Of a stretch of 52,267 nt of DNA, positions 1-52,267 are shown piece after piece. Location: positions 1 to 52,267 of the IMG/VR virus record IMGVR_UViG_3300037041_003046. One strand, given 5' to 3'. The position numbers and the translations under genes are program-made. Every line of letters starts with the position of its first letter. Positions within the stretch are counted from its first letter, which is position 1. Source of the DNA: a virus. The notes beneath the pieces were generated by a model. The model worked only from the letters and a program-made list of their open reading frames with translations. It did no database searches and was not told the DNA's origin.

Positions 1-1737
1 TCATGAGATGCGGAGGTTGTAGGGGATTTGCTTGAAGTCGATCCTGCCACGCTTGAGCCGGGCCGGTGAAAGGCGTTGGGACGTGCCATAGACCACGGTT
101 TGGGCGATGCCCTCGTGGCCGGCGTTGATTTCCTCGATCACTTGCAGCGTCTCGCGGCAAAGCGCGTTGCCGCCGTTGATGCTGCGGTCGCTGAGGATGC
201 CGTTGTAGAGCAGATAGATGGCCTTGCCACGGTGAATGCCAAGCAACGGCGTCTTCGCGGAAACGCGCTCCTTGGGCAGCGGTTCACCGGTCTCGGTGAA
301 ATAGACATGCCGCGCCAGTTCGGCAAAGCGCACGGTGTTCCGGATCTGGCCAGATTCGTCGAAAAGGGCATCGCCAAGCGTCACGTAGCGGAAGCCGCCG
401 CCGAGTCCTTCGACTTTCTCTCCCTTTGCGTTGGTATAACCTTCTGCCACACGGCGGACGCGCTCGCGGGTAATTTCCTTGGCATTCGATTCTTTCATTT
501 CAACAAGGATGAATCTGCGACTTTGTCCATCCGCGCGATTGAGTTGAATTACCGCCTGCCCGGTGGTTCCAGACCCGGCGAAGGAATCGAGAATCAAATC
601 GTCACCCTCGGTGGTGAAGCTCAACAACTCCTCAATTAAACCGGTTGGCTTTGGGAAATCGAATGGCCGCCTGTCGTCCGGAAACAGTGTCTTGATCTCG
701 TTGGTGCCTATCCTGCCATCAAGTTCGAACAGACTCGAAAGCTTGGAACGGTAGTCTTTGGCGTAAACCTTCAATTCTATCAGCTTAGAATCGTCATCTC
801 CAAAAATGATTCGACCTTCATCCAATAGTCTCTGCATGGTTGTCTCGGGAAATCGGTATCCCATTAACGGTTCTTTGCAGGCTTTCTTAGTAATTGGATG
901 AATCACGTCATACCGGTAACCTTCTTTGCCTGGGTTGTGGACACCGCGCAATCCAGTATAAACTCCGCCTTCGTCGATGAATTTGTAGTCTTGGAATGGC
1001 CACAACTGATCTTTGTTCTCCCTAAACCATTTGGTGTAGGCTTGTTGCAGCTTGTCTTGATCTGGGAGTTCCCGAACGAGCTTTTCGCCTATCTCCAGAA
1101 GACGATCTTTCACGTCGAGATTCACCGACTTCCATTCCTTTGGGAGTTGGGATGCGTCCGCCGCATAAGCGATCACATACTCATGTTCGGTGACGATTCG
1201 CGTCGGGTTGTTGTCGGTGGTGTTTTTCCAGATGATGCATCCGAGGAAGTTCCTGCGTCCGAAAAACTCGTCCATCACCAGCCTGAGAGAAGACACTTCG
1301 TTGTCATCAAGACTGATGAAGATCACGCCGTCCGGGCGAAGGAACTTTTTCAGCAGGGCCAACCTCGGATAGATCATGCAAAGCCATTTGTCATGGCGTG
1401 ACAGGTCTTCCGACTCAATGCCGACCACACGACCAAGCCATTCCCGGATTTGGGGGCTGTTCACGTTGTCGCTGTATCGCCACCCAGCTCTCTTTCCTTC
1501 TTCGTCCCGGTCATCCATGCCCGTGTTGTAGGGCGGGTCGATGTATATGCATTTAACCTGTCCTTTGTAGTAGGGGAGCAACGCCTTGAGCGCCACGAGG
1601 TTGTCGCCCTCCACGATCAAGTTGCCGCTGCCGGGGTCACCGCTGGAAAGATCCGGCACGTCCTTGAGCAGGTGAAACGGAACCTCCAGGTGATGATTGA
1701 TGACGGCGTCCTTGCCGATCCAGTTGAGTGTGGGCAT
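1..1737 (-). CDS. mod: Site-specific DNA-adenine methyltransferase, type III Mod-like (beta class)
   Basis: Predicted 578-residue N6-adenine methyltransferase. The catalytic motif IDPPYNTG lies near residues 66-73 and the SAM-binding motif DSFAGSGTTG follows far downstream near residue 390; this order (motif IV before motif I) is that of beta-class enzymes and type III Mod subunits. The long segment between them would hold the target-recognition region. The gene is complete: its stop codon is the first three bases of the window. It is the last visible gene of a five-gene minus-strand operon, 45 bp after the preceding gene. A type III system needs a Res helicase-nuclease; that gene, if present, would be just off the left edge. 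Without Res it could be an orphan methylase or the modification arm of a different defence system. Methylase call is strong; system type is inferred. Confidence 0.9.
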   Translation of the reverse strand: MPTLNWIGKDAVINHHLEVPFHLLKDVPDLSSGDPGSGNLIVEGDNLVALKALLPYYKGQVKCIYIDPPYNTGMDDRDEEGKRAGWRYSDNVNSPQIREWLGRVVGIESEDLSRHDKWLCMIYPRLALLKKFLRPDGVIFISLDDNEVSSLRLVMDEFFGRRNFLGCIIWKNTTDNNPTRIVTEHEYVIAYAADASQLPKEWKSVNLDVKDRLLEIGEKLVRELPDQDKLQQAYTKWFRENKDQLWPFQDYKFIDEGGVYTGLRGVHNPGKEGYRYDVIHPITKKACKEPLMGYRFPETTMQRLLDEGRIIFGDDDSKLIELKVYAKDYRSKLSSLFELDGRIGTNEIKTLFPDDRRPFDFPKPTGLIEELLSFTTEGDDLILDSFAGSGTTGQAVIQLNRADGQSRRFILVEMKESNAKEITRERVRRVAEGYTNAKGEKVEGLGGGFRYVTLGDALFDESGQIRNTVRFAELARHVYFTETGEPLPKERVSAKTPLLGIHRGKAIYLLYNGILSDRSINGGNALCRETLQVIEEINAGHEGIAQTVVYGTSQRLSPARLKRGRIDFKQIPYNLRIS

Positions 1738-1782
1738 GCGGGTTGATGTCTAATGGAAGATGATGGCGAATGGAATGAAAAC

Positions 1783-2880
1783 CTATGCGCGGAAGTTGTG
1801 ATAACCCTCCTCGTCCGCATCGAAGACGGAGCGCGGGGCGTCGAAGCGGATTTCCTCGTCGTTGTCGTCGGCTTCCCATGCGGTGACTTGTTTGCGGGCG
1901 ACGGAGCCATCGACGCGGAACTCGGCGGCCCAGCCATCGCTGCATTTTTTGAACGGATTGCCGTGGATGCCGATGAGATCGACAAGCAGCTTGCGGGCGA
2001 CGGAGATTTGCTGCCTTTCCGCCTCGTCGCGGCGGCGCTGGGTGATGCGCCCGCCATTGGCGAGCATGCCGATGAGTGCCAGGGTCTTGTTGGTTTCTCC
2101 GCTGTGGATGGGTTTCATCCTGAGCTGTGCCCAGGATTGAAAGGCTTCCTCGCCCCGGATTCTGAAATTCAGACCATCGCGGCGCATGGTGATGAGGAGG
2201 TCTTTCCACTGCCAGTCCTTCTTCGGGGTGAAGAGTTGGTTGCGTGTGGGGCTGCGCTTGCCACGCGGCGGCCGCTTGGATGGTGCGATGGAGAGCTTTT
2301 CCAAACCTGCCGTGGTGGCGAGCACGCGGACGTGGACATCATGTTTGGCTGCCAGTTCCGCAATGTCGGAGGTGTAGCCGATGGACACCGGGATCAACAC
2401 GATGGCGCGAGGAATGCCACAAATCCCCGCCTTCATGACCGCCTGCCGCGAGCGGGAGTCAGGGATGAAGAGGTGGACCGGGCGCGGGTTTTCGCGTCCG
2501 CATGAGAAGGTGCCGATTTCGTGGAGGCAGGTATCACTCCAGCGCGGTGCTTCGGCGGCATCGAAGCCGAGTTTTTCCGCAAGCATCGCGGCGAGTGCCC
2601 GGAGGTCCGGCGCGAGGCGGACGCACGAGGCGCGTGATACCCGCAGTGGCGGGCGGTGCGCTGGAATGGCCTTGCTGAAGGCGATGAAGTCTCCGGTCGG
2701 TGGTTTTTCGAGTTCAAGGATCTCGCTGGGGCAATCCGGGTCCTCGATGGAATCCACGGTGCCGCGAGGTTGGAGGAACGAGCTCCATGTCTCGAAAGCG
2801 TCGCCCAATGCCGCCTGCCATGCGGCACGGGTGGCACCGATCTTGCCGAAGAGGTCAATGGTTTGCCAAAGCTGGAGCAT
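1783..2880 (-). CDS. Uncharacterised protein Y of the XRE-ImmA-Mod operon
   Basis: 365 residues; I do not recognise the family. The middle third (about residues 135-195) alternates hydrophobic strands and helices in a Rossmann-like way (HLFIPDSRSR, AIVLIPVSIG, VHVRVLA). It is followed by a basic linker rich in K, R and P, and the last ~100 residues (TLALIGMLANGG onward) look like a winged-helix DNA-binding domain. The start codon overlaps the end of the upstream gene X by 26 bp, so the two are translationally linked and probably act together. The C-terminus is acidic. Placement directly before the methyltransferase suggests a role in the same system, perhaps as specificity or effector subunit; this is inference. 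Confidence 0.75.
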   Translation of the reverse strand: MLQLWQTIDLFGKIGATRAAWQAALGDAFETWSSFLQPRGTVDSIEDPDCPSEILELEKPPTGDFIAFSKAIPAHRPPLRVSRASCVRLAPDLRALAAMLAEKLGFDAAEAPRWSDTCLHEIGTFSCGRENPRPVHLFIPDSRSRQAVMKAGICGIPRAIVLIPVSIGYTSDIAELAAKHDVHVRVLATTAGLEKLSIAPSKRPPRGKRSPTRNQLFTPKKDWQWKDLLITMRRDGLNFRIRGEEAFQSWAQLRMKPIHSGETNKTLALIGMLANGGRITQRRRDEAERQQISVARKLLVDLIGIHGNPFKKCSDGWAAEFRVDGSVARKQVTAWEADDNDEEIRFDAPRSVFDADEEGYHNFRA

Positions 2881-4006
2881 GGGAAAGGAGGTTGAACGGA
2901 CAGTGGTCGAGCCATTGCCTGACGACCGGGTGATGGATGTCGCCGCGGATCATGTCGTGATCCGGGCAGATGATGACGGATGGGGATTTGCGCTCGCCTT
3001 CGACGTCGAGAGTGAATCGGGCGCGCACGAGATGGAACGGACGGAGGAAGTCCGATCCAAGTTCTTCAAGTTCGTCGAACACGTTGTCGCCATGAATGAA
3101 AAGCGAGCGATTGACGCCGCGCCGCTTGATCTGCAACTCGCGCAACATGGGCGCGGCGGAGGCGTCCAGTTCGGTGGGATTCAGGCAATCGCGCCCACGG
3201 CGGATGGGTTCAAGGGTGAAGCGTTTGGAGGGAACCAGAACTTTCTTGTCGCCGAAGAGATGCTGCGAAAACACGCTGCGGTAAGTTTCCCTGACTCCCT
3301 CGCTGCGTCCGGAGAGCAACACCTCGCCGGTGTGATAGACGAATGCAACGTCATGCTTGAGAAGCCGCAGGGCGCGGGTGTCGCGCTTGTTTTCATCGTC
3401 AAGAATCTCGAAGCGCTTCACATGCTCGCCATGGCGGATGAGGAACGCGTGGCCGTCGTCGTCGTCAAAGGAAAGCACCTCGCAGGTGGGGCTGTCGAAG
3501 AAATCGGCGCAGGCGAATTCCAGATCCTTTTCCATCGCCCGGCAGATGGCGCGGTCGGGAGTCACGGGTCGGTGCCCCTTGCCGGGACTGAAGCATTTCA
3601 TGGTGCGGCCGCGGTCGATGCTGAACTTGGTGTAGATGCGTTCGAGCGCGGTGCGGTCCATCAGCCAGACCTTGACGGCAATGTCCCCCGCGGAGTCGCC
3701 TTTTTCCTGCACCTTGCGGACCAGTTCGCCGTCCACCATGCGGAGTTCGTCGAGGCCGGCGTTGGAACTGAGGGTGTCGAGCATGTCCACGGCATCAAGA
3801 AACGCTCCGGGGCAGGTGCTCGGCGGGGAGACAATGAGGGCGGACAACTGTTCAAGCTGAGCGTCGTTCAGTGATGCACCGCTGAAGTCCATGCCGCGAC
3901 TGCGGAAAAATTCGTCGAAGCATCGCAAGAGCTTGAGCAGCGTCTCGGGCTTGATTTTGCGGAGGAATTCGGGGTTTCCGAAGCGTTTGATTTTCGGTTT
4001 GGCCAT
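2855..4006 (-). CDS. Uncharacterised protein X of the XRE-ImmA-Mod operon
   Basis: 383 residues, soluble, family not recognised. The N-terminus is basic and helical (MAKPKIKRFGNPEFLRKIKP), followed by helical and mixed alpha/beta parts; an acidic patch SFDDDDG lies in the middle and a charged stretch LDDENKRD follows. No nuclease, helicase or ATPase signature could be confirmed by eye. It begins 27 bp after the ImmA-like gene and overlaps gene Y by 26 bp. Codon use and composition match the neighbouring operon genes. The reading frame on the opposite strand in this region is a shadow. Confidence 0.75.
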   Translation of the reverse strand: MAKPKIKRFGNPEFLRKIKPETLLKLLRCFDEFFRSRGMDFSGASLNDAQLEQLSALIVSPPSTCPGAFLDAVDMLDTLSSNAGLDELRMVDGELVRKVQEKGDSAGDIAVKVWLMDRTALERIYTKFSIDRGRTMKCFSPGKGHRPVTPDRAICRAMEKDLEFACADFFDSPTCEVLSFDDDDGHAFLIRHGEHVKRFEILDDENKRDTRALRLLKHDVAFVYHTGEVLLSGRSEGVRETYRSVFSQHLFGDKKVLVPSKRFTLEPIRRGRDCLNPTELDASAAPMLRELQIKRRGVNRSLFIHGDNVFDELEELGSDFLRPFHLVRARFTLDVEGERKSPSVIICPDHDMIRGDIHHPVVRQWLDHCPFNLLSHAPALANH

Positions 4007-4033
4007 GGCTGGTTGTGGGACGGTTGGGACTGG

Positions 4034-4747
4034 TTAGAAGAGGGACGGCTGGCTGGATTGTTCGAACCACCACTTGCCAAGGCGGATCGAAACCATGCGG
4101 CGGCTGACCTTGAACAAGGAGGCAAGTTCGCGCTCGGCGGCGGTCACGCGTGCCTCGAAGGTGCCGGAACCTGACAGAACACGCGGAAGATGGGCGCGGG
4201 CGGCCTCGATCACGAGTTGCTTGGGCAGCAGGATGGCGGCCATCGCGAGATTCGCCTGATATTCCCACCACTCGAATTTGGGCACTTGTTCCATGCCTGC
4301 CTCGGCGCGACACATGAAGCCTTCGGCACTCACGCTGTCGAAAACGCCTGTTCCATCATCCAACAGCCGCGAGGTGGCTTCGCGCTCCAGTTTTTCGATG
4401 AAAAGCTGGTTGTGAAAAATGCCATGCCCGACTTCGTGGGCCAGCGTCGAGCGGACGCGGAGACGGCTGACCGGATCATCCTGTTCGGCGAGTTCGCGGT
4501 TGACGATGATGCGACACAGTCCGCGCCGGGTGAACTTGGCGCATCCCATGATTTGATCCGGCAGCGTCTCGTATTCCTCCTCGAAGCCAAACAGCAGATA
4601 GATGAGACGCTCGATGCGGATCGGACCGGGTGATTCGGGCAGCAAATCTACCGAGGCAAGAGCCTCGCGGCACATGCGCTCGATGTCGTTTTCGGGGATG
4701 TAGAGTCGCCGACAGAAGGGGCCGGCTGCTTGGCTTCCGGCATTCAT
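4034..4747 (-). CDS. ImmA/IrrE-family zinc metallopeptidase
   Basis: 237 residues. The zinc-binding HEVGH motif (in STLAHEVGHGIFH) is followed about 55 residues later by the family's EYQANLAMAAILLP segment, which supplies the third ligand and the characteristic alanine-rich helix. The C-terminal part (FKVSRRMVSIRLGKW) resembles the small HTH-like region often found at the end of such proteins. ImmA-type peptidases cleave a partner XRE repressor to relieve repression on a stress signal. The start codon overlaps the stop of the XRE gene in an ATGA arrangement, so the pair is coupled. It may control the prophage repressor, the downstream X-Y-Mod genes, or both. Confidence 0.9.
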   Translation of the reverse strand: MNAGSQAAGPFCRRLYIPENDIERMCREALASVDLLPESPGPIRIERLIYLLFGFEEEYETLPDQIMGCAKFTRRGLCRIIVNRELAEQDDPVSRLRVRSTLAHEVGHGIFHNQLFIEKLEREATSRLLDDGTGVFDSVSAEGFMCRAEAGMEQVPKFEWWEYQANLAMAAILLPKQLVIEAARAHLPRVLSGSGTFEARVTAAERELASLFKVSRRMVSIRLGKWWFEQSSQPSLF

Positions 4748-5100
4748 GTTTTTTTCGGCAACCGCTCCGAAAGATCCATGATCTCGGACGGCGGGATGTT
4801 ATTCTCTCGCACCGCATCGACGAATTTGCGGAAGGCGAGGCTGTATTGGGTGTCCTGTTCGATGAGTTCCTCCATCTGCCTGGACGGCGGACGGGTGGAG
4901 TATTGCAGCAGGTGGTCGAGCTCGGTATCGAGCGCGGTGGCCATTTTCTCAAGCAGGGCTTCGGACGGACGCCGGTTACCCTGCTCGATGTCGCGGACGT
5001 GTGGAGCGGACGCGCCGACCAAGTCCCCCATCTCTCGGAAGGAAAGTCCTTTGGCGAGGCGGAGTTCCTCAAGTCGCTGACCTAGTGTCATCTCAGGCAT
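4744..5100 (-). CDS. XRE-family transcriptional regulator (probable prophage repressor)
   Basis: 118 residues. The N-terminal 65 residues form a Cro/cI-type helix-turn-helix (GQRLEELRLAKGLSFREMGD, then APHVRDIEQGNRRP); the C-terminal half is helical and ends with a short basic tail. It is the first gene of the minus-strand operon and is coupled to the ImmA-like peptidase. It faces the replication operon across an intergenic region with three inverted-repeat sites, the standard position of a lysogeny repressor. A TTGAC motif lies 35 nt upstream of the start. It could alternatively be a dedicated controller of the methyltransferase operon. Confidence 0.9.
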   Translation of the reverse strand: MPEMTLGQRLEELRLAKGLSFREMGDLVGASAPHVRDIEQGNRRPSEALLEKMATALDTELDHLLQYSTRPPSRQMEELIEQDTQYSLAFRKFVDAVRENNIPPSEIMDLSERLPKKT

Positions 5101-5160
5101 GTAAGCAGCGTTGCTTCGATGCCTCGCCGCGTCAATTCTGTTTTTTCTCTTCCTGCGATT

Positions 5161-5335
5161 TCTGGGTGTGTGAGGACACTGGCGATGGATGTGTGAGGAC
5201 TCTCACACATGGAAATACCGGAAGTTTGAGACTGACGCAATTCCGGATATTCCGTTGAGGGCTAATGGGTTGCGATGAGGAATGACTAGGGAGGATGCGG
5301 TGCGGCGGGTGCGTGTGTGAGGACTCACACAAAGG
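5161..5335. promoter_or_regulatory. Divergent operator region with three TGTGTGAG/CTCACACA sites
   Basis: The 277 bp between the XRE gene and the replication operon hold no gene. Site 1 (5167-5179) is a half site, TGTGTGAGGACAC. Site 2 is a perfect inverted repeat: ATGTGTGAG at 5189-5197, spacer GACT, CTCACACAT at 5202-5210. Site 3 has arms TGTGTGAG (5314-5321) and CTCACACA (5324-5331) with only a 2-bp spacer. Between sites 2 and 3, CCGGAA and TTCCGG around 5219-5250 form another inverted pair. The arrangement resembles O1-O3 operators of temperate phages; the XRE protein is the likely ligand. No clear -10 box could be assigned on either strand. Confidence 0.7.
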
Positions 5336-5377
5336 CGTAGCGACGGCGGTCATTTGACACCCCGCCGCACTCGCAAG

Positions 5378-6400
5378 ATGCAAACCACAACCAAATCGAC
5401 CAATCCCCTGGCCATTCGCCGGGGCAAAATCCCTCGACCGCAGAAGGTCGTCATATATGGACCCGAAGGCGTCGGCAAATCGACGCTGGCCGGTCAAGCG
5501 CCAGAACCCGTCTTCCTCGATACCGAAGGCGGCACCCACCACCTCGACGTCGCCCGCTTGGATGCGGTGACGACTTGGGAGGAAATCATCGCCGCCGTCA
5601 CCCAACTCGCGAAGGCGGATCATCCGTTCAAGACGTTGGTTCTGGACACCGCGGACTGGTTAGAAAAAAGGCTGGCCGAACACCTGTGCCGGAAGTCGAA
5701 CAAGGAATCCATCGAGGATTTCGGATATGGCAAAGGTTGGGTGATTCTCACCGAAGAGTTCGCCCGGTTCCTCACCTCCCTCGATGCGCTGACCGATCGC
5801 GGCATGCATGTCGTGTTTCTCGCCCACTCGACGGTGAAGAAGTTCGAGGCTCCGGACCAGGCGGGCAGCTACGACCGTTTCGAGCTGAAGCTGAGCAAGC
5901 AGAACGCGCCTCTGCTCAAGGAGTGGGCCGATCTGGTTCTGTTTGGCAACTTCGTCACCAAGGTCGCGGAAAAAGACAACGGCAAGATGCGCGGGATTGG
6001 TGGCAAAGAGCGGGTGCTCTTCGCCAACCACAGCGCGGCATACGACGCGAAGAATCGTCACGGCCTGCCAGACAAACTTCCGTTCACCATTGAGGCTCTG
6101 GCCCCGGTGTTCGGTGCGGCGGCGACGGTGTCGGGGGGCACTGTCGTCGCCAAACCGGAAGCCGCAGAACCGGCACCGTCGTTGACCGACCGGATCTTCG
6201 CCGCGTTCCAGCACAAGGCAGATATGGCCAACGTGGTCGATTTCTTGGTCGCTCGCGGCCAGCTCAGCTACACGCAGGAAGGTCCGCTTGAATCCATCGA
6301 CAATCTGGATCCGGCATACGCCGCCCGGATGTTAGGTGAGCCTGATCGTTTCGTCGCCGCTGTGGCCGAATGGGTCAAGGAGAAGGAGGGAACGCCATGA
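5378..6400 (+). CDS. RecA-like AAA ATPase (Sak4-type phage recombination ATPase)
   Basis: 340 residues from ATG 5378. A Walker A motif GPEGVGKST sits at residues 28-36, a Walker B-like TLVLDTADW near residue 90, and VVFLAHSTVKKF further on, as in phage RecA-core proteins of the Sak4 group that promote single-strand annealing together with an SSB. The C-terminal ~90 residues look like a separate helical tail. A longer version from TTG 5354 is possible but the ATG fits a TTGAC box 24 nt upstream. It is the first gene of the replication operon; its stop overlaps the next start (ATGA). Confidence 0.85.
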   Translation: MQTTTKSTNPLAIRRGKIPRPQKVVIYGPEGVGKSTLAGQAPEPVFLDTEGGTHHLDVARLDAVTTWEEIIAAVTQLAKADHPFKTLVLDTADWLEKRLAEHLCRKSNKESIEDFGYGKGWVILTEEFARFLTSLDALTDRGMHVVFLAHSTVKKFEAPDQAGSYDRFELKLSKQNAPLLKEWADLVLFGNFVTKVAEKDNGKMRGIGGKERVLFANHSAAYDAKNRHGLPDKLPFTIEALAPVFGAAATVSGGTVVAKPEAAEPAPSLTDRIFAAFQHKADMANVVDFLVARGQLSYTQEGPLESIDNLDPAYAARMLGEPDRFVAAVAEWVKEKEGTP

Positions 6401-7401
6401 GCGCCCTTCGTCCATCCAACCTGCCGAAGCTCGCGGTGTGCCCGTGTTACGAGAGTAATCCCGTGGCCGGCCCCGCTGCCGAGCGCGGCACTCTGCTAGA
6501 CACCGCGTTCCGCGCCGAACTGCTTGGACTCGAAGAACGCTTCGTGATCGCTAACAAGCTGACCGCTGACGAGATCGCCGCCGTTTCCTGGTCGGTCTCG
6601 ATGGTGCGGGTGATGTCCGGCCGCGAGCGTGTTCTTGCCCGAGAGGATGACTGCCGGGTGAAGATCCTCAATCTGACCGGCACGGCGGATGCCATCGTGC
6701 CGACCAAGCTCACTCACTTCGATCTGAAGACCGGGGCGCGGCGGAACTACCGCGAACAGATGGCGGCCTATGCGCTCGGATTGATGGGTGCGCACTTCGC
6801 CTCGTCGTGGACGGCGCACTTGTTGTTCTGCGACCAGCGCGAGATCGAGACTCACAAGTTCACCTACGAGGAAGCGCACGCCATCGTCGATCAGGTCGTG
6901 AAGGCCTTTCACGATCCGGCCAAGAAGCCGAATCCCTGCGAATACTGCTCATGGTGCGCCAAGGCGGATACCTGTCCGGCGCGGCTGGCGATGGTTGGCG
7001 AGACGCTCACGATGACAGAACCCGGCTTCGATTTCGATGCCGTGCTCTCTGACCCGGAAAAGCTCGGGCGCTTTCTAGCCGCCAGCGCGGTGGTCGAGGA
7101 CTTCCGCGACCGCGCCAAGAAGATCGCCACCGAGCGGATCAAAACCGGTGGCGAGGTCCCCGGGTGGAAGCTCGTGACGCGCAAGGGCAGCGAGTTCGTC
7201 GATTGCGAAACCGTCGGCCACCACATCCAGCGCATGGGCTTCGGCCCGGTGCTCGCAGCCTACGGCAATCTATCAGCCGCCAAATACCGCGACCTGTGGC
7301 GCGAGCGGATGCCAAGCGAGAAGACCTTCCCGGAGGAGTCGATCAAACACGCCGCTCCATCGACCTATCTCAAGCAATCCAAACCCAAGCCGAAGTCATG
7401 A
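6397..7401 (+). CDS. Cas4/RecB-like PD-(D/E)XK nuclease with Fe-S type cysteines (DUF2800-like)
   Basis: 334 residues. The nuclease core is visible as GTADAIV, then HFDLKTGARRNYREQMAAYA (the D-x-K of motif III plus a QxxxY helix). Cysteines near the N-terminus (CPC, residues 15-17) and the cluster CEYCSWCAKADTC near residues 180-193 are placed like the four iron-sulfur ligands of Cas4/AddB-type exonucleases. A strong Shine-Dalgarno AGGAGGG precedes the ATG, unusual for this phage, and fixes the start. With the RecA-like ATPase and SSB it forms a phage recombination/replication set. The C-terminus is lysine/proline rich. Confidence 0.85.
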   Translation: MSALRPSNLPKLAVCPCYESNPVAGPAAERGTLLDTAFRAELLGLEERFVIANKLTADEIAAVSWSVSMVRVMSGRERVLAREDDCRVKILNLTGTADAIVPTKLTHFDLKTGARRNYREQMAAYALGLMGAHFASSWTAHLLFCDQREIETHKFTYEEAHAIVDQVVKAFHDPAKKPNPCEYCSWCAKADTCPARLAMVGETLTMTEPGFDFDAVLSDPEKLGRFLAASAVVEDFRDRAKKIATERIKTGGEVPGWKLVTRKGSEFVDCETVGHHIQRMGFGPVLAAYGNLSAAKYRDLWRERMPSEKTFPEESIKHAAPSTYLKQSKPKPKS

Positions 7402-7628
7402 AGTCTATCGAAAATCAAAGACCTATTCTCAGGAAGACGACGGCGCGAGCCTATTACCTGCGGATCGCGGCGGAGTGGATGACGGGCAGGAAGCGGTTTC
7501 CCTCCGCAGTCCTCGCCGATGCCGAAAAGGCAGCCCGTGGCGTCCTGGCCCGTCATGCCTGCCAGCCGAAAGCACACGTCACTTCCCCTCTTTCAGGGCG
7601 GGGCGATGAGCCATCCACCAATTCATAA
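7398..7628 (+). CDS. Small conserved-looking phage protein
   Basis: 76 residues, start overlapping the nuclease stop (ATGA). Basic N-terminal helix region (RKTTARAYYLRIAAEWMTGR) followed by an alanine-rich helix and a disordered C-terminus. No recognisable domain. Position inside the replication operon suggests a small accessory DNA-binding factor, but this is only context. Confidence 0.55.
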   Translation: MKSIENQRPILRKTTARAYYLRIAAEWMTGRKRFPSAVLADAEKAARGVLARHACQPKAHVTSPLSGRGDEPSTNS

Positions 7629-7678
7629 CCCCATGCCATTCCCAATCTCAAACCAACCAAACCAACCAAACTAACATC

Positions 7679-8092
7679 ATGCCATCCTATACAGCATCCA
7701 TCCCCAACGAACGCCCTGAATTTGTAGAACCGGGCGATCATGAAGTCGAAGTCGTCGATGCGATTGAGACAATCAGCAAGGGCGGCCACGAGATGATCGA
7801 GCTGAAGCTCAAGACATCCGCTGGCAGCTATCTTTACGACTTCCTCGTGTTCATCCCGACCGCGTTCTGGAAGATCGACGCCTTCCGCGCCGCCACCGGC
7901 GAGGATGTCACTCCCGATCAGGACGTCGAGATCACAGCCGATCACGTGATCGGCCGCACCGGAACTGCCCGACTCACCGTCGAGGAATACAACGGCAAGA
8001 AGCGCAACAAGGTCGCCGCCTGGATTGTCGGCACCGCGAAGCCCGCCACTCAACCCCAACCCGCACGCCGTAATGACAACGAACCATTCTGA
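7679..8092 (+). CDS. DUF669-like single-stranded DNA-binding protein
   Basis: 137 residues. The N-terminal 115 residues look like an OB-type beta-barrel of the DUF669 phage family (EPGDHEVEVVDAIETISKGG, then GTARLTVEEYNGKKRNKVAAW). The C-terminus is a proline/alanine linker ending in NDNEPF, very like the acidic ...DxPF tip that bacterial SSBs use to recruit partner proteins. The start follows an A/C-rich leader made of repeated AACCAA units with no Shine-Dalgarno. It lies between the nuclease and helicase genes, the usual place for this protein. Confidence 0.75.
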   Translation: MPSYTASIPNERPEFVEPGDHEVEVVDAIETISKGGHEMIELKLKTSAGSYLYDFLVFIPTAFWKIDAFRAATGEDVTPDQDVEITADHVIGRTGTARLTVEEYNGKKRNKVAAWIVGTAKPATQPQPARRNDNEPF

Positions 8093-9599
8093 AAAGATGG
8101 GCCTTCGCGCCTATCAGATGAAAGCCCGGCAGGACATCCACAAGGGCTTTGAGGATTTCGACCGCCAGCTTGGTGTGCTGCCGACGGGCGCTGGAAAGAC
8201 GATCCTGTTCAGCCGTCTGGCACAGGATTACCAACCCCAGCGCACGTTGATCCTCGCCCACCGCGAGGAACTTATCACCCAGGCAGTGGAAAAGCTCCGC
8301 GCATCCACGGGCATCGAGGCTCAGATCGAGATGGGCGACGAGCGGGCGTCACTCGATGCGCCGGTCGTAGTGGCTTCCGTGCAAACGCTCATGCGTGAAA
8401 AACGTCGTGAGCGGTGGCCGCGGGATCACTTCGGCCTGGTGGTCGTCGATGAAGCGCACCACGCGCTGGCCGACAGCTATCTCAACACGCTCGGGCATTT
8501 CCACGACCACGCAAAGGTGCTGGGTGTGAGCGCGACGCCGGACCGTGGCGACAAGAAGAACCTCGGCCGCTATTTCGAGAACATCGCCTGCGAGGTGACC
8601 TTGCTGGATCTGGTCAATCAAGGATGGCTCTCGCCGATCAAGGTGAAGACCGTTCCGTTAGGGATGGATCTTCGCGGCGTGCGCACCACGTCGGGTGACT
8701 TCAGCGCCGACGATCTCGGGCATGCGCTCGAACCGTATCTCGAACAGATCGCGGATGTGATGGTGGAAAATCGTCACCGCAAGACGCTCGTGTTCCTGCC
8801 CTTGATCGCCGTGTCGAAACGCTTTGCCGAAATCTGCCGCGACCGTGGTTTGCTGGCTGAGCATGTCGATGGTCAGACGACCGAGCGGCAGGCGACGCTT
8901 GAGAGGTTCCGCCGCGATGAGACGCGCATCCTCTGCAACGCGATGTTGCTCACCGAAGGATATGACGAACCGTCGATTGATTGCGTCGTGTGCCTGCGGC
9001 CAACAAAGGTGCGTGCGCTCTACTCGCAGATCATCGGACGCGGCACGCGGATCTGGCCCGGTAAGGATCACTTGCTCGTGCTCGATTTCCTCTGGCAGGC
9101 GGGAGAGCACAGCCTGATGCGCCCGGCGAACCTGATCGCCGAAGACGAAGCGGACGCGAAGGCACTCACCGACAAACTCGGTGCCGAGGGCGACCTCGAA
9201 GAAGCACGCGAGGAAGTGAATGCGGATCGCACCCGTTCTCTAACTGATCGGCTTCGAGCCAACCGGACGCGTCGCGGCAGTGTGCTGGATCCACTGGAGC
9301 TTGCCGTCTCCCTCAACGAAGCCGCCTTGGCTGACTATGTCCCGACCATGCAATGGCAGGCGGACGCGCCCACGGCGAAGCAGATCGATGTGCTGGCCAA
9401 GTTCGGTCTCGATACCGGGGGCATTCAAACCAAGGGACACGCCTCCCTGATCCTCGACCGCCTCATCACCCGTCGCAAGCTCGGTCTGGCGACGCCGAAA
9501 CAAGTCCGCGTGATGCGCCGCTACGGCCACCAACGCCCGGAACTCGCCACCTTTGAGGAAGCCAAGGCGTTTCTCGACACCCAATTCGCGCACCGTTGA
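8073..9599 (+). CDS. DEAD/DEAH-box superfamily 2 helicase
   Basis: 508 residues from ATG 8073; ATG 8097 (MGLRAYQ) is an equally plausible start. Q-motif-like RAYQMKARQDIHKGF, Walker A PTGAGKT, Walker B VVVDEAHHAL, motif III VSATPDR, and motif VI QIIGRGTRIWPGK identify an SF2 helicase with two RecA domains. The C-terminal ~130 residues (after TRSLTDRLRANRTRRG) contain two short repeats, one built around PTAKQIDVLAKFG and one around ATPKQVRVMRRYG, probably small DNA-binding helices. It overlaps the SSB gene by 20 bp and precedes the primase-helicase. Confidence 0.9.
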   Translation: MTTNHSEKMGLRAYQMKARQDIHKGFEDFDRQLGVLPTGAGKTILFSRLAQDYQPQRTLILAHREELITQAVEKLRASTGIEAQIEMGDERASLDAPVVVASVQTLMREKRRERWPRDHFGLVVVDEAHHALADSYLNTLGHFHDHAKVLGVSATPDRGDKKNLGRYFENIACEVTLLDLVNQGWLSPIKVKTVPLGMDLRGVRTTSGDFSADDLGHALEPYLEQIADVMVENRHRKTLVFLPLIAVSKRFAEICRDRGLLAEHVDGQTTERQATLERFRRDETRILCNAMLLTEGYDEPSIDCVVCLRPTKVRALYSQIIGRGTRIWPGKDHLLVLDFLWQAGEHSLMRPANLIAEDEADAKALTDKLGAEGDLEEAREEVNADRTRSLTDRLRANRTRRGSVLDPLELAVSLNEAALADYVPTMQWQADAPTAKQIDVLAKFGLDTGGIQTKGHASLILDRLITRRKLGLATPKQVRVMRRYGHQRPELATFEEAKAFLDTQFAHR

Positions 9600-9605
9600 T
9601 CCCAC

Positions 9606-11636
9606 ATGGCACGATACCGATCACTTGGGCTCACCATGGCCTTGCCGCGTCGCACGCTGGAATACCTCCAGCGTGGCGCGAGCGAGGGCATGCGCAATGC
9701 CGAACTCTTTGATGCGACCTGTCAGTTCCGCGACGCCGGCCACCCGCTGGAAGAAACGGAAGGTCAACTTCTCGCCCGTGCGCTGGCCGACGGGCTAACA
9801 GAAGCCGAAGCACGGACGACAATCCGCTCGGTCTATGCCCGCACATCACGGGAACCGCTCGGCACGGGCATGTCACCGACACCAAAAATGTCGTCACCCG
9901 CGCCATCCCGACGTCCGTCACCAGCTCCGGTTCACCGCGAGCGATCCACGATGGCACTGCCCATTTCCATCGACGATGGATTTGTTAGGCTGATCGACTC
10001 GTGCTTCCAGCCGGATGAATTCGTCGCTATCTCCCCGGCGGCGGAAAACGAGGAAGGCGAGATCGTCCCGCGCCGTGGTGTGACGCTCACTGCATCCGAG
10101 TGGAAATCCAAGGTGGCGACCAAGGGCGGCATCGACCGTGTGTTCGGCACCAAGCTCGGGTTGTTCCTTCGCATCAACCCGATGGCGAAGGGCGGGGCGA
10201 AGAACGAGGATGTGACCGCGTTCCGTCATGTGCTGGTCGAGTTCGACCGGGACGAGACCGGCAAGCCGATCCCCAAGGAAGAACAATACCATGCGGTCAT
10301 TGCCAGTGGCATGCCGGTCGCTGCGTTGATCGACTCAGGCAACAAGAGCCTGCACGCATGGATCCGAGTCGATGCGCCGGACGCCAAGGAATACGCCCGC
10401 CGCGTGGAAATCATCTGGGGCTGGTTTTCCGGCATCAACCTGGACAAGCAGAACCGGAATCCATCGCGCCTGTCGCGCTGTCCGGACGGCTGGCGCACCG
10501 TCGATGGTGATGTCCGTCGCCAGGCATTGCTCGCACTCGAATTTGGGGCTGAGTCGTGGACGGCATGGGAGGCGGCACACTCGAATTCCGACCTGCCGCC
10601 GATCCTCCCCGGCCATGCGTTCATGGGCCAACCGGAACCGGAGCCGCCGCAGCTCGTCGATGGCATTCTCCATCAAGGGGCGAAGATGGTTCTCGGTGGC
10701 CCATCGAAGGCGCGCAAGAGCTGGTCGTTGATCGACCTCATGCTCTCGGTTTCCACCGGCTCGCCGTGGTGGGGATTTCCGACGCGCCGTGGCCGTGCCC
10801 TGTATCTCAACTTCGAGCTGCCACCATTTGCTCTCCAATACCGAATCAACCGAATCGCGGCGGCGAAGGAAATCGACGATTTCACCGGCTTCGACATCTG
10901 GAACCTGCGCGGCCATGCCACCGACTTCTCCGCGCTCATTCCCAAGATCCTCGGGCGCATCCGTGACACCGGGTATTCCCTGATCCTGATAGACCCAATC
11001 TACAAGGGCCTCGGCGCTCGCAACGAAAACGACGCCGGCGACATCGCCAGCCTGCTCAATGAAGTCGAGCAACTCGCGGCGAAGTCCGGAGCGGCTGCTG
11101 TCTTCGGCGCGCACTTCTCCAAGGGCAACCAGGCGGGCAAGGAGTCGATTGATCGGATCGGCGGCTCAGGTGTGTTTGCCCGCGACCCCGACGTGATCCT
11201 GACCATGACGCCTCACGAGGAGGATGATGCACACGTCATCGACCTCACGCTGCGTGCCCTGCCGCCCGTGAAACCCTTCGTCGTCCGCTGGTGTGAGTCG
11301 ATCTTCATCACTGACCGGAACGCTAATCCCGAGAAGCTCAAGGCTCCTCAGGGCAATCCCAAGAGCGAGAAGGCGAAGGCCACCTACAAGATGGGCAGCG
11401 CGGCCGACCGCTACGCCAGTGCCGTTGAGACCATGCCTCCGCTCGCCAATGGCAAGGTCCCTCAAGAATCCGCCGTGCTGGCTTACGTCTCCGACCGGAT
11501 AGCCGAGGTCGAAGGCGACTGCACGCTCAAGGAAGCACAGCGCGTCTTCTACTGCCTCGCCAACATGAAGAAGGGATCACCCTTCGTCTTCGACAAAGCA
11601 ACCCGCCTGTGGAGGGGGCATCGCCATGGAATTTGA
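9606..11636 (+). CDS. Primase-helicase fusion (AEP-like primase plus RepA-like ATPase)
   Basis: 676 residues. Residues ~10-75 resemble a PriCT-type helical domain (LEEYTEGQ-like pattern: ELFDATCQFRDAGHPLEET). Residues ~115-330 look like an archaeo-eukaryotic primase: VEFDRDETG supplies an acidic pair and SLHAWIRVDAPD the conserved His region, followed by RLSRCPDGWRT. From ~350 a RecA-fold ATPase follows, with an atypical Walker A GGPSKARKSW and Walker B YSLILIDPIYKG, as in RepA/AAA_25 plasmid and phage helicases. One polypeptide would thus prime and unwind. It lies directly before an iteron/hairpin region. Confidence 0.8.
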   Translation: MARYRSLGLTMALPRRTLEYLQRGASEGMRNAELFDATCQFRDAGHPLEETEGQLLARALADGLTEAEARTTIRSVYARTSREPLGTGMSPTPKMSSPAPSRRPSPAPVHRERSTMALPISIDDGFVRLIDSCFQPDEFVAISPAAENEEGEIVPRRGVTLTASEWKSKVATKGGIDRVFGTKLGLFLRINPMAKGGAKNEDVTAFRHVLVEFDRDETGKPIPKEEQYHAVIASGMPVAALIDSGNKSLHAWIRVDAPDAKEYARRVEIIWGWFSGINLDKQNRNPSRLSRCPDGWRTVDGDVRRQALLALEFGAESWTAWEAAHSNSDLPPILPGHAFMGQPEPEPPQLVDGILHQGAKMVLGGPSKARKSWSLIDLMLSVSTGSPWWGFPTRRGRALYLNFELPPFALQYRINRIAAAKEIDDFTGFDIWNLRGHATDFSALIPKILGRIRDTGYSLILIDPIYKGLGARNENDAGDIASLLNEVEQLAAKSGAAAVFGAHFSKGNQAGKESIDRIGGSGVFARDPDVILTMTPHEEDDAHVIDLTLRALPPVKPFVVRWCESIFITDRNANPEKLKAPQGNPKSEKAKATYKMGSAADRYASAVETMPPLANGKVPQESAVLAYVSDRIAEVEGDCTLKEAQRVFYCLANMKKGSPFVFDKATRLWRGHRHGI

Positions 11637-11867
11637 ACCCGTCATTTTAGCAGGGTTTGAACCTCGGATTCAAATTGGTTTGAACCCATTTGAACCCGTC
11701 CAAACTAACAGAATAGACCGGATTATAGTAAGGCACCTTACTGTAATGCTTATGGTTTACCTAAAGGTAAACAGAGCGCGAATCGGTAAACCGAGATTCG
11801 CGCGCTCTGGTTCACCCTTGAGGGGACCAGCGCCATCAGTTTTAGATCGGCTGAAAGGGGGTTCAAA
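11632..11867 (+). other. Candidate replication origin: TTTGAACC iterons and three hairpins
   Basis: TTTGAACC occurs at 11632, 11656, 11679 and 11689, i.e. at spacings of 24, 23 and 10 bp, near multiples of a DNA turn; the inverted form GGTTCAAA closes the region at 11860-11867. Between them lie three inverted repeats: AGTAAGG/CCTTACT (11727-11742), TTTACC/GGTAAA (11756-11771), and a long hairpin 11772-11809 with arms CAGAGCGCGAA and TTCGCGCGCTCTG around an inner TCGG-TAAA-CCGA. The stretch 11700-11760 is A+T rich against a GC-rich background. Location right after the primase-helicase fits an origin. An 81-codon ORF (11626-11871) spans it with overlapping ends and cannot be excluded. Confidence 0.5.
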
Positions 11868-12446
11868 ATGAACTCCGACGACTACACCAAAAAGCAGACG
11901 AAACGGGATGCCCAATACGAGCGCGATTACGAGGCGTGGGTGAAGACCATGACCATCGAAGAACGTCGGGAGGCGGAAAAGCTCGGCCTGCTCAAACCCT
12001 GCCTGCAACGCCATGGCAATGGTGCTGCCGATCACGACATGGCCGAATCGTCGCGAGCCAGCCACACGCCGGACATTGCGGCCTTGGTCGATCACGAAGG
12101 CGATCAGGCCGGCACTGCCACACATGACGCCATCGAGGCGCTCAGGCACTTCGTCGCCGACTTGATTTCCGAGGGCAATACCCGTCTGACCGTCGAGTGC
12201 CTAGCGGTGGCTCTGGGCCTCAGCGCCTACAATGGCGAGAGCATGACCGCAATCGCCAACCGCCACGGAGTCACCCGCGCAGCCGTCTCCAAGCGGTGTG
12301 TTGACATCATCACTCACCTGAACCTCCCGCCCTCCCGCGCCATGCGCAGCGAGAAGGCACGCAAGATTTACCGCAACTCACGAACCAAACACCACCGAAA
12401 GAAAAAACATGGACACCCTTACCGACCTGCAAGCTATCAACAATAA
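11868..12446 (+). CDS. Sigma-70 region 4-like helix-turn-helix protein
   Basis: 192 residues. Charged N-terminus (MNSDDYTKKQTKRDAQYERD), a middle linker, then a helical domain ending in SMTAIANRHGVTRAAVSKRC, a clear helix-turn-helix of sigma-factor region 4 type, and a very basic tail (RTKHHRKKKHGHPYRP). Probably a phage DNA-binding regulator or replication factor. The gene starts directly at the end of the iteron region and overlaps the next gene by 38 bp. Confidence 0.65.
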   Translation: MNSDDYTKKQTKRDAQYERDYEAWVKTMTIEERREAEKLGLLKPCLQRHGNGAADHDMAESSRASHTPDIAALVDHEGDQAGTATHDAIEALRHFVADLISEGNTRLTVECLAVALGLSAYNGESMTAIANRHGVTRAAVSKRCVDIITHLNLPPSRAMRSEKARKIYRNSRTKHHRKKKHGHPYRPASYQQ

Positions 12447-13023
12447 ATTCACGATGACCCGATCTGGAATCGAGTTCCATGGGGACCTTAGCTTCGATGA
12501 ATGGGAATCCATCGGTCAGAAACTCGGAAATACCGAAAGGTCGCTTGGATTGATGATTGGCGACTGGATCAACTATGCTGAACGGAAATGGGGCGAAAAA
12601 TACAATGAAGCCATCGCATGCACAGGTTTGGAATATGAAACGCTTCGGAACTATGCTTATGTCGCTGCACGAGTCCAATTGTCAGCGCGCGCTGACAATC
12701 TCACCTTCAGACATCACTACACGGTGGCGAAGCTGAAAGACACTGAAGAGCAGAAGCACTGGCTTGAAATGGCCGAGAAGCACGCCCTCAGTTATCGCCG
12801 TCTCCAGAAATCCATCAACTTTGGTCGCATCGCCACCGAAAAAGAAGTCGAGGGAGATCCATCCGACCGTGGCTATGTCACCTACCTCGCGCTACTCAAC
12901 CGCATCCGTCGTTGGTGGGCGCGTGAAACCCAAAAGGCCCCTGTCGAGGAGTGGGACGAAGATCGTCGCGAGGGACTCAAGAAAGACTTCAAGCTGATCC
13001 TCGACATCTACGAGGCGCTTTGA
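12409..13023 (+). CDS. LmbU-like / DNA-binding phage protein
   Basis: 204 residues. The core SFDEWESIGQKLGNTERSLG followed by GDWINYAERKWGEKYNEAI and TLRNYAYVAARV is the pattern of LmbU-type regulators and related actinobacterial/phage proteins that combine a GDW-x-NYGE helix with a ParB-like helix-turn-helix; a later HYTVAKLKDTEEQKHWLEMA matches the ParB-like part. The tail is acidic and tryptophan rich. It likely binds DNA as a regulator; the family assignment is from memory of the motif and is moderate. Confidence 0.6.
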   Translation: MDTLTDLQAINNKFTMTRSGIEFHGDLSFDEWESIGQKLGNTERSLGLMIGDWINYAERKWGEKYNEAIACTGLEYETLRNYAYVAARVQLSARADNLTFRHHYTVAKLKDTEEQKHWLEMAEKHALSYRRLQKSINFGRIATEKEVEGDPSDRGYVTYLALLNRIRRWWARETQKAPVEEWDEDRREGLKKDFKLILDIYEAL

Positions 13024-13061
13024 ACCCAAACCACAACCACAATCACAAACCACCTAATATC

Positions 13062-13256
13062 ATGTTAGACTTCTTCTCATACGTATTCTTCGTCATCGGC
13101 TTCTTCGCCACCATCTTCGGCACCGTTGCCGCGATATTTTGGGCGATGGATCGCTCCGACAAGGCAAAGCGGGAACGCGATGAACGCCACCGCGAACTGG
13201 TTCGCAAGATTGGCGACATCGAGTTCCAACTGAAGCTCAAGAAAGACGGCGTGTAA
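13062..13256 (+). CDS. Small single-pass membrane protein
   Basis: 64 residues. Residues 3-28 (FFSYVFFVIGFFATIFGTVA) form one strong transmembrane helix; the remaining half is a highly charged, probably coiled-coil cytoplasmic tail (DRSDKAKRERDERHRELVRK). The leader is A/C rich with no Shine-Dalgarno. Such small anchored coiled-coil proteins occur in phages as superinfection-exclusion or lysis regulators, but nothing specific can be claimed. Confidence 0.65.
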   Translation: MLDFFSYVFFVIGFFATIFGTVAAIFWAMDRSDKAKRERDERHRELVRKIGDIEFQLKLKKDGV

Positions 13257-13263
13257 TCCAAAT

Positions 13264-13336
13264 CGCAGGGAGGGACGGTCCCAGGCGAGTCTCATACCCT
13301 CGCCCCCTGCGGGTTCAACTCCCGCCCCTGCAACCA
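13264..13336 (+). tRNA. Initiator-tRNA-like element, anticodon CAU, miniature D arm
   Basis: A 73-nt tRNA-like sequence. The acceptor CGCAGGG (13264-13270) pairs with CCCTGCA (13326-13332) at six of seven positions, leaving a C1:A72 mismatch, the hallmark of bacterial initiator tRNA; discriminator A and an encoded CCA follow. The T arm is perfect: GCGGG, loop TTCAACT, CCCGC (13309-13325). The anticodon loop is CTCATAC with CAT at 13293-13295 and a four-of-five pair stem extended by two pairs. The D arm is only GGGA-CGG-TCCC, with a 3-nt loop. It lacks the three G:C pairs of classical initiator anticodon stems. It may be a functional phage tRNA, a degenerate one, or a tRNA mimic. Confidence 0.5.
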
Positions 13337-13347
13337 CTCACCCAATT

Positions 13348-13554
13348 ATGACCACTCCACTCCAACGAATCTCACGACTCCTCGAAGAAGGAGCGCGGTT
13401 CATGGTCGAACTGCCCGGACGGATGTCCATTGACCTCACGCCAGACGTCATTGCCGCGATGGCAGAGGTTCAAACACAGCACGAAGGCTTCGAACCTCGG
13501 AAGGAATCTATTGAAGTCGGAGGACGGAGGCGGGGATGTTCCGACCCTCATTGA
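13348..13554 (+). CDS. Small hypothetical protein
   Basis: 68 residues, ATG 12 nt after the tRNA-like element. Amphipathic N-terminal helix (LQRISRLLEEGARFMVELPG), then a second short helix and a basic tail. No recognised family. Coding potential is only supported by uninterrupted frame and position. Confidence 0.4.
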   Translation: MTTPLQRISRLLEEGARFMVELPGRMSIDLTPDVIAAMAEVQTQHEGFEPRKESIEVGGRRRGCSDPH

Positions 13555-13627
13555 ATTTACGTGATAAATTGTTTTCGCGTTTCCCACATAACGGACGCTC
13601 GGGACGTTGACTCCGGACGCCAGGAAA

Positions 13628-13960
13628 ATGGCTACATCCCGCTTGGAATCAAGGTTTCTGCTACTCTGGAGGGTGGCGCAAGGTCCGCCCCTGGAGCGGG
13701 AAGTGAGGTTCCATGCTTCCCGTTTGTGGCGCGCCGACTTTGCACATGTTGCAAGCCGCACACTGATCGAAATCGAGGGCGGGATTTTCCAGCGCGGAGC
13801 TGGTCGGCACAACCGCGGAGCGGGTTACGCCAAGGACGCCGAGAAGTATCTCGAAGCCGTGTTGGCGGGCTGGACCGTCATCCGGCTGACTGAAAAGCAG
13901 CTCGATCTCGACTTCATCGAGCGCATCGTCGCGTGGATCAATACTCCTCGGGGAGCATGA
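13628..13960 (+). CDS. Vsr/DUF559-like PD-(D/E)XK endonuclease
   Basis: 110 residues from ATG 13628, which has AGGAAA just upstream and a TTGAC box 21 nt upstream. The segment REVRFHASRLWRADFA, then LIEIEGGIFQ and GRHNRGAGYAKDAEKYLEAV and GWTVIRLT is the fold of very-short-patch-repair-like phage nucleases: the D of RADFA and E of IEIEGG are catalytic candidates. Likely cuts branched or mismatched DNA, or is a phage resolvase. It converges with the next minus-strand gene and overlaps it by 23 bp. Confidence 0.75.
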   Translation: MATSRLESRFLLLWRVAQGPPLEREVRFHASRLWRADFAHVASRTLIEIEGGIFQRGAGRHNRGAGYAKDAEKYLEAVLAGWTVIRLTEKQLDLDFIERIVAWINTPRGA

Positions 13961-14216
13961 CACACGTCGAGGCCCGGTCCCATTCGGTGATGATGTAGAT
14001 GCGCCGGCCTCCGCCGAGCTTGTAGTGGCTGAGAATGCGGTCGCCGTGGATCAGGGCATCCTCGTTCGCCTGCTTGTCGCATTCGTCGAGGTCACCCCAA
14101 TCGCCGCAGTGGTGGCGGTGCATGTAGGATGCCAGGTCGATTCCGAGTGCCATCGCTCCGGGAGTTGCCACGGTTTTCCCGAGCGGGAAGCGCGGTTCCA
14201 TGATTCGGTATGCCAT
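13938..14216 (-). CDS. Plasmid/phage-associated small protein (HHxCGDWGD family)
   Basis: 92 residues. The pattern RHHCGDWGDLDECDKQANED, LSHYKL and IYIITEWDRAST..LPEEY is that of a small protein common on plasmids and phages, sometimes mis-annotated as a type I restriction M subunit; its function is unknown. It is the last gene of a three-gene minus-strand cassette with an amidoligase, running against the surrounding plus-strand genes. Confidence 0.7.
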   Translation of the reverse strand: MAYRIMEPRFPLGKTVATPGAMALGIDLASYMHRHHCGDWGDLDECDKQANEDALIHGDRILSHYKLGGGRRIYIITEWDRASTCVMLPEEY

Positions 14217-14222
14217 GGCCGT

Positions 14223-14501
14223 TCAGTCGTTGGTGGTTCCCCATTCCGGATGGCGCTTGCCGGTGGCGATCAGGCCAGAGGCGAGCATGTCTTCGACCAG
14301 TGCCTTCGGCGGCCACTGGCGGTGCGGTTTGCCGGTCTGCATCTTGGACGCACGAGCGGTGGCTCGGCAGTAGGACGGCAGGTCGGCTTCCGGGTTGAAG
14401 CTGTCGGCCCGGAGCTTGGTCATCAGGTCGGTGGCATCGACTGCGGAGAATGTCGCGCCGTCGATGGTATGGTATTCGGTGTTCATGGTGGTCATTGTCA
14501 T
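14223..14501 (-). CDS. Hypothetical protein of the amidoligase cassette
   Basis: 92 residues, starting with MTMTTMNTEYHT; the start could be either of several closely spaced ATGs. The body (LPSYCRATARASKM, PKALVEDMLASGLI) is small, polar and mostly helical. Not recognised. It lies 9 bp after the amidoligase stop and 6 bp before the next gene, so the three genes are one transcription unit. Confidence 0.6.
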   Translation of the reverse strand: MTMTTMNTEYHTIDGATFSAVDATDLMTKLRADSFNPEADLPSYCRATARASKMQTGKPHRQWPPKALVEDMLASGLIATGKRHPEWGTTND

Positions 14502-14510
14502 TGGTGGAAA

Positions 14511-15317
14511 TCAGGCGGCCAGTTTTTTGGCACGCTCAGTGTAGAATTTGGTGACCCCGCGGGCGTCGATGGCTTGGAAGAACCACTTCATGCGGTTCAT
14601 GCCGAGGCCGGTGTCCACCGGGCGGTTGCGGACAGTGGCGGCGGCTTCGGCGGCGTCGAACATGCGGGCCATCAACCGCACCCAGTTGGTGATCTTGGCT
14701 GGATCGGTGGTGCCCGAATGGTGGCGGACTTCGAGCGTCTGATGGCGGAAGTAGGATTGGATGTTCAGCTTCCGATAGCGACAGGGGTAGAGCTGCTTCA
14801 TTTGATCCATGTTCTTGCAGGCGTCGATTTTGCGGAACACCCGGAAGCATTGTCCTCGGTGATCCTCGCTGTCAGAGACTCCGCTTTCGAGGTTCGTGCG
14901 GCAGTAGGTGTTGTTATTGCCCCGGCGTGACTGCGGTTGGAAGGTGTCCAGAACGTCCTCGAATTTCAGCCAGAGTTTGAAGAGGTTCTTCACCGCTTTG
15001 AGCGACATCGTGCGGGCGTCGAAATGGACATGAAGTCCGCAGCGCTTGTCCACTTGGGCACCGGCGGCTTCCAGTGCGGCGGCGGCGATGCGGACTTCCT
15101 CGATGCCGGCCTCACCTTCGAGGACCGGTGAAACGAGTTCCAAACCGCAGGAGCCGTCGGTGACGATCTTCCAATAGGGCGTTGTGTCGTGGGTGTAGTA
15201 GGAGGATTCGACCCGGATGCCTGCGGCTCTCAGGCTCATGACGGCCTGCTCTTTGGTGATGGTGGAGAGGAATTCGATCTCAACTCCGAAGCGGCGGGAC
15301 ATGGTTGGCGTTGTCAT
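14511..15317 (-). CDS. Amidoligase-family (ATP-dependent, glutamine synthetase-like fold) enzyme
   Basis: 268 residues from ATG 15317 (MTTPTMSRRFGVEIEF). FGVEIEFLS near the N-terminus, WKIVTDGSCGLELVSPVLEG, and DKRCGLHVHFDA are the characteristic metal- and ATP-binding motifs of the Amidoligase_2 family, distant relatives of glutamine synthetase that form amide bonds on peptides or proteins. The C-terminal RHHSGTTDPAKITNWVRLM is also typical. No amidotransferase partner is adjacent. An in-frame upstream extension to 15419 exists but lacks family similarity. Confidence 0.85.
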   Translation of the reverse strand: MTTPTMSRRFGVEIEFLSTITKEQAVMSLRAAGIRVESSYYTHDTTPYWKIVTDGSCGLELVSPVLEGEAGIEEVRIAAAALEAAGAQVDKRCGLHVHFDARTMSLKAVKNLFKLWLKFEDVLDTFQPQSRRGNNNTYCRTNLESGVSDSEDHRGQCFRVFRKIDACKNMDQMKQLYPCRYRKLNIQSYFRHQTLEVRHHSGTTDPAKITNWVRLMARMFDAAEAAATVRNRPVDTGLGMNRMKWFFQAIDARGVTKFYTERAKKLAA

Positions 15318-15577
15318 GGGTAATATCTGCCATGGTGCCACCTCACGTCCATGGCTAAGTGGAGTTAGAGAAAAAAAGACATAATATCTTCGCATCGTTT
15401 CACTCATGAAACGTGCCAATCACGCGGCATTCGGAGCGCTCCGAATGACATGGAATTGGCACGCGGCGTGACGCTCAGGAGGTGTGCCAATTCGGTATCT
15501 ATCGGGCATGGGATAACTCGGACAGAAAGACGAAAAATGACATGGACTCAAGTTGTCAGACTGGCAGATGAGGGACG
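15318..15577. promoter_or_regulatory. Divergent regulatory region with nested palindromes
   Basis: 260 bp between the amidoligase (minus) and ligase (plus) genes. It contains an inverted repeat CGTTTCA-CTCA-TGAAACG (15396-15413), a perfect 20-bp palindrome with half CATTCGGAGC (15428-15447), and GTGCCAAT at 15413-15420 and 15484-15491 on both sides of ATTGGCAC at 15455-15462, so ATTGGCAC can pair with either. The right pair with its loop (TGACGCTCA) recurs at 16441-16476. An A-rich stretch GAAAGACGAAAAATGAC then leads into the leader ORF. Regulators binding here are unknown. Confidence 0.55.
15542..15571 (+). CDS. Leader ORF copy 1 (9 codons) before the DNA ligase
   Basis: Short upstream ORF encoding MDSSCQTGR, ending TGA 6 nt before the ligase ATG. 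Identical in sequence to the copy at 16528 and related to the one at 18246. Could be a translated leader peptide or only a conserved RNA/DNA signal. Confidence 0.35.
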   Translation: MDSSCQTGR

Positions 15578-16354
15578 ATGAAAGCAAACACACCCGACCT
15601 AACAACTAAACCGCCGATGCTGGCGAAGAACTGGGACAAGACCATGCGGCCGGACGGCTGGTGGATGTCAGAGAAACTCGACGGAGTCCGTGCCATTTGG
15701 GACGGTGAACATTTCCGCTCCCGTGGCGGCAACATCTTCCACGCCCCGGCATGGTTCAAAGCGGGGCTGCCCGCTCTGCCGCTGGACGGAGAGCTGTTCG
15801 TCGGGCGAGGGAAGTTCAACGACGCGGTGAGCATCGTTCGGTCCATGACAGCCGACTGGTCACCGGTTAAATATTTGGTCTTTGATGTTCAAGCCGACGG
15901 CCCGACCGAAGACCGGCAACGCACGTTGCTCGCCCTGCCACTCCCCGGCCATGTCTCGATAGTCGAGCAGGTGCTCTGTCAGTCCAGCAACGCACTGCTT
16001 GATTTCGAGCAGTCCATCCTCAACGGCAAGGGCGAGGGCGTCATGCTCCGCGCTCCGCGTTCACCTTACGAATTCAAGCGGTCCGGTCACCTTCGCAAGC
16101 TCAAGCGATTCATCGACGACGAGGCCACCGTGATCGGCCATCAGGACGGTGAAGGCAAACACGAAGGACGACTCGGAGCGCTTGTCTGCCAACTCAGGGA
16201 CGGCACCACGTTTCGCGCCGGGTCCGGGTTCACCGACTTCGAAAGGGAAACCCCGCCGCCTATCGGTGCCATCGTGACTGTTCGCTACTTCGAACTGACT
16301 CCTGATGGAGTACCGCGATTCCCAACATTCCTTGCCGTTCGCAACTACGAATAA
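15578..16354 (+). CDS. ATP-dependent DNA ligase (compact, LigA-like)
   Basis: 258 residues. The nucleotidyltransferase motifs are in order: I, SEKLDGVRAIWD with the AMP-accepting lysine; Ia-like RSRGG; III, LPLDGELFVG; IIIa-like YLVFDVQ; IV, GEGVMLRAP; V, LRKLKRFIDDEATVIGH. A short OB-fold follows, ending in FPTFLAVRNYE. Length fits small bacterial/phage ATP ligases that consist of the catalytic core and OB domain only. It would seal nicks during phage replication or recombination. The first five residues MKANT are shared with the unrelated small protein at 16564, evidence of duplicated gene starts. Confidence 0.92.
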   Translation: MKANTPDLTTKPPMLAKNWDKTMRPDGWWMSEKLDGVRAIWDGEHFRSRGGNIFHAPAWFKAGLPALPLDGELFVGRGKFNDAVSIVRSMTADWSPVKYLVFDVQADGPTEDRQRTLLALPLPGHVSIVEQVLCQSSNALLDFEQSILNGKGEGVMLRAPRSPYEFKRSGHLRKLKRFIDDEATVIGHQDGEGKHEGRLGALVCQLRDGTTFRAGSGFTDFERETPPPIGAIVTVRYFELTPDGVPRFPTFLAVRNYE

Positions 16355-16381
16355 CCCCAACAGCCATACCACTGAGATCCC

Positions 16382-16429
16382 ATGAAATCCGAATCCGACA
16401 TCCTTAAAAATCCGCATGCCTCATTGTGA
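16382..16429 (+). pseudogene. Truncated duplicate of the DUF2786 gene start
   Basis: Bases 16369-16404 are identical to 17501-17536 (leader plus first codons of the DUF2786 gene), then diverge after an indel and stop after 15 codons (MKSESDILKNPHASL). This is a scar of a segmental duplication, not a functional gene. Confidence 0.75.
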
Positions 16430-16440
16430 AATGACGCGTA

Positions 16441-16476
16441 ATTGGCACGCATTGTGACGCTCATGCACCATGCCAA
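16441..16476 (+). repeat. Repeated stem-loop, copy 2 (ATTGGCAC...TGCCAA)
   Basis: TTGGCA (16442-16447) can pair with TGCCAA (16471-16476) around a loop containing GTGACGCTCA. The same arrangement occurs at 15455-15491 upstream of the ligase. Both copies lie 50-90 nt before a leader ORF, so hairpin plus leader were duplicated as one unit. Confidence 0.6.
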
Positions 16477-16527
16477 AAGATTATCTAACTGGAATTCGGA
16501 ACAGGACGAAAAAAGACGAAAAAAGAC

Positions 16528-16557
16528 ATGGACTCAAGTTGTCAGACTGGCAGATGA
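16528..16557 (+). CDS. Leader ORF copy 2 (9 codons)
   Basis: Encodes MDSSCQTGR exactly as copy 1, preceded by two tandem GACGAAAAAA units and ending 6 nt before the ATG of the 56-residue protein. Confidence 0.35.
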   Translation: MDSSCQTGR

Positions 16558-16563
16558 AGGACG

Positions 16564-16734
16564 ATGAAAGCAAATACCCAATACATCGAGGCCCACGGAG
16601 TTAAAGGCATGAAGTCCACCCCCTGGCGCAAGACCTTCAAGAACGTCGAAGCACTGAACGCATGGGTCGAGAAGAACGGAGCGGAAGTTTACGGAATCCG
16701 CGAAATCCACCCCGATGAAGTGACCTTCCGCTGA
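16564..16734 (+). CDS. Small phage protein (56 aa)
   Basis: Begins MKANTQYIEAHGVKGMKS and continues with a predicted helix (FKNVEALNAWVEKNGAEVYG) and a short strand; ends VTFR. Family not recognised, but the pattern resembles many small phage early proteins. Its first five codons are a duplicate of the ligase start. Confidence 0.6.
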   Translation: MKANTQYIEAHGVKGMKSTPWRKTFKNVEALNAWVEKNGAEVYGIREIHPDEVTFR

Positions 16735-16767
16735 AATGATACCAGCCCCAACAATACCATAACAACC

Positions 16768-16935
16768 ATGTACACCGCCGAAGAAATTGATGCCATGACC
16801 ATCGAGGAAATCGAGCAAGTCGCCGAACTGCTCACCGACGAGGCCCGTGAAGAATGGGCCGCTGCCGGATACTCCGGTGAAGCCTACTCCAAGCTCGGAA
16901 TGAGCGATGCCGAAAAAGCCGTCAATTCCCACTAA
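16768..16935 (+). CDS. Small acidic protein (55 aa)
   Basis: Starts MYTAEEIDAMTIEEIEQVAE; strongly acidic and helical, no recognised domain. The leader is A/C rich (CCAACAATACCATAACAACC) with no Shine-Dalgarno. Part of a run of small plus-strand accessory genes. Confidence 0.55.
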   Translation: MYTAEEIDAMTIEEIEQVAELLTDEAREEWAAAGYSGEAYSKLGMSDAEKAVNSH

Positions 16936-16958
16936 ATTCAACCAGTAGAACCGCAATC

Positions 16959-17177
16959 ATGAACCCCATCGACTTCACCAACTGGACCGACGCCCAACTC
17001 AACATGACCCCGGATTTCATGTTCGGCGACCAACTGCCACTCGCACAGGCCGAGATTCAACGCCGCAAAGACGAAGGCATCTGGCTCACCGACGGCAGCA
17101 CGGAACGAGTCGCACAGATCATCCGCGATAACACGCCCGCCAGTCGCCGCAAGTTCTCCCGCCGCGCCCGCCGCTAA
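16959..17177 (+). CDS. Small hypothetical protein (72 aa)
   Basis: Mixed charged N-terminal half (TNWTDAQLNMTPDFMFGDQ) and a very basic end (ASRRKFSRRARR), suggesting nucleic acid contact. Not recognised. A/C-rich leader. Confidence 0.5.
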   Translation: MNPIDFTNWTDAQLNMTPDFMFGDQLPLAQAEIQRRKDEGIWLTDGSTERVAQIIRDNTPASRRKFSRRARR

Positions 17178-17202
17178 TCACCAACCCCAACCAAACACCA
17201 AC

Positions 17203-17493
17203 ATGGACATCGAATACATCAAACAACACCGCAGCCTGACTCTCGAATTCGGGCGCGGCGAAACCTACCGCTCCAACAAGCCTACGCTCTACGGTCACTC
17301 GACCTACGGACGAAGCTCGGTTCTCGCCGGTCGCCCGCGCCGGGTATTCCTCGAAAGCTGGGACGATCTGGACAGCGCCCGCGCCGAACTCAAGGCAGCG
17401 AAGATCCGCTATGACGACCTCTGCGATACGCACGGCTCCACCCACATCCCGGTGGATGTCATCACCGCAGGCCTGCCCGACGAGGACATCTAA
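17203..17493 (+). CDS. Hypothetical protein (96 aa)
   Basis: N-terminal part rich in G, R, S and Y (YGHSTYGRSSVLAGRPRR), C-terminal helix (DDLDSARAELKAAKIRYDDL). Not recognised. Preceded by the leader CCAACCCCAACCAAACACCAAC, again lacking a Shine-Dalgarno. Confidence 0.55.
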   Translation: MDIEYIKQHRSLTLEFGRGETYRSNKPTLYGHSTYGRSSVLAGRPRRVFLESWDDLDSARAELKAAKIRYDDLCDTHGSTHIPVDVITAGLPDEDI

Positions 17494-17513
17494 CACCCAA
17501 CCACTGAGATCCC

Positions 17514-18215
17514 ATGAAATCCGAATCCGACATCCTCGATAAAATCCGCAAGCTTCTGCGACTGGCCGACCGATCCCGCGGTTCCACCGAGAACGAAGCG
17601 AAGGTGGCTCTCGCCAAGGCACAGGAATTGATGACCCGCCACAACATCGACTCGGCGCTGCTCCGCATGGAACGCGGCGAATCGGGAGGCGGGTCGTTCA
17701 CCGTCAACAAGGGCAAGGTCGATCTGCCGAAGACCCTCAACCCTGCCGACTTGATGATCCTGTCGATCCTGCAGGCGCACTTCAACGTGAAGACGATCCT
17801 GATGCCCGATGGGCGCGGGACTCCGGTGGACATCATCGGTGCCGCCGCCGACATCGACTTCGCCATCTTCGCCTTCAACTACCTGCGGCAGACCTTCTTC
17901 CGCTGTTGGAACGAATTCAAGCGGAGCCACGCCAATCCTGACAAGGCATCCTACTACCGGGGACTGCGCGACGGACTTAACGCTGAACTCAAAGCAGCGA
18001 AGCAGCGCGCCGAACAATCCTACGCCGCCGACCAGCGCCAGGCATACGGACTGGTGGTGGTGGATCAGGAGGCCGTCATCACCCGCTACGTCGCCGAGCA
18101 CTACGGCAAGCTCCGCAACCGATCGCAACGCCGCCGCTACCTCCATTCCGGCAGTTATGTCGCAGGTGAAACCAAAGGCCGCACCATCCAAATCAACCGC
18201 CCGCTACCATCATGA
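17514..18215 (+). CDS. DUF2786-family protein
   Basis: 233 residues. The N-terminal ~45 residues (ILDKIRKLLRLADRSRGSTE, EAKVALAKAQELMTRHNID) are the DUF2786 signature, found in phage and bacterial proteins of unknown function often near recombination genes. The rest contains DKASYYRGLRDGLNAELKAA, also seen in full-length family members, and a basic C-terminus. Its start is duplicated at 16369-16404. Confidence 0.85.
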   Translation: MKSESDILDKIRKLLRLADRSRGSTENEAKVALAKAQELMTRHNIDSALLRMERGESGGGSFTVNKGKVDLPKTLNPADLMILSILQAHFNVKTILMPDGRGTPVDIIGAAADIDFAIFAFNYLRQTFFRCWNEFKRSHANPDKASYYRGLRDGLNAELKAAKQRAEQSYAADQRQAYGLVVVDQEAVITRYVAEHYGKLRNRSQRRRYLHSGSYVAGETKGRTIQINRPLPS

Positions 18216-18245
18216 AAACCATCCAACAGAAAGACGAAAAAAGAC

Positions 18246-18275
18246 ATGGACGTGCCCAATCAGACGGGCAGATGA
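18246..18275 (+). CDS. Leader ORF copy 3 (9 codons)
   Basis: Encodes MDVPNQTGR; shares MD and QTGR with copies 1 and 2, with a synonymous ACT/ACG difference in the Thr codon. Preceded by GACGAAAAAAGAC and followed 8 nt later by ATG 18284. In a different frame from the downstream gene, unlike copies 1 and 2. Confidence 0.35.
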   Translation: MDVPNQTGR

Positions 18276-18283
18276 GGGATGCT

Positions 18284-18514
18284 ATGACAACAGCATCTAT
18301 TCCTAACACCTATTCGAACAAGGCGATGCAGAAAAGTATTCGCGGTCTTGAGAAAAACGGCTTCACCGCCCGGCGCATCCTGCCGGTCGATCTGATGGCC
18401 GGTATCCATGCCCGCGAGTTCCGCGCCGACTTCGCCAAGCAAACCAAAACCGGACTGCTGATGTTCAGCGTCCGGATCGACACCGACGGCAACGTCACCA
18501 CCCCAAAACCATAA
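18284..18514 (+). CDS. Small phage protein (76 aa)
   Basis: Starts MTTASIPNTYSNKAMQKSIR; alternative start at 18212 would overlap the DUF2786 stop (ATGA) and read through the leader ORF in another frame. I prefer 18284 because the same spacing to the leader is seen at 15578 and 16564. The body (GFTARRILPVDLMAGIHARE) is basic, alpha/beta, not recognised. Confidence 0.55.
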   Translation: MTTASIPNTYSNKAMQKSIRGLEKNGFTARRILPVDLMAGIHAREFRADFAKQTKTGLLMFSVRIDTDGNVTTPKP

Positions 18515-18526
18515 CCAAACACCACC

Positions 18527-19045
18527 ATGAACAAACTGTATTACATCGTCTGCGACGACAAGGAAACCAACGTATTCGAAGGCCGCTACCAGGGCCGCAC
18601 CCGAGGCGAGGCATTGAAGTTCCTCAAGCAAACCATCGGGCGCAAGACCCTCAACGGACTGGTCTTCACCATCACCGAAATCCCGGTGCCGCTGATCCGC
18701 GAGATCGTCGCGGAAATCCTCGCCGGAGGCGACGGCAGCAATGTCGCGCCCGCTGCGAATGTCGTGCCGCTCACCCGACCGGCGACCGAGGCCAGCCCGG
18801 GACGTTACGACGCATTCTCTGACGCGGCTGAGCCCGAACCAACGCCTGCGGAGGCCACGCCACCCAAGGCCAAGGCATCCAAGCCCGCGAAGAAGGTCGG
18901 CAATCCCGGCCACGGTGACGAACAGTGGTCGCAGGTCCGGGCTCATTGGGAGGAATGCCGCAGCGTGAAGCAGACCGCTGAGCATTTCGGACTGTCCCCC
19001 AACTCGATCAAGACCCGCAGTCGGAGGGAGGGCTGGGGTAAATGA
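18527..19045 (+). CDS. HTH-containing phage protein
   Basis: 172 residues. N-terminal ~65 residues form a small alpha/beta domain (YYIVCDDKETNVFEGRYQGR); a long low-complexity linker rich in A, P, K and E follows; the C-terminus (WEECRSVKQTAEHFGLSPNS) is a helix-turn-helix like those of resolvases and small terminases. Probably a DNA-binding adaptor. Overlaps the next gene start (ATGA). Confidence 0.6.
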   Translation: MNKLYYIVCDDKETNVFEGRYQGRTRGEALKFLKQTIGRKTLNGLVFTITEIPVPLIREIVAEILAGGDGSNVAPAANVVPLTRPATEASPGRYDAFSDAAEPEPTPAEATPPKAKASKPAKKVGNPGHGDEQWSQVRAHWEECRSVKQTAEHFGLSPNSIKTRSRREGWGK

Positions 19046-19377
19046 GCGCACCCGACTGGACACCGGCTGTCGGCGGGGGCGCGAGCGTCTGCCACTACTC
19101 CGACCGGACCGCCTGCACGGTGATCCGCATCAGCCCCAGCGGCAAAACCATCTGGATGCAGGAGGACACCGCCGTTCTCGACGACTGGAAACCCGAGTTC
19201 GTCGCCGGTGGATTCGCCGGCCATTGCGTGAACAACACCGAGCAGACCTACAAATACTCGCCCAATCCCGAAGGTGCCGTTCATCGCGCCAGTCGCCGCA
19301 AGGATGGTTGGTTCCGCACCACCAACGGCGAGCCGGTCATCCCCGGCCGCCGCCACTTCCACGACTACAATTTCTGA
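19042..19377 (+). CDS. Conserved-type phage protein (111 aa)
   Basis: The segment ASVCHYSDRTACTVIRISPS and GKTIWMQEDTAVL, then YKYSPNPEGAVH is a pattern I associate with small phage proteins of unknown function (beta-rich, single domain). Translationally coupled at both ends (ATGA before, TGATG after). Confidence 0.6.
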   Translation: MSAPDWTPAVGGGASVCHYSDRTACTVIRISPSGKTIWMQEDTAVLDDWKPEFVAGGFAGHCVNNTEQTYKYSPNPEGAVHRASRRKDGWFRTTNGEPVIPGRRHFHDYNF

Positions 19378-19616
19378 TGAAGGTCGCAGTCGAAAAATAC
19401 CGCAAACCCGATGGCTACGCCACGCGCTACTGGTCGGTGATCGTTGATGGCGAACTGCTCGCCGTCACCCTTTACCGCAAGGGCGCTGTGGCCGTCGCCA
19501 GGGCCATCACCAATTCCAACCAAGATCCCCATGTCACAACTCTTCAAGATTCTGCCGAACCCTACACCGTGCCTCGCAAGCTCTCCGCTGGCGTGGCGAC
19601 CTACCGGACCCGATGA
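19377..19616 (+). CDS. Small hypothetical protein (79 aa)
   Basis: Begins MKVAVEKYRKPDGYATRYWS; small beta-rich fold (VIVDGELLAVTLYRKGAVAV) like other phage and plasmid small proteins. Overlaps the following ATPase gene by 86 bp, so the C-terminal part is read in two frames; this extent of overlap makes either end uncertain. Confidence 0.5.
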   Translation: MKVAVEKYRKPDGYATRYWSVIVDGELLAVTLYRKGAVAVARAITNSNQDPHVTTLQDSAEPYTVPRKLSAGVATYRTR

Positions 19617-20199
19617 CCTCTGCGGCCCAGCCGCCACCGTCGCCCGCCGCTTGGTAGCCAAGGCACGCAAGCTCCACGATGATCCCGCCGTCCCGGTGAA
19701 GATCCTACTCTACGGCCCGCCCGGTGTCGGCAAGACCAGCATCGCCGACATGGTGGCCGACGCACTGTCCGGCACCCGATTCGCCATTGAGGAATTCAAC
19801 GGCAAGCTCGTCACCGTCGAAACCGTGAAGCAGTGGATGGGCACGCTGGGTGTCTGTTCGCTGTTCGGTGTCTATTCCGTGAAGATCATCAACGAAATGG
19901 ACCGCTGCACGCGGGATGCACAGGACTTGCTCCTGAGCTATCTCGATCGTCTTCCACCAGGTCGGGCGGTGGTCGGCACCAGCAACTTGCAACTCGACCT
20001 CCTGACGGAGCGTTTTCAAACGCGCTTCCAGTCGATCAAGCTCGCGGCACCGTCCACCGAGGAAATCGCTACGATGCTCCGCCGCCATTGGCCGGTCGAT
20101 GAACAGACGTCATTGCGGATCGCGGTGGGCAGCGGCGGATGCGTCCGGGCCGCACTGGCCGATCTGGAATCCTGGCTGGATGCGGAGGGGCTGTCATGA
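19531..20199 (+). CDS. AAA ATPase, clamp-loader/RuvB-like
   Basis: 222 residues from ATG 19531. Walker A GPPGVGKTSIAD near residue 52; Walker B-like VKIINEMDRC; sensor-1-like AVVGTSNLQL; arginine-finger region LTERFQTRFQSIKL; C-terminal helical lid. The order is that of AAA+ ATPases such as RFC small subunits or RuvB, but the protein is short. It may load a helicase or sliding clamp during phage replication. The start is inside the previous gene; a longer start at 19444 lacks similarity to the family. Confidence 0.8.
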   Translation: MSQLFKILPNPTPCLASSPLAWRPTGPDDLCGPAATVARRLVAKARKLHDDPAVPVKILLYGPPGVGKTSIADMVADALSGTRFAIEEFNGKLVTVETVKQWMGTLGVCSLFGVYSVKIINEMDRCTRDAQDLLLSYLDRLPPGRAVVGTSNLQLDLLTERFQTRFQSIKLAAPSTEEIATMLRRHWPVDEQTSLRIAVGSGGCVRAALADLESWLDAEGLS

Positions 20200-20441
20200 A
20201 GGCGAGAATCCATCAGATCACCTTCGGCCGCTGTGGTGGTCTCGCCCGCGCCGTCTTCCGATACCGCTCGCCTGACATGAGACGGGAAACACCGGTCACC
20301 GTTGAATGGCGCGACGTGGCCGGCAGCCGCGAATGGTTTGCTCTCGGATGGTGCCCGCCGGATGCGTGGAAGGCGATACTGCCGCTGCTCGCGCAAGTCA
20401 CTCATGCCGTTGACACCATCCAAAGCGACGATGACGGATGA
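20196..20441 (+). CDS. Small hypothetical protein (81 aa)
   Basis: Basic N-terminus (MKARIHQITFGRCGGLARAV), then a strand-rich part with three tryptophans. Coupled to the ATPase (ATGA) and overlapping the ParB-like gene by 11 bp. Not recognised. Confidence 0.5.
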   Translation: MKARIHQITFGRCGGLARAVFRYRSPDMRRETPVTVEWRDVAGSREWFALGWCPPDAWKAILPLLAQVTHAVDTIQSDDDG

Positions 20442-21087
20442 TTCTCCCAAAGCTCGCACACTCGCCAATGGCATCGAAGTCTGGTGCAGCTTCGACAAGC
20501 TCGTGCCGGTCGGTGAATTGAAACCCAATCCGCGCAACCCGAACACCCACCCGCAGCGGCAGATCGAACTGCTCGCCAAAAACATCCGCTACTTCGGATG
20601 GCGGCAGACAATCACCGTTTCCAATCTCACCGGCTTGATCGTTTCCGGTCACGGCCGATTGATGGCTGCCAAGCACCTCGGCGCGGAAGTCGTGCCGGTG
20701 GACTATCAGGACTTCGCCAGCGAGAACGATGAACTCGCCGTGCTGGTGGCAGACAATCGTTTGGCCGAACTTTCCACGGTCGATCTCAACGAACTCGAAA
20801 AAATCGCCAGCGAGTGGAAGTCCATCGACTTCGATACGATCCTCGCAGGCTTCGAGCCTGCCGACATCGAGGGTCTGCTCAATCCGGGTGGCAATGACGA
20901 TGACGAGGATGACGACGACCGCCACGACAAGGAACTCGACAAGAGCGACGTCACCGTCGCGGTCGGACTCTATCGGTTCCGCATCACTCAGGAAGAATTC
21001 ATCGCGTGGTGCGACCGCGTGAAACAAGACGCCGGTTTCGACAAGGAAAGCGTTCTCAACGAAATCCGCAGCCGCCTCGGACTATGA
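20431..21087 (+). CDS. ParB/Srx-like domain protein
   Basis: 218 residues from ATG 20431. The N-terminal ParB-like core shows PNPRNPNTHPQRQIELLAKN, GWRQTITV and IVSGHGRLMAAKHLG, as in phage ParB-type nuclease/DNA-modification partner proteins. A stretch of consecutive acidic residues (NDDDEDDDDRHD) separates it from a C-terminal small domain. The start is supported by a TTGAC box 21 nt upstream. Coupled (ATGA) to the ParB-methyltransferase fusion, with which it probably acts. Confidence 0.85.
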   Translation: MTDDSPKARTLANGIEVWCSFDKLVPVGELKPNPRNPNTHPQRQIELLAKNIRYFGWRQTITVSNLTGLIVSGHGRLMAAKHLGAEVVPVDYQDFASENDELAVLVADNRLAELSTVDLNELEKIASEWKSIDFDTILAGFEPADIEGLLNPGGNDDDEDDDDRHDKELDKSDVTVAVGLYRFRITQEEFIAWCDRVKQDAGFDKESVLNEIRSRLGL

Positions 21088-22598
21088 ACATCACCCTCGA
21101 ATCCATCGACGCCGTTAGACCATCGACCTACAACCCAAGGTCGGCAGTTGCCGAGCGGCTTGACCTGATAGAACTATCGCTACGCAAGCTCGGTTTCATC
21201 GCCCCGATCTTCGCCGACTCGGACGGCGAGATTCTTTCCGGCCACCAGCGCCACCTTGTTGCATCGCGCATGGGTGCCACGCACGTTCCGGTATCCCGGA
21301 CCAAGGCGCTCGACCTCGACCAGCGCAAGGCTCTCAACATCGTGTTCAACCGGGCGACCAACGATTTCGATTTCAACAGCACTCCCGGCAGGGTCACAAG
21401 CGAACTGCAATCACTGGACATCGAGGCGCTCGCCGCCCGCATCCCCGACAAGGAGGTCGGCAGCGATGGATTCCTGCGCTGCCTCAAGCCTGCGGAAGTG
21501 AGCGTGAAGGATCTCTGCAAAGTGAACTCGGGCCGCTGGATCCAGTATGCCCGCAACCTCGCCCGCACGCTGCATCGCCACGGCATCCTCATGCCCATCG
21601 TTTGCCGCGAGGATCTCACGGTCATCAACGGAATCGGTCGTCTGGAAATGCTGGCAGAGAAAGGCGCGGCCTTCGCTCCGGTCGTGTTCGTCACCGAGGA
21701 GGAAGCGGAATTCGCTCGGGCCATGATGAATCTGCTCTCAATGGATTTCGACATCCACACGCGCTATGCCGACATGCTGCGCTTCAACTCGTTCCGCCGC
21801 GCACGCCGCGTCCGTCGCGAGCTTGGCAACGGTTTCATCTTCGCGACGCATGGCGCGAAGCCATGCAAGGACTTCGACATCGGCAAAGCATCCGACCGCG
21901 CCCGCTGGACCAAGGAACACGGCTCGACCATCCTCGACTTCGGTGCCGGCCACCTGACCGAAACCTTCCTCCTGCGCCAGGCCGGCATTGACTGCACGCC
22001 GTTCGAACCGTATCGCCTTGGACCAGGGGGCATCAACAAGGCGGAGAGTGTGGAACTGGCACGCGCCTTTCTAGCCGAAGTGGCGGCGGGCAAAGAGTGG
22101 ACGAGCATCTTCATCGCCAGCGTGCTGAATTCCGTGCCGTTCCGTGAAGACCGCGAGCACATCGCCTGCCTCTGCGCCGCTCTGTGCAAGCCGTTCACCA
22201 AGGTCTATGCCTGCGCATCGTCCGCGGGTGAATCCGGCTGGCGGCAGGTCAACGGCAAGGCGTTCATGAATGAGTCTAACGCGGGTAACATCGCGTTCCG
22301 CCTCGACTACGAACCCGGCATTCGCATCGGTGATTTTCAGGACAAGCCCAAGGTCCAGAAGTATCACACCGTTTCGGAGTTCCGCGACCTCTTCGGCCCG
22401 TTCTTCCGTTCGGTGAAGGTCGATGACTTTTCCAACAACATCAACGCGGCCTGCGCGTCGGCGCGTCCCGTCGATCCAGCCCGCCTGCGTGCGGCCATCG
22501 AGTTCGAATTCAACCTGCCCTATCCGGACGGCACCCGCATGGAACTCGTGCAATGCGCCATGGACTCTTTCTCTCAACGTCTTCAGATTACCCTATGA
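21084..22598 (+). CDS. Tandem ParB-like domains fused to a class I methyltransferase-like domain
   Basis: 504 residues. First ParB-like domain (residues ~1-100: PSTYNPRSAVAERL, ILSGHQRHLVASRMGA), second (~150-235: RHGILMPIVCREDLTVINGI, GRLEMLAEKGA), then a Rossmann-type domain from ~285 whose first loop STILDFGAGHLTETFLLRQA matches SAM-binding motif I, with an acidic PFEPY at the end of the second strand. No DPPY or Pro-Cys catalytic motif is seen, so the target is open; it could modify DNA, protein or a small molecule. Typical location just before terminase genes. Confidence 0.75.
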   Translation: MNITLESIDAVRPSTYNPRSAVAERLDLIELSLRKLGFIAPIFADSDGEILSGHQRHLVASRMGATHVPVSRTKALDLDQRKALNIVFNRATNDFDFNSTPGRVTSELQSLDIEALAARIPDKEVGSDGFLRCLKPAEVSVKDLCKVNSGRWIQYARNLARTLHRHGILMPIVCREDLTVINGIGRLEMLAEKGAAFAPVVFVTEEEAEFARAMMNLLSMDFDIHTRYADMLRFNSFRRARRVRRELGNGFIFATHGAKPCKDFDIGKASDRARWTKEHGSTILDFGAGHLTETFLLRQAGIDCTPFEPYRLGPGGINKAESVELARAFLAEVAAGKEWTSIFIASVLNSVPFREDREHIACLCAALCKPFTKVYACASSAGESGWRQVNGKAFMNESNAGNIAFRLDYEPGIRIGDFQDKPKVQKYHTVSEFRDLFGPFFRSVKVDDFSNNINAACASARPVDPARLRAAIEFEFNLPYPDGTRMELVQCAMDSFSQRLQITL

Positions 22599-23047
22599 TC
22601 ATCCTGCTAGATCTCAATTACACGCTGGTGGCGAACTCGCCCAAGCACGGCACCACGCCCGAGCGCATGGAGAAACGACTGGCCAATGAGCAATACCGGC
22701 AATGGCTGGTGGAACTCGTCCGGCCTCACACCGTCGTTCTCATCACCGCCCGCCCGGAAACCTGGACGATCAAAACGCTCGACCGCATCGAGGAGCAAAC
22801 CGGCTGGCGACCACAGGACGCGTGCTTCGCTCCGAAGGGCTGGTGGAATCCACCAGCCATCAAAGAGCATCTGCTAAAAAAGGACGTGTTCCCGATTCAC
22901 GGCGATGACGCCCGCTACCTCGCCATTGAGAGCAACCCTCGGACTCGCGAGATGTATGCGAAGTTCTCCATTCCCTGCTTATGGGTGACGGCGGAAGGCA
23001 CCTGCCTGACCGAAGGAACGCGGATCGTCAAACGACTGCCGCGTTGA
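22595..23047 (+). CDS. HAD-like phosphatase/nucleotidase domain protein
   Basis: 150 residues. Motif I is IILLDLNYTLVAN, where the second Asp of the usual DxDxT is Asn; motif II is VVLITARPETW; then KDVFPIHGDDARYLAIESNP supplies the acidic motif IV region. Resembles HAD polynucleotide-phosphatase-like phage enzymes. Loss of the general acid/base Asp suggests slow or different chemistry (as in some phosphonatase- and transferase-type members). Coupled to the upstream gene (ATGA). Confidence 0.7.
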   Translation: MIILLDLNYTLVANSPKHGTTPERMEKRLANEQYRQWLVELVRPHTVVLITARPETWTIKTLDRIEEQTGWRPQDACFAPKGWWNPPAIKEHLLKKDVFPIHGDDARYLAIESNPRTREMYAKFSIPCLWVTAEGTCLTEGTRIVKRLPR

Positions 23048-23063
23048 CATCCGTCACGCGGGC

Positions 23064-23786
23064 ATGAGTGAAGCCCAACGTGACGAGGTGATTCCCCGTG
23101 GTGCCTGGCAGTTCGATCAGGAAGTGACTGCCGTGTTCGACGACATGCTCCAGCGGAGCATTCCCCAATACAACGCGATGCGGATGGTGACTTTCGAGGT
23201 TGGTCGCCGCTTTGTGCAACCCGGCACCGCCATCATCGACGTGGGATGCTCCCGCGGCCAGGCGCTCCTGCCGTTCGTTTCCAACTTCGGCGCGGCCAAC
23301 GATTACATCGGCCTGGAAATCAGTGAGCCGATGATCGAGGCGGCACGAGAGAACTTCGCGTATCACCAGCACGGCAACCGCGTCAGCATCCAGTCTGCCG
23401 ACCTGCGCCACGAGTTCCCCGGTGTGACATCCAGCCTCGTGCTCTCGGTGCTCACCCTGCAATTCACCCCCATCGAATACCGCCAGCAGATCGTGCGGCG
23501 CGTGTTCGAGTCGCTGGCTCCAGGTGGAGCTTTCATCCTGGTAGAGAAGGTTCTCGGTGCCACGGCCAAGCTCGATGAGGCGTTCGTGAATCTCTTCCTC
23601 AACATCAAGCGGGAGAACGGATATTCCGAGAGTCAGATCGACCGCAAGCGGATGTCACTCGAAGGCGTGCTGGTTCCCGTCACCGCCCGCTGGAACGAGG
23701 AACTTCTCCATCAGGAAGGTTTCACCTCGGTCGATTGCTTCTGGCGGCATCTGAACTTCGCCGGATGGGTGGCGGTCAAGCCATGA
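23064..23786 (+). CDS. CmoA-like carboxy-SAM synthase / methyltransferase
   Basis: 240 residues, close to CmoA length (~247). Similarity to bacterial CmoA runs end to end: VTAVFDDMLQRSIPQYNAMR, SAM motif IIDVGCSRGQALLPF, LTLQFTPIEYRQQI, IKRENGYSESQIDRKRMSLE and the C-terminal HLNFAGWVAVKP. CmoA makes carboxy-SAM from SAM and prephenate for tRNA wobble uridine modification (with CmoB). In a phage next to ParB-methyltransferase genes it may instead supply carboxy-SAM for DNA or RNA modification. A TTGAC box lies 20 nt before the ATG. Family call is good; substrate is open. Confidence 0.75.
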   Translation: MSEAQRDEVIPRGAWQFDQEVTAVFDDMLQRSIPQYNAMRMVTFEVGRRFVQPGTAIIDVGCSRGQALLPFVSNFGAANDYIGLEISEPMIEAARENFAYHQHGNRVSIQSADLRHEFPGVTSSLVLSVLTLQFTPIEYRQQIVRRVFESLAPGGAFILVEKVLGATAKLDEAFVNLFLNIKRENGYSESQIDRKRMSLEGVLVPVTARWNEELLHQEGFTSVDCFWRHLNFAGWVAVKP

Positions 23787-24403
23787 GCAATCCACGATCT
23801 CACGACGAAGCGCGACAAACTCTCGCCCCGGACATCGCTGAGAAGATCCTCGATGCCGATTTCCAGAACATCGTCAAGAAGGTCGCCGCTGGAAAGCCGC
23901 TCACGGTTGCCGAACGCACACGCATCGAATCCCGGGCGGCGGGCAGTGCGGATACGCTGGCCTACACCAAGACACTCGTGGAACTCGCTGCCGTGCTTGG
24001 CGTTTCCCGCCGCACGCTTTCGACTTGGCAGAAGATAGACGGCGCGCCCAAGGCTTTATCAAACGGACTCTGGCCGGTGGCCGATTGGCGCGAGTTCGTC
24101 AGGATGCGCGGATTGAATGCCGGACGCGTGCCGGTCGGCAACGAGGAGGCGCTCAAAGCCCGCAAACTGTTGGCCGAAGTGGAGGAACGTGAGCTGCGCA
24201 TCGCAGTGAAGAAGGGCGAATACGTCCCACTCACCAAGGTCCGCGAGGAATGGATCGGCCTGGTCGCCCAGGCGTCATCTATCTTGCGGGCAAAATTCGA
24301 GAATGAGCTTCCGCCCGTGCTTTCCGGACTCGACGCCACCGGCATTCAGCGGGAATGCCGCCGCGCCATCGACGAAGTCCTGCGCTGTCTCCACGAAGGC
24401 TGA
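23783..24403 (+). CDS. Terminase small subunit-like protein
   Basis: 206 residues. HTH-like segment TLVELAAVLGVSRRTLSTWQ (residues ~62-81), then a helical region rich in R and E (KARKLLAEVEERELRIAVKK) and LVPLTKVREEW, the pattern of Nu1-type small terminases that recognise the packaging site. Coupled to the CmoA-like gene (ATGA) and followed 27 bp later by the large terminase. Confidence 0.75.
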   Translation: MSNPRSHDEARQTLAPDIAEKILDADFQNIVKKVAAGKPLTVAERTRIESRAAGSADTLAYTKTLVELAAVLGVSRRTLSTWQKIDGAPKALSNGLWPVADWREFVRMRGLNAGRVPVGNEEALKARKLLAEVEERELRIAVKKGEYVPLTKVREEWIGLVAQASSILRAKFENELPPVLSGLDATGIQRECRRAIDEVLRCLHEG

Positions 24404-24430
24404 TGGGGTGTTGACGTTGGCGACAAGGAC

Positions 24431-26251
24431 ATGAGTGTCCTCAAGGAAATCTGGCGCGAGGCGTGGCAACCGCCCGACCGTCGCCCCGCTTGGCAATGGT
24501 GTGAGGATCACATCGAGGCCATTCCCTATTCGCCCAATCCCGGACGCTTCCGGTCGGAAAACTCGCCATGGATTCGCGAGGTCATGGAATCATTGGTCGA
24601 TCCGCGCATTCGCCTGGTCTCGATCATTGCGTCGGTGCAGTCATCCAAGACCACCGCGCCTGAGCTGACGCTCTGCTACATCATTTCCAACCTGCCGGGA
24701 CCCGCACTTTGGCTCGACCAAACTGACGAGGATGCCCGCGATTATTCCGAGTCGCGCCTGCAGAAGCTCTTCGACCAGTGCGAGCCGGTCGCACGGCTCA
24801 TGCCCACCGGCGTTCACCGCCACAAGCGCAAGAATAACGCGATCCAGTTTACCAACGGCATGACGCTCTGGATTCTCGGGGCGCACAACAAGACCAACCT
24901 CCAGCGCCGTTCGATCCGCTGGTTGATCGGTGATGAAACCTGGCGCTGGCCACAGGGACACATGGCGGAGGCCGAGGCCCGCGTCACCGCCTTCGGCTGG
25001 CTGGGCAAGTGCATCTTCATGAGTCAGGGCGGCGAGGAAGACGACGACACCCACCGCAAGTTCGAGATGACCGACCAGCGTGAATGGACGTTCGCCTGTC
25101 CCGAGTGCCATCACCGTCAGCCGTTCAAGTGGGAGTGCGTCGAGTGGAGCAAGTCTGCCCGCGATGAATCCGGCGACTGGGATTTTGATGAAGTTAGGCG
25201 CACTGCCGCCATGCGCTGCGAATCTTGCAACCACTACTTCAACGATGGCGAGCGCACCCGCCGAGAACTCAACTCCACCGGTGCTTTCGTCGCCAAGAAT
25301 CCGAAAGCCTCGAAAGAAAACGTCGGATTCCACTGGAACGCCCTGTGCGCGATGAGCTGGGGGCAGTTAGCCGAACTCTATCTGCGAGCGAAGGCGGCGG
25401 CGCGGAAAGGTGACGTCTCATTGCTGCAACAGTTCTATCAAAAGCGCCTCGGCCTGCCGTGGCGTGAATACGTTGAGGATTACAAACTCGAAATCGTCAA
25501 ATCCGGCTACAAGCGCGGCGAGACGTGGGAAGAGGAAGGCGCGATTGATCCGAAGACCGGAAAAATCCTCGCCGCCCCGCTACCCGAGCGCACCGGCCTG
25601 ATTCCGCTTCGATTCATCACCGTGGACTGCCAGATGGACCACTTGTTTGTCGTTGTCCGCTCGTGGTCGGCGGAGGGATCGAGCCGTCTGATGTGGAACG
25701 AGCGCATCCTGACCTTCACCGACATCGACGTGTTGCAGGAACGTTTCGAAGTTCATCCGAGTCTTGTCTTCCTCGACGCCGGCTATGCGACCTACGACGT
25801 CTATCGAGAGTGCGCCAAGCGAGGATGGGTGGCGCTCATCGGCGACCGCCGTCCGGTCTATGCCCACAAGGGGCGCGATGGCAAAACCGTCCAGCGGTTC
25901 TATTCGCCCCGGCGCAAGGTGGTGTTGTCGCATCGCCAACACTGCCACGTTCACTATTGGAGCAACCTCAACATCAAGGACACTCTCGCCCGTCTGCGTC
26001 GCAATCAGGATCCGGCTCAGGGACCAACATGGGAAGTGCCCGATGACATCGACGACGACTTCCTCGCACAGATGGAAAGCGAGCAACGCATCAAGGAAAA
26101 GGGCCAATGGATGTGGAAGCAAATCGGCTCGCGACCGAACCACTACTTCGACTGCGAAGCGGAACAGGCCGCTGCCGCGACCATGCTCAAGATCGTCGGA
26201 CGGGAGTCCATCGCGGCTGCCCCGGTTGACACCCCGGACGGGGAGTTATGA
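24431..26251 (+). CDS. Terminase large subunit, GpA family
   Basis: 606 residues. N-terminal ATPase with SVQSSKTT as Walker A variant and WLIGDETWRW as Walker B; YPNPGRF-like start (IPYSPNPGRFRSENSPW) and CPECHHRQPFKWE zinc-like region are typical of lambda gpA. The C-terminal nuclease part begins near FITVDCQMDHLFVVV. It powers DNA packaging and cuts the concatemer ends, implying cos-type packaging. A TTGAC box lies 20 nt upstream of the start. Confidence 0.95.
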   Translation: MSVLKEIWREAWQPPDRRPAWQWCEDHIEAIPYSPNPGRFRSENSPWIREVMESLVDPRIRLVSIIASVQSSKTTAPELTLCYIISNLPGPALWLDQTDEDARDYSESRLQKLFDQCEPVARLMPTGVHRHKRKNNAIQFTNGMTLWILGAHNKTNLQRRSIRWLIGDETWRWPQGHMAEAEARVTAFGWLGKCIFMSQGGEEDDDTHRKFEMTDQREWTFACPECHHRQPFKWECVEWSKSARDESGDWDFDEVRRTAAMRCESCNHYFNDGERTRRELNSTGAFVAKNPKASKENVGFHWNALCAMSWGQLAELYLRAKAAARKGDVSLLQQFYQKRLGLPWREYVEDYKLEIVKSGYKRGETWEEEGAIDPKTGKILAAPLPERTGLIPLRFITVDCQMDHLFVVVRSWSAEGSSRLMWNERILTFTDIDVLQERFEVHPSLVFLDAGYATYDVYRECAKRGWVALIGDRRPVYAHKGRDGKTVQRFYSPRRKVVLSHRQHCHVHYWSNLNIKDTLARLRRNQDPAQGPTWEVPDDIDDDFLAQMESEQRIKEKGQWMWKQIGSRPNHYFDCEAEQAAAATMLKIVGRESIAAAPVDTPDGEL

Positions 26252-26625
26252 AAACCGTCACTATCCTCCGCTTCCTCACCTTCCTTGGTTCCGGTCTCAC
26301 CACAATGGCCGCGATTGACCTCTCGGGCATCGCCAACCTGCTCGACGCGGACAAGGCGCAATACCTACTCATCGCTGGTCCCGCCGCGCTGGCATTGAAG
26401 GAACTGGTTGTCGTTCTTGGCGACCTCTTCGACGACGGCAAGCCCAACAAATCGTTCAAGGTCGGCCTGTTCTGCTTCGCCATGGCGGTGCTGACCGTTC
26501 CGTTCCTCGCCTCGTGCGCCACGCCCCCTGCGGTCACTGGTGAATTCATCAACAAGGACGGTCGCATCCGGGTTCATCCGGACGGTCGCGTCGAAATCGT
26601 CGTGGAACCCCGCACCTCCAAGTAA
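26248..26625 (+). CDS. Holin-like membrane protein with internal lipobox
   Basis: 125 residues. Hydrophobic segments at ~5-22, ~38-60 and ~72-90; the last ends in LTVPFLASCATPP, which looks like a lipoprotein cleavage box although it is internal. Acidic and basic soluble tail (FINKDGRIRVHPDGRVEIVV). Position immediately before an endolysin supports a holin or holin/spanin role. Start overlaps the terminase stop (ATGA) and carries the TTGAC box 22 nt upstream. Confidence 0.6.
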   Translation: MKTVTILRFLTFLGSGLTTMAAIDLSGIANLLDADKAQYLLIAGPAALALKELVVVLGDLFDDGKPNKSFKVGLFCFAMAVLTVPFLASCATPPAVTGEFINKDGRIRVHPDGRVEIVVEPRTSK

Positions 26626-26628
26626 TCC

Positions 26629-27063
26629 ATGAACTCGTTCAATGAATGGTTCGCGGCCCAGGGGTTCCGTCACTTCGGCGCGGGCGAGTTCACCAGCTAC
26701 TTCGCCCGCGAGAGAAACGGCGTGAAGAACAGCCCGCCGCCGAGGCGGTTGTGGACGAACATCGTTCCGACGCTTCGCATCGTGGACGATCTCCGCGATT
26801 CATTCGGCAAGCCCTGCCGCATCCTGAGTTCGTATCGCGCCCCGGCTTACAACAAGACGGTCGGCGGTGCCCCGCTCAGCCAGCATCTTGAATTCAAGGC
26901 TCTCGACATTGCATTCGACGGCATCAGCCCGCAGCGCGTCTATGACCGACTGCTTGAATGGCGCAAGGCGGGCAAGTTCATCGGCGGCCTCGGCCTCTAT
27001 CCATCGTCCGGTTTCGTCCACATCGACACGCGGGGAAGCAACGCCACTTGGAAAGGCAACTGA
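26629..27063 (+). CDS. Peptidase M15-type endolysin
   Basis: 144 residues. The metallopeptidase motifs are visible: LSSYRAPAYNKTVGG, SQHLEFKALDIAF (SxHxxxxAxD zinc site) and SGFVHIDTRG (third ligand). M15 phage enzymes cleave the peptide cross-links of murein (D-Ala-D-Ala or L-Ala-D-Glu type). No signal peptide, so release needs the adjacent holin-like protein. It sits inside the packaging/head cluster rather than after the tail genes. Confidence 0.88.
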   Translation: MNSFNEWFAAQGFRHFGAGEFTSYFARERNGVKNSPPPRRLWTNIVPTLRIVDDLRDSFGKPCRILSSYRAPAYNKTVGGAPLSQHLEFKALDIAFDGISPQRVYDRLLEWRKAGKFIGGLGLYPSSGFVHIDTRGSNATWKGN

Positions 27064-27066
27064 TCC

Positions 27067-27327
27067 ATGGCCCGCGGACTCTTCATCACCGGCTTCACGA
27101 TTTCCGAAGTGCTCGCGATCCAGCAGCGGGCGAAGGAATTTCTGATCGAGGGCAAAACCCTCATGACCTGGAACGAGGCGGGCAGCTCGGCATCGAAGCA
27201 GTTCACCATGCCGGTCGATCAGGTGCTTGAGGAATGCGGCCATGCGCTCCGCGTGCTTGATCCTGCCACCTACGGCAAACCCCGTATCGCCGCTGCTTCC
27301 TTCATCTCCGGCTATCTCCCGAAATGA
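27067..27327 (+). CDS. Head-tail connector protein, gpW-like position
   Basis: 86 residues; small alpha-helical protein with GFTISEVLAIQQRAKEFLIE. It lies between the terminase/lysis genes and the portal, the position of lambda W (head completion), which is also about this size. Sequence similarity is weak, so position is the main evidence. Overlaps the portal start by 4 bp. Confidence 0.6.
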   Translation: MARGLFITGFTISEVLAIQQRAKEFLIEGKTLMTWNEAGSSASKQFTMPVDQVLEECGHALRVLDPATYGKPRIAAASFISGYLPK

Positions 27328-28763
27328 ACCGCCTCAAGCACATCGCGCACCTGCTCTTGCCACCTATTTTCGTGCCGAAGGCATGGGGCTCACCATACGA
27401 ATCGGTAAACTGGTCTCCTCGTCGCGGGAGTGTTCCGGGCGCGTCACCAACCGACGCCCGCAACGAACTCACGCCGGGCGTCCGCACGGAGTTGGTTCGC
27501 AAGTCGCGATACATGCACAAGAACAGCGGTTTCGTGCGGGAGCTTGTCGCCAACATGGCGATTTATTCGACTGGCGACGGCATCCGCGTCCAGGCGCAAT
27601 CACCCGATCCTCAGTGGAACCGTACCGCAGAAGCCTATTTCGCGATGTGGTCGCCTCGCTGTGAAGTGACGCGGCGGTTTTCGTTCGAGGAATGCCAGGC
27701 CCTGGTTTGTCGCGGCATGGACATCGACGGCGAGTATTTCATCCACAAGACCCGCGACACCCAAGGCGAACCACGCATCCAGTTGATCGAATCCCACCGC
27801 GTAGGCGACCAGTTCGGTTCACAGGAAACCATCGACGGAGTCGGCCTCGATGCGTGGGGCGCACCAGTTTTCTATCGCACGTTGGAAGACAACGGCAAAC
27901 ACCGTGATCTCCCCGCCGCGTCGGTTCTCCATATCCACGAACCCGAGTGGGCCGGTGGTGTCCGCTGTCACCCGACGATCCAGCATTCGATCAATCATGT
28001 GCTCGATGAAATGGAATTGCTCGCTCTGGAAAAGCACGCGGTCAAAGACAATGCGGACGTGGCTCGCATCCTCAAGACGGCTCGCGGAGAGATCGACGAC
28101 AACGGTGACTTCGTGGTCGGTGGCGGGTCCGGTGTCAGTGAGTCAAGCGATCCAGTTTCTCTTCAACGCATCGTCGGCGGCAAACTGGTGGCTCTCAGAC
28201 CCGACGAGTCTCTCGACAGCTTTCAGTCGAACCGCCCGTCGCCCACGTTCACCGGCTTCCTGGAACACCTGCGCCGTGACTCCGCGCTAGGGATGATTCC
28301 CTTCGAGTTCGCGGCTGATTCCAGCAAGATCGGGGGCGCAGGTGTTAGATTGATCGTTGCAAAAGCGGATCGCCGTTTCTCGTTCCGCCAGATGATTCTC
28401 GAAAGCCGACTCATCAAACCGGTTTGGGCCTATGTGATCGGCGATGCCATTGCCCGCGGCTTCCTGCCACCGGTGCCAGGCTGGTGGAAGATCAGCTCCG
28501 TTCCTCCCAAGCGCGTGACCGTGGACGCCGGACGCGAGGCGCAACAAAACCGTGCTGACGTGGAAATGGGCCTGAAAACCCTGTCGGATCACTTCAACGA
28601 ACAAGGAGCAGACTTCGGCGAAGAGATCGAACGCCGCGCCAGCGATGCCAAGCTCATCTTGGATACAGCAGCGAAATACGGCGTACCAGTGGACATGCTC
28701 TGGAAACCGAATGGCATGCCTGTGACACTCCCGGAGCAGGAAGAGCCACCACCTGGCCGTTGA
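27324..28763 (+). CDS. Portal protein, lambda gpB family
   Basis: 479 residues. Conserved blocks include TPGVRTELVRKSRYMHKNSG, QLIESHRVGDQFGS, FAADSSKIGGAGVRLIVAKA and ARGFLPPVPGWW, typical of the lambda portal family. It forms the dodecameric vertex ring through which DNA enters. C-terminal residues are proline rich. Order terminase - W-like - portal - protease matches lambda. Confidence 0.93.
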   Translation: MNRLKHIAHLLLPPIFVPKAWGSPYESVNWSPRRGSVPGASPTDARNELTPGVRTELVRKSRYMHKNSGFVRELVANMAIYSTGDGIRVQAQSPDPQWNRTAEAYFAMWSPRCEVTRRFSFEECQALVCRGMDIDGEYFIHKTRDTQGEPRIQLIESHRVGDQFGSQETIDGVGLDAWGAPVFYRTLEDNGKHRDLPAASVLHIHEPEWAGGVRCHPTIQHSINHVLDEMELLALEKHAVKDNADVARILKTARGEIDDNGDFVVGGGSGVSESSDPVSLQRIVGGKLVALRPDESLDSFQSNRPSPTFTGFLEHLRRDSALGMIPFEFAADSSKIGGAGVRLIVAKADRRFSFRQMILESRLIKPVWAYVIGDAIARGFLPPVPGWWKISSVPPKRVTVDAGREAQQNRADVEMGLKTLSDHFNEQGADFGEEIERRASDAKLILDTAAKYGVPVDMLWKPNGMPVTLPEQEEPPPGR

Positions 28764-28778
28764 CACCGCCATCCGGGC

Positions 28779-30089
28779 GTGAACCCGGTAATTCAACATC
28801 GCGAGTGGCTGATCCAACCTGAAGCGCTGCAATCCATGGCCGCGTCGTTGCGGGGACTGGCAGATCGCGGCGGATTCCTCCCGAAGCAGGCAGCCGAAAG
28901 CCCGCTGCTTACCATTGAGGATGGCATCGGCGTGGTTGCCATCGAAGGGCCAATCCTTCGCAAGCCCGATCTTTTCGCCCGGATCTTCTTCGGTGCCACC
29001 AGTGCCGAAGACATCGGCGAGGCTTTGCGTGAGGCAGGCGAACGCGACGACATCAAGGCCGTGTTTCTCAACATCGACTCGCCCGGCGGCACTGTGGCCG
29101 GCACGCCGGAACTCGCAGCGGCGGTGAAGGCTTTGAATGGAAGCAAGCCCGTCTATGCGTTCTCGTCCGGCCTCATGTGCTCGGCGGCCTATTGGATCGC
29201 CAGCCAGGCCCGCGCCATCTACGCCACGCCATCCGCTCAAGTCGGATCCATCGGCGTGGTGCAAGCGGTGATCGACAACACTGCCGCGCTCGATAAGGCG
29301 GGGCTCAAGGTCGAGGTTTTCTCCGTCGGCAAATACAAAGCGATGGGTGCGCCCGGCACTCCGCTAACAGACGACCAGCGGGAGTTGATTCAATCGAATC
29401 TCGCCGAGATCGCGGCCGAGTTTCATGACGCAGTGCTTTCTCGTGGTCGTGCCATTCCAGCCGAAGCCATGGAAGGCCAGACCTTCAGCGGAAAACAGGC
29501 TCAACGCCACAACCTCGCGGGCATGGTTTCGGATCGTGCGGACGCGATGCGCCGCCTCCGCGTCTATCACGCATCGGTTGACACGGCATCACGGTCGATG
29601 AAGACCATCGAAGACGAACTCGCCGAAGCCCGCACCCAGGTCACCAACCTGCAGCGGGACCACCAAGCCCAAACCGATCTGCTCAACGAAGCCTCGACCA
29701 GTGTCGATTCGCTTCGTGGCGAAGTGGAGCTGCTTGCCGCTGAAATCGACACGCTCAAAGCGGAGCGCGATGACGCGAAGAGCCAAGCCTCCAATCTCAT
29801 CACCGAACGCGACACCGCCAGTGCCCGTGTTGTCACGATGCAATCCCGCATCACCGAGCTTGAGGCATCGCAGTCCGACTTCGATCGCAAGTTGCAACTC
29901 GATGTCGCCCGCGTCGTCGCCTCCACCGGCACCACGATGCCCGCTCAAGTGACGCCTGCCGGAGATGCCTCCCAGGCTGCGGATCTCCACGCGCGTTTTG
30001 CCGCCATCACAGATCCAGCCGAGCAGACCGCCTTCTGGCGCAAGCTCACTCCCGAACAACAAGCCCTCATCCTCAAACACCAAGCCTGA
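28779..30089 (+). CDS. S49-family capsid maturation protease (lambda C-like) with C-terminal scaffold region
   Basis: 436 residues, GTG start. SppA/ClpP-fold protease: AVFLNIDSPGGTVAG, SGLMCSAAYWIASQA with the catalytic Ser, SAQVGSIGVVQAVIDN and the catalytic Lys in FSVGKYKAMGAPGTPLTDDQ. From residue ~270 the protein becomes a long coiled coil (DELAEARTQVTNLQRDHQAQ) typical of a scaffold. This is the lambda C/Nu3 arrangement. A TTGAC box lies 19 nt upstream of the GTG. Confidence 0.92.
   Translation: MNPVIQHREWLIQPEALQSMAASLRGLADRGGFLPKQAAESPLLTIEDGIGVVAIEGPILRKPDLFARIFFGATSAEDIGEALREAGERDDIKAVFLNIDSPGGTVAGTPELAAAVKALNGSKPVYAFSSGLMCSAAYWIASQARAIYATPSAQVGSIGVVQAVIDNTAALDKAGLKVEVFSVGKYKAMGAPGTPLTDDQRELIQSNLAEIAAEFHDAVLSRGRAIPAEAMEGQTFSGKQAQRHNLAGMVSDRADAMRRLRVYHASVDTASRSMKTIEDELAEARTQVTNLQRDHQAQTDLLNEASTSVDSLRGEVELLAAEIDTLKAERDDAKSQASNLITERDTASARVVTMQSRITELEASQSDFDRKLQLDVARVVASTGTTMPAQVTPAGDASQAADLHARFAAITDPAEQTAFWRKLTPEQQALILKHQA
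29598..30089 (+). CDS. Nested scaffold protein (Nu3-like), internal in-frame start
   Basis: 163 residues from internal ATG 29598, in frame with the protease. The product would start MKTIEDELAEARTQ and consist of coiled coil plus a short C-terminal capsid-binding part. A TTGAC box lies exactly 20 nt upstream (TTGACACGGCATCACGGTCG then ATG), as for independent genes of this phage. By analogy with lambda Nu3, it would be made in excess as scaffold. Translation from this start is predicted, not shown. Confidence 0.65.
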   Translation: MKTIEDELAEARTQVTNLQRDHQAQTDLLNEASTSVDSLRGEVELLAAEIDTLKAERDDAKSQASNLITERDTASARVVTMQSRITELEASQSDFDRKLQLDVARVVASTGTTMPAQVTPAGDASQAADLHARFAAITDPAEQTAFWRKLTPEQQALILKHQA

Positions 30090-30098
30090 TAACACGCC

Positions 30099-30995
30099 AT
30101 GTCCAACACACTCACCAACGTCAAAGACATCAAGGTCGCCCAACGGGCGCTCATGCCCTTCATGTCGAACCTTCTGCCGGTCACGGCGTTTTCCACCGAC
30201 TTCAGTCCGATGCCGGCCGAAAAACTCGATACCGTTCGTGTTCCGCTCGTCGGCGCGCCCAGCGTGTCGAGCGACTTCGCAGGCGACTACTCGGCCAATG
30301 CCGACTCCACGGTCACCGTCGTTCCGGTCACGCTCAACCGCCACAAATACAAGACTGTTCACGTCACCGCCAAGGAATCTGCCGAGACTTCGCTCAGCGT
30401 GCTTGAAACCCTGGTGGAAGCTGCCGCCCAGCAACTCGCCCAGGACGTGCTGGTGGACATCTTCAGTTGCATCACGCTCGCCAACTTCGGTGCTCCCGGC
30501 ATCGCCGCGCTCGCTGCCACCGGCTTCGACTACAAGAAGGTGCTCAGCCTTCGCGAAGCTTGCGGCAACGCCAAGATGCCGCCCAACCCGCGCTCACTGG
30601 TGCTCGACGCCGGCTATTACACCAACATGCTCGCCGACGACGTAGTGGCTAAAAGTTTCAACCTGAACCTCAACGCGCCCGCCGTCACCGAAGGCATGGT
30701 CAAACGGATCGCCGGATTCAACCTGCACGAGACGACCCTCATTCCGTCGGATCACGCGGAAAAGCTCGTTGGTTTCGCCGCTCACTCCAGCGCCGTTGCG
30801 GTGGCCATGCGCTACCTCCAACCGGTGGCTGACTACCAGCAAGCCGGTGCCGTCACCGATCCCACCACGGGCATGACCTTCGGCTACCTACGCTTCACCG
30901 ACACACGCGCCAACAAGATCTTCGTCACCCTCGAATGTCTTTACGGCTTCGCCCCGGCGAAAACCGACGCCCTCAAGCGCATCGTCAAACCATAA
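30099..30995 (+). CDS. Major capsid protein
   Basis: 298 residues. Beta-rich HK97-type coat candidate following the protease/scaffold; segments LPVTAFSTDFSPMPAEKLDT, YKTVHVTAKESAETSLSVLE, NPRSLVLDAGYYTNMLADDV and TFGYLRFTDTRANKIFVTLE are typical of phage P2/P22-like coat proteins annotated as phage capsid protein. No signal or membrane segment. A strong terminator lies 28 bp after the stop. Confidence 0.85.
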   Translation: MSNTLTNVKDIKVAQRALMPFMSNLLPVTAFSTDFSPMPAEKLDTVRVPLVGAPSVSSDFAGDYSANADSTVTVVPVTLNRHKYKTVHVTAKESAETSLSVLETLVEAAAQQLAQDVLVDIFSCITLANFGAPGIAALAATGFDYKKVLSLREACGNAKMPPNPRSLVLDAGYYTNMLADDVVAKSFNLNLNAPAVTEGMVKRIAGFNLHETTLIPSDHAEKLVGFAAHSSAVAVAMRYLQPVADYQQAGAVTDPTTGMTFGYLRFTDTRANKIFVTLECLYGFAPAKTDALKRIVKP

Positions 30996-31023
30996 GCTTC
31001 TTTGGAGTTCGATTGGCATCCAT

Positions 31024-31060
31024 CACCCTCTCTCGGGAAACCGGGAGGGGGTGTTTTGTT
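31024..31060 (+). terminator. Rho-independent terminator after the capsid gene
   Basis: CACCCTCTCTCGG (31024-31036), loop GAAA, CCGGGAGGGGGTG (31041-31053) followed by TTTTGTTT. It ends or attenuates head-gene transcription just before a moron-like gene. Confidence 0.9.
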
Positions 31061-31144
31061 TGGAGTGGCGTGAAAAGGTGCTTCAGCCTTGCCGAGGGCA
31101 TTCTGGGTTTGCTAGAGCTAATTCAACCTTTCTTAAGGAAAACT

Positions 31145-31540
31145 ATGGCTGCCTGTTATGAATTCACCTGTGATCTCTGTGGCTTCAGTGTTGAAGCTTG
31201 GGACGATGGAAATCCTTACATTGAATATCCTAAAGGAAAGCGGCATCATTTTTACCATCCAGGGGAAGTCGATCAGATCAAAGAGATAGCACGAACAATT
31301 GTCGGGCACGAACCAACAAGACAGGAATGCGACGATATTCTGAAAATGTATGCGGGTAACGAAGCCGATTTCATTTGCCGATCCTGCTTGAAGATTGATC
31401 AGTATGACGAACACAAAGACCCTCTCGTATGCAAGCATTGTGGCGGAGAGTCTATTGAAAGGACTTTTGATCTCGCCGGAAAGAAGTGTCTTAAATGTGA
31501 CGGAATCTTTTCCGAAGGTGAGTTCACCGCAATCTCTTAA
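31145..31540 (+). CDS. Zinc-ribbon protein, moron-like
   Basis: 131 residues with four Cys pairs: CDLC near residue 9, CRSC near 79, CKHC near 98 and CLKC near 117, enough for two zinc ribbons. The gene is visibly richer in A+T than its neighbours, has a Shine-Dalgarno-like AAGGAAAA before the ATG, and is preceded by the capsid terminator, so it stands apart from the morphogenesis operon as a moron. Function unknown; could be a nucleic-acid or protein-binding host-takeover or lysogenic factor. Confidence 0.8.
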   Translation: MAACYEFTCDLCGFSVEAWDDGNPYIEYPKGKRHHFYHPGEVDQIKEIARTIVGHEPTRQECDDILKMYAGNEADFICRSCLKIDQYDEHKDPLVCKHCGGESIERTFDLAGKKCLKCDGIFSEGEFTAIS

Positions 31541-31580
31541 CATTTCAGAGGTTCCAGCCGATTGACACGCCGCTCGGTGC

Positions 31581-31889
31581 GTGAACGTGATCCAAGCAGC
31601 CGCTGCCGAGGCATTCATCGAAATCCTGCGTGACGCGGGCGTGCCGGTGACCATCGGCGGCAAGGACTATCAGGCGATGATCTCACCCAGCGGTCTTGCC
31701 GTCGATCTTGAGGAAGGCGGCTTCACCCAGGACGGCGCGCTAACGGTTCGGTTGCTCGTGGCACATCTGCCAACTCCACCGCCCGCCCACAACGAGACGA
31801 TCCTCATCGGCGGCGACCGCCACAAGATTGAGGAGATCAACCGCAAGCCCGGCGCAGGCATCATCGAATACCGCGTGGCCCGCCGCTGA
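31581..31889 (+). CDS. Head-tail joining / small connector protein
   Basis: 102 residues, GTG start. FIEILRDAGVPVTIGGKDYQ, ILIGGDRHKIEEINRKPGAG match the beta-sandwich pattern of head-tail joining proteins such as lambda FII or HK97 gp7-like adaptors. A TTGAC box lies 19 nt upstream. Confidence 0.65.
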   Translation: MNVIQAAAAEAFIEILRDAGVPVTIGGKDYQAMISPSGLAVDLEEGGFTQDGALTVRLLVAHLPTPPPAHNETILIGGDRHKIEEINRKPGAGIIEYRVARR

Positions 31890-31896
31890 AAACATC

Positions 31897-32298
31897 ATGA
31901 ACCAAGCCATCGAAGATTACCTGGCCGGCCTGTTCACCTCAGCGCAGCTCGTTCCCGCGCCCGAAGTGTTCACCGGGACTTCCTCCGACATCCGCACTCC
32001 CGAATCCCACGCGATTCTCGTGCTGGCAGACTCGATTGAAAACGTGGTCGGTCCGCTGCATCGAGCGACGGTGAAGATACTCGTCTCGTCACCCACCGAC
32101 AACCGGACCCAACACGCCGCGCTCGCCCATACGGTGAAGAGCATCATGGAAGGTGTGTTGCCAGCGGCGAATGGTTTCACCATCGGTGGTTTCAGGACGA
32201 AAGCCAACTCCACCGCCATCACGGATGACGACCGGTGGCTCACCACTATCGAAGGGATTCTCGGGGTGGATTGGACGCCGGTTGACAACACGCCGTAA
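31897..32298 (+). CDS. Tail completion/terminator-like protein
   Basis: 133 residues, alpha/beta, with ESHAILVLADSIENVVGPLH and RATVKILVSSPTDNRTQHAA, resembling lambda U/HK97 gp10-type tail terminator proteins. Function from position between connector and tail tube genes. Confidence 0.6.
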   Translation: MNQAIEDYLAGLFTSAQLVPAPEVFTGTSSDIRTPESHAILVLADSIENVVGPLHRATVKILVSSPTDNRTQHAALAHTVKSIMEGVLPAANGFTIGGFRTKANSTAITDDDRWLTTIEGILGVDWTPVDNTP

Positions 32299-32303
32299 GA
32301 GTC

Positions 32304-32618
32304 ATGCCCGCCACCTTCGGAGTCACCAACTTGCACGGACTCGCGCCCGCCACCGGCCACGCCCAGGAAGCGTCTGCGGACTCATCCATCGAAGTGGCGA
32401 CGCTGCGGGATTCGCTCGGTGTGACGGTGGTGGCAAAGCCGAAGAAGCTCATCACCCGCAGCATCACGCTATCCGGAAAAGGCACCGTGAATTTTGGCGA
32501 TGTCGCCGCAGGGGCGATCACCAAGGGCGTCTCGTTCGTGACCTCCGTCAAGGTGACAGAAAGCAACGACGACTTCCCCGGCTTCGAGATTCAGGCCGTC
32601 GCCTACGACGACATCTAA
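32304..32618 (+). CDS. Tail tube-like protein, paralog 1
   Basis: 104 residues; beta-rich. The core LITRSITLSGKGTVNFGDVA and VKVTESNDDFPGFEIQAVAY aligns with the following gene, so the two are diverged tandem duplicates. A TTGAC box lies 22 nt upstream of the ATG. Role as major tail protein is inferred from position. Confidence 0.55.
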   Translation: MPATFGVTNLHGLAPATGHAQEASADSSIEVATLRDSLGVTVVAKPKKLITRSITLSGKGTVNFGDVAAGAITKGVSFVTSVKVTESNDDFPGFEIQAVAYDDI

Positions 32619-32632
32619 CATTCAACAATTCC

Positions 32633-32968
32633 ATGCCCGCCGCGTTCAACGAAATCGGAGTCAAGTGCGTCACCGCCGCCCTCGTGGAGAGCGTGGACGT
32701 GCAGAAGCAGCTCGAACACAAGATCATCAAGAAGAGCGACGGCGCATTCGAGACGGGCAACCGCTATGACCCGTCCTTCAGTTTCTCCGTCAAGGGCCGG
32801 GGTATCGCTGATGAATCACTTTTGGGTGGAGCCTCCGCCGCCTACGTGCCCGAGCAGATCACGGGCGGAACCACCATCATCACCACCGTCAAAAACTCCC
32901 AGACCAACGAGGATTACAACTCGTTCGAGTTGTCGGGAGTGAACCATCCCGCCGCAGGCGCGGCATGA
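32633..32968 (+). CDS. Tail tube-like protein, paralog 2
   Basis: 111 residues from ATG 32633. Shares with the previous gene the pattern (F/T)SxSxKGxG...TxVKxSxTNxDYxxFExxx. Tail tube or related tail component; two such genes may form a heteromeric tube or tube plus initiator. Confidence 0.55.
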   Translation: MPAAFNEIGVKCVTAALVESVDVQKQLEHKIIKKSDGAFETGNRYDPSFSFSVKGRGIADESLLGGASAAYVPEQITGGTTIITTVKNSQTNEDYNSFELSGVNHPAAGAA

Positions 32969-33003
32969 TGCATTCCGCTTCAAAGATCACCTGAAAATCA
33001 CCC

Positions 33004-33471
33004 ATGAAAGAAGGAACCACCATCAGCGTCGTGCGCGATCACGACACGAAACCCACCGAAAGCCGCAACACCCGGCTTGTCGCCGCAGCACTCTCCAGCG
33101 GCGGCATGTTCGCCACCGAAGCCGCCTATTCCGACACGGTCGAACAGACGCCCAACGGCGCGAAACGCACCGTAACCTGGCTCATGGACGGAGCGGCCAA
33201 AATCAGCTTTGAACCCATCGATGTCGCGGAAAGCATCACCTTCGACGAGTTCCGCAAGCGTTATGAATCGCTCGCCTGGTGCGAGGCCAACGCAAACCAC
33301 CCCATTGCCTATCTGCGGGCGATGAATGACCAGCACAACCGGCTGCTCGACAAGGTCAAGACGATGCGCCCGATGCTGCTGATCCGCAAAGGCAAGCGCA
33401 TCGCCATTGTTCCGAGCGGATCTGACGAGGCGTCGAAAGCCACCCGCGAGCAAATCCTTTCCGAATTCTAA
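33004..33471 (+). CDS. Tail-associated hypothetical protein
   Basis: 155 residues, with a short beta region (RTVTWLMDGAAKISFEPIDV) and a helical C-terminus (RAMNDQHNRLLDKVKTMRPM). No family recognised. Sits between the tail tube paralogs and the tail chaperones. Confidence 0.55.
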   Translation: MKEGTTISVVRDHDTKPTESRNTRLVAAALSSGGMFATEAAYSDTVEQTPNGAKRTVTWLMDGAAKISFEPIDVAESITFDEFRKRYESLAWCEANANHPIAYLRAMNDQHNRLLDKVKTMRPMLLIRKGKRIAIVPSGSDEASKATREQILSEF

Positions 33472-33475
33472 CATC

Positions 33476-33895
33476 ATGAACGACCGCGAACTTCAACTTG
33501 CCACCGGCATGATCGACAGCGGGGAACGCCGGATCGGCAACCTCAAGCTGCGTCCATACACCATGGGCTCGATGCAACTGGCCTATCTGCTCAAGCTAAC
33601 CATGTTCACCCGTGGCAAGGATGATCCACCGTTGGAGCTTGATGATTTGGAAGAGCAGCGGCAGATCATGGCCTTTGCATGGATGCAGTCGGCTGATGAA
33701 GATGACATCGCGGACGCCGTCCGTGACGACACCGTGGATCGGTGTGTGCTCAAGTTCTCTCTCAATGTCACCTTCGACATGCTCCCGGGATTGATGGCGG
33801 AAATCAACCGGATCAACGCGATGCTCGCCGCATCCAGCGTCCGCGTCGAAAGCAAGTATCCGTCCAGCGAGGACGATGCGCCGGGAAAGTCCTGA
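33476..33895 (+). CDS. Tail assembly chaperone, lambda G-like
   Basis: 139 residues from ATG 33476. Helical protein with NLKLRPYTMGSMQLAYLLKL and a poly-acidic C-terminus. It ends just after a slippery GGGAAAG (33883-33889) and precedes the tape measure region, as lambda G does. Most ribosomes would stop here; a minority shift to make the G-T fusion. Confidence 0.8.
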   Translation: MNDRELQLATGMIDSGERRIGNLKLRPYTMGSMQLAYLLKLTMFTRGKDDPPLELDDLEEQRQIMAFAWMQSADEDDIADAVRDDTVDRCVLKFSLNVTFDMLPGLMAEINRINAMLAASSVRVESKYPSSEDDAPGKS

Positions 33896-34137
33896 ACCCC
33901 GGCTGGTTGGCGAGCGCGGTGTTCACCATCGCCAAGGACACCGGTTGGAGCGAGGACTTCATCATTTGGCGGCTGCCGATGGCGCGTGCCCTCCAGTATT
34001 ACCACTGCTCACTTCAGGCGGCCAATCTCTGGACGCTTGAACCACCCACCGAAGAGACGATGCAGGCACTCGCGCCGGACGAGCTGATCGGACTCATCGA
34101 CCGCATGGTTGACGATGGCGACGATGACGATGGGTGA
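33889..34137 (+). CDS. T-like extension reached by -1 frameshift (G-T fusion)
   Basis: At G GGA AAG the -1 frame continues as VLNPGWLASAVFTIAKDT and ends at 34137, adding 82 residues to 138 residues of G, 220 in total. The heptamer GGGAAAG is exactly the one used for lambda gpG-T. The T-part (EDFIIWRLPMARALQYYHCS) resembles tail chaperone extensions. No independent start is needed. Confidence 0.8.
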   Translation, partial: VLNPGWLASAVFTIAKDTGWSEDFIIWRLPMARALQYYHCSLQAANLWTLEPPTEETMQALAPDELIGLIDRMVDDGDDDDG

Positions 34138-34804
34138 TGAGGTGAAATTCAAACTGCATGTCGATGAGTTCCAGCGGGCCGCCGACCGGCTCGCCCATTA
34201 TTCGAAGCGCGACGGCGAGACTTTCATGAAGGAACAGGTTCGCGGCTTCATCCGGCACTTGTTGGATTTCACACCTCCTAGCCGTGGCAGCACACGCGGA
34301 GTGAAGGCAAAGAAGCTGGGTGAGCAGGCGATTGTGGGCGACATCCGCGCCGTGTTTCGTGGTGTGTCCGATCCGAAGCGGGCCGATGTGGATTCGTTGG
34401 CGCAAATGCGTTCGGTGCTCAAGTCGCGGCGAAAGAGCGGGACTATGCGCGTGGCCAAGGGCGGCACCAAGCTCAAGGCACCGAAGGCGCTGATTGCCGA
34501 GTTGATCAAGGCGAAGAAGGCGCGGGTTGGCTATCTGGCATCGGCATGGGCCACGGCGGCGCAGAGCGTTGGGAAAATCCGAGTGCCCGCGTGGGTGTCG
34601 CACCATGCCGCGCCGGGAAGCACCGACATCACTGTGAAGGATGGCGAGATCAGCGCGTCGATCACCAACGCGGTGGAGTGGGCCGCCAAGGTCAATGGCC
34701 TGCGGGCGCGGGTGAATGCCGCGCTCCGTGTGCAGACCCGCTCGATGGAAAAACGGCTGCTCTATTTCTTCGCCAACGTGAAGGGCAAGTCCGGCTTCGA
34801 TTGA
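34130..34804 (+). CDS. HK97 gp10-like minor tail/morphogenesis protein
   Basis: 224 residues if started at ATG 34130 (MGDEVKFKLHVDEFQR), 21 nt after a TTGAC box; earlier ATGs at 34115 and 34124 are possible. EFQRAADRLAHYSKRDGETF, FTPPSRGSTRGVKA and IRVPAWVSHHAAPGSTDITV resemble HK97 gp10-type proteins (tail-terminator or minor tail). Overlaps the end of the T extension by 8 bp. Confidence 0.65.
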   Translation: MGDEVKFKLHVDEFQRAADRLAHYSKRDGETFMKEQVRGFIRHLLDFTPPSRGSTRGVKAKKLGEQAIVGDIRAVFRGVSDPKRADVDSLAQMRSVLKSRRKSGTMRVAKGGTKLKAPKALIAELIKAKKARVGYLASAWATAAQSVGKIRVPAWVSHHAAPGSTDITVKDGEISASITNAVEWAAKVNGLRARVNAALRVQTRSMEKRLLYFFANVKGKSGFD

Positions 34805-34822
34805 CATGCCACCCGTGGCCAG

Positions 34823-36511
34823 ATGGCCAAGCTCACCGCACTGCTGACACTCAACACGGCTGGATTCCAGTCCGCGTTGAAGACTGCCAAGTCGGAAACC
34901 AGCGGCTTGAAAAACTCGATGGCCGGCATGTCGTCGGGCGCATCCAAGGGGTTCGCGTCGATGGGCAGCGCCATGAAATCCGTGGCCAAGGGAACGGCAG
35001 TTGTCGCCGCCGCTGTGGCAGCCGCAGGCGCGGCGATTGGCGCGTTGACCTACAAGCTGATCCTGTCGGGTGAGGCGGCGAACTCAGCCGACGCCCGCGT
35101 TCGCAACATTGCCAAGTCGATGGGGCTGTTCGGCGACCAGTCCGACGCGGTGGCTGAGCGACTCAACAACCTCGCGGACAAGATTGAGTTGCAGACCGGA
35201 GTGGATGGCAATGCGATCCAACTCACCCAGGCGAAACTTCTCACCTTCAAGGAACTCGCCAATACCGCCGACGAGCTGGGCGGCAATTTTGATCGGGCCA
35301 CCCAGGCGGCCGTGGACATGGCGGCGGCTGGTTTTGGCGCTGCCGAACAGAACGCCGTCCAGCTTGGCAAGGCGCTGAACGATCCGGTCAATGGACTCGC
35401 TGCCTTGCGGCGTTCGGGCATTACCTTCACCGAAGATGAGAAGGCGAAGATCAAGACTCTGGCCGAATCCAACCGGATGCACGAGGCGCAGGCGTTGGTG
35501 CTCGCCGCCATCGAAAAGCAGGTCGGCGGCACGGCGGCGGCAACCGCGGACGCCTCCGTCCAGATCAAGGCCGCGCTGAATCAGGGATTTGAGGAAGTGG
35601 GAAAACCACTGGCGGCAGCACTCGCATCCATCACGCCGCAGTTCCTCGAATTCGTGGAAATGGCCAAGCCCAAGCTGGCGGAAGCCGGACAGTTCCTGGT
35701 CGCGATCTTTCGCAGCGGCGAGGCACTCAACCTTGTCTGGTCGTCGCTCAAGCTGGCCTTCGCGCAGAGCGTGAATTTCCTGTGGGCAACCCTGCGGGCG
35801 ACCATCGCCGCCACCGGCCAATACATCGTCGAATATTTCAAGACGGCGGTCACCTATTTCCAAATCCTCACGACTCCCGAGTTCTGGAGCGGGATGGGCA
35901 ATGCCATCATCGGGATTTTTCTATCAGCCATCAGCTTCCTTCAAAAAGGATTCTCGGAAATCATCGAGGTGGCGCGCCCGCTGGCCGAGTTGTTTGGCAA
36001 AGAGGATGCGTTCAACGGCATCCAGAAGACGATCCGCGAGAGCGCGGCGATCCTCGATGAAGACGCGGCGGCGCGGTTCTCGAAGGCCGGTGACCTGTTG
36101 GAACCTGCCGCACAGAAAATCGCCCAACGTCTGGCAGAAGCCGGTGAGAACGTGAAGACCCGATTCAGCGAGACCTTCGCAAACACAGCGGAAGCCATCG
36201 ACACGTCCGGCATGAAGCGTGAGTTCGGCGATACCGTGGAGCGCATCAAAGCGGCCATTCCTCCGGTGAAGACGGGCAAGCAAATTGGAATGGCAGCAGC
36301 GGACGAAAAGCCAACGGCTCCGGTAGTCATCGCGGGCGGGTCAGGACAGCTCGGTTCCTTCGCGCAATCCATGAACATGCTCTTCGGCCGCAGCGCGAAT
36401 GCAGGGCTGCTAGAGGAAAACAAGCGGCAGACCGACTGGCTCAAGAAGATCCACGACAACACCAAGAACAGGGGCACTACCCCGGAGCCGGCGGAGGCGG
36501 TTTTCGCGTAA
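34823..36511 (+). CDS. Tape measure protein
   Basis: 562 residues. Long alpha-helical protein, alanine rich, with hydrophobic segments VVAAAVAAAGAAIGALTYKL and NAIIGIFLSAISFL. It follows the G-T chaperone frameshift and is the longest gene of the tail cluster so far, as expected for the tape measure that sets tail length. It is short for this class, predicting a tail near 80 nm using the usual 0.15 nm per residue rule. A TTGAC box lies 22 nt upstream. Confidence 0.8.
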   Translation: MAKLTALLTLNTAGFQSALKTAKSETSGLKNSMAGMSSGASKGFASMGSAMKSVAKGTAVVAAAVAAAGAAIGALTYKLILSGEAANSADARVRNIAKSMGLFGDQSDAVAERLNNLADKIELQTGVDGNAIQLTQAKLLTFKELANTADELGGNFDRATQAAVDMAAAGFGAAEQNAVQLGKALNDPVNGLAALRRSGITFTEDEKAKIKTLAESNRMHEAQALVLAAIEKQVGGTAAATADASVQIKAALNQGFEEVGKPLAAALASITPQFLEFVEMAKPKLAEAGQFLVAIFRSGEALNLVWSSLKLAFAQSVNFLWATLRATIAATGQYIVEYFKTAVTYFQILTTPEFWSGMGNAIIGIFLSAISFLQKGFSEIIEVARPLAELFGKEDAFNGIQKTIRESAAILDEDAAARFSKAGDLLEPAAQKIAQRLAEAGENVKTRFSETFANTAEAIDTSGMKREFGDTVERIKAAIPPVKTGKQIGMAAADEKPTAPVVIAGGSGQLGSFAQSMNMLFGRSANAGLLEENKRQTDWLKKIHDNTKNRGTTPEPAEAVFA

Positions 36512-36514
36512 GCC

Positions 36515-37246
36515 ATGGCTGAGAACACCATCCTCGAAGGCGCGAGCGGCGGCAGGGACGAAAACATGATTTCGTCATTTGCCGTGTCGTATCATGCCAA
36601 GAGCATCGGCGAAGTTACCACGGTCGGGCATGCCCGGTTTTATGGGCTGGTCGAACAAGGACGGACCTGGCAGGCGCTCAACGATGGCACCGACGGCTGG
36701 ATCGTCACCGTCACCTACAAGGGATACGCCGGTGACGAGGAACCCGAACCTGCGGAAACCGAACAATGGAATCTAGGTTTTGATTTTTCCGAAGAGCCGC
36801 TGGAGTCGCATCCCAACCTCAAGGAAATCAAGGCGACCTACGGTGGCTATTACGAGGAACCGGGCGGCCCGCTCAAGTTCCCTGAGTTCATGCCCAAGGA
36901 TGCCAAGGGCAAGGGCGGACTCGGCGGCAAGGGCAAAGCCAAACCCGGCGAGAAGAATCCGATGTTCGGCACCTCGACCTATGCCGTGATGACCGCGCGC
37001 GTCACCCGCACATGGTCGGCGAAGCAGATTCCCAAGAACGCGATCAACGACATCGGAAAGGTCTATTCCAGCATCCCGGGTGCGCCGGACTCGATTGCAG
37101 AAGTCGATTTCGGCAGCCGCACATGGATGGCGATGCCGCCGAAAATCTCGCAGAACGGCGACGTGTGGCGCATCGAAAACGAATGGCTGCTCTCACCGCC
37201 GAACGGTTGGGTTGAGGAGATCTATGAAAAGGCCAGCAAACAATGA
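36515..37246 (+). CDS. Tail protein, unknown (243 aa)
   Basis: Beta-rich with FAVSYHAKSIGEVTTVGHAR and a glycine/lysine-rich segment (KDAKGKGGLGGKGKAKPGEK) that looks like a flexible linker. Follows the tape measure gene by 3 nt, where distal tail genes lie. Not recognised further. Confidence 0.55.
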   Translation: MAENTILEGASGGRDENMISSFAVSYHAKSIGEVTTVGHARFYGLVEQGRTWQALNDGTDGWIVTVTYKGYAGDEEPEPAETEQWNLGFDFSEEPLESHPNLKEIKATYGGYYEEPGGPLKFPEFMPKDAKGKGGLGGKGKAKPGEKNPMFGTSTYAVMTARVTRTWSAKQIPKNAINDIGKVYSSIPGAPDSIAEVDFGSRTWMAMPPKISQNGDVWRIENEWLLSPPNGWVEEIYEKASKQ

Positions 37247-37923
37247 CGACGCGTGAAATCAAAGTGCGCAAAGGTGAGAAGGTGCGCGATGCGTGGGAAC
37301 GCCTTGTGCGCTGGGTCGATTCGCTGAAAATCGTTCCGGATGACGGTATCGACGTGCGGGTCACGCCCCACGGGACCATCGTGCGAGTTCGCGACCACCA
37401 AATGTTCCGACATCCGTTCCGCGTCATGGTGAGCGGATCATCGGTGCGAGTTTCACCCGGAACCGTGAATGATCTGATTCCCGTCATCACCGAGAGTGGG
37501 CAGAAACGCCGCATCGACAACCGCGACAAGGACGGCAACCGCGAGAGCGGCAAGGATTATCCGGCGCTGAAGCTGGATCCGAAGAAGTCATCCAAGGACG
37601 GGCGGATTTACATTTCACTCAAGGTGAAGCAATCGGTGAGCGGCGGGATTTCCGGCGTAAAGGAAAACAAGGCCGGCGAGCAGGTGAGTGAGAACATCGA
37701 GATCGTTCAGACCGACTCCGCCAAAGGTCCGCTCGACGGCTCCGGCTACTATCCGCTCGCTTTCCTGCGGGCATCGTCTGACGGCGGTTCCATCGAGGAG
37801 GTTTTCCAGATCGTCCACCACAATATCCGCTACGAGTTCCAGGAACGCCGTCCGAGCGAAGCCGATCTCAAGAAAGACCCGAATGCGAAAGCCACAGGTC
37901 GCCACCTGTTTATCCCGACATGA
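37243..37923 (+). CDS. Tail protein, unknown (226 aa)
   Basis: Coupled at both ends by ATGA overlaps. N-terminus is basic (MTTREIKVRKGEKVRDAWER), followed by a beta-rich body (DDGIDVRVTPHGTIVRVRDH). Not recognised; probably baseplate or distal tail. Confidence 0.55.
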   Translation: MTTREIKVRKGEKVRDAWERLVRWVDSLKIVPDDGIDVRVTPHGTIVRVRDHQMFRHPFRVMVSGSSVRVSPGTVNDLIPVITESGQKRRIDNRDKDGNRESGKDYPALKLDPKKSSKDGRIYISLKVKQSVSGGISGVKENKAGEQVSENIEIVQTDSAKGPLDGSGYYPLAFLRASSDGGSIEEVFQIVHHNIRYEFQERRPSEADLKKDPNAKATGRHLFIPT

Positions 37924-38972
37924 AGCGCAAGGTCCCCATTATCAATCACAAGACCTGGAACGCCATGATCGACGAGGTGTCGCGGCGACTACCGCTGCGG
38001 TTTGTCAGAACGTCGCGGCGTTGGGTGCATCCGTGGACCATCGTGCCGGAATGGAGCGACATCGCTGAGAAGTGGGTATTCCGCATTCGCCCCGGCTTCG
38101 TTAACGGGGTGGAACCGGAAATCTCCACCCTGGCGATGCTCGCCTCGGAGCGCACGCTCGACCGGATCGAAGAGGAAACCGGAGCGCGCCCCGAGAAGGA
38201 TCAATCGGTGGACGCGCTCATCACCGAGTCGCCGCAAATCATCGTCCCCGGAACCCGCATCATCGGCAAGGGAGCGGATGCCGAATCGGTTTCGGTTTCA
38301 ATGTCGGGAAACATCGCCGTGGAATTCGAGTCCGTGCCCGAGTTTTTCATCCAGTTCGGTGTGACCGATGAAAAGGTCGTATTCCAAGGCAACCTCAATT
38401 CCGGCATTCAGGAGGTTCAATACGAATCGGACGGTGAGTCGCCGCTTCTGAGTGCCTGCGACGTGGTGCTCTACGTGGACCGTGCGGCGGCCAAGCTGGA
38501 TGTCATCCAAGGAAATCCCTTCCTCGACAGTTACAGTGCGTTGCTCGTCATCAACTATGGCAGATCAACGCCTCCGCGGAAACGCCCGTGGCTGACCGTG
38601 ACATCCAAATACAAGCCGATTGTAGAGGTCGATATGGGCAACCTGCTGGAAGGAACCCCCGATCCCGAGTTCGACGCTATCAAGATCGCCACTATCTATT
38701 TCCTATCACCACCCGGATATTCGCCCGACTCGCCGATGGATGACACCTGGACCGCGTTCGTGAAGCATGACCAGTTCTGGAACTTGTGCCACGCGCCACA
38801 GCGGATTCCGGACCCGACACCCATCCAGCCAATCCAACTCCGAACCGGCCTCTTGGGCGGCATCGCTGATTCGATTTTCAGCAGTCTGCTCGCACCCGGC
38901 AACGACGCCTTCAACGAAGCACTCCAAGTGTTGCGCAACCGCAATCTGGCAGGGAGGTTCTGGTCGCTATGA
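37920..38972 (+). CDS. Tail/baseplate protein, unknown (350 aa)
   Basis: Beta-strand rich protein with conserved-looking ISTLAMLASERTLDRIEEET and PIIVPGTRIIGKG-like beta segments. Coupled by ATGA overlaps to genes on both sides. Function not recognised. Confidence 0.55.
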   Translation: MKRKVPIINHKTWNAMIDEVSRRLPLRFVRTSRRWVHPWTIVPEWSDIAEKWVFRIRPGFVNGVEPEISTLAMLASERTLDRIEEETGARPEKDQSVDALITESPQIIVPGTRIIGKGADAESVSVSMSGNIAVEFESVPEFFIQFGVTDEKVVFQGNLNSGIQEVQYESDGESPLLSACDVVLYVDRAAAKLDVIQGNPFLDSYSALLVINYGRSTPPRKRPWLTVTSKYKPIVEVDMGNLLEGTPDPEFDAIKIATIYFLSPPGYSPDSPMDDTWTAFVKHDQFWNLCHAPQRIPDPTPIQPIQLRTGLLGGIADSIFSSLLAPGNDAFNEALQVLRNRNLAGRFWSL

Positions 38973-39130
38973 GTGAAGAAACCAAAGACGGCTTCGGCTT
39001 GGACAAGGAACAGCGACTTCTCTCCAAACGCTTGGGCAAGGAAGAGGAGGAAGCAGAGCAGGCCGCCGGGTTGGAGCCGCCGTTTCCATACGTCATGACG
39101 AAGTTCGACGCTGCTTGCTTCGAGCTGTGA
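38969..39130 (+). CDS. Small acidic protein (53 aa)
   Basis: MSEETKDGFGLDKEQRLLSK, then a run of Glu, ending PFPYVMTKFDAACFEL. Coupled to the upstream gene (ATGA). The last codons lie in a 12-bp direct repeat (TTCGAGCTGTGA) that recurs at 39532. Confidence 0.6.
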   Translation: MSEETKDGFGLDKEQRLLSKRLGKEEEEAEQAAGLEPPFPYVMTKFDAACFEL

Positions 39131-39543
39131 TCAAAAGGCAGCAGGTATAGTCGATCATCCCCGACAGGGGACGACCTTGCCAATTCCTTCCGAAGCAGAT
39201 TAGATCGGTCTCCGTGAACGATGATTTGGAAATTTTGCTTTTTGACATCGAAACTCTCTACGCAAGAGTTCACCAAAGTGCCCGGGAAGTATGTTCAGAT
39301 CGAGGTATTCGGCTCCGTGAGATCGATCTTTCGAACAATTGGGATTTAGCAAAACAGCATGAAGTGCGACATTTTCCGCAGTGTCTTCTTTTTCGTAACG
39401 GCAAGCTCATAGGAGAAAACCATTTCATTTTTCACTCTCCTCAGACCTTCTCTGACTGGATTGATAAATCTTTGGCAGCGGATTCTGGTTAAGGATTTTT
39501 TACACCCTAAAGCGGTCATTTAGGCGAAGCATTCGAGCTGTGA
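39119..39543 (+). repeat. 12-bp direct repeats flanking a moron-like cassette
   Basis: TTCGAGCTGTGA at 39119-39130 and 39532-39543 bracket the thioredoxin-like gene. The right copy is immediately followed by the TTGACGC box of the next tail gene, so without the cassette the stop codon of the 53-residue gene would adjoin that box directly. This looks like an insertion scar. Confidence 0.65.
39214..39492 (+). CDS. Thioredoxin-fold moron-like protein without CxxC
   Basis: 92 residues, GTG start. EILLFDIETLYARVHQSARE and DLAKQHEVRHFPQCLLFRNG match the thioredoxin central strand, helix and cis-Pro loop (HFPQ). There is no CxxC, so it is unlikely to be redox active. Composition is less GC-rich than the flanking tail genes, and it lies in the 12-bp repeat-bracketed insert. 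Function unknown; T7 gp5-like use of thioredoxin is only an analogy. Confidence 0.6.
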   Translation: MNDDLEILLFDIETLYARVHQSAREVCSDRGIRLREIDLSNNWDLAKQHEVRHFPQCLLFRNGKLIGENHFIFHSPQTFSDWIDKSLAADSG

Positions 39544-39575
39544 GTTGACGCGGCGGGCATGGGCAGGACATCCCC

Positions 39576-41927
39576 ATGCAGGCCACCGTTTACGCCAATC
39601 TCACCACTCGCAGGCTGACCACGACGCTTGGCGGCAGCGCGATTTCATTCCCGGCTTTCGTCCAGGGTGACAAGGTGCGCATCGGACTGCGCTTCGCCGA
39701 ATCGCTCGAAGGCTCACCCATCGAGGTCCAGAGGATTTTGACGCACATCCGCGCCTCCATCGGATTTGTCGATGCCCGCCCGACATCTGGCTTCTTTGTG
39801 CTGCGAGTGGACGGTCAAGACACCGCGCCGATCCCTCACGACGCCACGGCGGGCACTGTGCAAACCTCTCTCGCCGCCATCGGATTGGATGACGCGGTGG
39901 TCGGCAAACAGGATGGCTCGTGGATTATTTCCACCGGCCTGCAGGAAATCGCGCTGTCCGGACATTCTGCCGGGGGACTGCTCTCCGAATTGCGGCCCGT
40001 CTCTTTCGTGCGCGTTCGCTCGACGCAAGTGGCCGGACAATATCGCCACGAGGTCCGGCTCGTGCAGGCGCCGCTCGCATCGACTGCGAGCTTCGAATTG
40101 ATCGTGCCGCCCGCACCCACCGTGAGCGAGGTGCAGGCAGGCGGAGCATCGGCCACGACGCTCTGGCCCGAAATCCAGGCACTCAAAATCCAACCGACCT
40201 TCAAGGGCACCTATCAGTTGCGACGTGGGTTCAAGAAAACCCGCGAATTGTCGGTGGATGATGGCCCCGAGGAAATTCAGGACGCGCTCACGGTGCTGGC
40301 TGACGATGGAGGATCATTCTCCGTCAGCAACCCGGCGACCAACATCGCCCACATCACCTTCAACGGCGAGATGGCCGGCATTGACCAAGAGTTGATCGAG
40401 GTCGCTGTATTTTCCGCGCCGCCCGGTGATCCGACCGTCATCCTCGATCTCAACACCTCAGAAATCGCCGCCGCGCTGCGCGGAGCTGCCGAAGTAAAGC
40501 CCGACTTGGAAATTGAAGTCGCAATTCAAGATGAGAACGATCCTGACAAGACCTACACGCTCACGCCGTTCCGCGCTCCGATCTCCCTAATTCGCGAACT
40601 CAACTGGGAGGGACTCGAAACCGCCGCCAATATCGACTGGCTGCGACCTCCCTATGGCAGGACGTATGTGCCGTTCACGCCAGACCAGATCATCACCGGC
40701 TCACAGCACTACGTCGCGCCCGTCGGTGATGGCGTGAACTCGGACTTCACCATCAGTCACAACCTTGGCACCCGCGACCTGCACGTCACCGTCCGCCAAA
40801 ACGGCGGCAGTCGCGCCATCGTGGAGCCGCTGTCGGTCACCTTGGATGGCGAGGATGATCTCAGCATCACTTTCGCGGAAGCGCCCCCGCTGAACGGCTA
40901 TGTCGTCACCATTTCCACCGCAGGCCCGGTGTCCGTATTCCAAACGCACGGCCACACCATCGCCCAAATCGAGGGGCTGCAACTGATCCTCGATGACTTG
41001 GGCGAACGCGTTGAAGACCTGGAAACCTTCATCCCGACCTCGCTGCCGAGTGTCAGCAACACCCAGCAAACCGTGATCGCCGCATGGGAACTGCCGGAAC
41101 TCTTCGAGGTGTTTCCGACGCGCCAGAAGATCGAGGCAAAGGACGTGCCCTCGATCAAACCCGCCGACCTGCCACGAGTTGGCGGCCTGCTACCAGCCGT
41201 CCATGTCGATCCACTTGTCTTCACGACGGCCAACGTCCTGCCGACCTCGCCCGCGACAGGTGTGATCTATCAATACACCGACCCGACAGCTCCTCTGGTG
41301 ATCCCCGGCTATCTCGGCCGTCGCTCGACCAAGCTCAACGCCCCGGGATTCTATGCATGGGACGGTCGCGGTTTTTATCAAGTGGAACAGATCATCACGG
41401 GCGAGCAGGTGTTTTACCCGACGGACTTTTCCCGCGAGCTGTTCCGCATCCATGTCAACGGCAAGCAACTGCGAATGAGCAAGCGGCTCTCGATAGACTT
41501 CTCGTTCGTCGCCGCCGTCTTCAACTCGAACACCTTGGTTCATTGGGGAGTGGCCATCGACATCGGCTTGCCATCGGGCAATCCACCAAGCCCGAGCAAC
41601 ATCGCGGATGTCACTTTCCTACCGCCGTCGCTCGATCACAGCTTCATGCTCACGAGTATTCCTTCCTCACACGGCTTCGGCCTGCGCGTTGTCCGCAAGA
41701 TCGTCGATTCCGTCGATACCTGCGTTGTGGATCGTGTGATCTACGGAGCCACGGAAGCCACGCCAACCACGATGACCACCGCCAACTTCATCGTCCGGGG
41801 CCGCCTTGTCCGCTTCGACACCGACGACCACCAGACCGACCCACGCGGACTCGTCGCCTTCAACGGACTCAAGGCAACCCTCACCGGCGAAGAACCCGAA
41901 AGCCTCGGCAAAGCAACCATCCAATAA
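39576..41927 (+). CDS. Large tail structural protein (783 aa)
   Basis: Beta-rich throughout, with repeats of small beta modules and a domain around FTPDQIITGSQHYVAPVGDG, TISHNLGTRDLHVTVRQNGG that is common at the distal end of phage fibres. A coiled-coil stretch (AQIEGLQLILDDLGERVEDL) follows. Probably a tail fibre or central tail tip protein. The next two genes also belong to this distal cluster. Confidence 0.65.
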   Translation: MQATVYANLTTRRLTTTLGGSAISFPAFVQGDKVRIGLRFAESLEGSPIEVQRILTHIRASIGFVDARPTSGFFVLRVDGQDTAPIPHDATAGTVQTSLAAIGLDDAVVGKQDGSWIISTGLQEIALSGHSAGGLLSELRPVSFVRVRSTQVAGQYRHEVRLVQAPLASTASFELIVPPAPTVSEVQAGGASATTLWPEIQALKIQPTFKGTYQLRRGFKKTRELSVDDGPEEIQDALTVLADDGGSFSVSNPATNIAHITFNGEMAGIDQELIEVAVFSAPPGDPTVILDLNTSEIAAALRGAAEVKPDLEIEVAIQDENDPDKTYTLTPFRAPISLIRELNWEGLETAANIDWLRPPYGRTYVPFTPDQIITGSQHYVAPVGDGVNSDFTISHNLGTRDLHVTVRQNGGSRAIVEPLSVTLDGEDDLSITFAEAPPLNGYVVTISTAGPVSVFQTHGHTIAQIEGLQLILDDLGERVEDLETFIPTSLPSVSNTQQTVIAAWELPELFEVFPTRQKIEAKDVPSIKPADLPRVGGLLPAVHVDPLVFTTANVLPTSPATGVIYQYTDPTAPLVIPGYLGRRSTKLNAPGFYAWDGRGFYQVEQIITGEQVFYPTDFSRELFRIHVNGKQLRMSKRLSIDFSFVAAVFNSNTLVHWGVAIDIGLPSGNPPSPSNIADVTFLPPSLDHSFMLTSIPSSHGFGLRVVRKIVDSVDTCVVDRVIYGATEATPTTMTTANFIVRGRLVRFDTDDHQTDPRGLVAFNGLKATLTGEEPESLGKATIQ

Positions 41928-41929
41928 TC

Positions 41930-42679
41930 ATGGCCATTCCCGTCATTTCCAACACCACCTCCGTCCTCGGCTATCGCAAGGGGCAGTATTTCGAGTATCA
42001 GATGCAGGCGACCAACTCGCCGACATCGTGGACTGCGAGCGGCCTGCCGTCGGGCATGTCGATCAACTCGTCTGGCCTCGTGAGTGGAGCGGCAATCTCC
42101 GCCGGGGTGTATCTCGTGAAAGTCATCGCCAGCAATGCTACCGGCCCCTCCGCGCCGCTGGAAGTGGCGATGGGTATCGAAGATACGAACTTCAATGACG
42201 GCATCGGCATCGAGGTGAACATCGACCTGCGATCCGGAGCGGTTTCGGTCCCCGGCATCACGCCTTCGTCGGGCCAGAACGCGAGCCAAGCCGTCATGTT
42301 CCTTAAATACGGCGACAAGGTGTTTCTTGACGTCGGATTCCTCAAGGGGGAAGAGCTGCAAACGATGGCGATGGCATCCATCGTCATGAACATCCGCGAG
42401 TTCGATGGTGAGACCGTGCTGGTTCAGAGCAACGGCGGCTTGGAAATCATCGGCACCAGCGACCGCCCGCGCTACCGCATCCTGGTCAATCTCGACACGC
42501 CGGATCTCCTCAACGCACTCGCCAACTACCAAGCCGACTATCAGACGACCTTCGACGCCATTGCCGAAATCGAGTGGCGCGTTGACTACCTCGAACCGGG
42601 AGCGCTGTCCGACGAGGTCATCCGCTCGTCCAAAACCTTCCGCCTCGCCATTGACCGCGACCTCGTTCCAAACCCATGA
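41930..42679 (+). CDS. Tail protein with Ig-like putative-Ig domain
   Basis: 249 residues from ATG 41930. Residues ~25-65 (SWTASGLPSGMSINSSGLVS and GAAISAGVYLVKVIASNATG) match the He_PIG bacterial Ig-like domain, often used for adhesion. The rest is beta-rich and ends with RLAIDRDLVPNP. Overlaps the next gene by 4 bp. Likely host-recognition accessory. Confidence 0.7.
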   Translation: MAIPVISNTTSVLGYRKGQYFEYQMQATNSPTSWTASGLPSGMSINSSGLVSGAAISAGVYLVKVIASNATGPSAPLEVAMGIEDTNFNDGIGIEVNIDLRSGAVSVPGITPSSGQNASQAVMFLKYGDKVFLDVGFLKGEELQTMAMASIVMNIREFDGETVLVQSNGGLEIIGTSDRPRYRILVNLDTPDLLNALANYQADYQTTFDAIAEIEWRVDYLEPGALSDEVIRSSKTFRLAIDRDLVPNP

Positions 42680-43125
42680 CCTACGGCTCCGGCATGATCT
42701 GGCCTCTGGCCGCCGAATACGCCCGTCGCGGGTGGGCAGTTCGTCGTGCCGGATGGGATGATCTTGAACTGTTTGGCGACACGGGCCGCGCCTTGCGTTG
42801 GGTTGTCTATCAGAACGCGTTGTTCTGGTTGCTCTATCGCGCTCCTGTCACCGGAACCAAGGTCACACGCGTCATTCGTAACACGGATTTCGTGGTCGAG
42901 GATTTCTATGCCGAGGATTGGACTGTGCTTTCACCCACCTGTTTCGATGGGGTGAATGTCACGGGTGCTGACCTCTACCAACAGGGCAAGAAGCGGTATC
43001 CGCGCCCGCTCGATGTGTCGCCCGTGGTCGATCCGCGCAACCCGAATTCGAAGTATGGCGCGTGCCCCGTAGTTCCGCTTTACGACTCCATCCGGGTTGT
43101 CACTTCACCCACGCAATCGCCATGA
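42676..43125 (+). CDS. Tad2/DUF2829-like protein, copy 1
   Basis: 149 residues. The pattern PLAAEYARRGWAVRRAGWDD at the start and DFVVEDFYAEDWTVLSP at residues ~73-90 matches the DUF2829 domain (F..A...L..G..V.R.GW ... D..A.DW.v), the family of Thoeris anti-defence protein Tad2, which sequesters the cyclic ADP-ribose signal. About 55 extra residues follow. Its position in the tail cluster is unusual for an anti-defence protein, so a structural role is an alternative. Coupled to both neighbours by ATGA overlaps. Confidence 0.65.
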   Translation: MTYGSGMIWPLAAEYARRGWAVRRAGWDDLELFGDTGRALRWVVYQNALFWLLYRAPVTGTKVTRVIRNTDFVVEDFYAEDWTVLSPTCFDGVNVTGADLYQQGKKRYPRPLDVSPVVDPRNPNSKYGACPVVPLYDSIRVVTSPTQSP

Positions 43126-45122
43126 GCATCGGACACGGCATGATCTGGCCTCTGGCCGCCGAGTATGCCCGCCGTGGATGGGCGGTGCGACGTGCGGGAT
43201 GGTCGGACGAAATCACCAACCCATTCAACAAAGCATCCTCGCTGCGCTGGATCATCTATCACAGCGGATTGTTTCATCTGACGTATCTGAACCGAGGCGA
43301 CGATTTTATTGTCGGGAACGTCAGCCGCGTGGTCCGCAACACCGACTTCGGCGTCGATGAGTTTTATGCCGACGACTGGACGGTCTATGCACCGGGTTGC
43401 TCGGCCACCCCCGCGCCCGACCAGCAGGGAAAATTCTGGTATCCAGGCGCGGTTGATGACGAGCCATACACCAACCCCACGGTGCCTGGTGCTGGCGGCA
43501 CAGAATGCCCGGACGTGCCCCCCGTCATTGACGATCCACCTCCGAACTGCGGCGGGCCATGCCAACCGCCACCCTACTGCGGCCCGAACTTCAAACTCGT
43601 AACCGGCGGTTATGATTCGTGCGGCTGCCGAATTTACATCTGTCAGCCGAAGTTTTGCGCGGATCCTCCCCTGTGTCCGCCTGGAACGACTCTGCGCATC
43701 AGTGGCTACAATGATCTTGGATGCGCGATTTGGATGTGCAGGCCGGATGATCGCCAGCCATGCGGCGATCCGCCCGAGTGTGGACCGAACACCAAGCTCG
43801 CGGTGAGCGGGCGTGATGCGAGGGGCTGCCTAACCTACATTTGCCAACCCACATTCTGCCCCGATCCTCCCAACTGTCCTCCCGGCCAACTCTCGTTTGT
43901 CGTCGGCACAGACGACCAAGGATGCTCCATCTTCGAGTGCAAGCCGGACAAACCGCCATGCCCGCCGCCGCCTGATTGTGGGCCGGATGCGAAGCCCGCC
44001 ACAAACGGAGTGGATGCCAACGGCTGCCCGACCTACGTCTGCCAACCGATCTTTTGTGGCGACCCGCTCGCGTGCCCACCGGGACAAACCAGCATCGTCA
44101 CGGGCTATGACAACGCCGGGTGCGCGATATGGGGATGCAGGCCGGATGATGAACCGTGCGGCGACCCGCCTGACTGCGGTGATGGATTCAAACTGGTGGA
44201 AACAGGAGTGGATGCCAATGGCTGTACAACCTTTGAGTGCCAGCCGACATTCTGCCCCGATCCACCTGATTGTGGTGCAAATGGCATGAGGGTTGTGATT
44301 GGCACCGATGCCAACGGTTGCAACATCTATCAGTGCCAGCCGCTACCTTGCAATGATCCTCCGCTCACATGCCCCGAGGGGCAAGTTGTCGATTGGGTGT
44401 CCTACACCGACCGAGGCTGTGTTTTGGCGTGGGGATGCAAACCGGATGATGGAGGAGGCGGCGGTGGCGGTGGGGGCGGCGGAGGTGGTGGCGGCGGCGG
44501 AGGGGGAGGTCCTCGACCACCGAGGCCACCGCCGAATCGTGACCCGGCCCAGATCACCATCGAGAACGTGACGTGGACGCCTGACTGCTTCCTCGATAAC
44601 ACCGCGCCACCATTTCAGATCCAGTTAGGATTCCGGGTTACGCTCGGCGCGGCTCCGACCGCGTATGCCAACGGCATCTATTGGGTGTCGGTCTATGTCC
44701 ACGGCAAGAAGGTGGACGCTCCCAACATGACACCGGGGCAATCCATCGACTACTCGGAAGCCGTCCAACAGGACTTGGGTAAACCCGTGCTGATTCGCGC
44801 CAACGCGTATCTGCCCATCAAGCGGATTCAGTCCAATGATCAGCACGAGTTTAACTTTCCGGACATGTGTACTGGCGAGGGATGCACCAACCCCTACGCC
44901 GTGAACTATGACCAGTTCGCATACATCGACGACGGCACCTGCGAAACCTGTGCATCGCAAGGAAAGTGCATCCCCAATGATTCCGACGAGGGAGACAACT
45001 GCAACGATGTCGGCAACGGCTGCTGCGATGGATACTGCGAAACCGCCAACGATTGCAGCCCGACCTTTCGCAGCTCTTTCACCGCCACAAATGGAACCTA
45101 TTACCCAAGCTGTTTCGGATAA
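43122..45122 (+). CDS. Tad2-like domain fused to cysteine-rich repeats and poly-glycine tract
   Basis: 666 residues. Residues 1-92 repeat the copy-1 domain (PLAAEYARRGWAVRRAGWSD, DFGVDEFYADDWTVYAPGCS). From ~140 to ~440 come about eight tandem modules of 35-45 residues with CxxP-C...GxDxxGCxxYxCQP spacing, like antistasin-type disulfide modules. Then about 20 consecutive Gly codons, a Pro-rich segment, a beta domain and a second Cys-rich C-terminus. It is probably displayed on the virion or acts extracellularly; cysteine pairs would oxidise outside the cytoplasm. Confidence 0.7.
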   Translation: MSIGHGMIWPLAAEYARRGWAVRRAGWSDEITNPFNKASSLRWIIYHSGLFHLTYLNRGDDFIVGNVSRVVRNTDFGVDEFYADDWTVYAPGCSATPAPDQQGKFWYPGAVDDEPYTNPTVPGAGGTECPDVPPVIDDPPPNCGGPCQPPPYCGPNFKLVTGGYDSCGCRIYICQPKFCADPPLCPPGTTLRISGYNDLGCAIWMCRPDDRQPCGDPPECGPNTKLAVSGRDARGCLTYICQPTFCPDPPNCPPGQLSFVVGTDDQGCSIFECKPDKPPCPPPPDCGPDAKPATNGVDANGCPTYVCQPIFCGDPLACPPGQTSIVTGYDNAGCAIWGCRPDDEPCGDPPDCGDGFKLVETGVDANGCTTFECQPTFCPDPPDCGANGMRVVIGTDANGCNIYQCQPLPCNDPPLTCPEGQVVDWVSYTDRGCVLAWGCKPDDGGGGGGGGGGGGGGGGGGGGPRPPRPPPNRDPAQITIENVTWTPDCFLDNTAPPFQIQLGFRVTLGAAPTAYANGIYWVSVYVHGKKVDAPNMTPGQSIDYSEAVQQDLGKPVLIRANAYLPIKRIQSNDQHEFNFPDMCTGEGCTNPYAVNYDQFAYIDDGTCETCASQGKCIPNDSDEGDNCNDVGNGCCDGYCETANDCSPTFRSSFTATNGTYYPSCFG

Positions 45123-45679
45123 TGAATAAGAAAGACCTCATCCCTGCGTGCCTCCAGTCGTTTCAAGACGACTCTCACTATCGCGCCAAGCTCAAGGCAG
45201 CCATGCCGATTGAATCGCATCATGCCTTCGAGTCAGTCGAACGCGATGGGATGTTTCTGCCCAACGGCATGATGTCGCAGGCGGGGCACGCACTCATCAA
45301 GCAACTCAACGCGGCGTTGCCAGTTGTTGAGGAGACCATTGCAAATCACGGCGGCGACCAGATTGTGATGCGTGCCTCTAATTATCGAAATGGAGTGAAA
45401 GCGAGGAAGTCGGCACACGCCAAGTCCCGCCAACCGGCAGCGCCGGGTTTACTCAAAAGGGCCGGGAGTCTGGCAAAAGCGATTGGTTCGGAAACAAAGG
45501 CCATGGTCCAAGGCCAACCGACTCTGACAGCACAGCAAGTGGCAGAGCGGCTGGCGGCATGCCGATCATGCGACCAACTGAGATCGAACCGGACATGCGC
45601 CAAGTGCGGATGTTTCGTCGATGCCAAGGCGCGTTTCAGATCACAGACATGCCCGCTGCGCAAATGGCCGGCCAAGTGA
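45122..45679 (+). CDS. Phage protein with C-terminal zinc-ribbon (185 aa)
   Basis: C-terminal CRSCDQLRSNRTCAKCGCFV, DAKARFRSQTCPLRKW has five Cys in a CxxC...CxxCxC...C array, the kind of end found on many phage proteins. The N-terminal half is helical and mixed. Starts by TAATG overlap. Function unknown. Confidence 0.6.
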   Translation: MNKKDLIPACLQSFQDDSHYRAKLKAAMPIESHHAFESVERDGMFLPNGMMSQAGHALIKQLNAALPVVEETIANHGGDQIVMRASNYRNGVKARKSAHAKSRQPAAPGLLKRAGSLAKAIGSETKAMVQGQPTLTAQQVAERLAACRSCDQLRSNRTCAKCGCFVDAKARFRSQTCPLRKWPAK

Positions 45680-45697
45680 TCCGGTTGACAGGCACGC

Positions 45698-46348
45698 ATG
45701 GTCGTGAAGCTCCACGTCGATCTTGAGACGCTACAACTCATCCAGGGACCGGGCCAGCGGAGCGCGGTCAGCACCCTGCGTTTCAAGCGTGGCGATGCCG
45801 CCCGCCTTCAGGTGGTGTTCCTCGAAAACGGCATCACGCCCGCCACGATTGGCGATCCGGGTAATCTCGAAATTCAGATCGGCATCAAGCCGCGAAATCA
45901 GTTCGACCGCTCCTATCTCGCACACAGCGCGGACTGGTCGATGCCATCGGAGGGCGACGACACGCCAGCCTACGGATGCACTATCAGTTTCAACACGCTG
46001 CAACTCAACTCGGCACTCAACATCGGATCACCGACTGCCGAGGAGCTTCCTGAAGTCACGCTCATGGGCGAGATCACATGGCGCGAAGGCGCGGGTGAGC
46101 CGACCAGCACGCGCACCTTCCTCGTGGTCGTAGAAAACGACGTGAACCGGGGCGATGAGGGAGTGCCCACAGATGCCGATCCGCCTTATCCGCCGCCCGG
46201 TTCGTTCGTGATGAAGTCTGACGAGGGCTTTGAAGTCACGCTGCGCGACACCCTCAAATCCTTCGATGCCAACACGGCGACCATCGACCAACTCATGGAC
46301 GTATTCGCCACCCTACTTTCCACCCTCAAATCCAAAAACGTCATCTGA
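45698..46348 (+). CDS. Phage late protein, unknown (216 aa)
   Basis: Beta-rich protein (VKLHVDLETLQLIQGPGQRS, VTLMGEITWREGAGEPTSTR) with a helical C-terminus. A TTGAC motif lies 13 nt before ATG 45698, or 19 nt before GTG 45704, which would give a two-residue shorter product. Stop overlaps the next start (TGATG). Not recognised. Confidence 0.55.
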   Translation: MVVKLHVDLETLQLIQGPGQRSAVSTLRFKRGDAARLQVVFLENGITPATIGDPGNLEIQIGIKPRNQFDRSYLAHSADWSMPSEGDDTPAYGCTISFNTLQLNSALNIGSPTAEELPEVTLMGEITWREGAGEPTSTRTFLVVVENDVNRGDEGVPTDADPPYPPPGSFVMKSDEGFEVTLRDTLKSFDANTATIDQLMDVFATLLSTLKSKNVI

Positions 46349-47202
46349 TGAAGCCGCGTAACATCATTCTCTCGCTGGCCCTCATCGCGGCGATTCAGTT
46401 CGTCGTGGGCGAGGAACGCTTGGGCGACCTCAACCGAGACTCGGTTGTCCTCACTCCCGGTGACGACATCAACGCCCCAGGCGTCACTACGAAGGACGGC
46501 TTTCCTGTGTTCGAGATTGTCGTCCCCGAGGGATATGTCGAAGTCCAAGTCCGCGCCAGTCTCACCAACTTCGAGCCGGGGTTTCTGCTCAAGAAATTCG
46601 ATGAATTCACTCACAACTACATCCCGACGGGTGTGATGGTGAACGGGCGCAAGCAATATCGGGCGCTTGGCACCCAGTTTCTGGCAGAGTGGGACGGTTC
46701 TAAATGGTCATTCGGCCAGGATGGCTTGGTCTCATTCGAAAATAACGAAGAACCGTGGAAATGCACTGTTTTCAGTTCCAACACCGGGATCGCATATTCG
46801 CTTCAGAAGGAATACTTCGTCTATCGGTTCTGCACCACGGGAATCCCGGCAGATGCCCAGTGGGGCAAAGGTTCCGGTGATCCCGATGCCTGGGTGTTCA
46901 TCGCCAACCAATCCGCCACCCCCGGCGACAACACTGAGTTCAAGCGGCAAAAATGGGACGAGAACTCGTCGCTCACCGCCCAACTGCAACCCGGCGGAAC
47001 TCCCGGCTACACCGTCCTATTCCAGCCGAGCCGGGCCAACCTCGGAGCCATCGAGTGGATGCAACAGAACCACGACAAGCTCGTCTGGATCTATCAGGTC
47101 GAATCGCCTGCCGGAAAACCCAAGCACCCGAACGGCTCGGACGTGTGGAACGCCCTTCATCCGAAGGAGTGGCGCAAAAACCGAATCACTCTCACCCCAT
47201 AA
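46348..47202 (+). CDS. Secreted protein with signal peptide (284 aa)
   Basis: N-terminal KPRNIILSLALIAAIQFVVG is a clear Sec signal peptide with cleavage near G22-E23. The mature part is beta-rich, with aromatic residues (EWDGSKWSFGQDGLVSFENN). No enzyme motif seen. First of three consecutive genes with signal peptides, an uncommon feature in a tail/late phage region. Confidence 0.65.
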   Translation: MKPRNIILSLALIAAIQFVVGEERLGDLNRDSVVLTPGDDINAPGVTTKDGFPVFEIVVPEGYVEVQVRASLTNFEPGFLLKKFDEFTHNYIPTGVMVNGRKQYRALGTQFLAEWDGSKWSFGQDGLVSFENNEEPWKCTVFSSNTGIAYSLQKEYFVYRFCTTGIPADAQWGKGSGDPDAWVFIANQSATPGDNTEFKRQKWDENSSLTAQLQPGGTPGYTVLFQPSRANLGAIEWMQQNHDKLVWIYQVESPAGKPKHPNGSDVWNALHPKEWRKNRITLTP

Positions 47203-47211
47203 CCAATACCA

Positions 47212-48276
47212 ATGAAAATGAAACCACTGACTGCCATCGCAATCACCATCATCGGCGCACTACACGCTGTTGCCGCTCAACCAACCCTCCTTGATCTCGC
47301 GAAAGCACGGGACGCCAAGGTTGTCGCAGCGCAAGCTGCGCTCACCCAGGCCCAAGCTGCTGCCGCCGCGACCAATCCTCCGGGCACCGTCGATCCCAAA
47401 CTCGTTTCTGCCGTCACCAAGGCGCAGTCGGAAAATGTCGATCATGTCGCCAAGCTGATCGGCCCTGAGTGGCGCGTGGCATGGGAAGCCAGCACGCTGC
47501 CTGACCCCGACGACCTTCTCGCGGATCGCTACATGCAGAATCCTTTCGACCTGCGGCCTGTCTGGAAAATGGAGGCGCTTACGCTCATGCAGTCCATCAG
47601 CCTACTGAAGCGTGCCGAGTTGCTCGATCACATCGCAGCCAAGCCGACGCTCATCGCGCAAGACATCGAGGTGATCCGCTATGCCGGAATTCATCGACCT
47701 GGTATTGCCGCCCGCATGGCTGAAATCGCGAAGCTCCTGCCATCGGGTGGCATCCGCGGCGAGGAATTCTATCAGTTCCGCAACATCCATGTGCTGTGCC
47801 GCAGCATCTCGCCAAACGCGTGGCTTTCGACCATGAAGGTGACCGAGTGGATCGACCTCGCCATGCAGCCGGCGCACGTATCGCCCGCCACCTTCACCGC
47901 TGGTCGCGACAAGGTAATGCTCAAACTGGCCCGCCTCCTTATCGAAAAGCGCCAGGCTCAAGGACTGCCAACCGAAGGCGCAGAGTTCGATGCGGCGTTC
48001 GTTCCCATCCTCGCCGCGTTGAAGGAACCGAAGTTCGCCGGCCTTCGCGAAATCGTTGCCGGTCTTGAACTTCCAATCACGCTGCCGAGCGATCTCGACT
48101 GGTCCGCCCAGGAAGCCGTCGCCGCCACGGTGCAGGAAGCGGCTGAGCGCAATGGAGCCTTCATTACTTCATGGGGCGAGTCCGTATCTTATGCGCAGGG
48201 GCTTGGCAGCGTGATGTTCGTCAAAGGCGAAGCCGCTTACGAAGCATGGAGGCTGGCGACCATTGCCAACGACTGA
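47212..48276 (+). CDS. Secreted protein with signal peptide (354 aa)
   Basis: N-terminal KMKPLTAIAITIIGALHAVA predicts a signal peptide cut near A21-Q22. The mature protein is alpha-helical and Ala-rich (LDLAKARDAKVVAAQAALTQ), perhaps a coiled-coil surface or periplasmic protein. Not recognised. Confidence 0.65.
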   Translation: MKMKPLTAIAITIIGALHAVAAQPTLLDLAKARDAKVVAAQAALTQAQAAAAATNPPGTVDPKLVSAVTKAQSENVDHVAKLIGPEWRVAWEASTLPDPDDLLADRYMQNPFDLRPVWKMEALTLMQSISLLKRAELLDHIAAKPTLIAQDIEVIRYAGIHRPGIAARMAEIAKLLPSGGIRGEEFYQFRNIHVLCRSISPNAWLSTMKVTEWIDLAMQPAHVSPATFTAGRDKVMLKLARLLIEKRQAQGLPTEGAEFDAAFVPILAALKEPKFAGLREIVAGLELPITLPSDLDWSAQEAVAATVQEAAERNGAFITSWGESVSYAQGLGSVMFVKGEAAYEAWRLATIAND

Positions 48277-48305
48277 TCCATCCAAGCTCCAACCACGAGA
48301 CGACC

Positions 48306-48941
48306 ATGAAAGCACACCTTCTCATCGCCGCGCTGCTCGCCAGCCTTGCGCAAGCCAAGCCGTTCCCGCCCGCACCCAGCTTGAATGAGCTGGTGGCGGC
48401 AGCGGCCAAGGATCGCAAGCACAACGCTCCCTACTACGCGGAAAGCCCCGCGCCGTCGGTAACCCCCGCAGTCATGCAGATCGGGAGGCCGGTGGAATTG
48501 CCGGTGCTGGATCGTCTCGTGGCTTTGCCCGTGAAAACGCTGCCCGCTCATCCGCTCAGCCGGACGCCTGCGGAAGCGGTTGGACTATCTTCGACTCTCC
48601 GGAACGTCGCACCGCATCCAGCCGCATCAACCACGTCACCGGTGAATCTTCGCACGCTAGTCCCGCTCATTTTCAACAAACCATCCGGGTTGATGGCGGC
48701 AAGTCCTGTGAGGACTCTTCCCGGCATTGCTCAGATGACCGTTGATCCGTTCCGGCTCAAGCTGGAGTTCATTTGGGAAAAACCGCACGGCCAGTGGATG
48801 AACCAACTGCTCAAGGATATCAACGCGGCCAAGGCGGCCGGCGACATCGAAACCTACAACGCACTCACCGCCCGCTACGCGGCATGGGCTGAGAAATACC
48901 TTCGCAGCGCCGAGCCTCCGAATCTCGACGGACTCCGTTGA
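48306..48941 (+). CDS. Secreted protein with signal peptide (211 aa)
   Basis: N-terminal MKAHLLIAALLASLAQAKPF predicts a signal peptide cut near A17-K18. Pro/Ala-rich middle and a short helical C-terminus (LKDINAAKAAGDIETYNALT). Not recognised. Third of the trio of exported late proteins; could act in the envelope during lysis or as lysogenic conversion factors. Confidence 0.6.
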   Translation: MKAHLLIAALLASLAQAKPFPPAPSLNELVAAAAKDRKHNAPYYAESPAPSVTPAVMQIGRPVELPVLDRLVALPVKTLPAHPLSRTPAEAVGLSSTLRNVAPHPAASTTSPVNLRTLVPLIFNKPSGLMAASPVRTLPGIAQMTVDPFRLKLEFIWEKPHGQWMNQLLKDINAAKAAGDIETYNALTARYAAWAEKYLRSAEPPNLDGLR

Positions 48942-48957
48942 CACCCGACCTCTGCCA

Positions 48958-49146
48958 ATGCGCCACCCAATCGACATCGACTACACGTTCAAGGCCATCG
49001 TCGGAATCGCTTCTCCGGTGCTCGGGGTCATCACGTCGCTTCAAGAGCAAGTCGAATGGACTCTGCGGGTGGCATCCCTACTTGTGGGTCTAGCCGTCGG
49101 TATCATGTCGCTCGTCAGCATGGCTCGAAAACTGAGGAGAAAGTGA
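48958..49146 (+). CDS. Small holin-like membrane protein (62 aa)
   Basis: Two hydrophobic segments (FKAIVGIASPVLGVITSL and RVASLLVGLAVGIMSLVSMA) around a short polar turn, and a basic end RKLRRK, as in small class II holins. A TTGAC box lies 20 nt before the ATG. It sits at the end of the late region just before a terminator, far from the endolysin, so it may be a second holin. Confidence 0.65.
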   Translation: MRHPIDIDYTFKAIVGIASPVLGVITSLQEQVEWTLRVASLLVGLAVGIMSLVSMARKLRRK

Positions 49147-49153
49147 ACCAATG

Positions 49154-49189
49154 AAAAACCCCGGATGGCTTTCACCGTCCGGGGTTTTT
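49154..49189. terminator. Bidirectional terminator at the end of the late region
   Basis: AAAAACCCCGGA (49154-49165) and TCCGGGGTTTTT (49178-49189) form a perfect 12-bp stem with A-tract and T-tract on each side, so it can stop both the late plus-strand transcript and the convergent int/xis transcript. Confidence 0.93.
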
Positions 49190-49201
49190 CGTGTTCAGGA
49201 A

Positions 49202-49429
49202 TCAGGCGGCGTTGGTTCCGTATTTCCTCCGGATGGCGTCCATGACTGCCTCGACTTCGTAGAGATAAAGTCGAGGAGTCACTTTGATGCACGGTATTTC
49301 ACGACGCTGAACCCACGCATCAATCGTGTGGGGGCTGACTGAGAGCCGTTTTGCGAGTTCCTTCTTTTTGATCAGAATGGGATCGTTCTTCGTCGCCGGA
49401 TCGTTGGTGGTGTGAGTGAGTGTTTTCAT
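49202..49429 (-). CDS. Excisionase-like helix-turn-helix protein
   Basis: 75 residues. KKKELAKRLSVSPHTIDAWV, then KVTPRLYLYEVEAVMDAI form a MerR/AlpA-type winged HTH like phage excisionases. It follows the integrase on the same strand with overlapping ends and is preceded by a TTGAC box 25 nt upstream. Small size and position next to int support an excisionase/directionality factor. Confidence 0.75.
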   Translation of the reverse strand: MKTLTHTTNDPATKNDPILIKKKELAKRLSVSPHTIDAWVQRREIPCIKVTPRLYLYEVEAVMDAIRRKYGTNAA

Positions 49430-50754
49430 GATTGCTCACTGTTATCGCTGTCAACACGCGGTGTCCCATCTTGTGCCAGCAAGCGCCGCATCCGTTCCCG
49501 CAGGCTGTGCTTGAGTCCCGTCGGCATCCAGCCATCGGGAGGCGTCATCCCGAACCATGTCCGGGCGGCTTCCTCATCCACGATTTCCCGATAGTGGCGG
49601 AAGATCATTTTCGGGGAGTTGCCTGCCTCCAGAGAGGTTCGAGCTACGTCGCCTGTCAGTGATACTCGATAGCTGATGAACGAGTGTCTGAGGGCATTCT
49701 GACGCCATCCGCCGGGGATTTTCGCCTTCACTGCGGTATCACCCAAGGCACCCGATACATCGCTGATCGTGAGGATAGGGCCGGTTTCATCACGCCATGG
49801 CGCAAGCCACGCCTTGAGATTCTCGGGGAGGGGGACGAGTCGCCGCGCCGCCGTCTTCGCCTTGTGGCCGGCGATCTCGATGTGGCCGCGATCCCATTTG
49901 ATGTCCTGCCAGGTGAGGCGTTCGACCTCGGCAGACCGAATTCCGCAAAATCCGCCGATGGCGATGAGCGGCAGGATGCGGGCGTGGGCGGCGAGCAGGA
50001 TGTCACGCATCTCGTCCGGCGTAAAAATCTCGATCTCCTTCTCAGGCTCCTTGAACGAGTCGCTCTGTTCCGCAGCAGTTTTCCGGTCGGGATGGAGGTA
50101 TCCCTGTTTCTTGGCGAATCCAAACATCGTAACGAGGTTGCGCCGAATGCCGTTCTTGCTGACCGGCCCAAGCGTCTTGAGGCTGTCGAGGAACCGGTTG
50201 ATGTCGGCCACGCTGACATCTGCGATATTTCCCGGCATGGCATCGGTGACCCGCTTGAGGCTGCTAGTCGCGTTCCGAACATAGATGGCACTCACGCCCT
50301 TGCGTTTCAGCGACACGACGAACTCGGCGGCTACCTGGACGTTGGTGCGGACGGCAAATAGATCTGCCCGGTTTGCTTGATAGAACCGCACCGCATCGGA
50401 CAGTGGGATTTCACCTGCGGCTTTCCGTGCGCTGGCCCATTCGTCCATCGCGGCGGAAAGACCGACTCCATGCTCCCGAGCTACTTGCTCGCAGTGGCGG
50501 AGCAGGTCGATGTCGCGGCGGGTCGCTTCATCGGCGGCCGTCCAGCCATTGGTCAGACGGACGCTGATCTGCTGGGCGATCATCCGTGCTTCGTCCATCG
50601 AGGAGAAGCTGCGCGTCTTGCGCCTGGCCGCCTCCTTCCATGAAAGCGTGAACTCGGGATAACCATCCCGACGGTTCATCGTGTAGATTTTGATTCTCGC
50701 GGGACCGTTGCCGATTTCCACGACACTGCTACGGCGTTTGCGTTTCCGGGTCAT
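49426..50754 (-). CDS. int: Tyrosine integrase
   Basis: 442 residues from ATG 50754 (MTRKRKRRSSVVEIG). A longer in-frame ORF runs to 51396 but crosses the tRNA gene and lacks family similarity. N-terminal SAM-like core-binding domain, then the catalytic domain with Arg in GFCGIRSAEVERLTW, Lys in GHKAKTAARRL, the NALRHSFISY block (Asn in place of the usual first His, as in a Verrucomicrobia-type subfamily), and the nucleophile Tyr in FRHYREI. A TTGAC box lies 21 nt upstream. It lies 117 bp from tRNA-Ser, the likely attachment site. Confidence 0.95.
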   Translation of the reverse strand: MTRKRKRRSSVVEIGNGPARIKIYTMNRRDGYPEFTLSWKEAARRKTRSFSSMDEARMIAQQISVRLTNGWTAADEATRRDIDLLRHCEQVAREHGVGLSAAMDEWASARKAAGEIPLSDAVRFYQANRADLFAVRTNVQVAAEFVVSLKRKGVSAIYVRNATSSLKRVTDAMPGNIADVSVADINRFLDSLKTLGPVSKNGIRRNLVTMFGFAKKQGYLHPDRKTAAEQSDSFKEPEKEIEIFTPDEMRDILLAAHARILPLIAIGGFCGIRSAEVERLTWQDIKWDRGHIEIAGHKAKTAARRLVPLPENLKAWLAPWRDETGPILTISDVSGALGDTAVKAKIPGGWRQNALRHSFISYRVSLTGDVARTSLEAGNSPKMIFRHYREIVDEEAARTWFGMTPPDGWMPTGLKHSLRERMRRLLAQDGTPRVDSDNSEQS

Positions 50755-50871
50755 AGACCCCGGCTTTCGAGTCAACTTGTCAGAAAAACTGTCAGGAAAA
50801 TCTGTCCCGGTTTGCTCTGACGGCTCGCAAATTGTTGATGGTGTATCAGTTGCGTCGATTGAGCAACCAGA

Positions 50872-50961
50872 TGGCGGACAGGGAGGGATTCGAACCCTCG
50901 GTGACATTGCTGCCACACACGCTTTCCAAGCGTGCTCATTCGACCACTCTGACACCTGCCC
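50872..50961 (-). tRNA. tRNA-Ser (GGA), probable attachment site
   Basis: A complete 90-nt tRNA on the minus strand. Acceptor GGGCAGG (5' end 50961) pairs with CCTGTCC; the anticodon loop CTTGGAAAG carries GGA; the variable arm is long, as in tRNA-Ser; T arm GAGGG-TTCGAAT-CCCTC; G discriminator and encoded CCA ending at 50872. The phage integrase gene follows immediately, so the 3' half of this tRNA is the likely attB/attR core. Confidence 0.95.
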
Positions 50962-51037
50962 TTGGAAGCGGGAAGCTAGGAACTGGATCGCGGCTTGGCA
51001 ATCCCTTTTTGCGATCTTTGAAAATTGGTGGCGAAGA

Positions 51038-51568
51038 TCACTCGCTGGCGACACGGGCGAGGATCCACAGCAGGTCGGAAAGGCGGTTGAAAAAGAGCCG
51101 CACGACTTCGGGCACGGGCTCGCCGGATTCGTGGAGGGCGAGCACACTGCGTTCTGCACGGCGGGCGACGGCTCTCGCATAATCAAGGCCTGCGCGCGCG
51201 AGCGAACCTTCGGCACCGGGACGGGCCCAACCGGTGAAGCGGATGCCTTGGGCTTCGTAGCGGTGCGCCTCGGCGACGACCCAGTCGAGATCGGCCGGGG
51301 TAAGGGCGGCGTATTTTTTCTCGAGATAGCGGGCTTCGTCTTCGGGCAGGTAGGCGAGCTGCCCCATGAGGCCGACGAGGCGGGACTGGAGTTCATCGAT
51401 CAGCGTGATCCACTCGTCGTTGCTGGCGGCGGCACGGGCGAGGCCGAGCGCGGCGTTGAGTTCGTCGACGTTGCCGAGGGCTTCGATGCGGAGGGAGGTT
51501 TTTGGGATGCGTTTGCCAAAGAGGAGGTCGGTTTCGCCCGAATCGCCGCGGCCAGTGATGATGCTCAT
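51038..51568 (-). CDS. Cob(I)alamin adenosyltransferase, PduO type (host)
   Basis: 176 residues from ATG 51568. GRGDSGETDLLFGKRI matches the N-terminal GDxGxT motif (ATP site), followed by EALGNVDELNAALGLARA and the helical bundle with LDYARAVARRAERSVLAL near the C-terminus, typical of PduO. Host chromosomal gene flanking the insertion; makes adenosylcobalamin from cob(I)alamin and ATP. Longer upstream extensions in the frame are unlikely. Confidence 0.93.
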   Translation of the reverse strand: MSIITGRGDSGETDLLFGKRIPKTSLRIEALGNVDELNAALGLARAAASNDEWITLIDELQSRLVGLMGQLAYLPEDEARYLEKKYAALTPADLDWVVAEAHRYEAQGIRFTGWARPGAEGSLARAGLDYARAVARRAERSVLALHESGEPVPEVVRLFFNRLSDLLWILARVASE

Positions 51569-51637
51569 GGCGGAAAAGTTACGCTGAGGAAAATTCAATG
51601 TCCATCCGCGTTCATTCGTGGTTTGTAGGGGGCGTCC

Positions 51638-52267
51638 ATGAAACTCGCAAAACTCGGCGACGGCCCGGAAATTTTCCACACGATCCAAGGCGAAGGCGTG
51701 AGCGTCGGTGCGCCCGCGGTATTCATTCGCGCGTCGCGCTGCAATCTGCACTGCGTCTGGTGCGACACCGACCACACGTGGAATTTTACTGGCACGCCGT
51801 GGCCGCACGCGAAGGACACGGTGGCGGGCTACACCAAGCACATGAAGGCGGAGGTGACTTACGAGATCACTCCGCTGGAGGCAGCGACGCAGATTTTGAG
51901 CTACGGTTGCGGGCGCACGGTGATCACGGGCGGCGAACCGCTTTTACAAGAGCCGGAGTTTTTGGAGATGATCGGCCATATCCGGGCGCAGCAGCCGGAG
52001 CATCAATTCGAGGTGGAGACGAATGGCACGCGCTTGCCCTCGGCGGCGTTTCACGAGGCGGTAAATCAGTTCAATGTTTCGCCGAAGCTGGCGAACTCGG
52101 GCATGGTGGCGGCGCTGCGATTGAAGGCCGACGCGCTGGCGTTTTTCGCGAACTCGCCGAAAGCTTGGTTCAAGTTCGTGGTGGCGGAAGCTGCGGATCT
52201 GGAGGAAATCCAAATACTCTGCGACACCTACCAGCTGCCGCGCCAACGCGTGCTTCTGATGCCGGAA
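51638..52267 (+). CDS. queE: 7-carboxy-7-deazaguanine synthase QueE (host, cut at window edge)
   Basis: Radical SAM enzyme of queuosine/7-deazapurine synthesis, converting 6-carboxytetrahydropterin to CDG. N-terminus has IFHTIQGEGVSVGAPAVFIR, the RCNLHCVWCDT radical SAM cluster (CX3CX2C), VITGGEPLLQ and FEVETNGT. The gene is open at the right edge, about 210 residues seen. It diverges from the adenosyltransferase gene. Confidence 0.95.
   Translation, partial: MKLAKLGDGPEIFHTIQGEGVSVGAPAVFIRASRCNLHCVWCDTDHTWNFTGTPWPHAKDTVAGYTKHMKAEVTYEITPLEAATQILSYGCGRTVITGGEPLLQEPEFLEMIGHIRAQQPEHQFEVETNGTRLPSAAFHEAVNQFNVSPKLANSGMVAALRLKADALAFFANSPKAWFKFVVAEAADLEEIQILCDTYQLPRQRVLLMPE

Follow-up and report, generated by a model that had tools for sequence, protein, structure and literature searches.

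The window analysed here is the whole of IMG/VR record IMGVR_UViG_3300037041_003046 (positions 1 to 52,267; 52,267 nucleotides, one strand). It is a Verrucomicrobia prophage, in which the tailed prophage genes for a large terminase, portal, protease, major head protein, and tape measure protein were recognised, together with an excisionase-like gene. Near the right end, tRNA-Ser(GGA) (50872-50961, minus strand) falls inside the 5' part of a long minus-strand open reading frame (49426-51396) that was read by eye as an integrase, and the next gene (51038-51841, minus strand) is a host gene, cobalamin adenosyltransferase-like by eye. The tRNA-Ser is probably the site of integration, with host DNA making up the end of the record; no att repeat of at least 14 bases matching the tRNA-Ser was found inside the window. 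The prophage also carries a pair of genes at 8025-9599 and 21006-22598 (both plus strand), one encoding a restriction-type helicase-like protein (PADLOC mREase_IV/REase_I, E 2e-29) and the other a methyltransferase-like protein.

Two adjacent genes, designated A and B, form the end of the tail module, downstream of the tape measure gene (Table 1). The genes are joined by ATGA overlaps, with the start of gene A on the stop of T6 and the start of gene B on the stop of gene A. Within the module, a small open reading frame between T4 and T5 (39214-39492, plus strand) appeared thioredoxin-like by eye, without a CxxC motif; it may be connected with the Cys-rich gene B. On the 3' side of the module, three successive genes (46348-48941, plus strand) have signal-peptide-like starts, and no PHROG match was obtained for the two of them that were searched.

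Table 1. Features of the tail module and of genes A and B (positions in the window).
Feature	Position	Strand	Description
Tape measure protein	34823..36511	+	First of the tail module
T5	39576..41927	+	783-aa virion/tail protein; domain-independent anchor
T6	41930..42679	+	Ig-like (He_PIG) tail protein directly 5' of gene A; syntenic marker
Gene A	42676..43125	+	149 aa; stand-alone domain of predicted Tad2 fold, paralogue of the gene B N-terminus
Gene A domain			Residues about 6-87, followed by a short Pro-rich tail, predicted disordered
Gene B	43122..45122	+	666 aa; N-domain of predicted Tad2 fold fused to a Cys-rich fibre-like protein
Gene B N-terminal domain	43122..43394	+	Predicted Tad2 fold; delimited by gene A alignment; family HMM E 1e-40
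Gene B Cys-rich repeats	43560..44342	+	About 30 aa each, C-x-D-P-P-x-C ... G-C ... C-x-P
Gene B poly-glycine linker	44451..44509	+	Seen again in distant relatives
Gene B segment after linker	44547..44867	+	82-88% identical in most close relatives
Gene B C-terminal tip	44868..45119	+	Unrelated sequence instead in some close relatives

The alignment of the gene A domain with the N-terminal domain of gene B showed about 50% identity, and the motifs MIWPLAAEYARRGWAVRRAGW ... NTDF..(D/E)FYA(E/D)DWTV are common to both. The pair was present in 12 of the first 13 IMG/VR relatives, the thirteenth of which ends at its contig end, and also in four Verrucomicrobia MAGs. The dN/dS values of both domains against their relatives were 0.04-0.20, and thus gene A and the N-domain of gene B are under strong purifying selection. 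Because the pair recurs in relatives and its dN/dS is this low, it is not a product of chance. Accordingly, the two neighbouring Tad2/DUF2829-like domains reported in the preliminary description were borne out, as was its account of the second copy as fused to a large Cys-rich protein, which contains 52 cysteines in total.

The kinship of these domains with Tad2 (Thoeris anti-defence 2) was examined by profile comparison. Direct searches with the window proteins against Pfam, PHROG, PDB sequences, and phages (tblastn) gave nothing significant. Against Pfam PF11195 (Tad2-like, the former DUF2829), the best score of gene A was 9.8 bits (E 1.5), below the gathering cut-off of 25 bits, and the family was not listed for the N-domain of gene B. 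PF11195 was listed for nine of ten distant relatives and ranked as the top family for eight of them (E down to 9e-4), the best relative reaching 20.2 bits, also below the cut-off of 25. In hhalign, the family profile matched that of 90 Tad2-like sequences with 92% probability and a local score of 41.4, compared with 10.8 +/- 2.7 (maximum 25.8) for 150 column-shuffled controls and 10.3 for the reversed control; the shuffles in global mode were set aside owing to one outlier. The Tad2 query used to fetch the comparators was a consensus, which was checked against solved Tad2 chains (E 2e-27). The reverse search with the family HMM recovered Tad2 proteins (E 6e-5 to 0.08), and PHROGs 1048, 872, and 643, which match the Tad2 consensus, also appeared weakly for the window genes. 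Annotated phages searched by tblastn with two Tad2-like relatives yielded nothing, nor did a viral scan with a single relative, and PADLOC gave no match for the domains. As judged from these profiles, the kinship of the window genes with Tad2 is real but remote, being visible only through relatives.

The fold was modelled on a compact relative, L216, whose alignment was trimmed to the domain and was more diverse, and which was used in place of the gene A model. The AlphaFold model of L216 had a pLDDT of 83.5. In the Foldseek search of the PDB, its top 18 chains were all Tad2/AcrIIA7 (probability 1.00, E 3e-4 to 1e-2), with the next match at E 0.5; the best named matches in the viral library were also mostly Tad2-like proteins. 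The full-length model of gene A (34 sequences) showed the same order of elements as Tad2 at lower confidence and gave no significant Foldseek match. On the L216 model, the predicted fold of the family is that of Tad2, and the same fold is predicted for the window genes because of their clear homology to the family. The comparison with Tad2 structures that had been proposed at the outset thus came out in favour of a Tad2-like family fold, and of the assignment to DUF2829, the fold was upheld by the profiles and the L216 structure, whereas the Pfam threshold was not reached.

The preliminary description left the choice between an anti-defence sponge of the Thoeris signal and a structural role. 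In Tad2, the gcADPR pocket is lined by loop b1-b2, strand b4, and loop b4-a3, and an insert between strands 2 and 3 provides the dimer contact (helix alpha2) and a cyclic dinucleotide site (PMC12043709). The residues N22 G23 K24, W71, and S74 Q75 were 93-100% conserved among the 90 Tad2-like sequences, figures that are inflated since these were fetched by similarity and are biased to close relatives. As a set, they were absent from the 24 aligned members of the tail family, their assignment to the pocket following the segment-level description in the review (PMC12043709); the ligand pocket residues of Tad2 are therefore missing here. The tail family keeps a core of A, G, R, W, D, and A-x-D-W, its b1-b2 loop is variable, and both models (gene A and L216) have a two-residue tight turn between strands 2 and 3. 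The known sponge activity is disfavoured because the signature residues are lost along with the strand 2-3 insert. The tail-family domain could bind another ligand in a different pocket.

A divergent sponge of the Tad2 type, made late from the tail operon, sequestering a nucleotide immune signal in a re-shaped pocket, and represented by gene A and perhaps by the N-domain of gene B, would agree with the small stand-alone form of gene A, with a fold that matches Tad2/AcrIIA7 only, and with the finding that Tad2 homologues vary in the ligands they bind (PMC12043709). Thoeris-type (ThsA-type) STALD domains were also detected in four of 190 genomes of the same bacterial order, but not in G001, a genome carrying the tail genes, and the distribution of STALD among hosts does not separate the readings strongly. 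This explanation is unlikely, in view of the missing invariant residues of the pocket segments and the variable loop between strands 1 and 2, the absence of both the insert for cyclic dinucleotides and the dimer helix, the core tail synteny, and the late timing that co-expression with tail genes would imply; moreover, most of the distant relatives have the fibre-fused copy only.

The presence of the domain was scored in loci fetched by T5 alone to avoid circularity, each counted if more than 1.8 kb was available downstream (n=48). T6 was also tried as an anchor for genome searches and was dropped, as it was swamped by ordinary Ig domains. In a separate BLAST of all tail genes, the order tape measure, T2, T3, T4, T5, T6, and domain gene was kept even at T5 identities of only about 28-42%. 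The domain was found in 29 of the 48 T5-fetched loci, mostly directly after T6, and occurred twice in 14 of those 29. No recognisable copy was found in the other 19, many of which have other large proteins instead. The domain module is replaceable, as expected of a fibre locus.

Relatives were found in Akkermansiaceae and other Verrucomicrobia MAGs, and distant copies, mostly single, were found among 387 genomes of the bacterial order. In the distant members, the domain stands at the N-terminus, with Pro/Gly linkers and additional domains behind it. The tree placed separate tandem duplications in the window lineage, L225, and L243 with moderate support, which suggests that the domain was probably duplicated in tandem at least three times. 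On one MAG contig (JAGYIT010000014.1), two diverged copies of the tail region (L094 and L095) lie about 157 kb apart, and the junction of genes A and B looks frameshifted in one of them. Outside the bacteria, a Tad2-like gene of a Methanomassiliicoccales virus (L252:5001-5234; BK063676.1 27697-27930) retains the WNGK/PWLASQTD motifs; it lies among hypothetical genes, overlaps a tail protein gene, and has a reverse transcriptase after it. The association of the Tad2 fold with tail modules may extend beyond the Verrucomicrobia lineage. Tail location alone is compatible with a sponge, because this archaeal-virus gene with intact motifs adjoins a tail gene.

The remainder of gene B has the layout of a fibre. 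Its Cys-rich repeat occurs in at least seven copies by pattern, the number of which differs among relatives, and the segment after the glycine linker is, judged by sequence alone, probably a beta domain. In two close relatives (L003 and L008), the tip is only 16-20% identical to that of gene B and the segment before it is 86-88% identical. A tip swapped beside a conserved segment is a pattern typical of receptor-binding fibres. The structural alternative is favoured because the tail-operon synteny is conserved and the architecture is fibre-like with swapped tips, so that, of the two roles initially offered, the structural one gained support and the sponge lost it with the pocket residues.

Both domains are therefore read as a divergent Tad2/DUF2829 branch with a structural function in the phage tail, with a probability of roughly 0.7. 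We infer that both products would be present in the virion, where the N-domain of gene B would serve to dock or oligomerise a tail fibre or adhesin, and the variable, swappable tip of gene B would be held toward the host surface for receptor binding by the Cys-rich repeats, the glycine linker, and the beta segment. Gene A, as a stand-alone paralogue, would probably complete the same collar or base, perhaps in a mixed assembly with the N-domain of gene B. The lack of a fibre part in gene A is a point against the structural reading, as are the 19 T5-fetched loci without a recognisable copy. A small stand-alone protein, whose gene overlaps T6 and gene B at its start and stop, would also suit a chaperone or assembly factor that acts on neighbouring tail proteins and stays outside the mature virion; this is improbable, as gene B and the distant relatives carry the domain within a single long fibre-like polypeptide. 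Finally, tail location and the fold of a ligand-binding protein could be combined in a virion part that is delivered with the DNA and binds the host signal immediately after entry, as the preliminary description suggested. Such a dual role is very improbable: the fused Cys-rich fibre, presumably disulphide-bonded, is unlikely to enter the cell, little of the ligand would be titrated by the small number of copies in a virion, and the Tad2 motifs are lost.

The origin of the sponge proteins becomes a testable question. It is possible, although doubtful, that the Tad2 fold was an old tail module recruited as a soluble sponge of immune signals, or the reverse, in which case an anti-defence protein family and a virion-part family would have one origin, and that some tail copies still bind nucleotides. 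In Verrucomicrobia phages, the predicted Tad2 fold is a recurrent component of tail operons in which the signature residues are absent. A Tad2-like domain alone is not equivalent to an anti-Thoeris sponge, which calls for caution in annotation. The products of genes A and B are probable host-recognition proteins of Akkermansiaceae prophages, and these candidates had no match among the annotated phage records searched.

Among known systems, the tail family resembles Tad2 (SPO1 Gp34.65, 8smf/8wje; ModTad2, 9eib/8v3e; SptTad2, 8wjd) in the alpha-beta-beta-beta-beta-alpha-beta order and in the core F/W-x-x-A...G..V.R..W...D.LA.DW, and Tad2/AcrIIA7 is its only confident fold match in the PDB. Unlike Tad2, it has no WNGK loop, PW..SQ motif, or strand 2-3 insert (20-30 aa in Tad2), and its domain is encoded among tail genes as part of a fibre-like protein. 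AcrIIA7 (PDB 8kbi, 8kbk) has the same fold and ranked together with Tad2; the motif differences from it are identical to those from Tad2. Modular tail fibres and adhesins comprise a conserved N-terminal domain that anchors them to the virion and a variable C-terminal tip. No precedent for a tail-fibre N-domain with the Tad2 fold was described in the literature searched. Gene B is like the modular tail fibres in its conserved N-domain, repeats and linker, swapped tip, and location where the tail module ends, and unlike them in that the N-domain is predicted to have the Tad2 fold.
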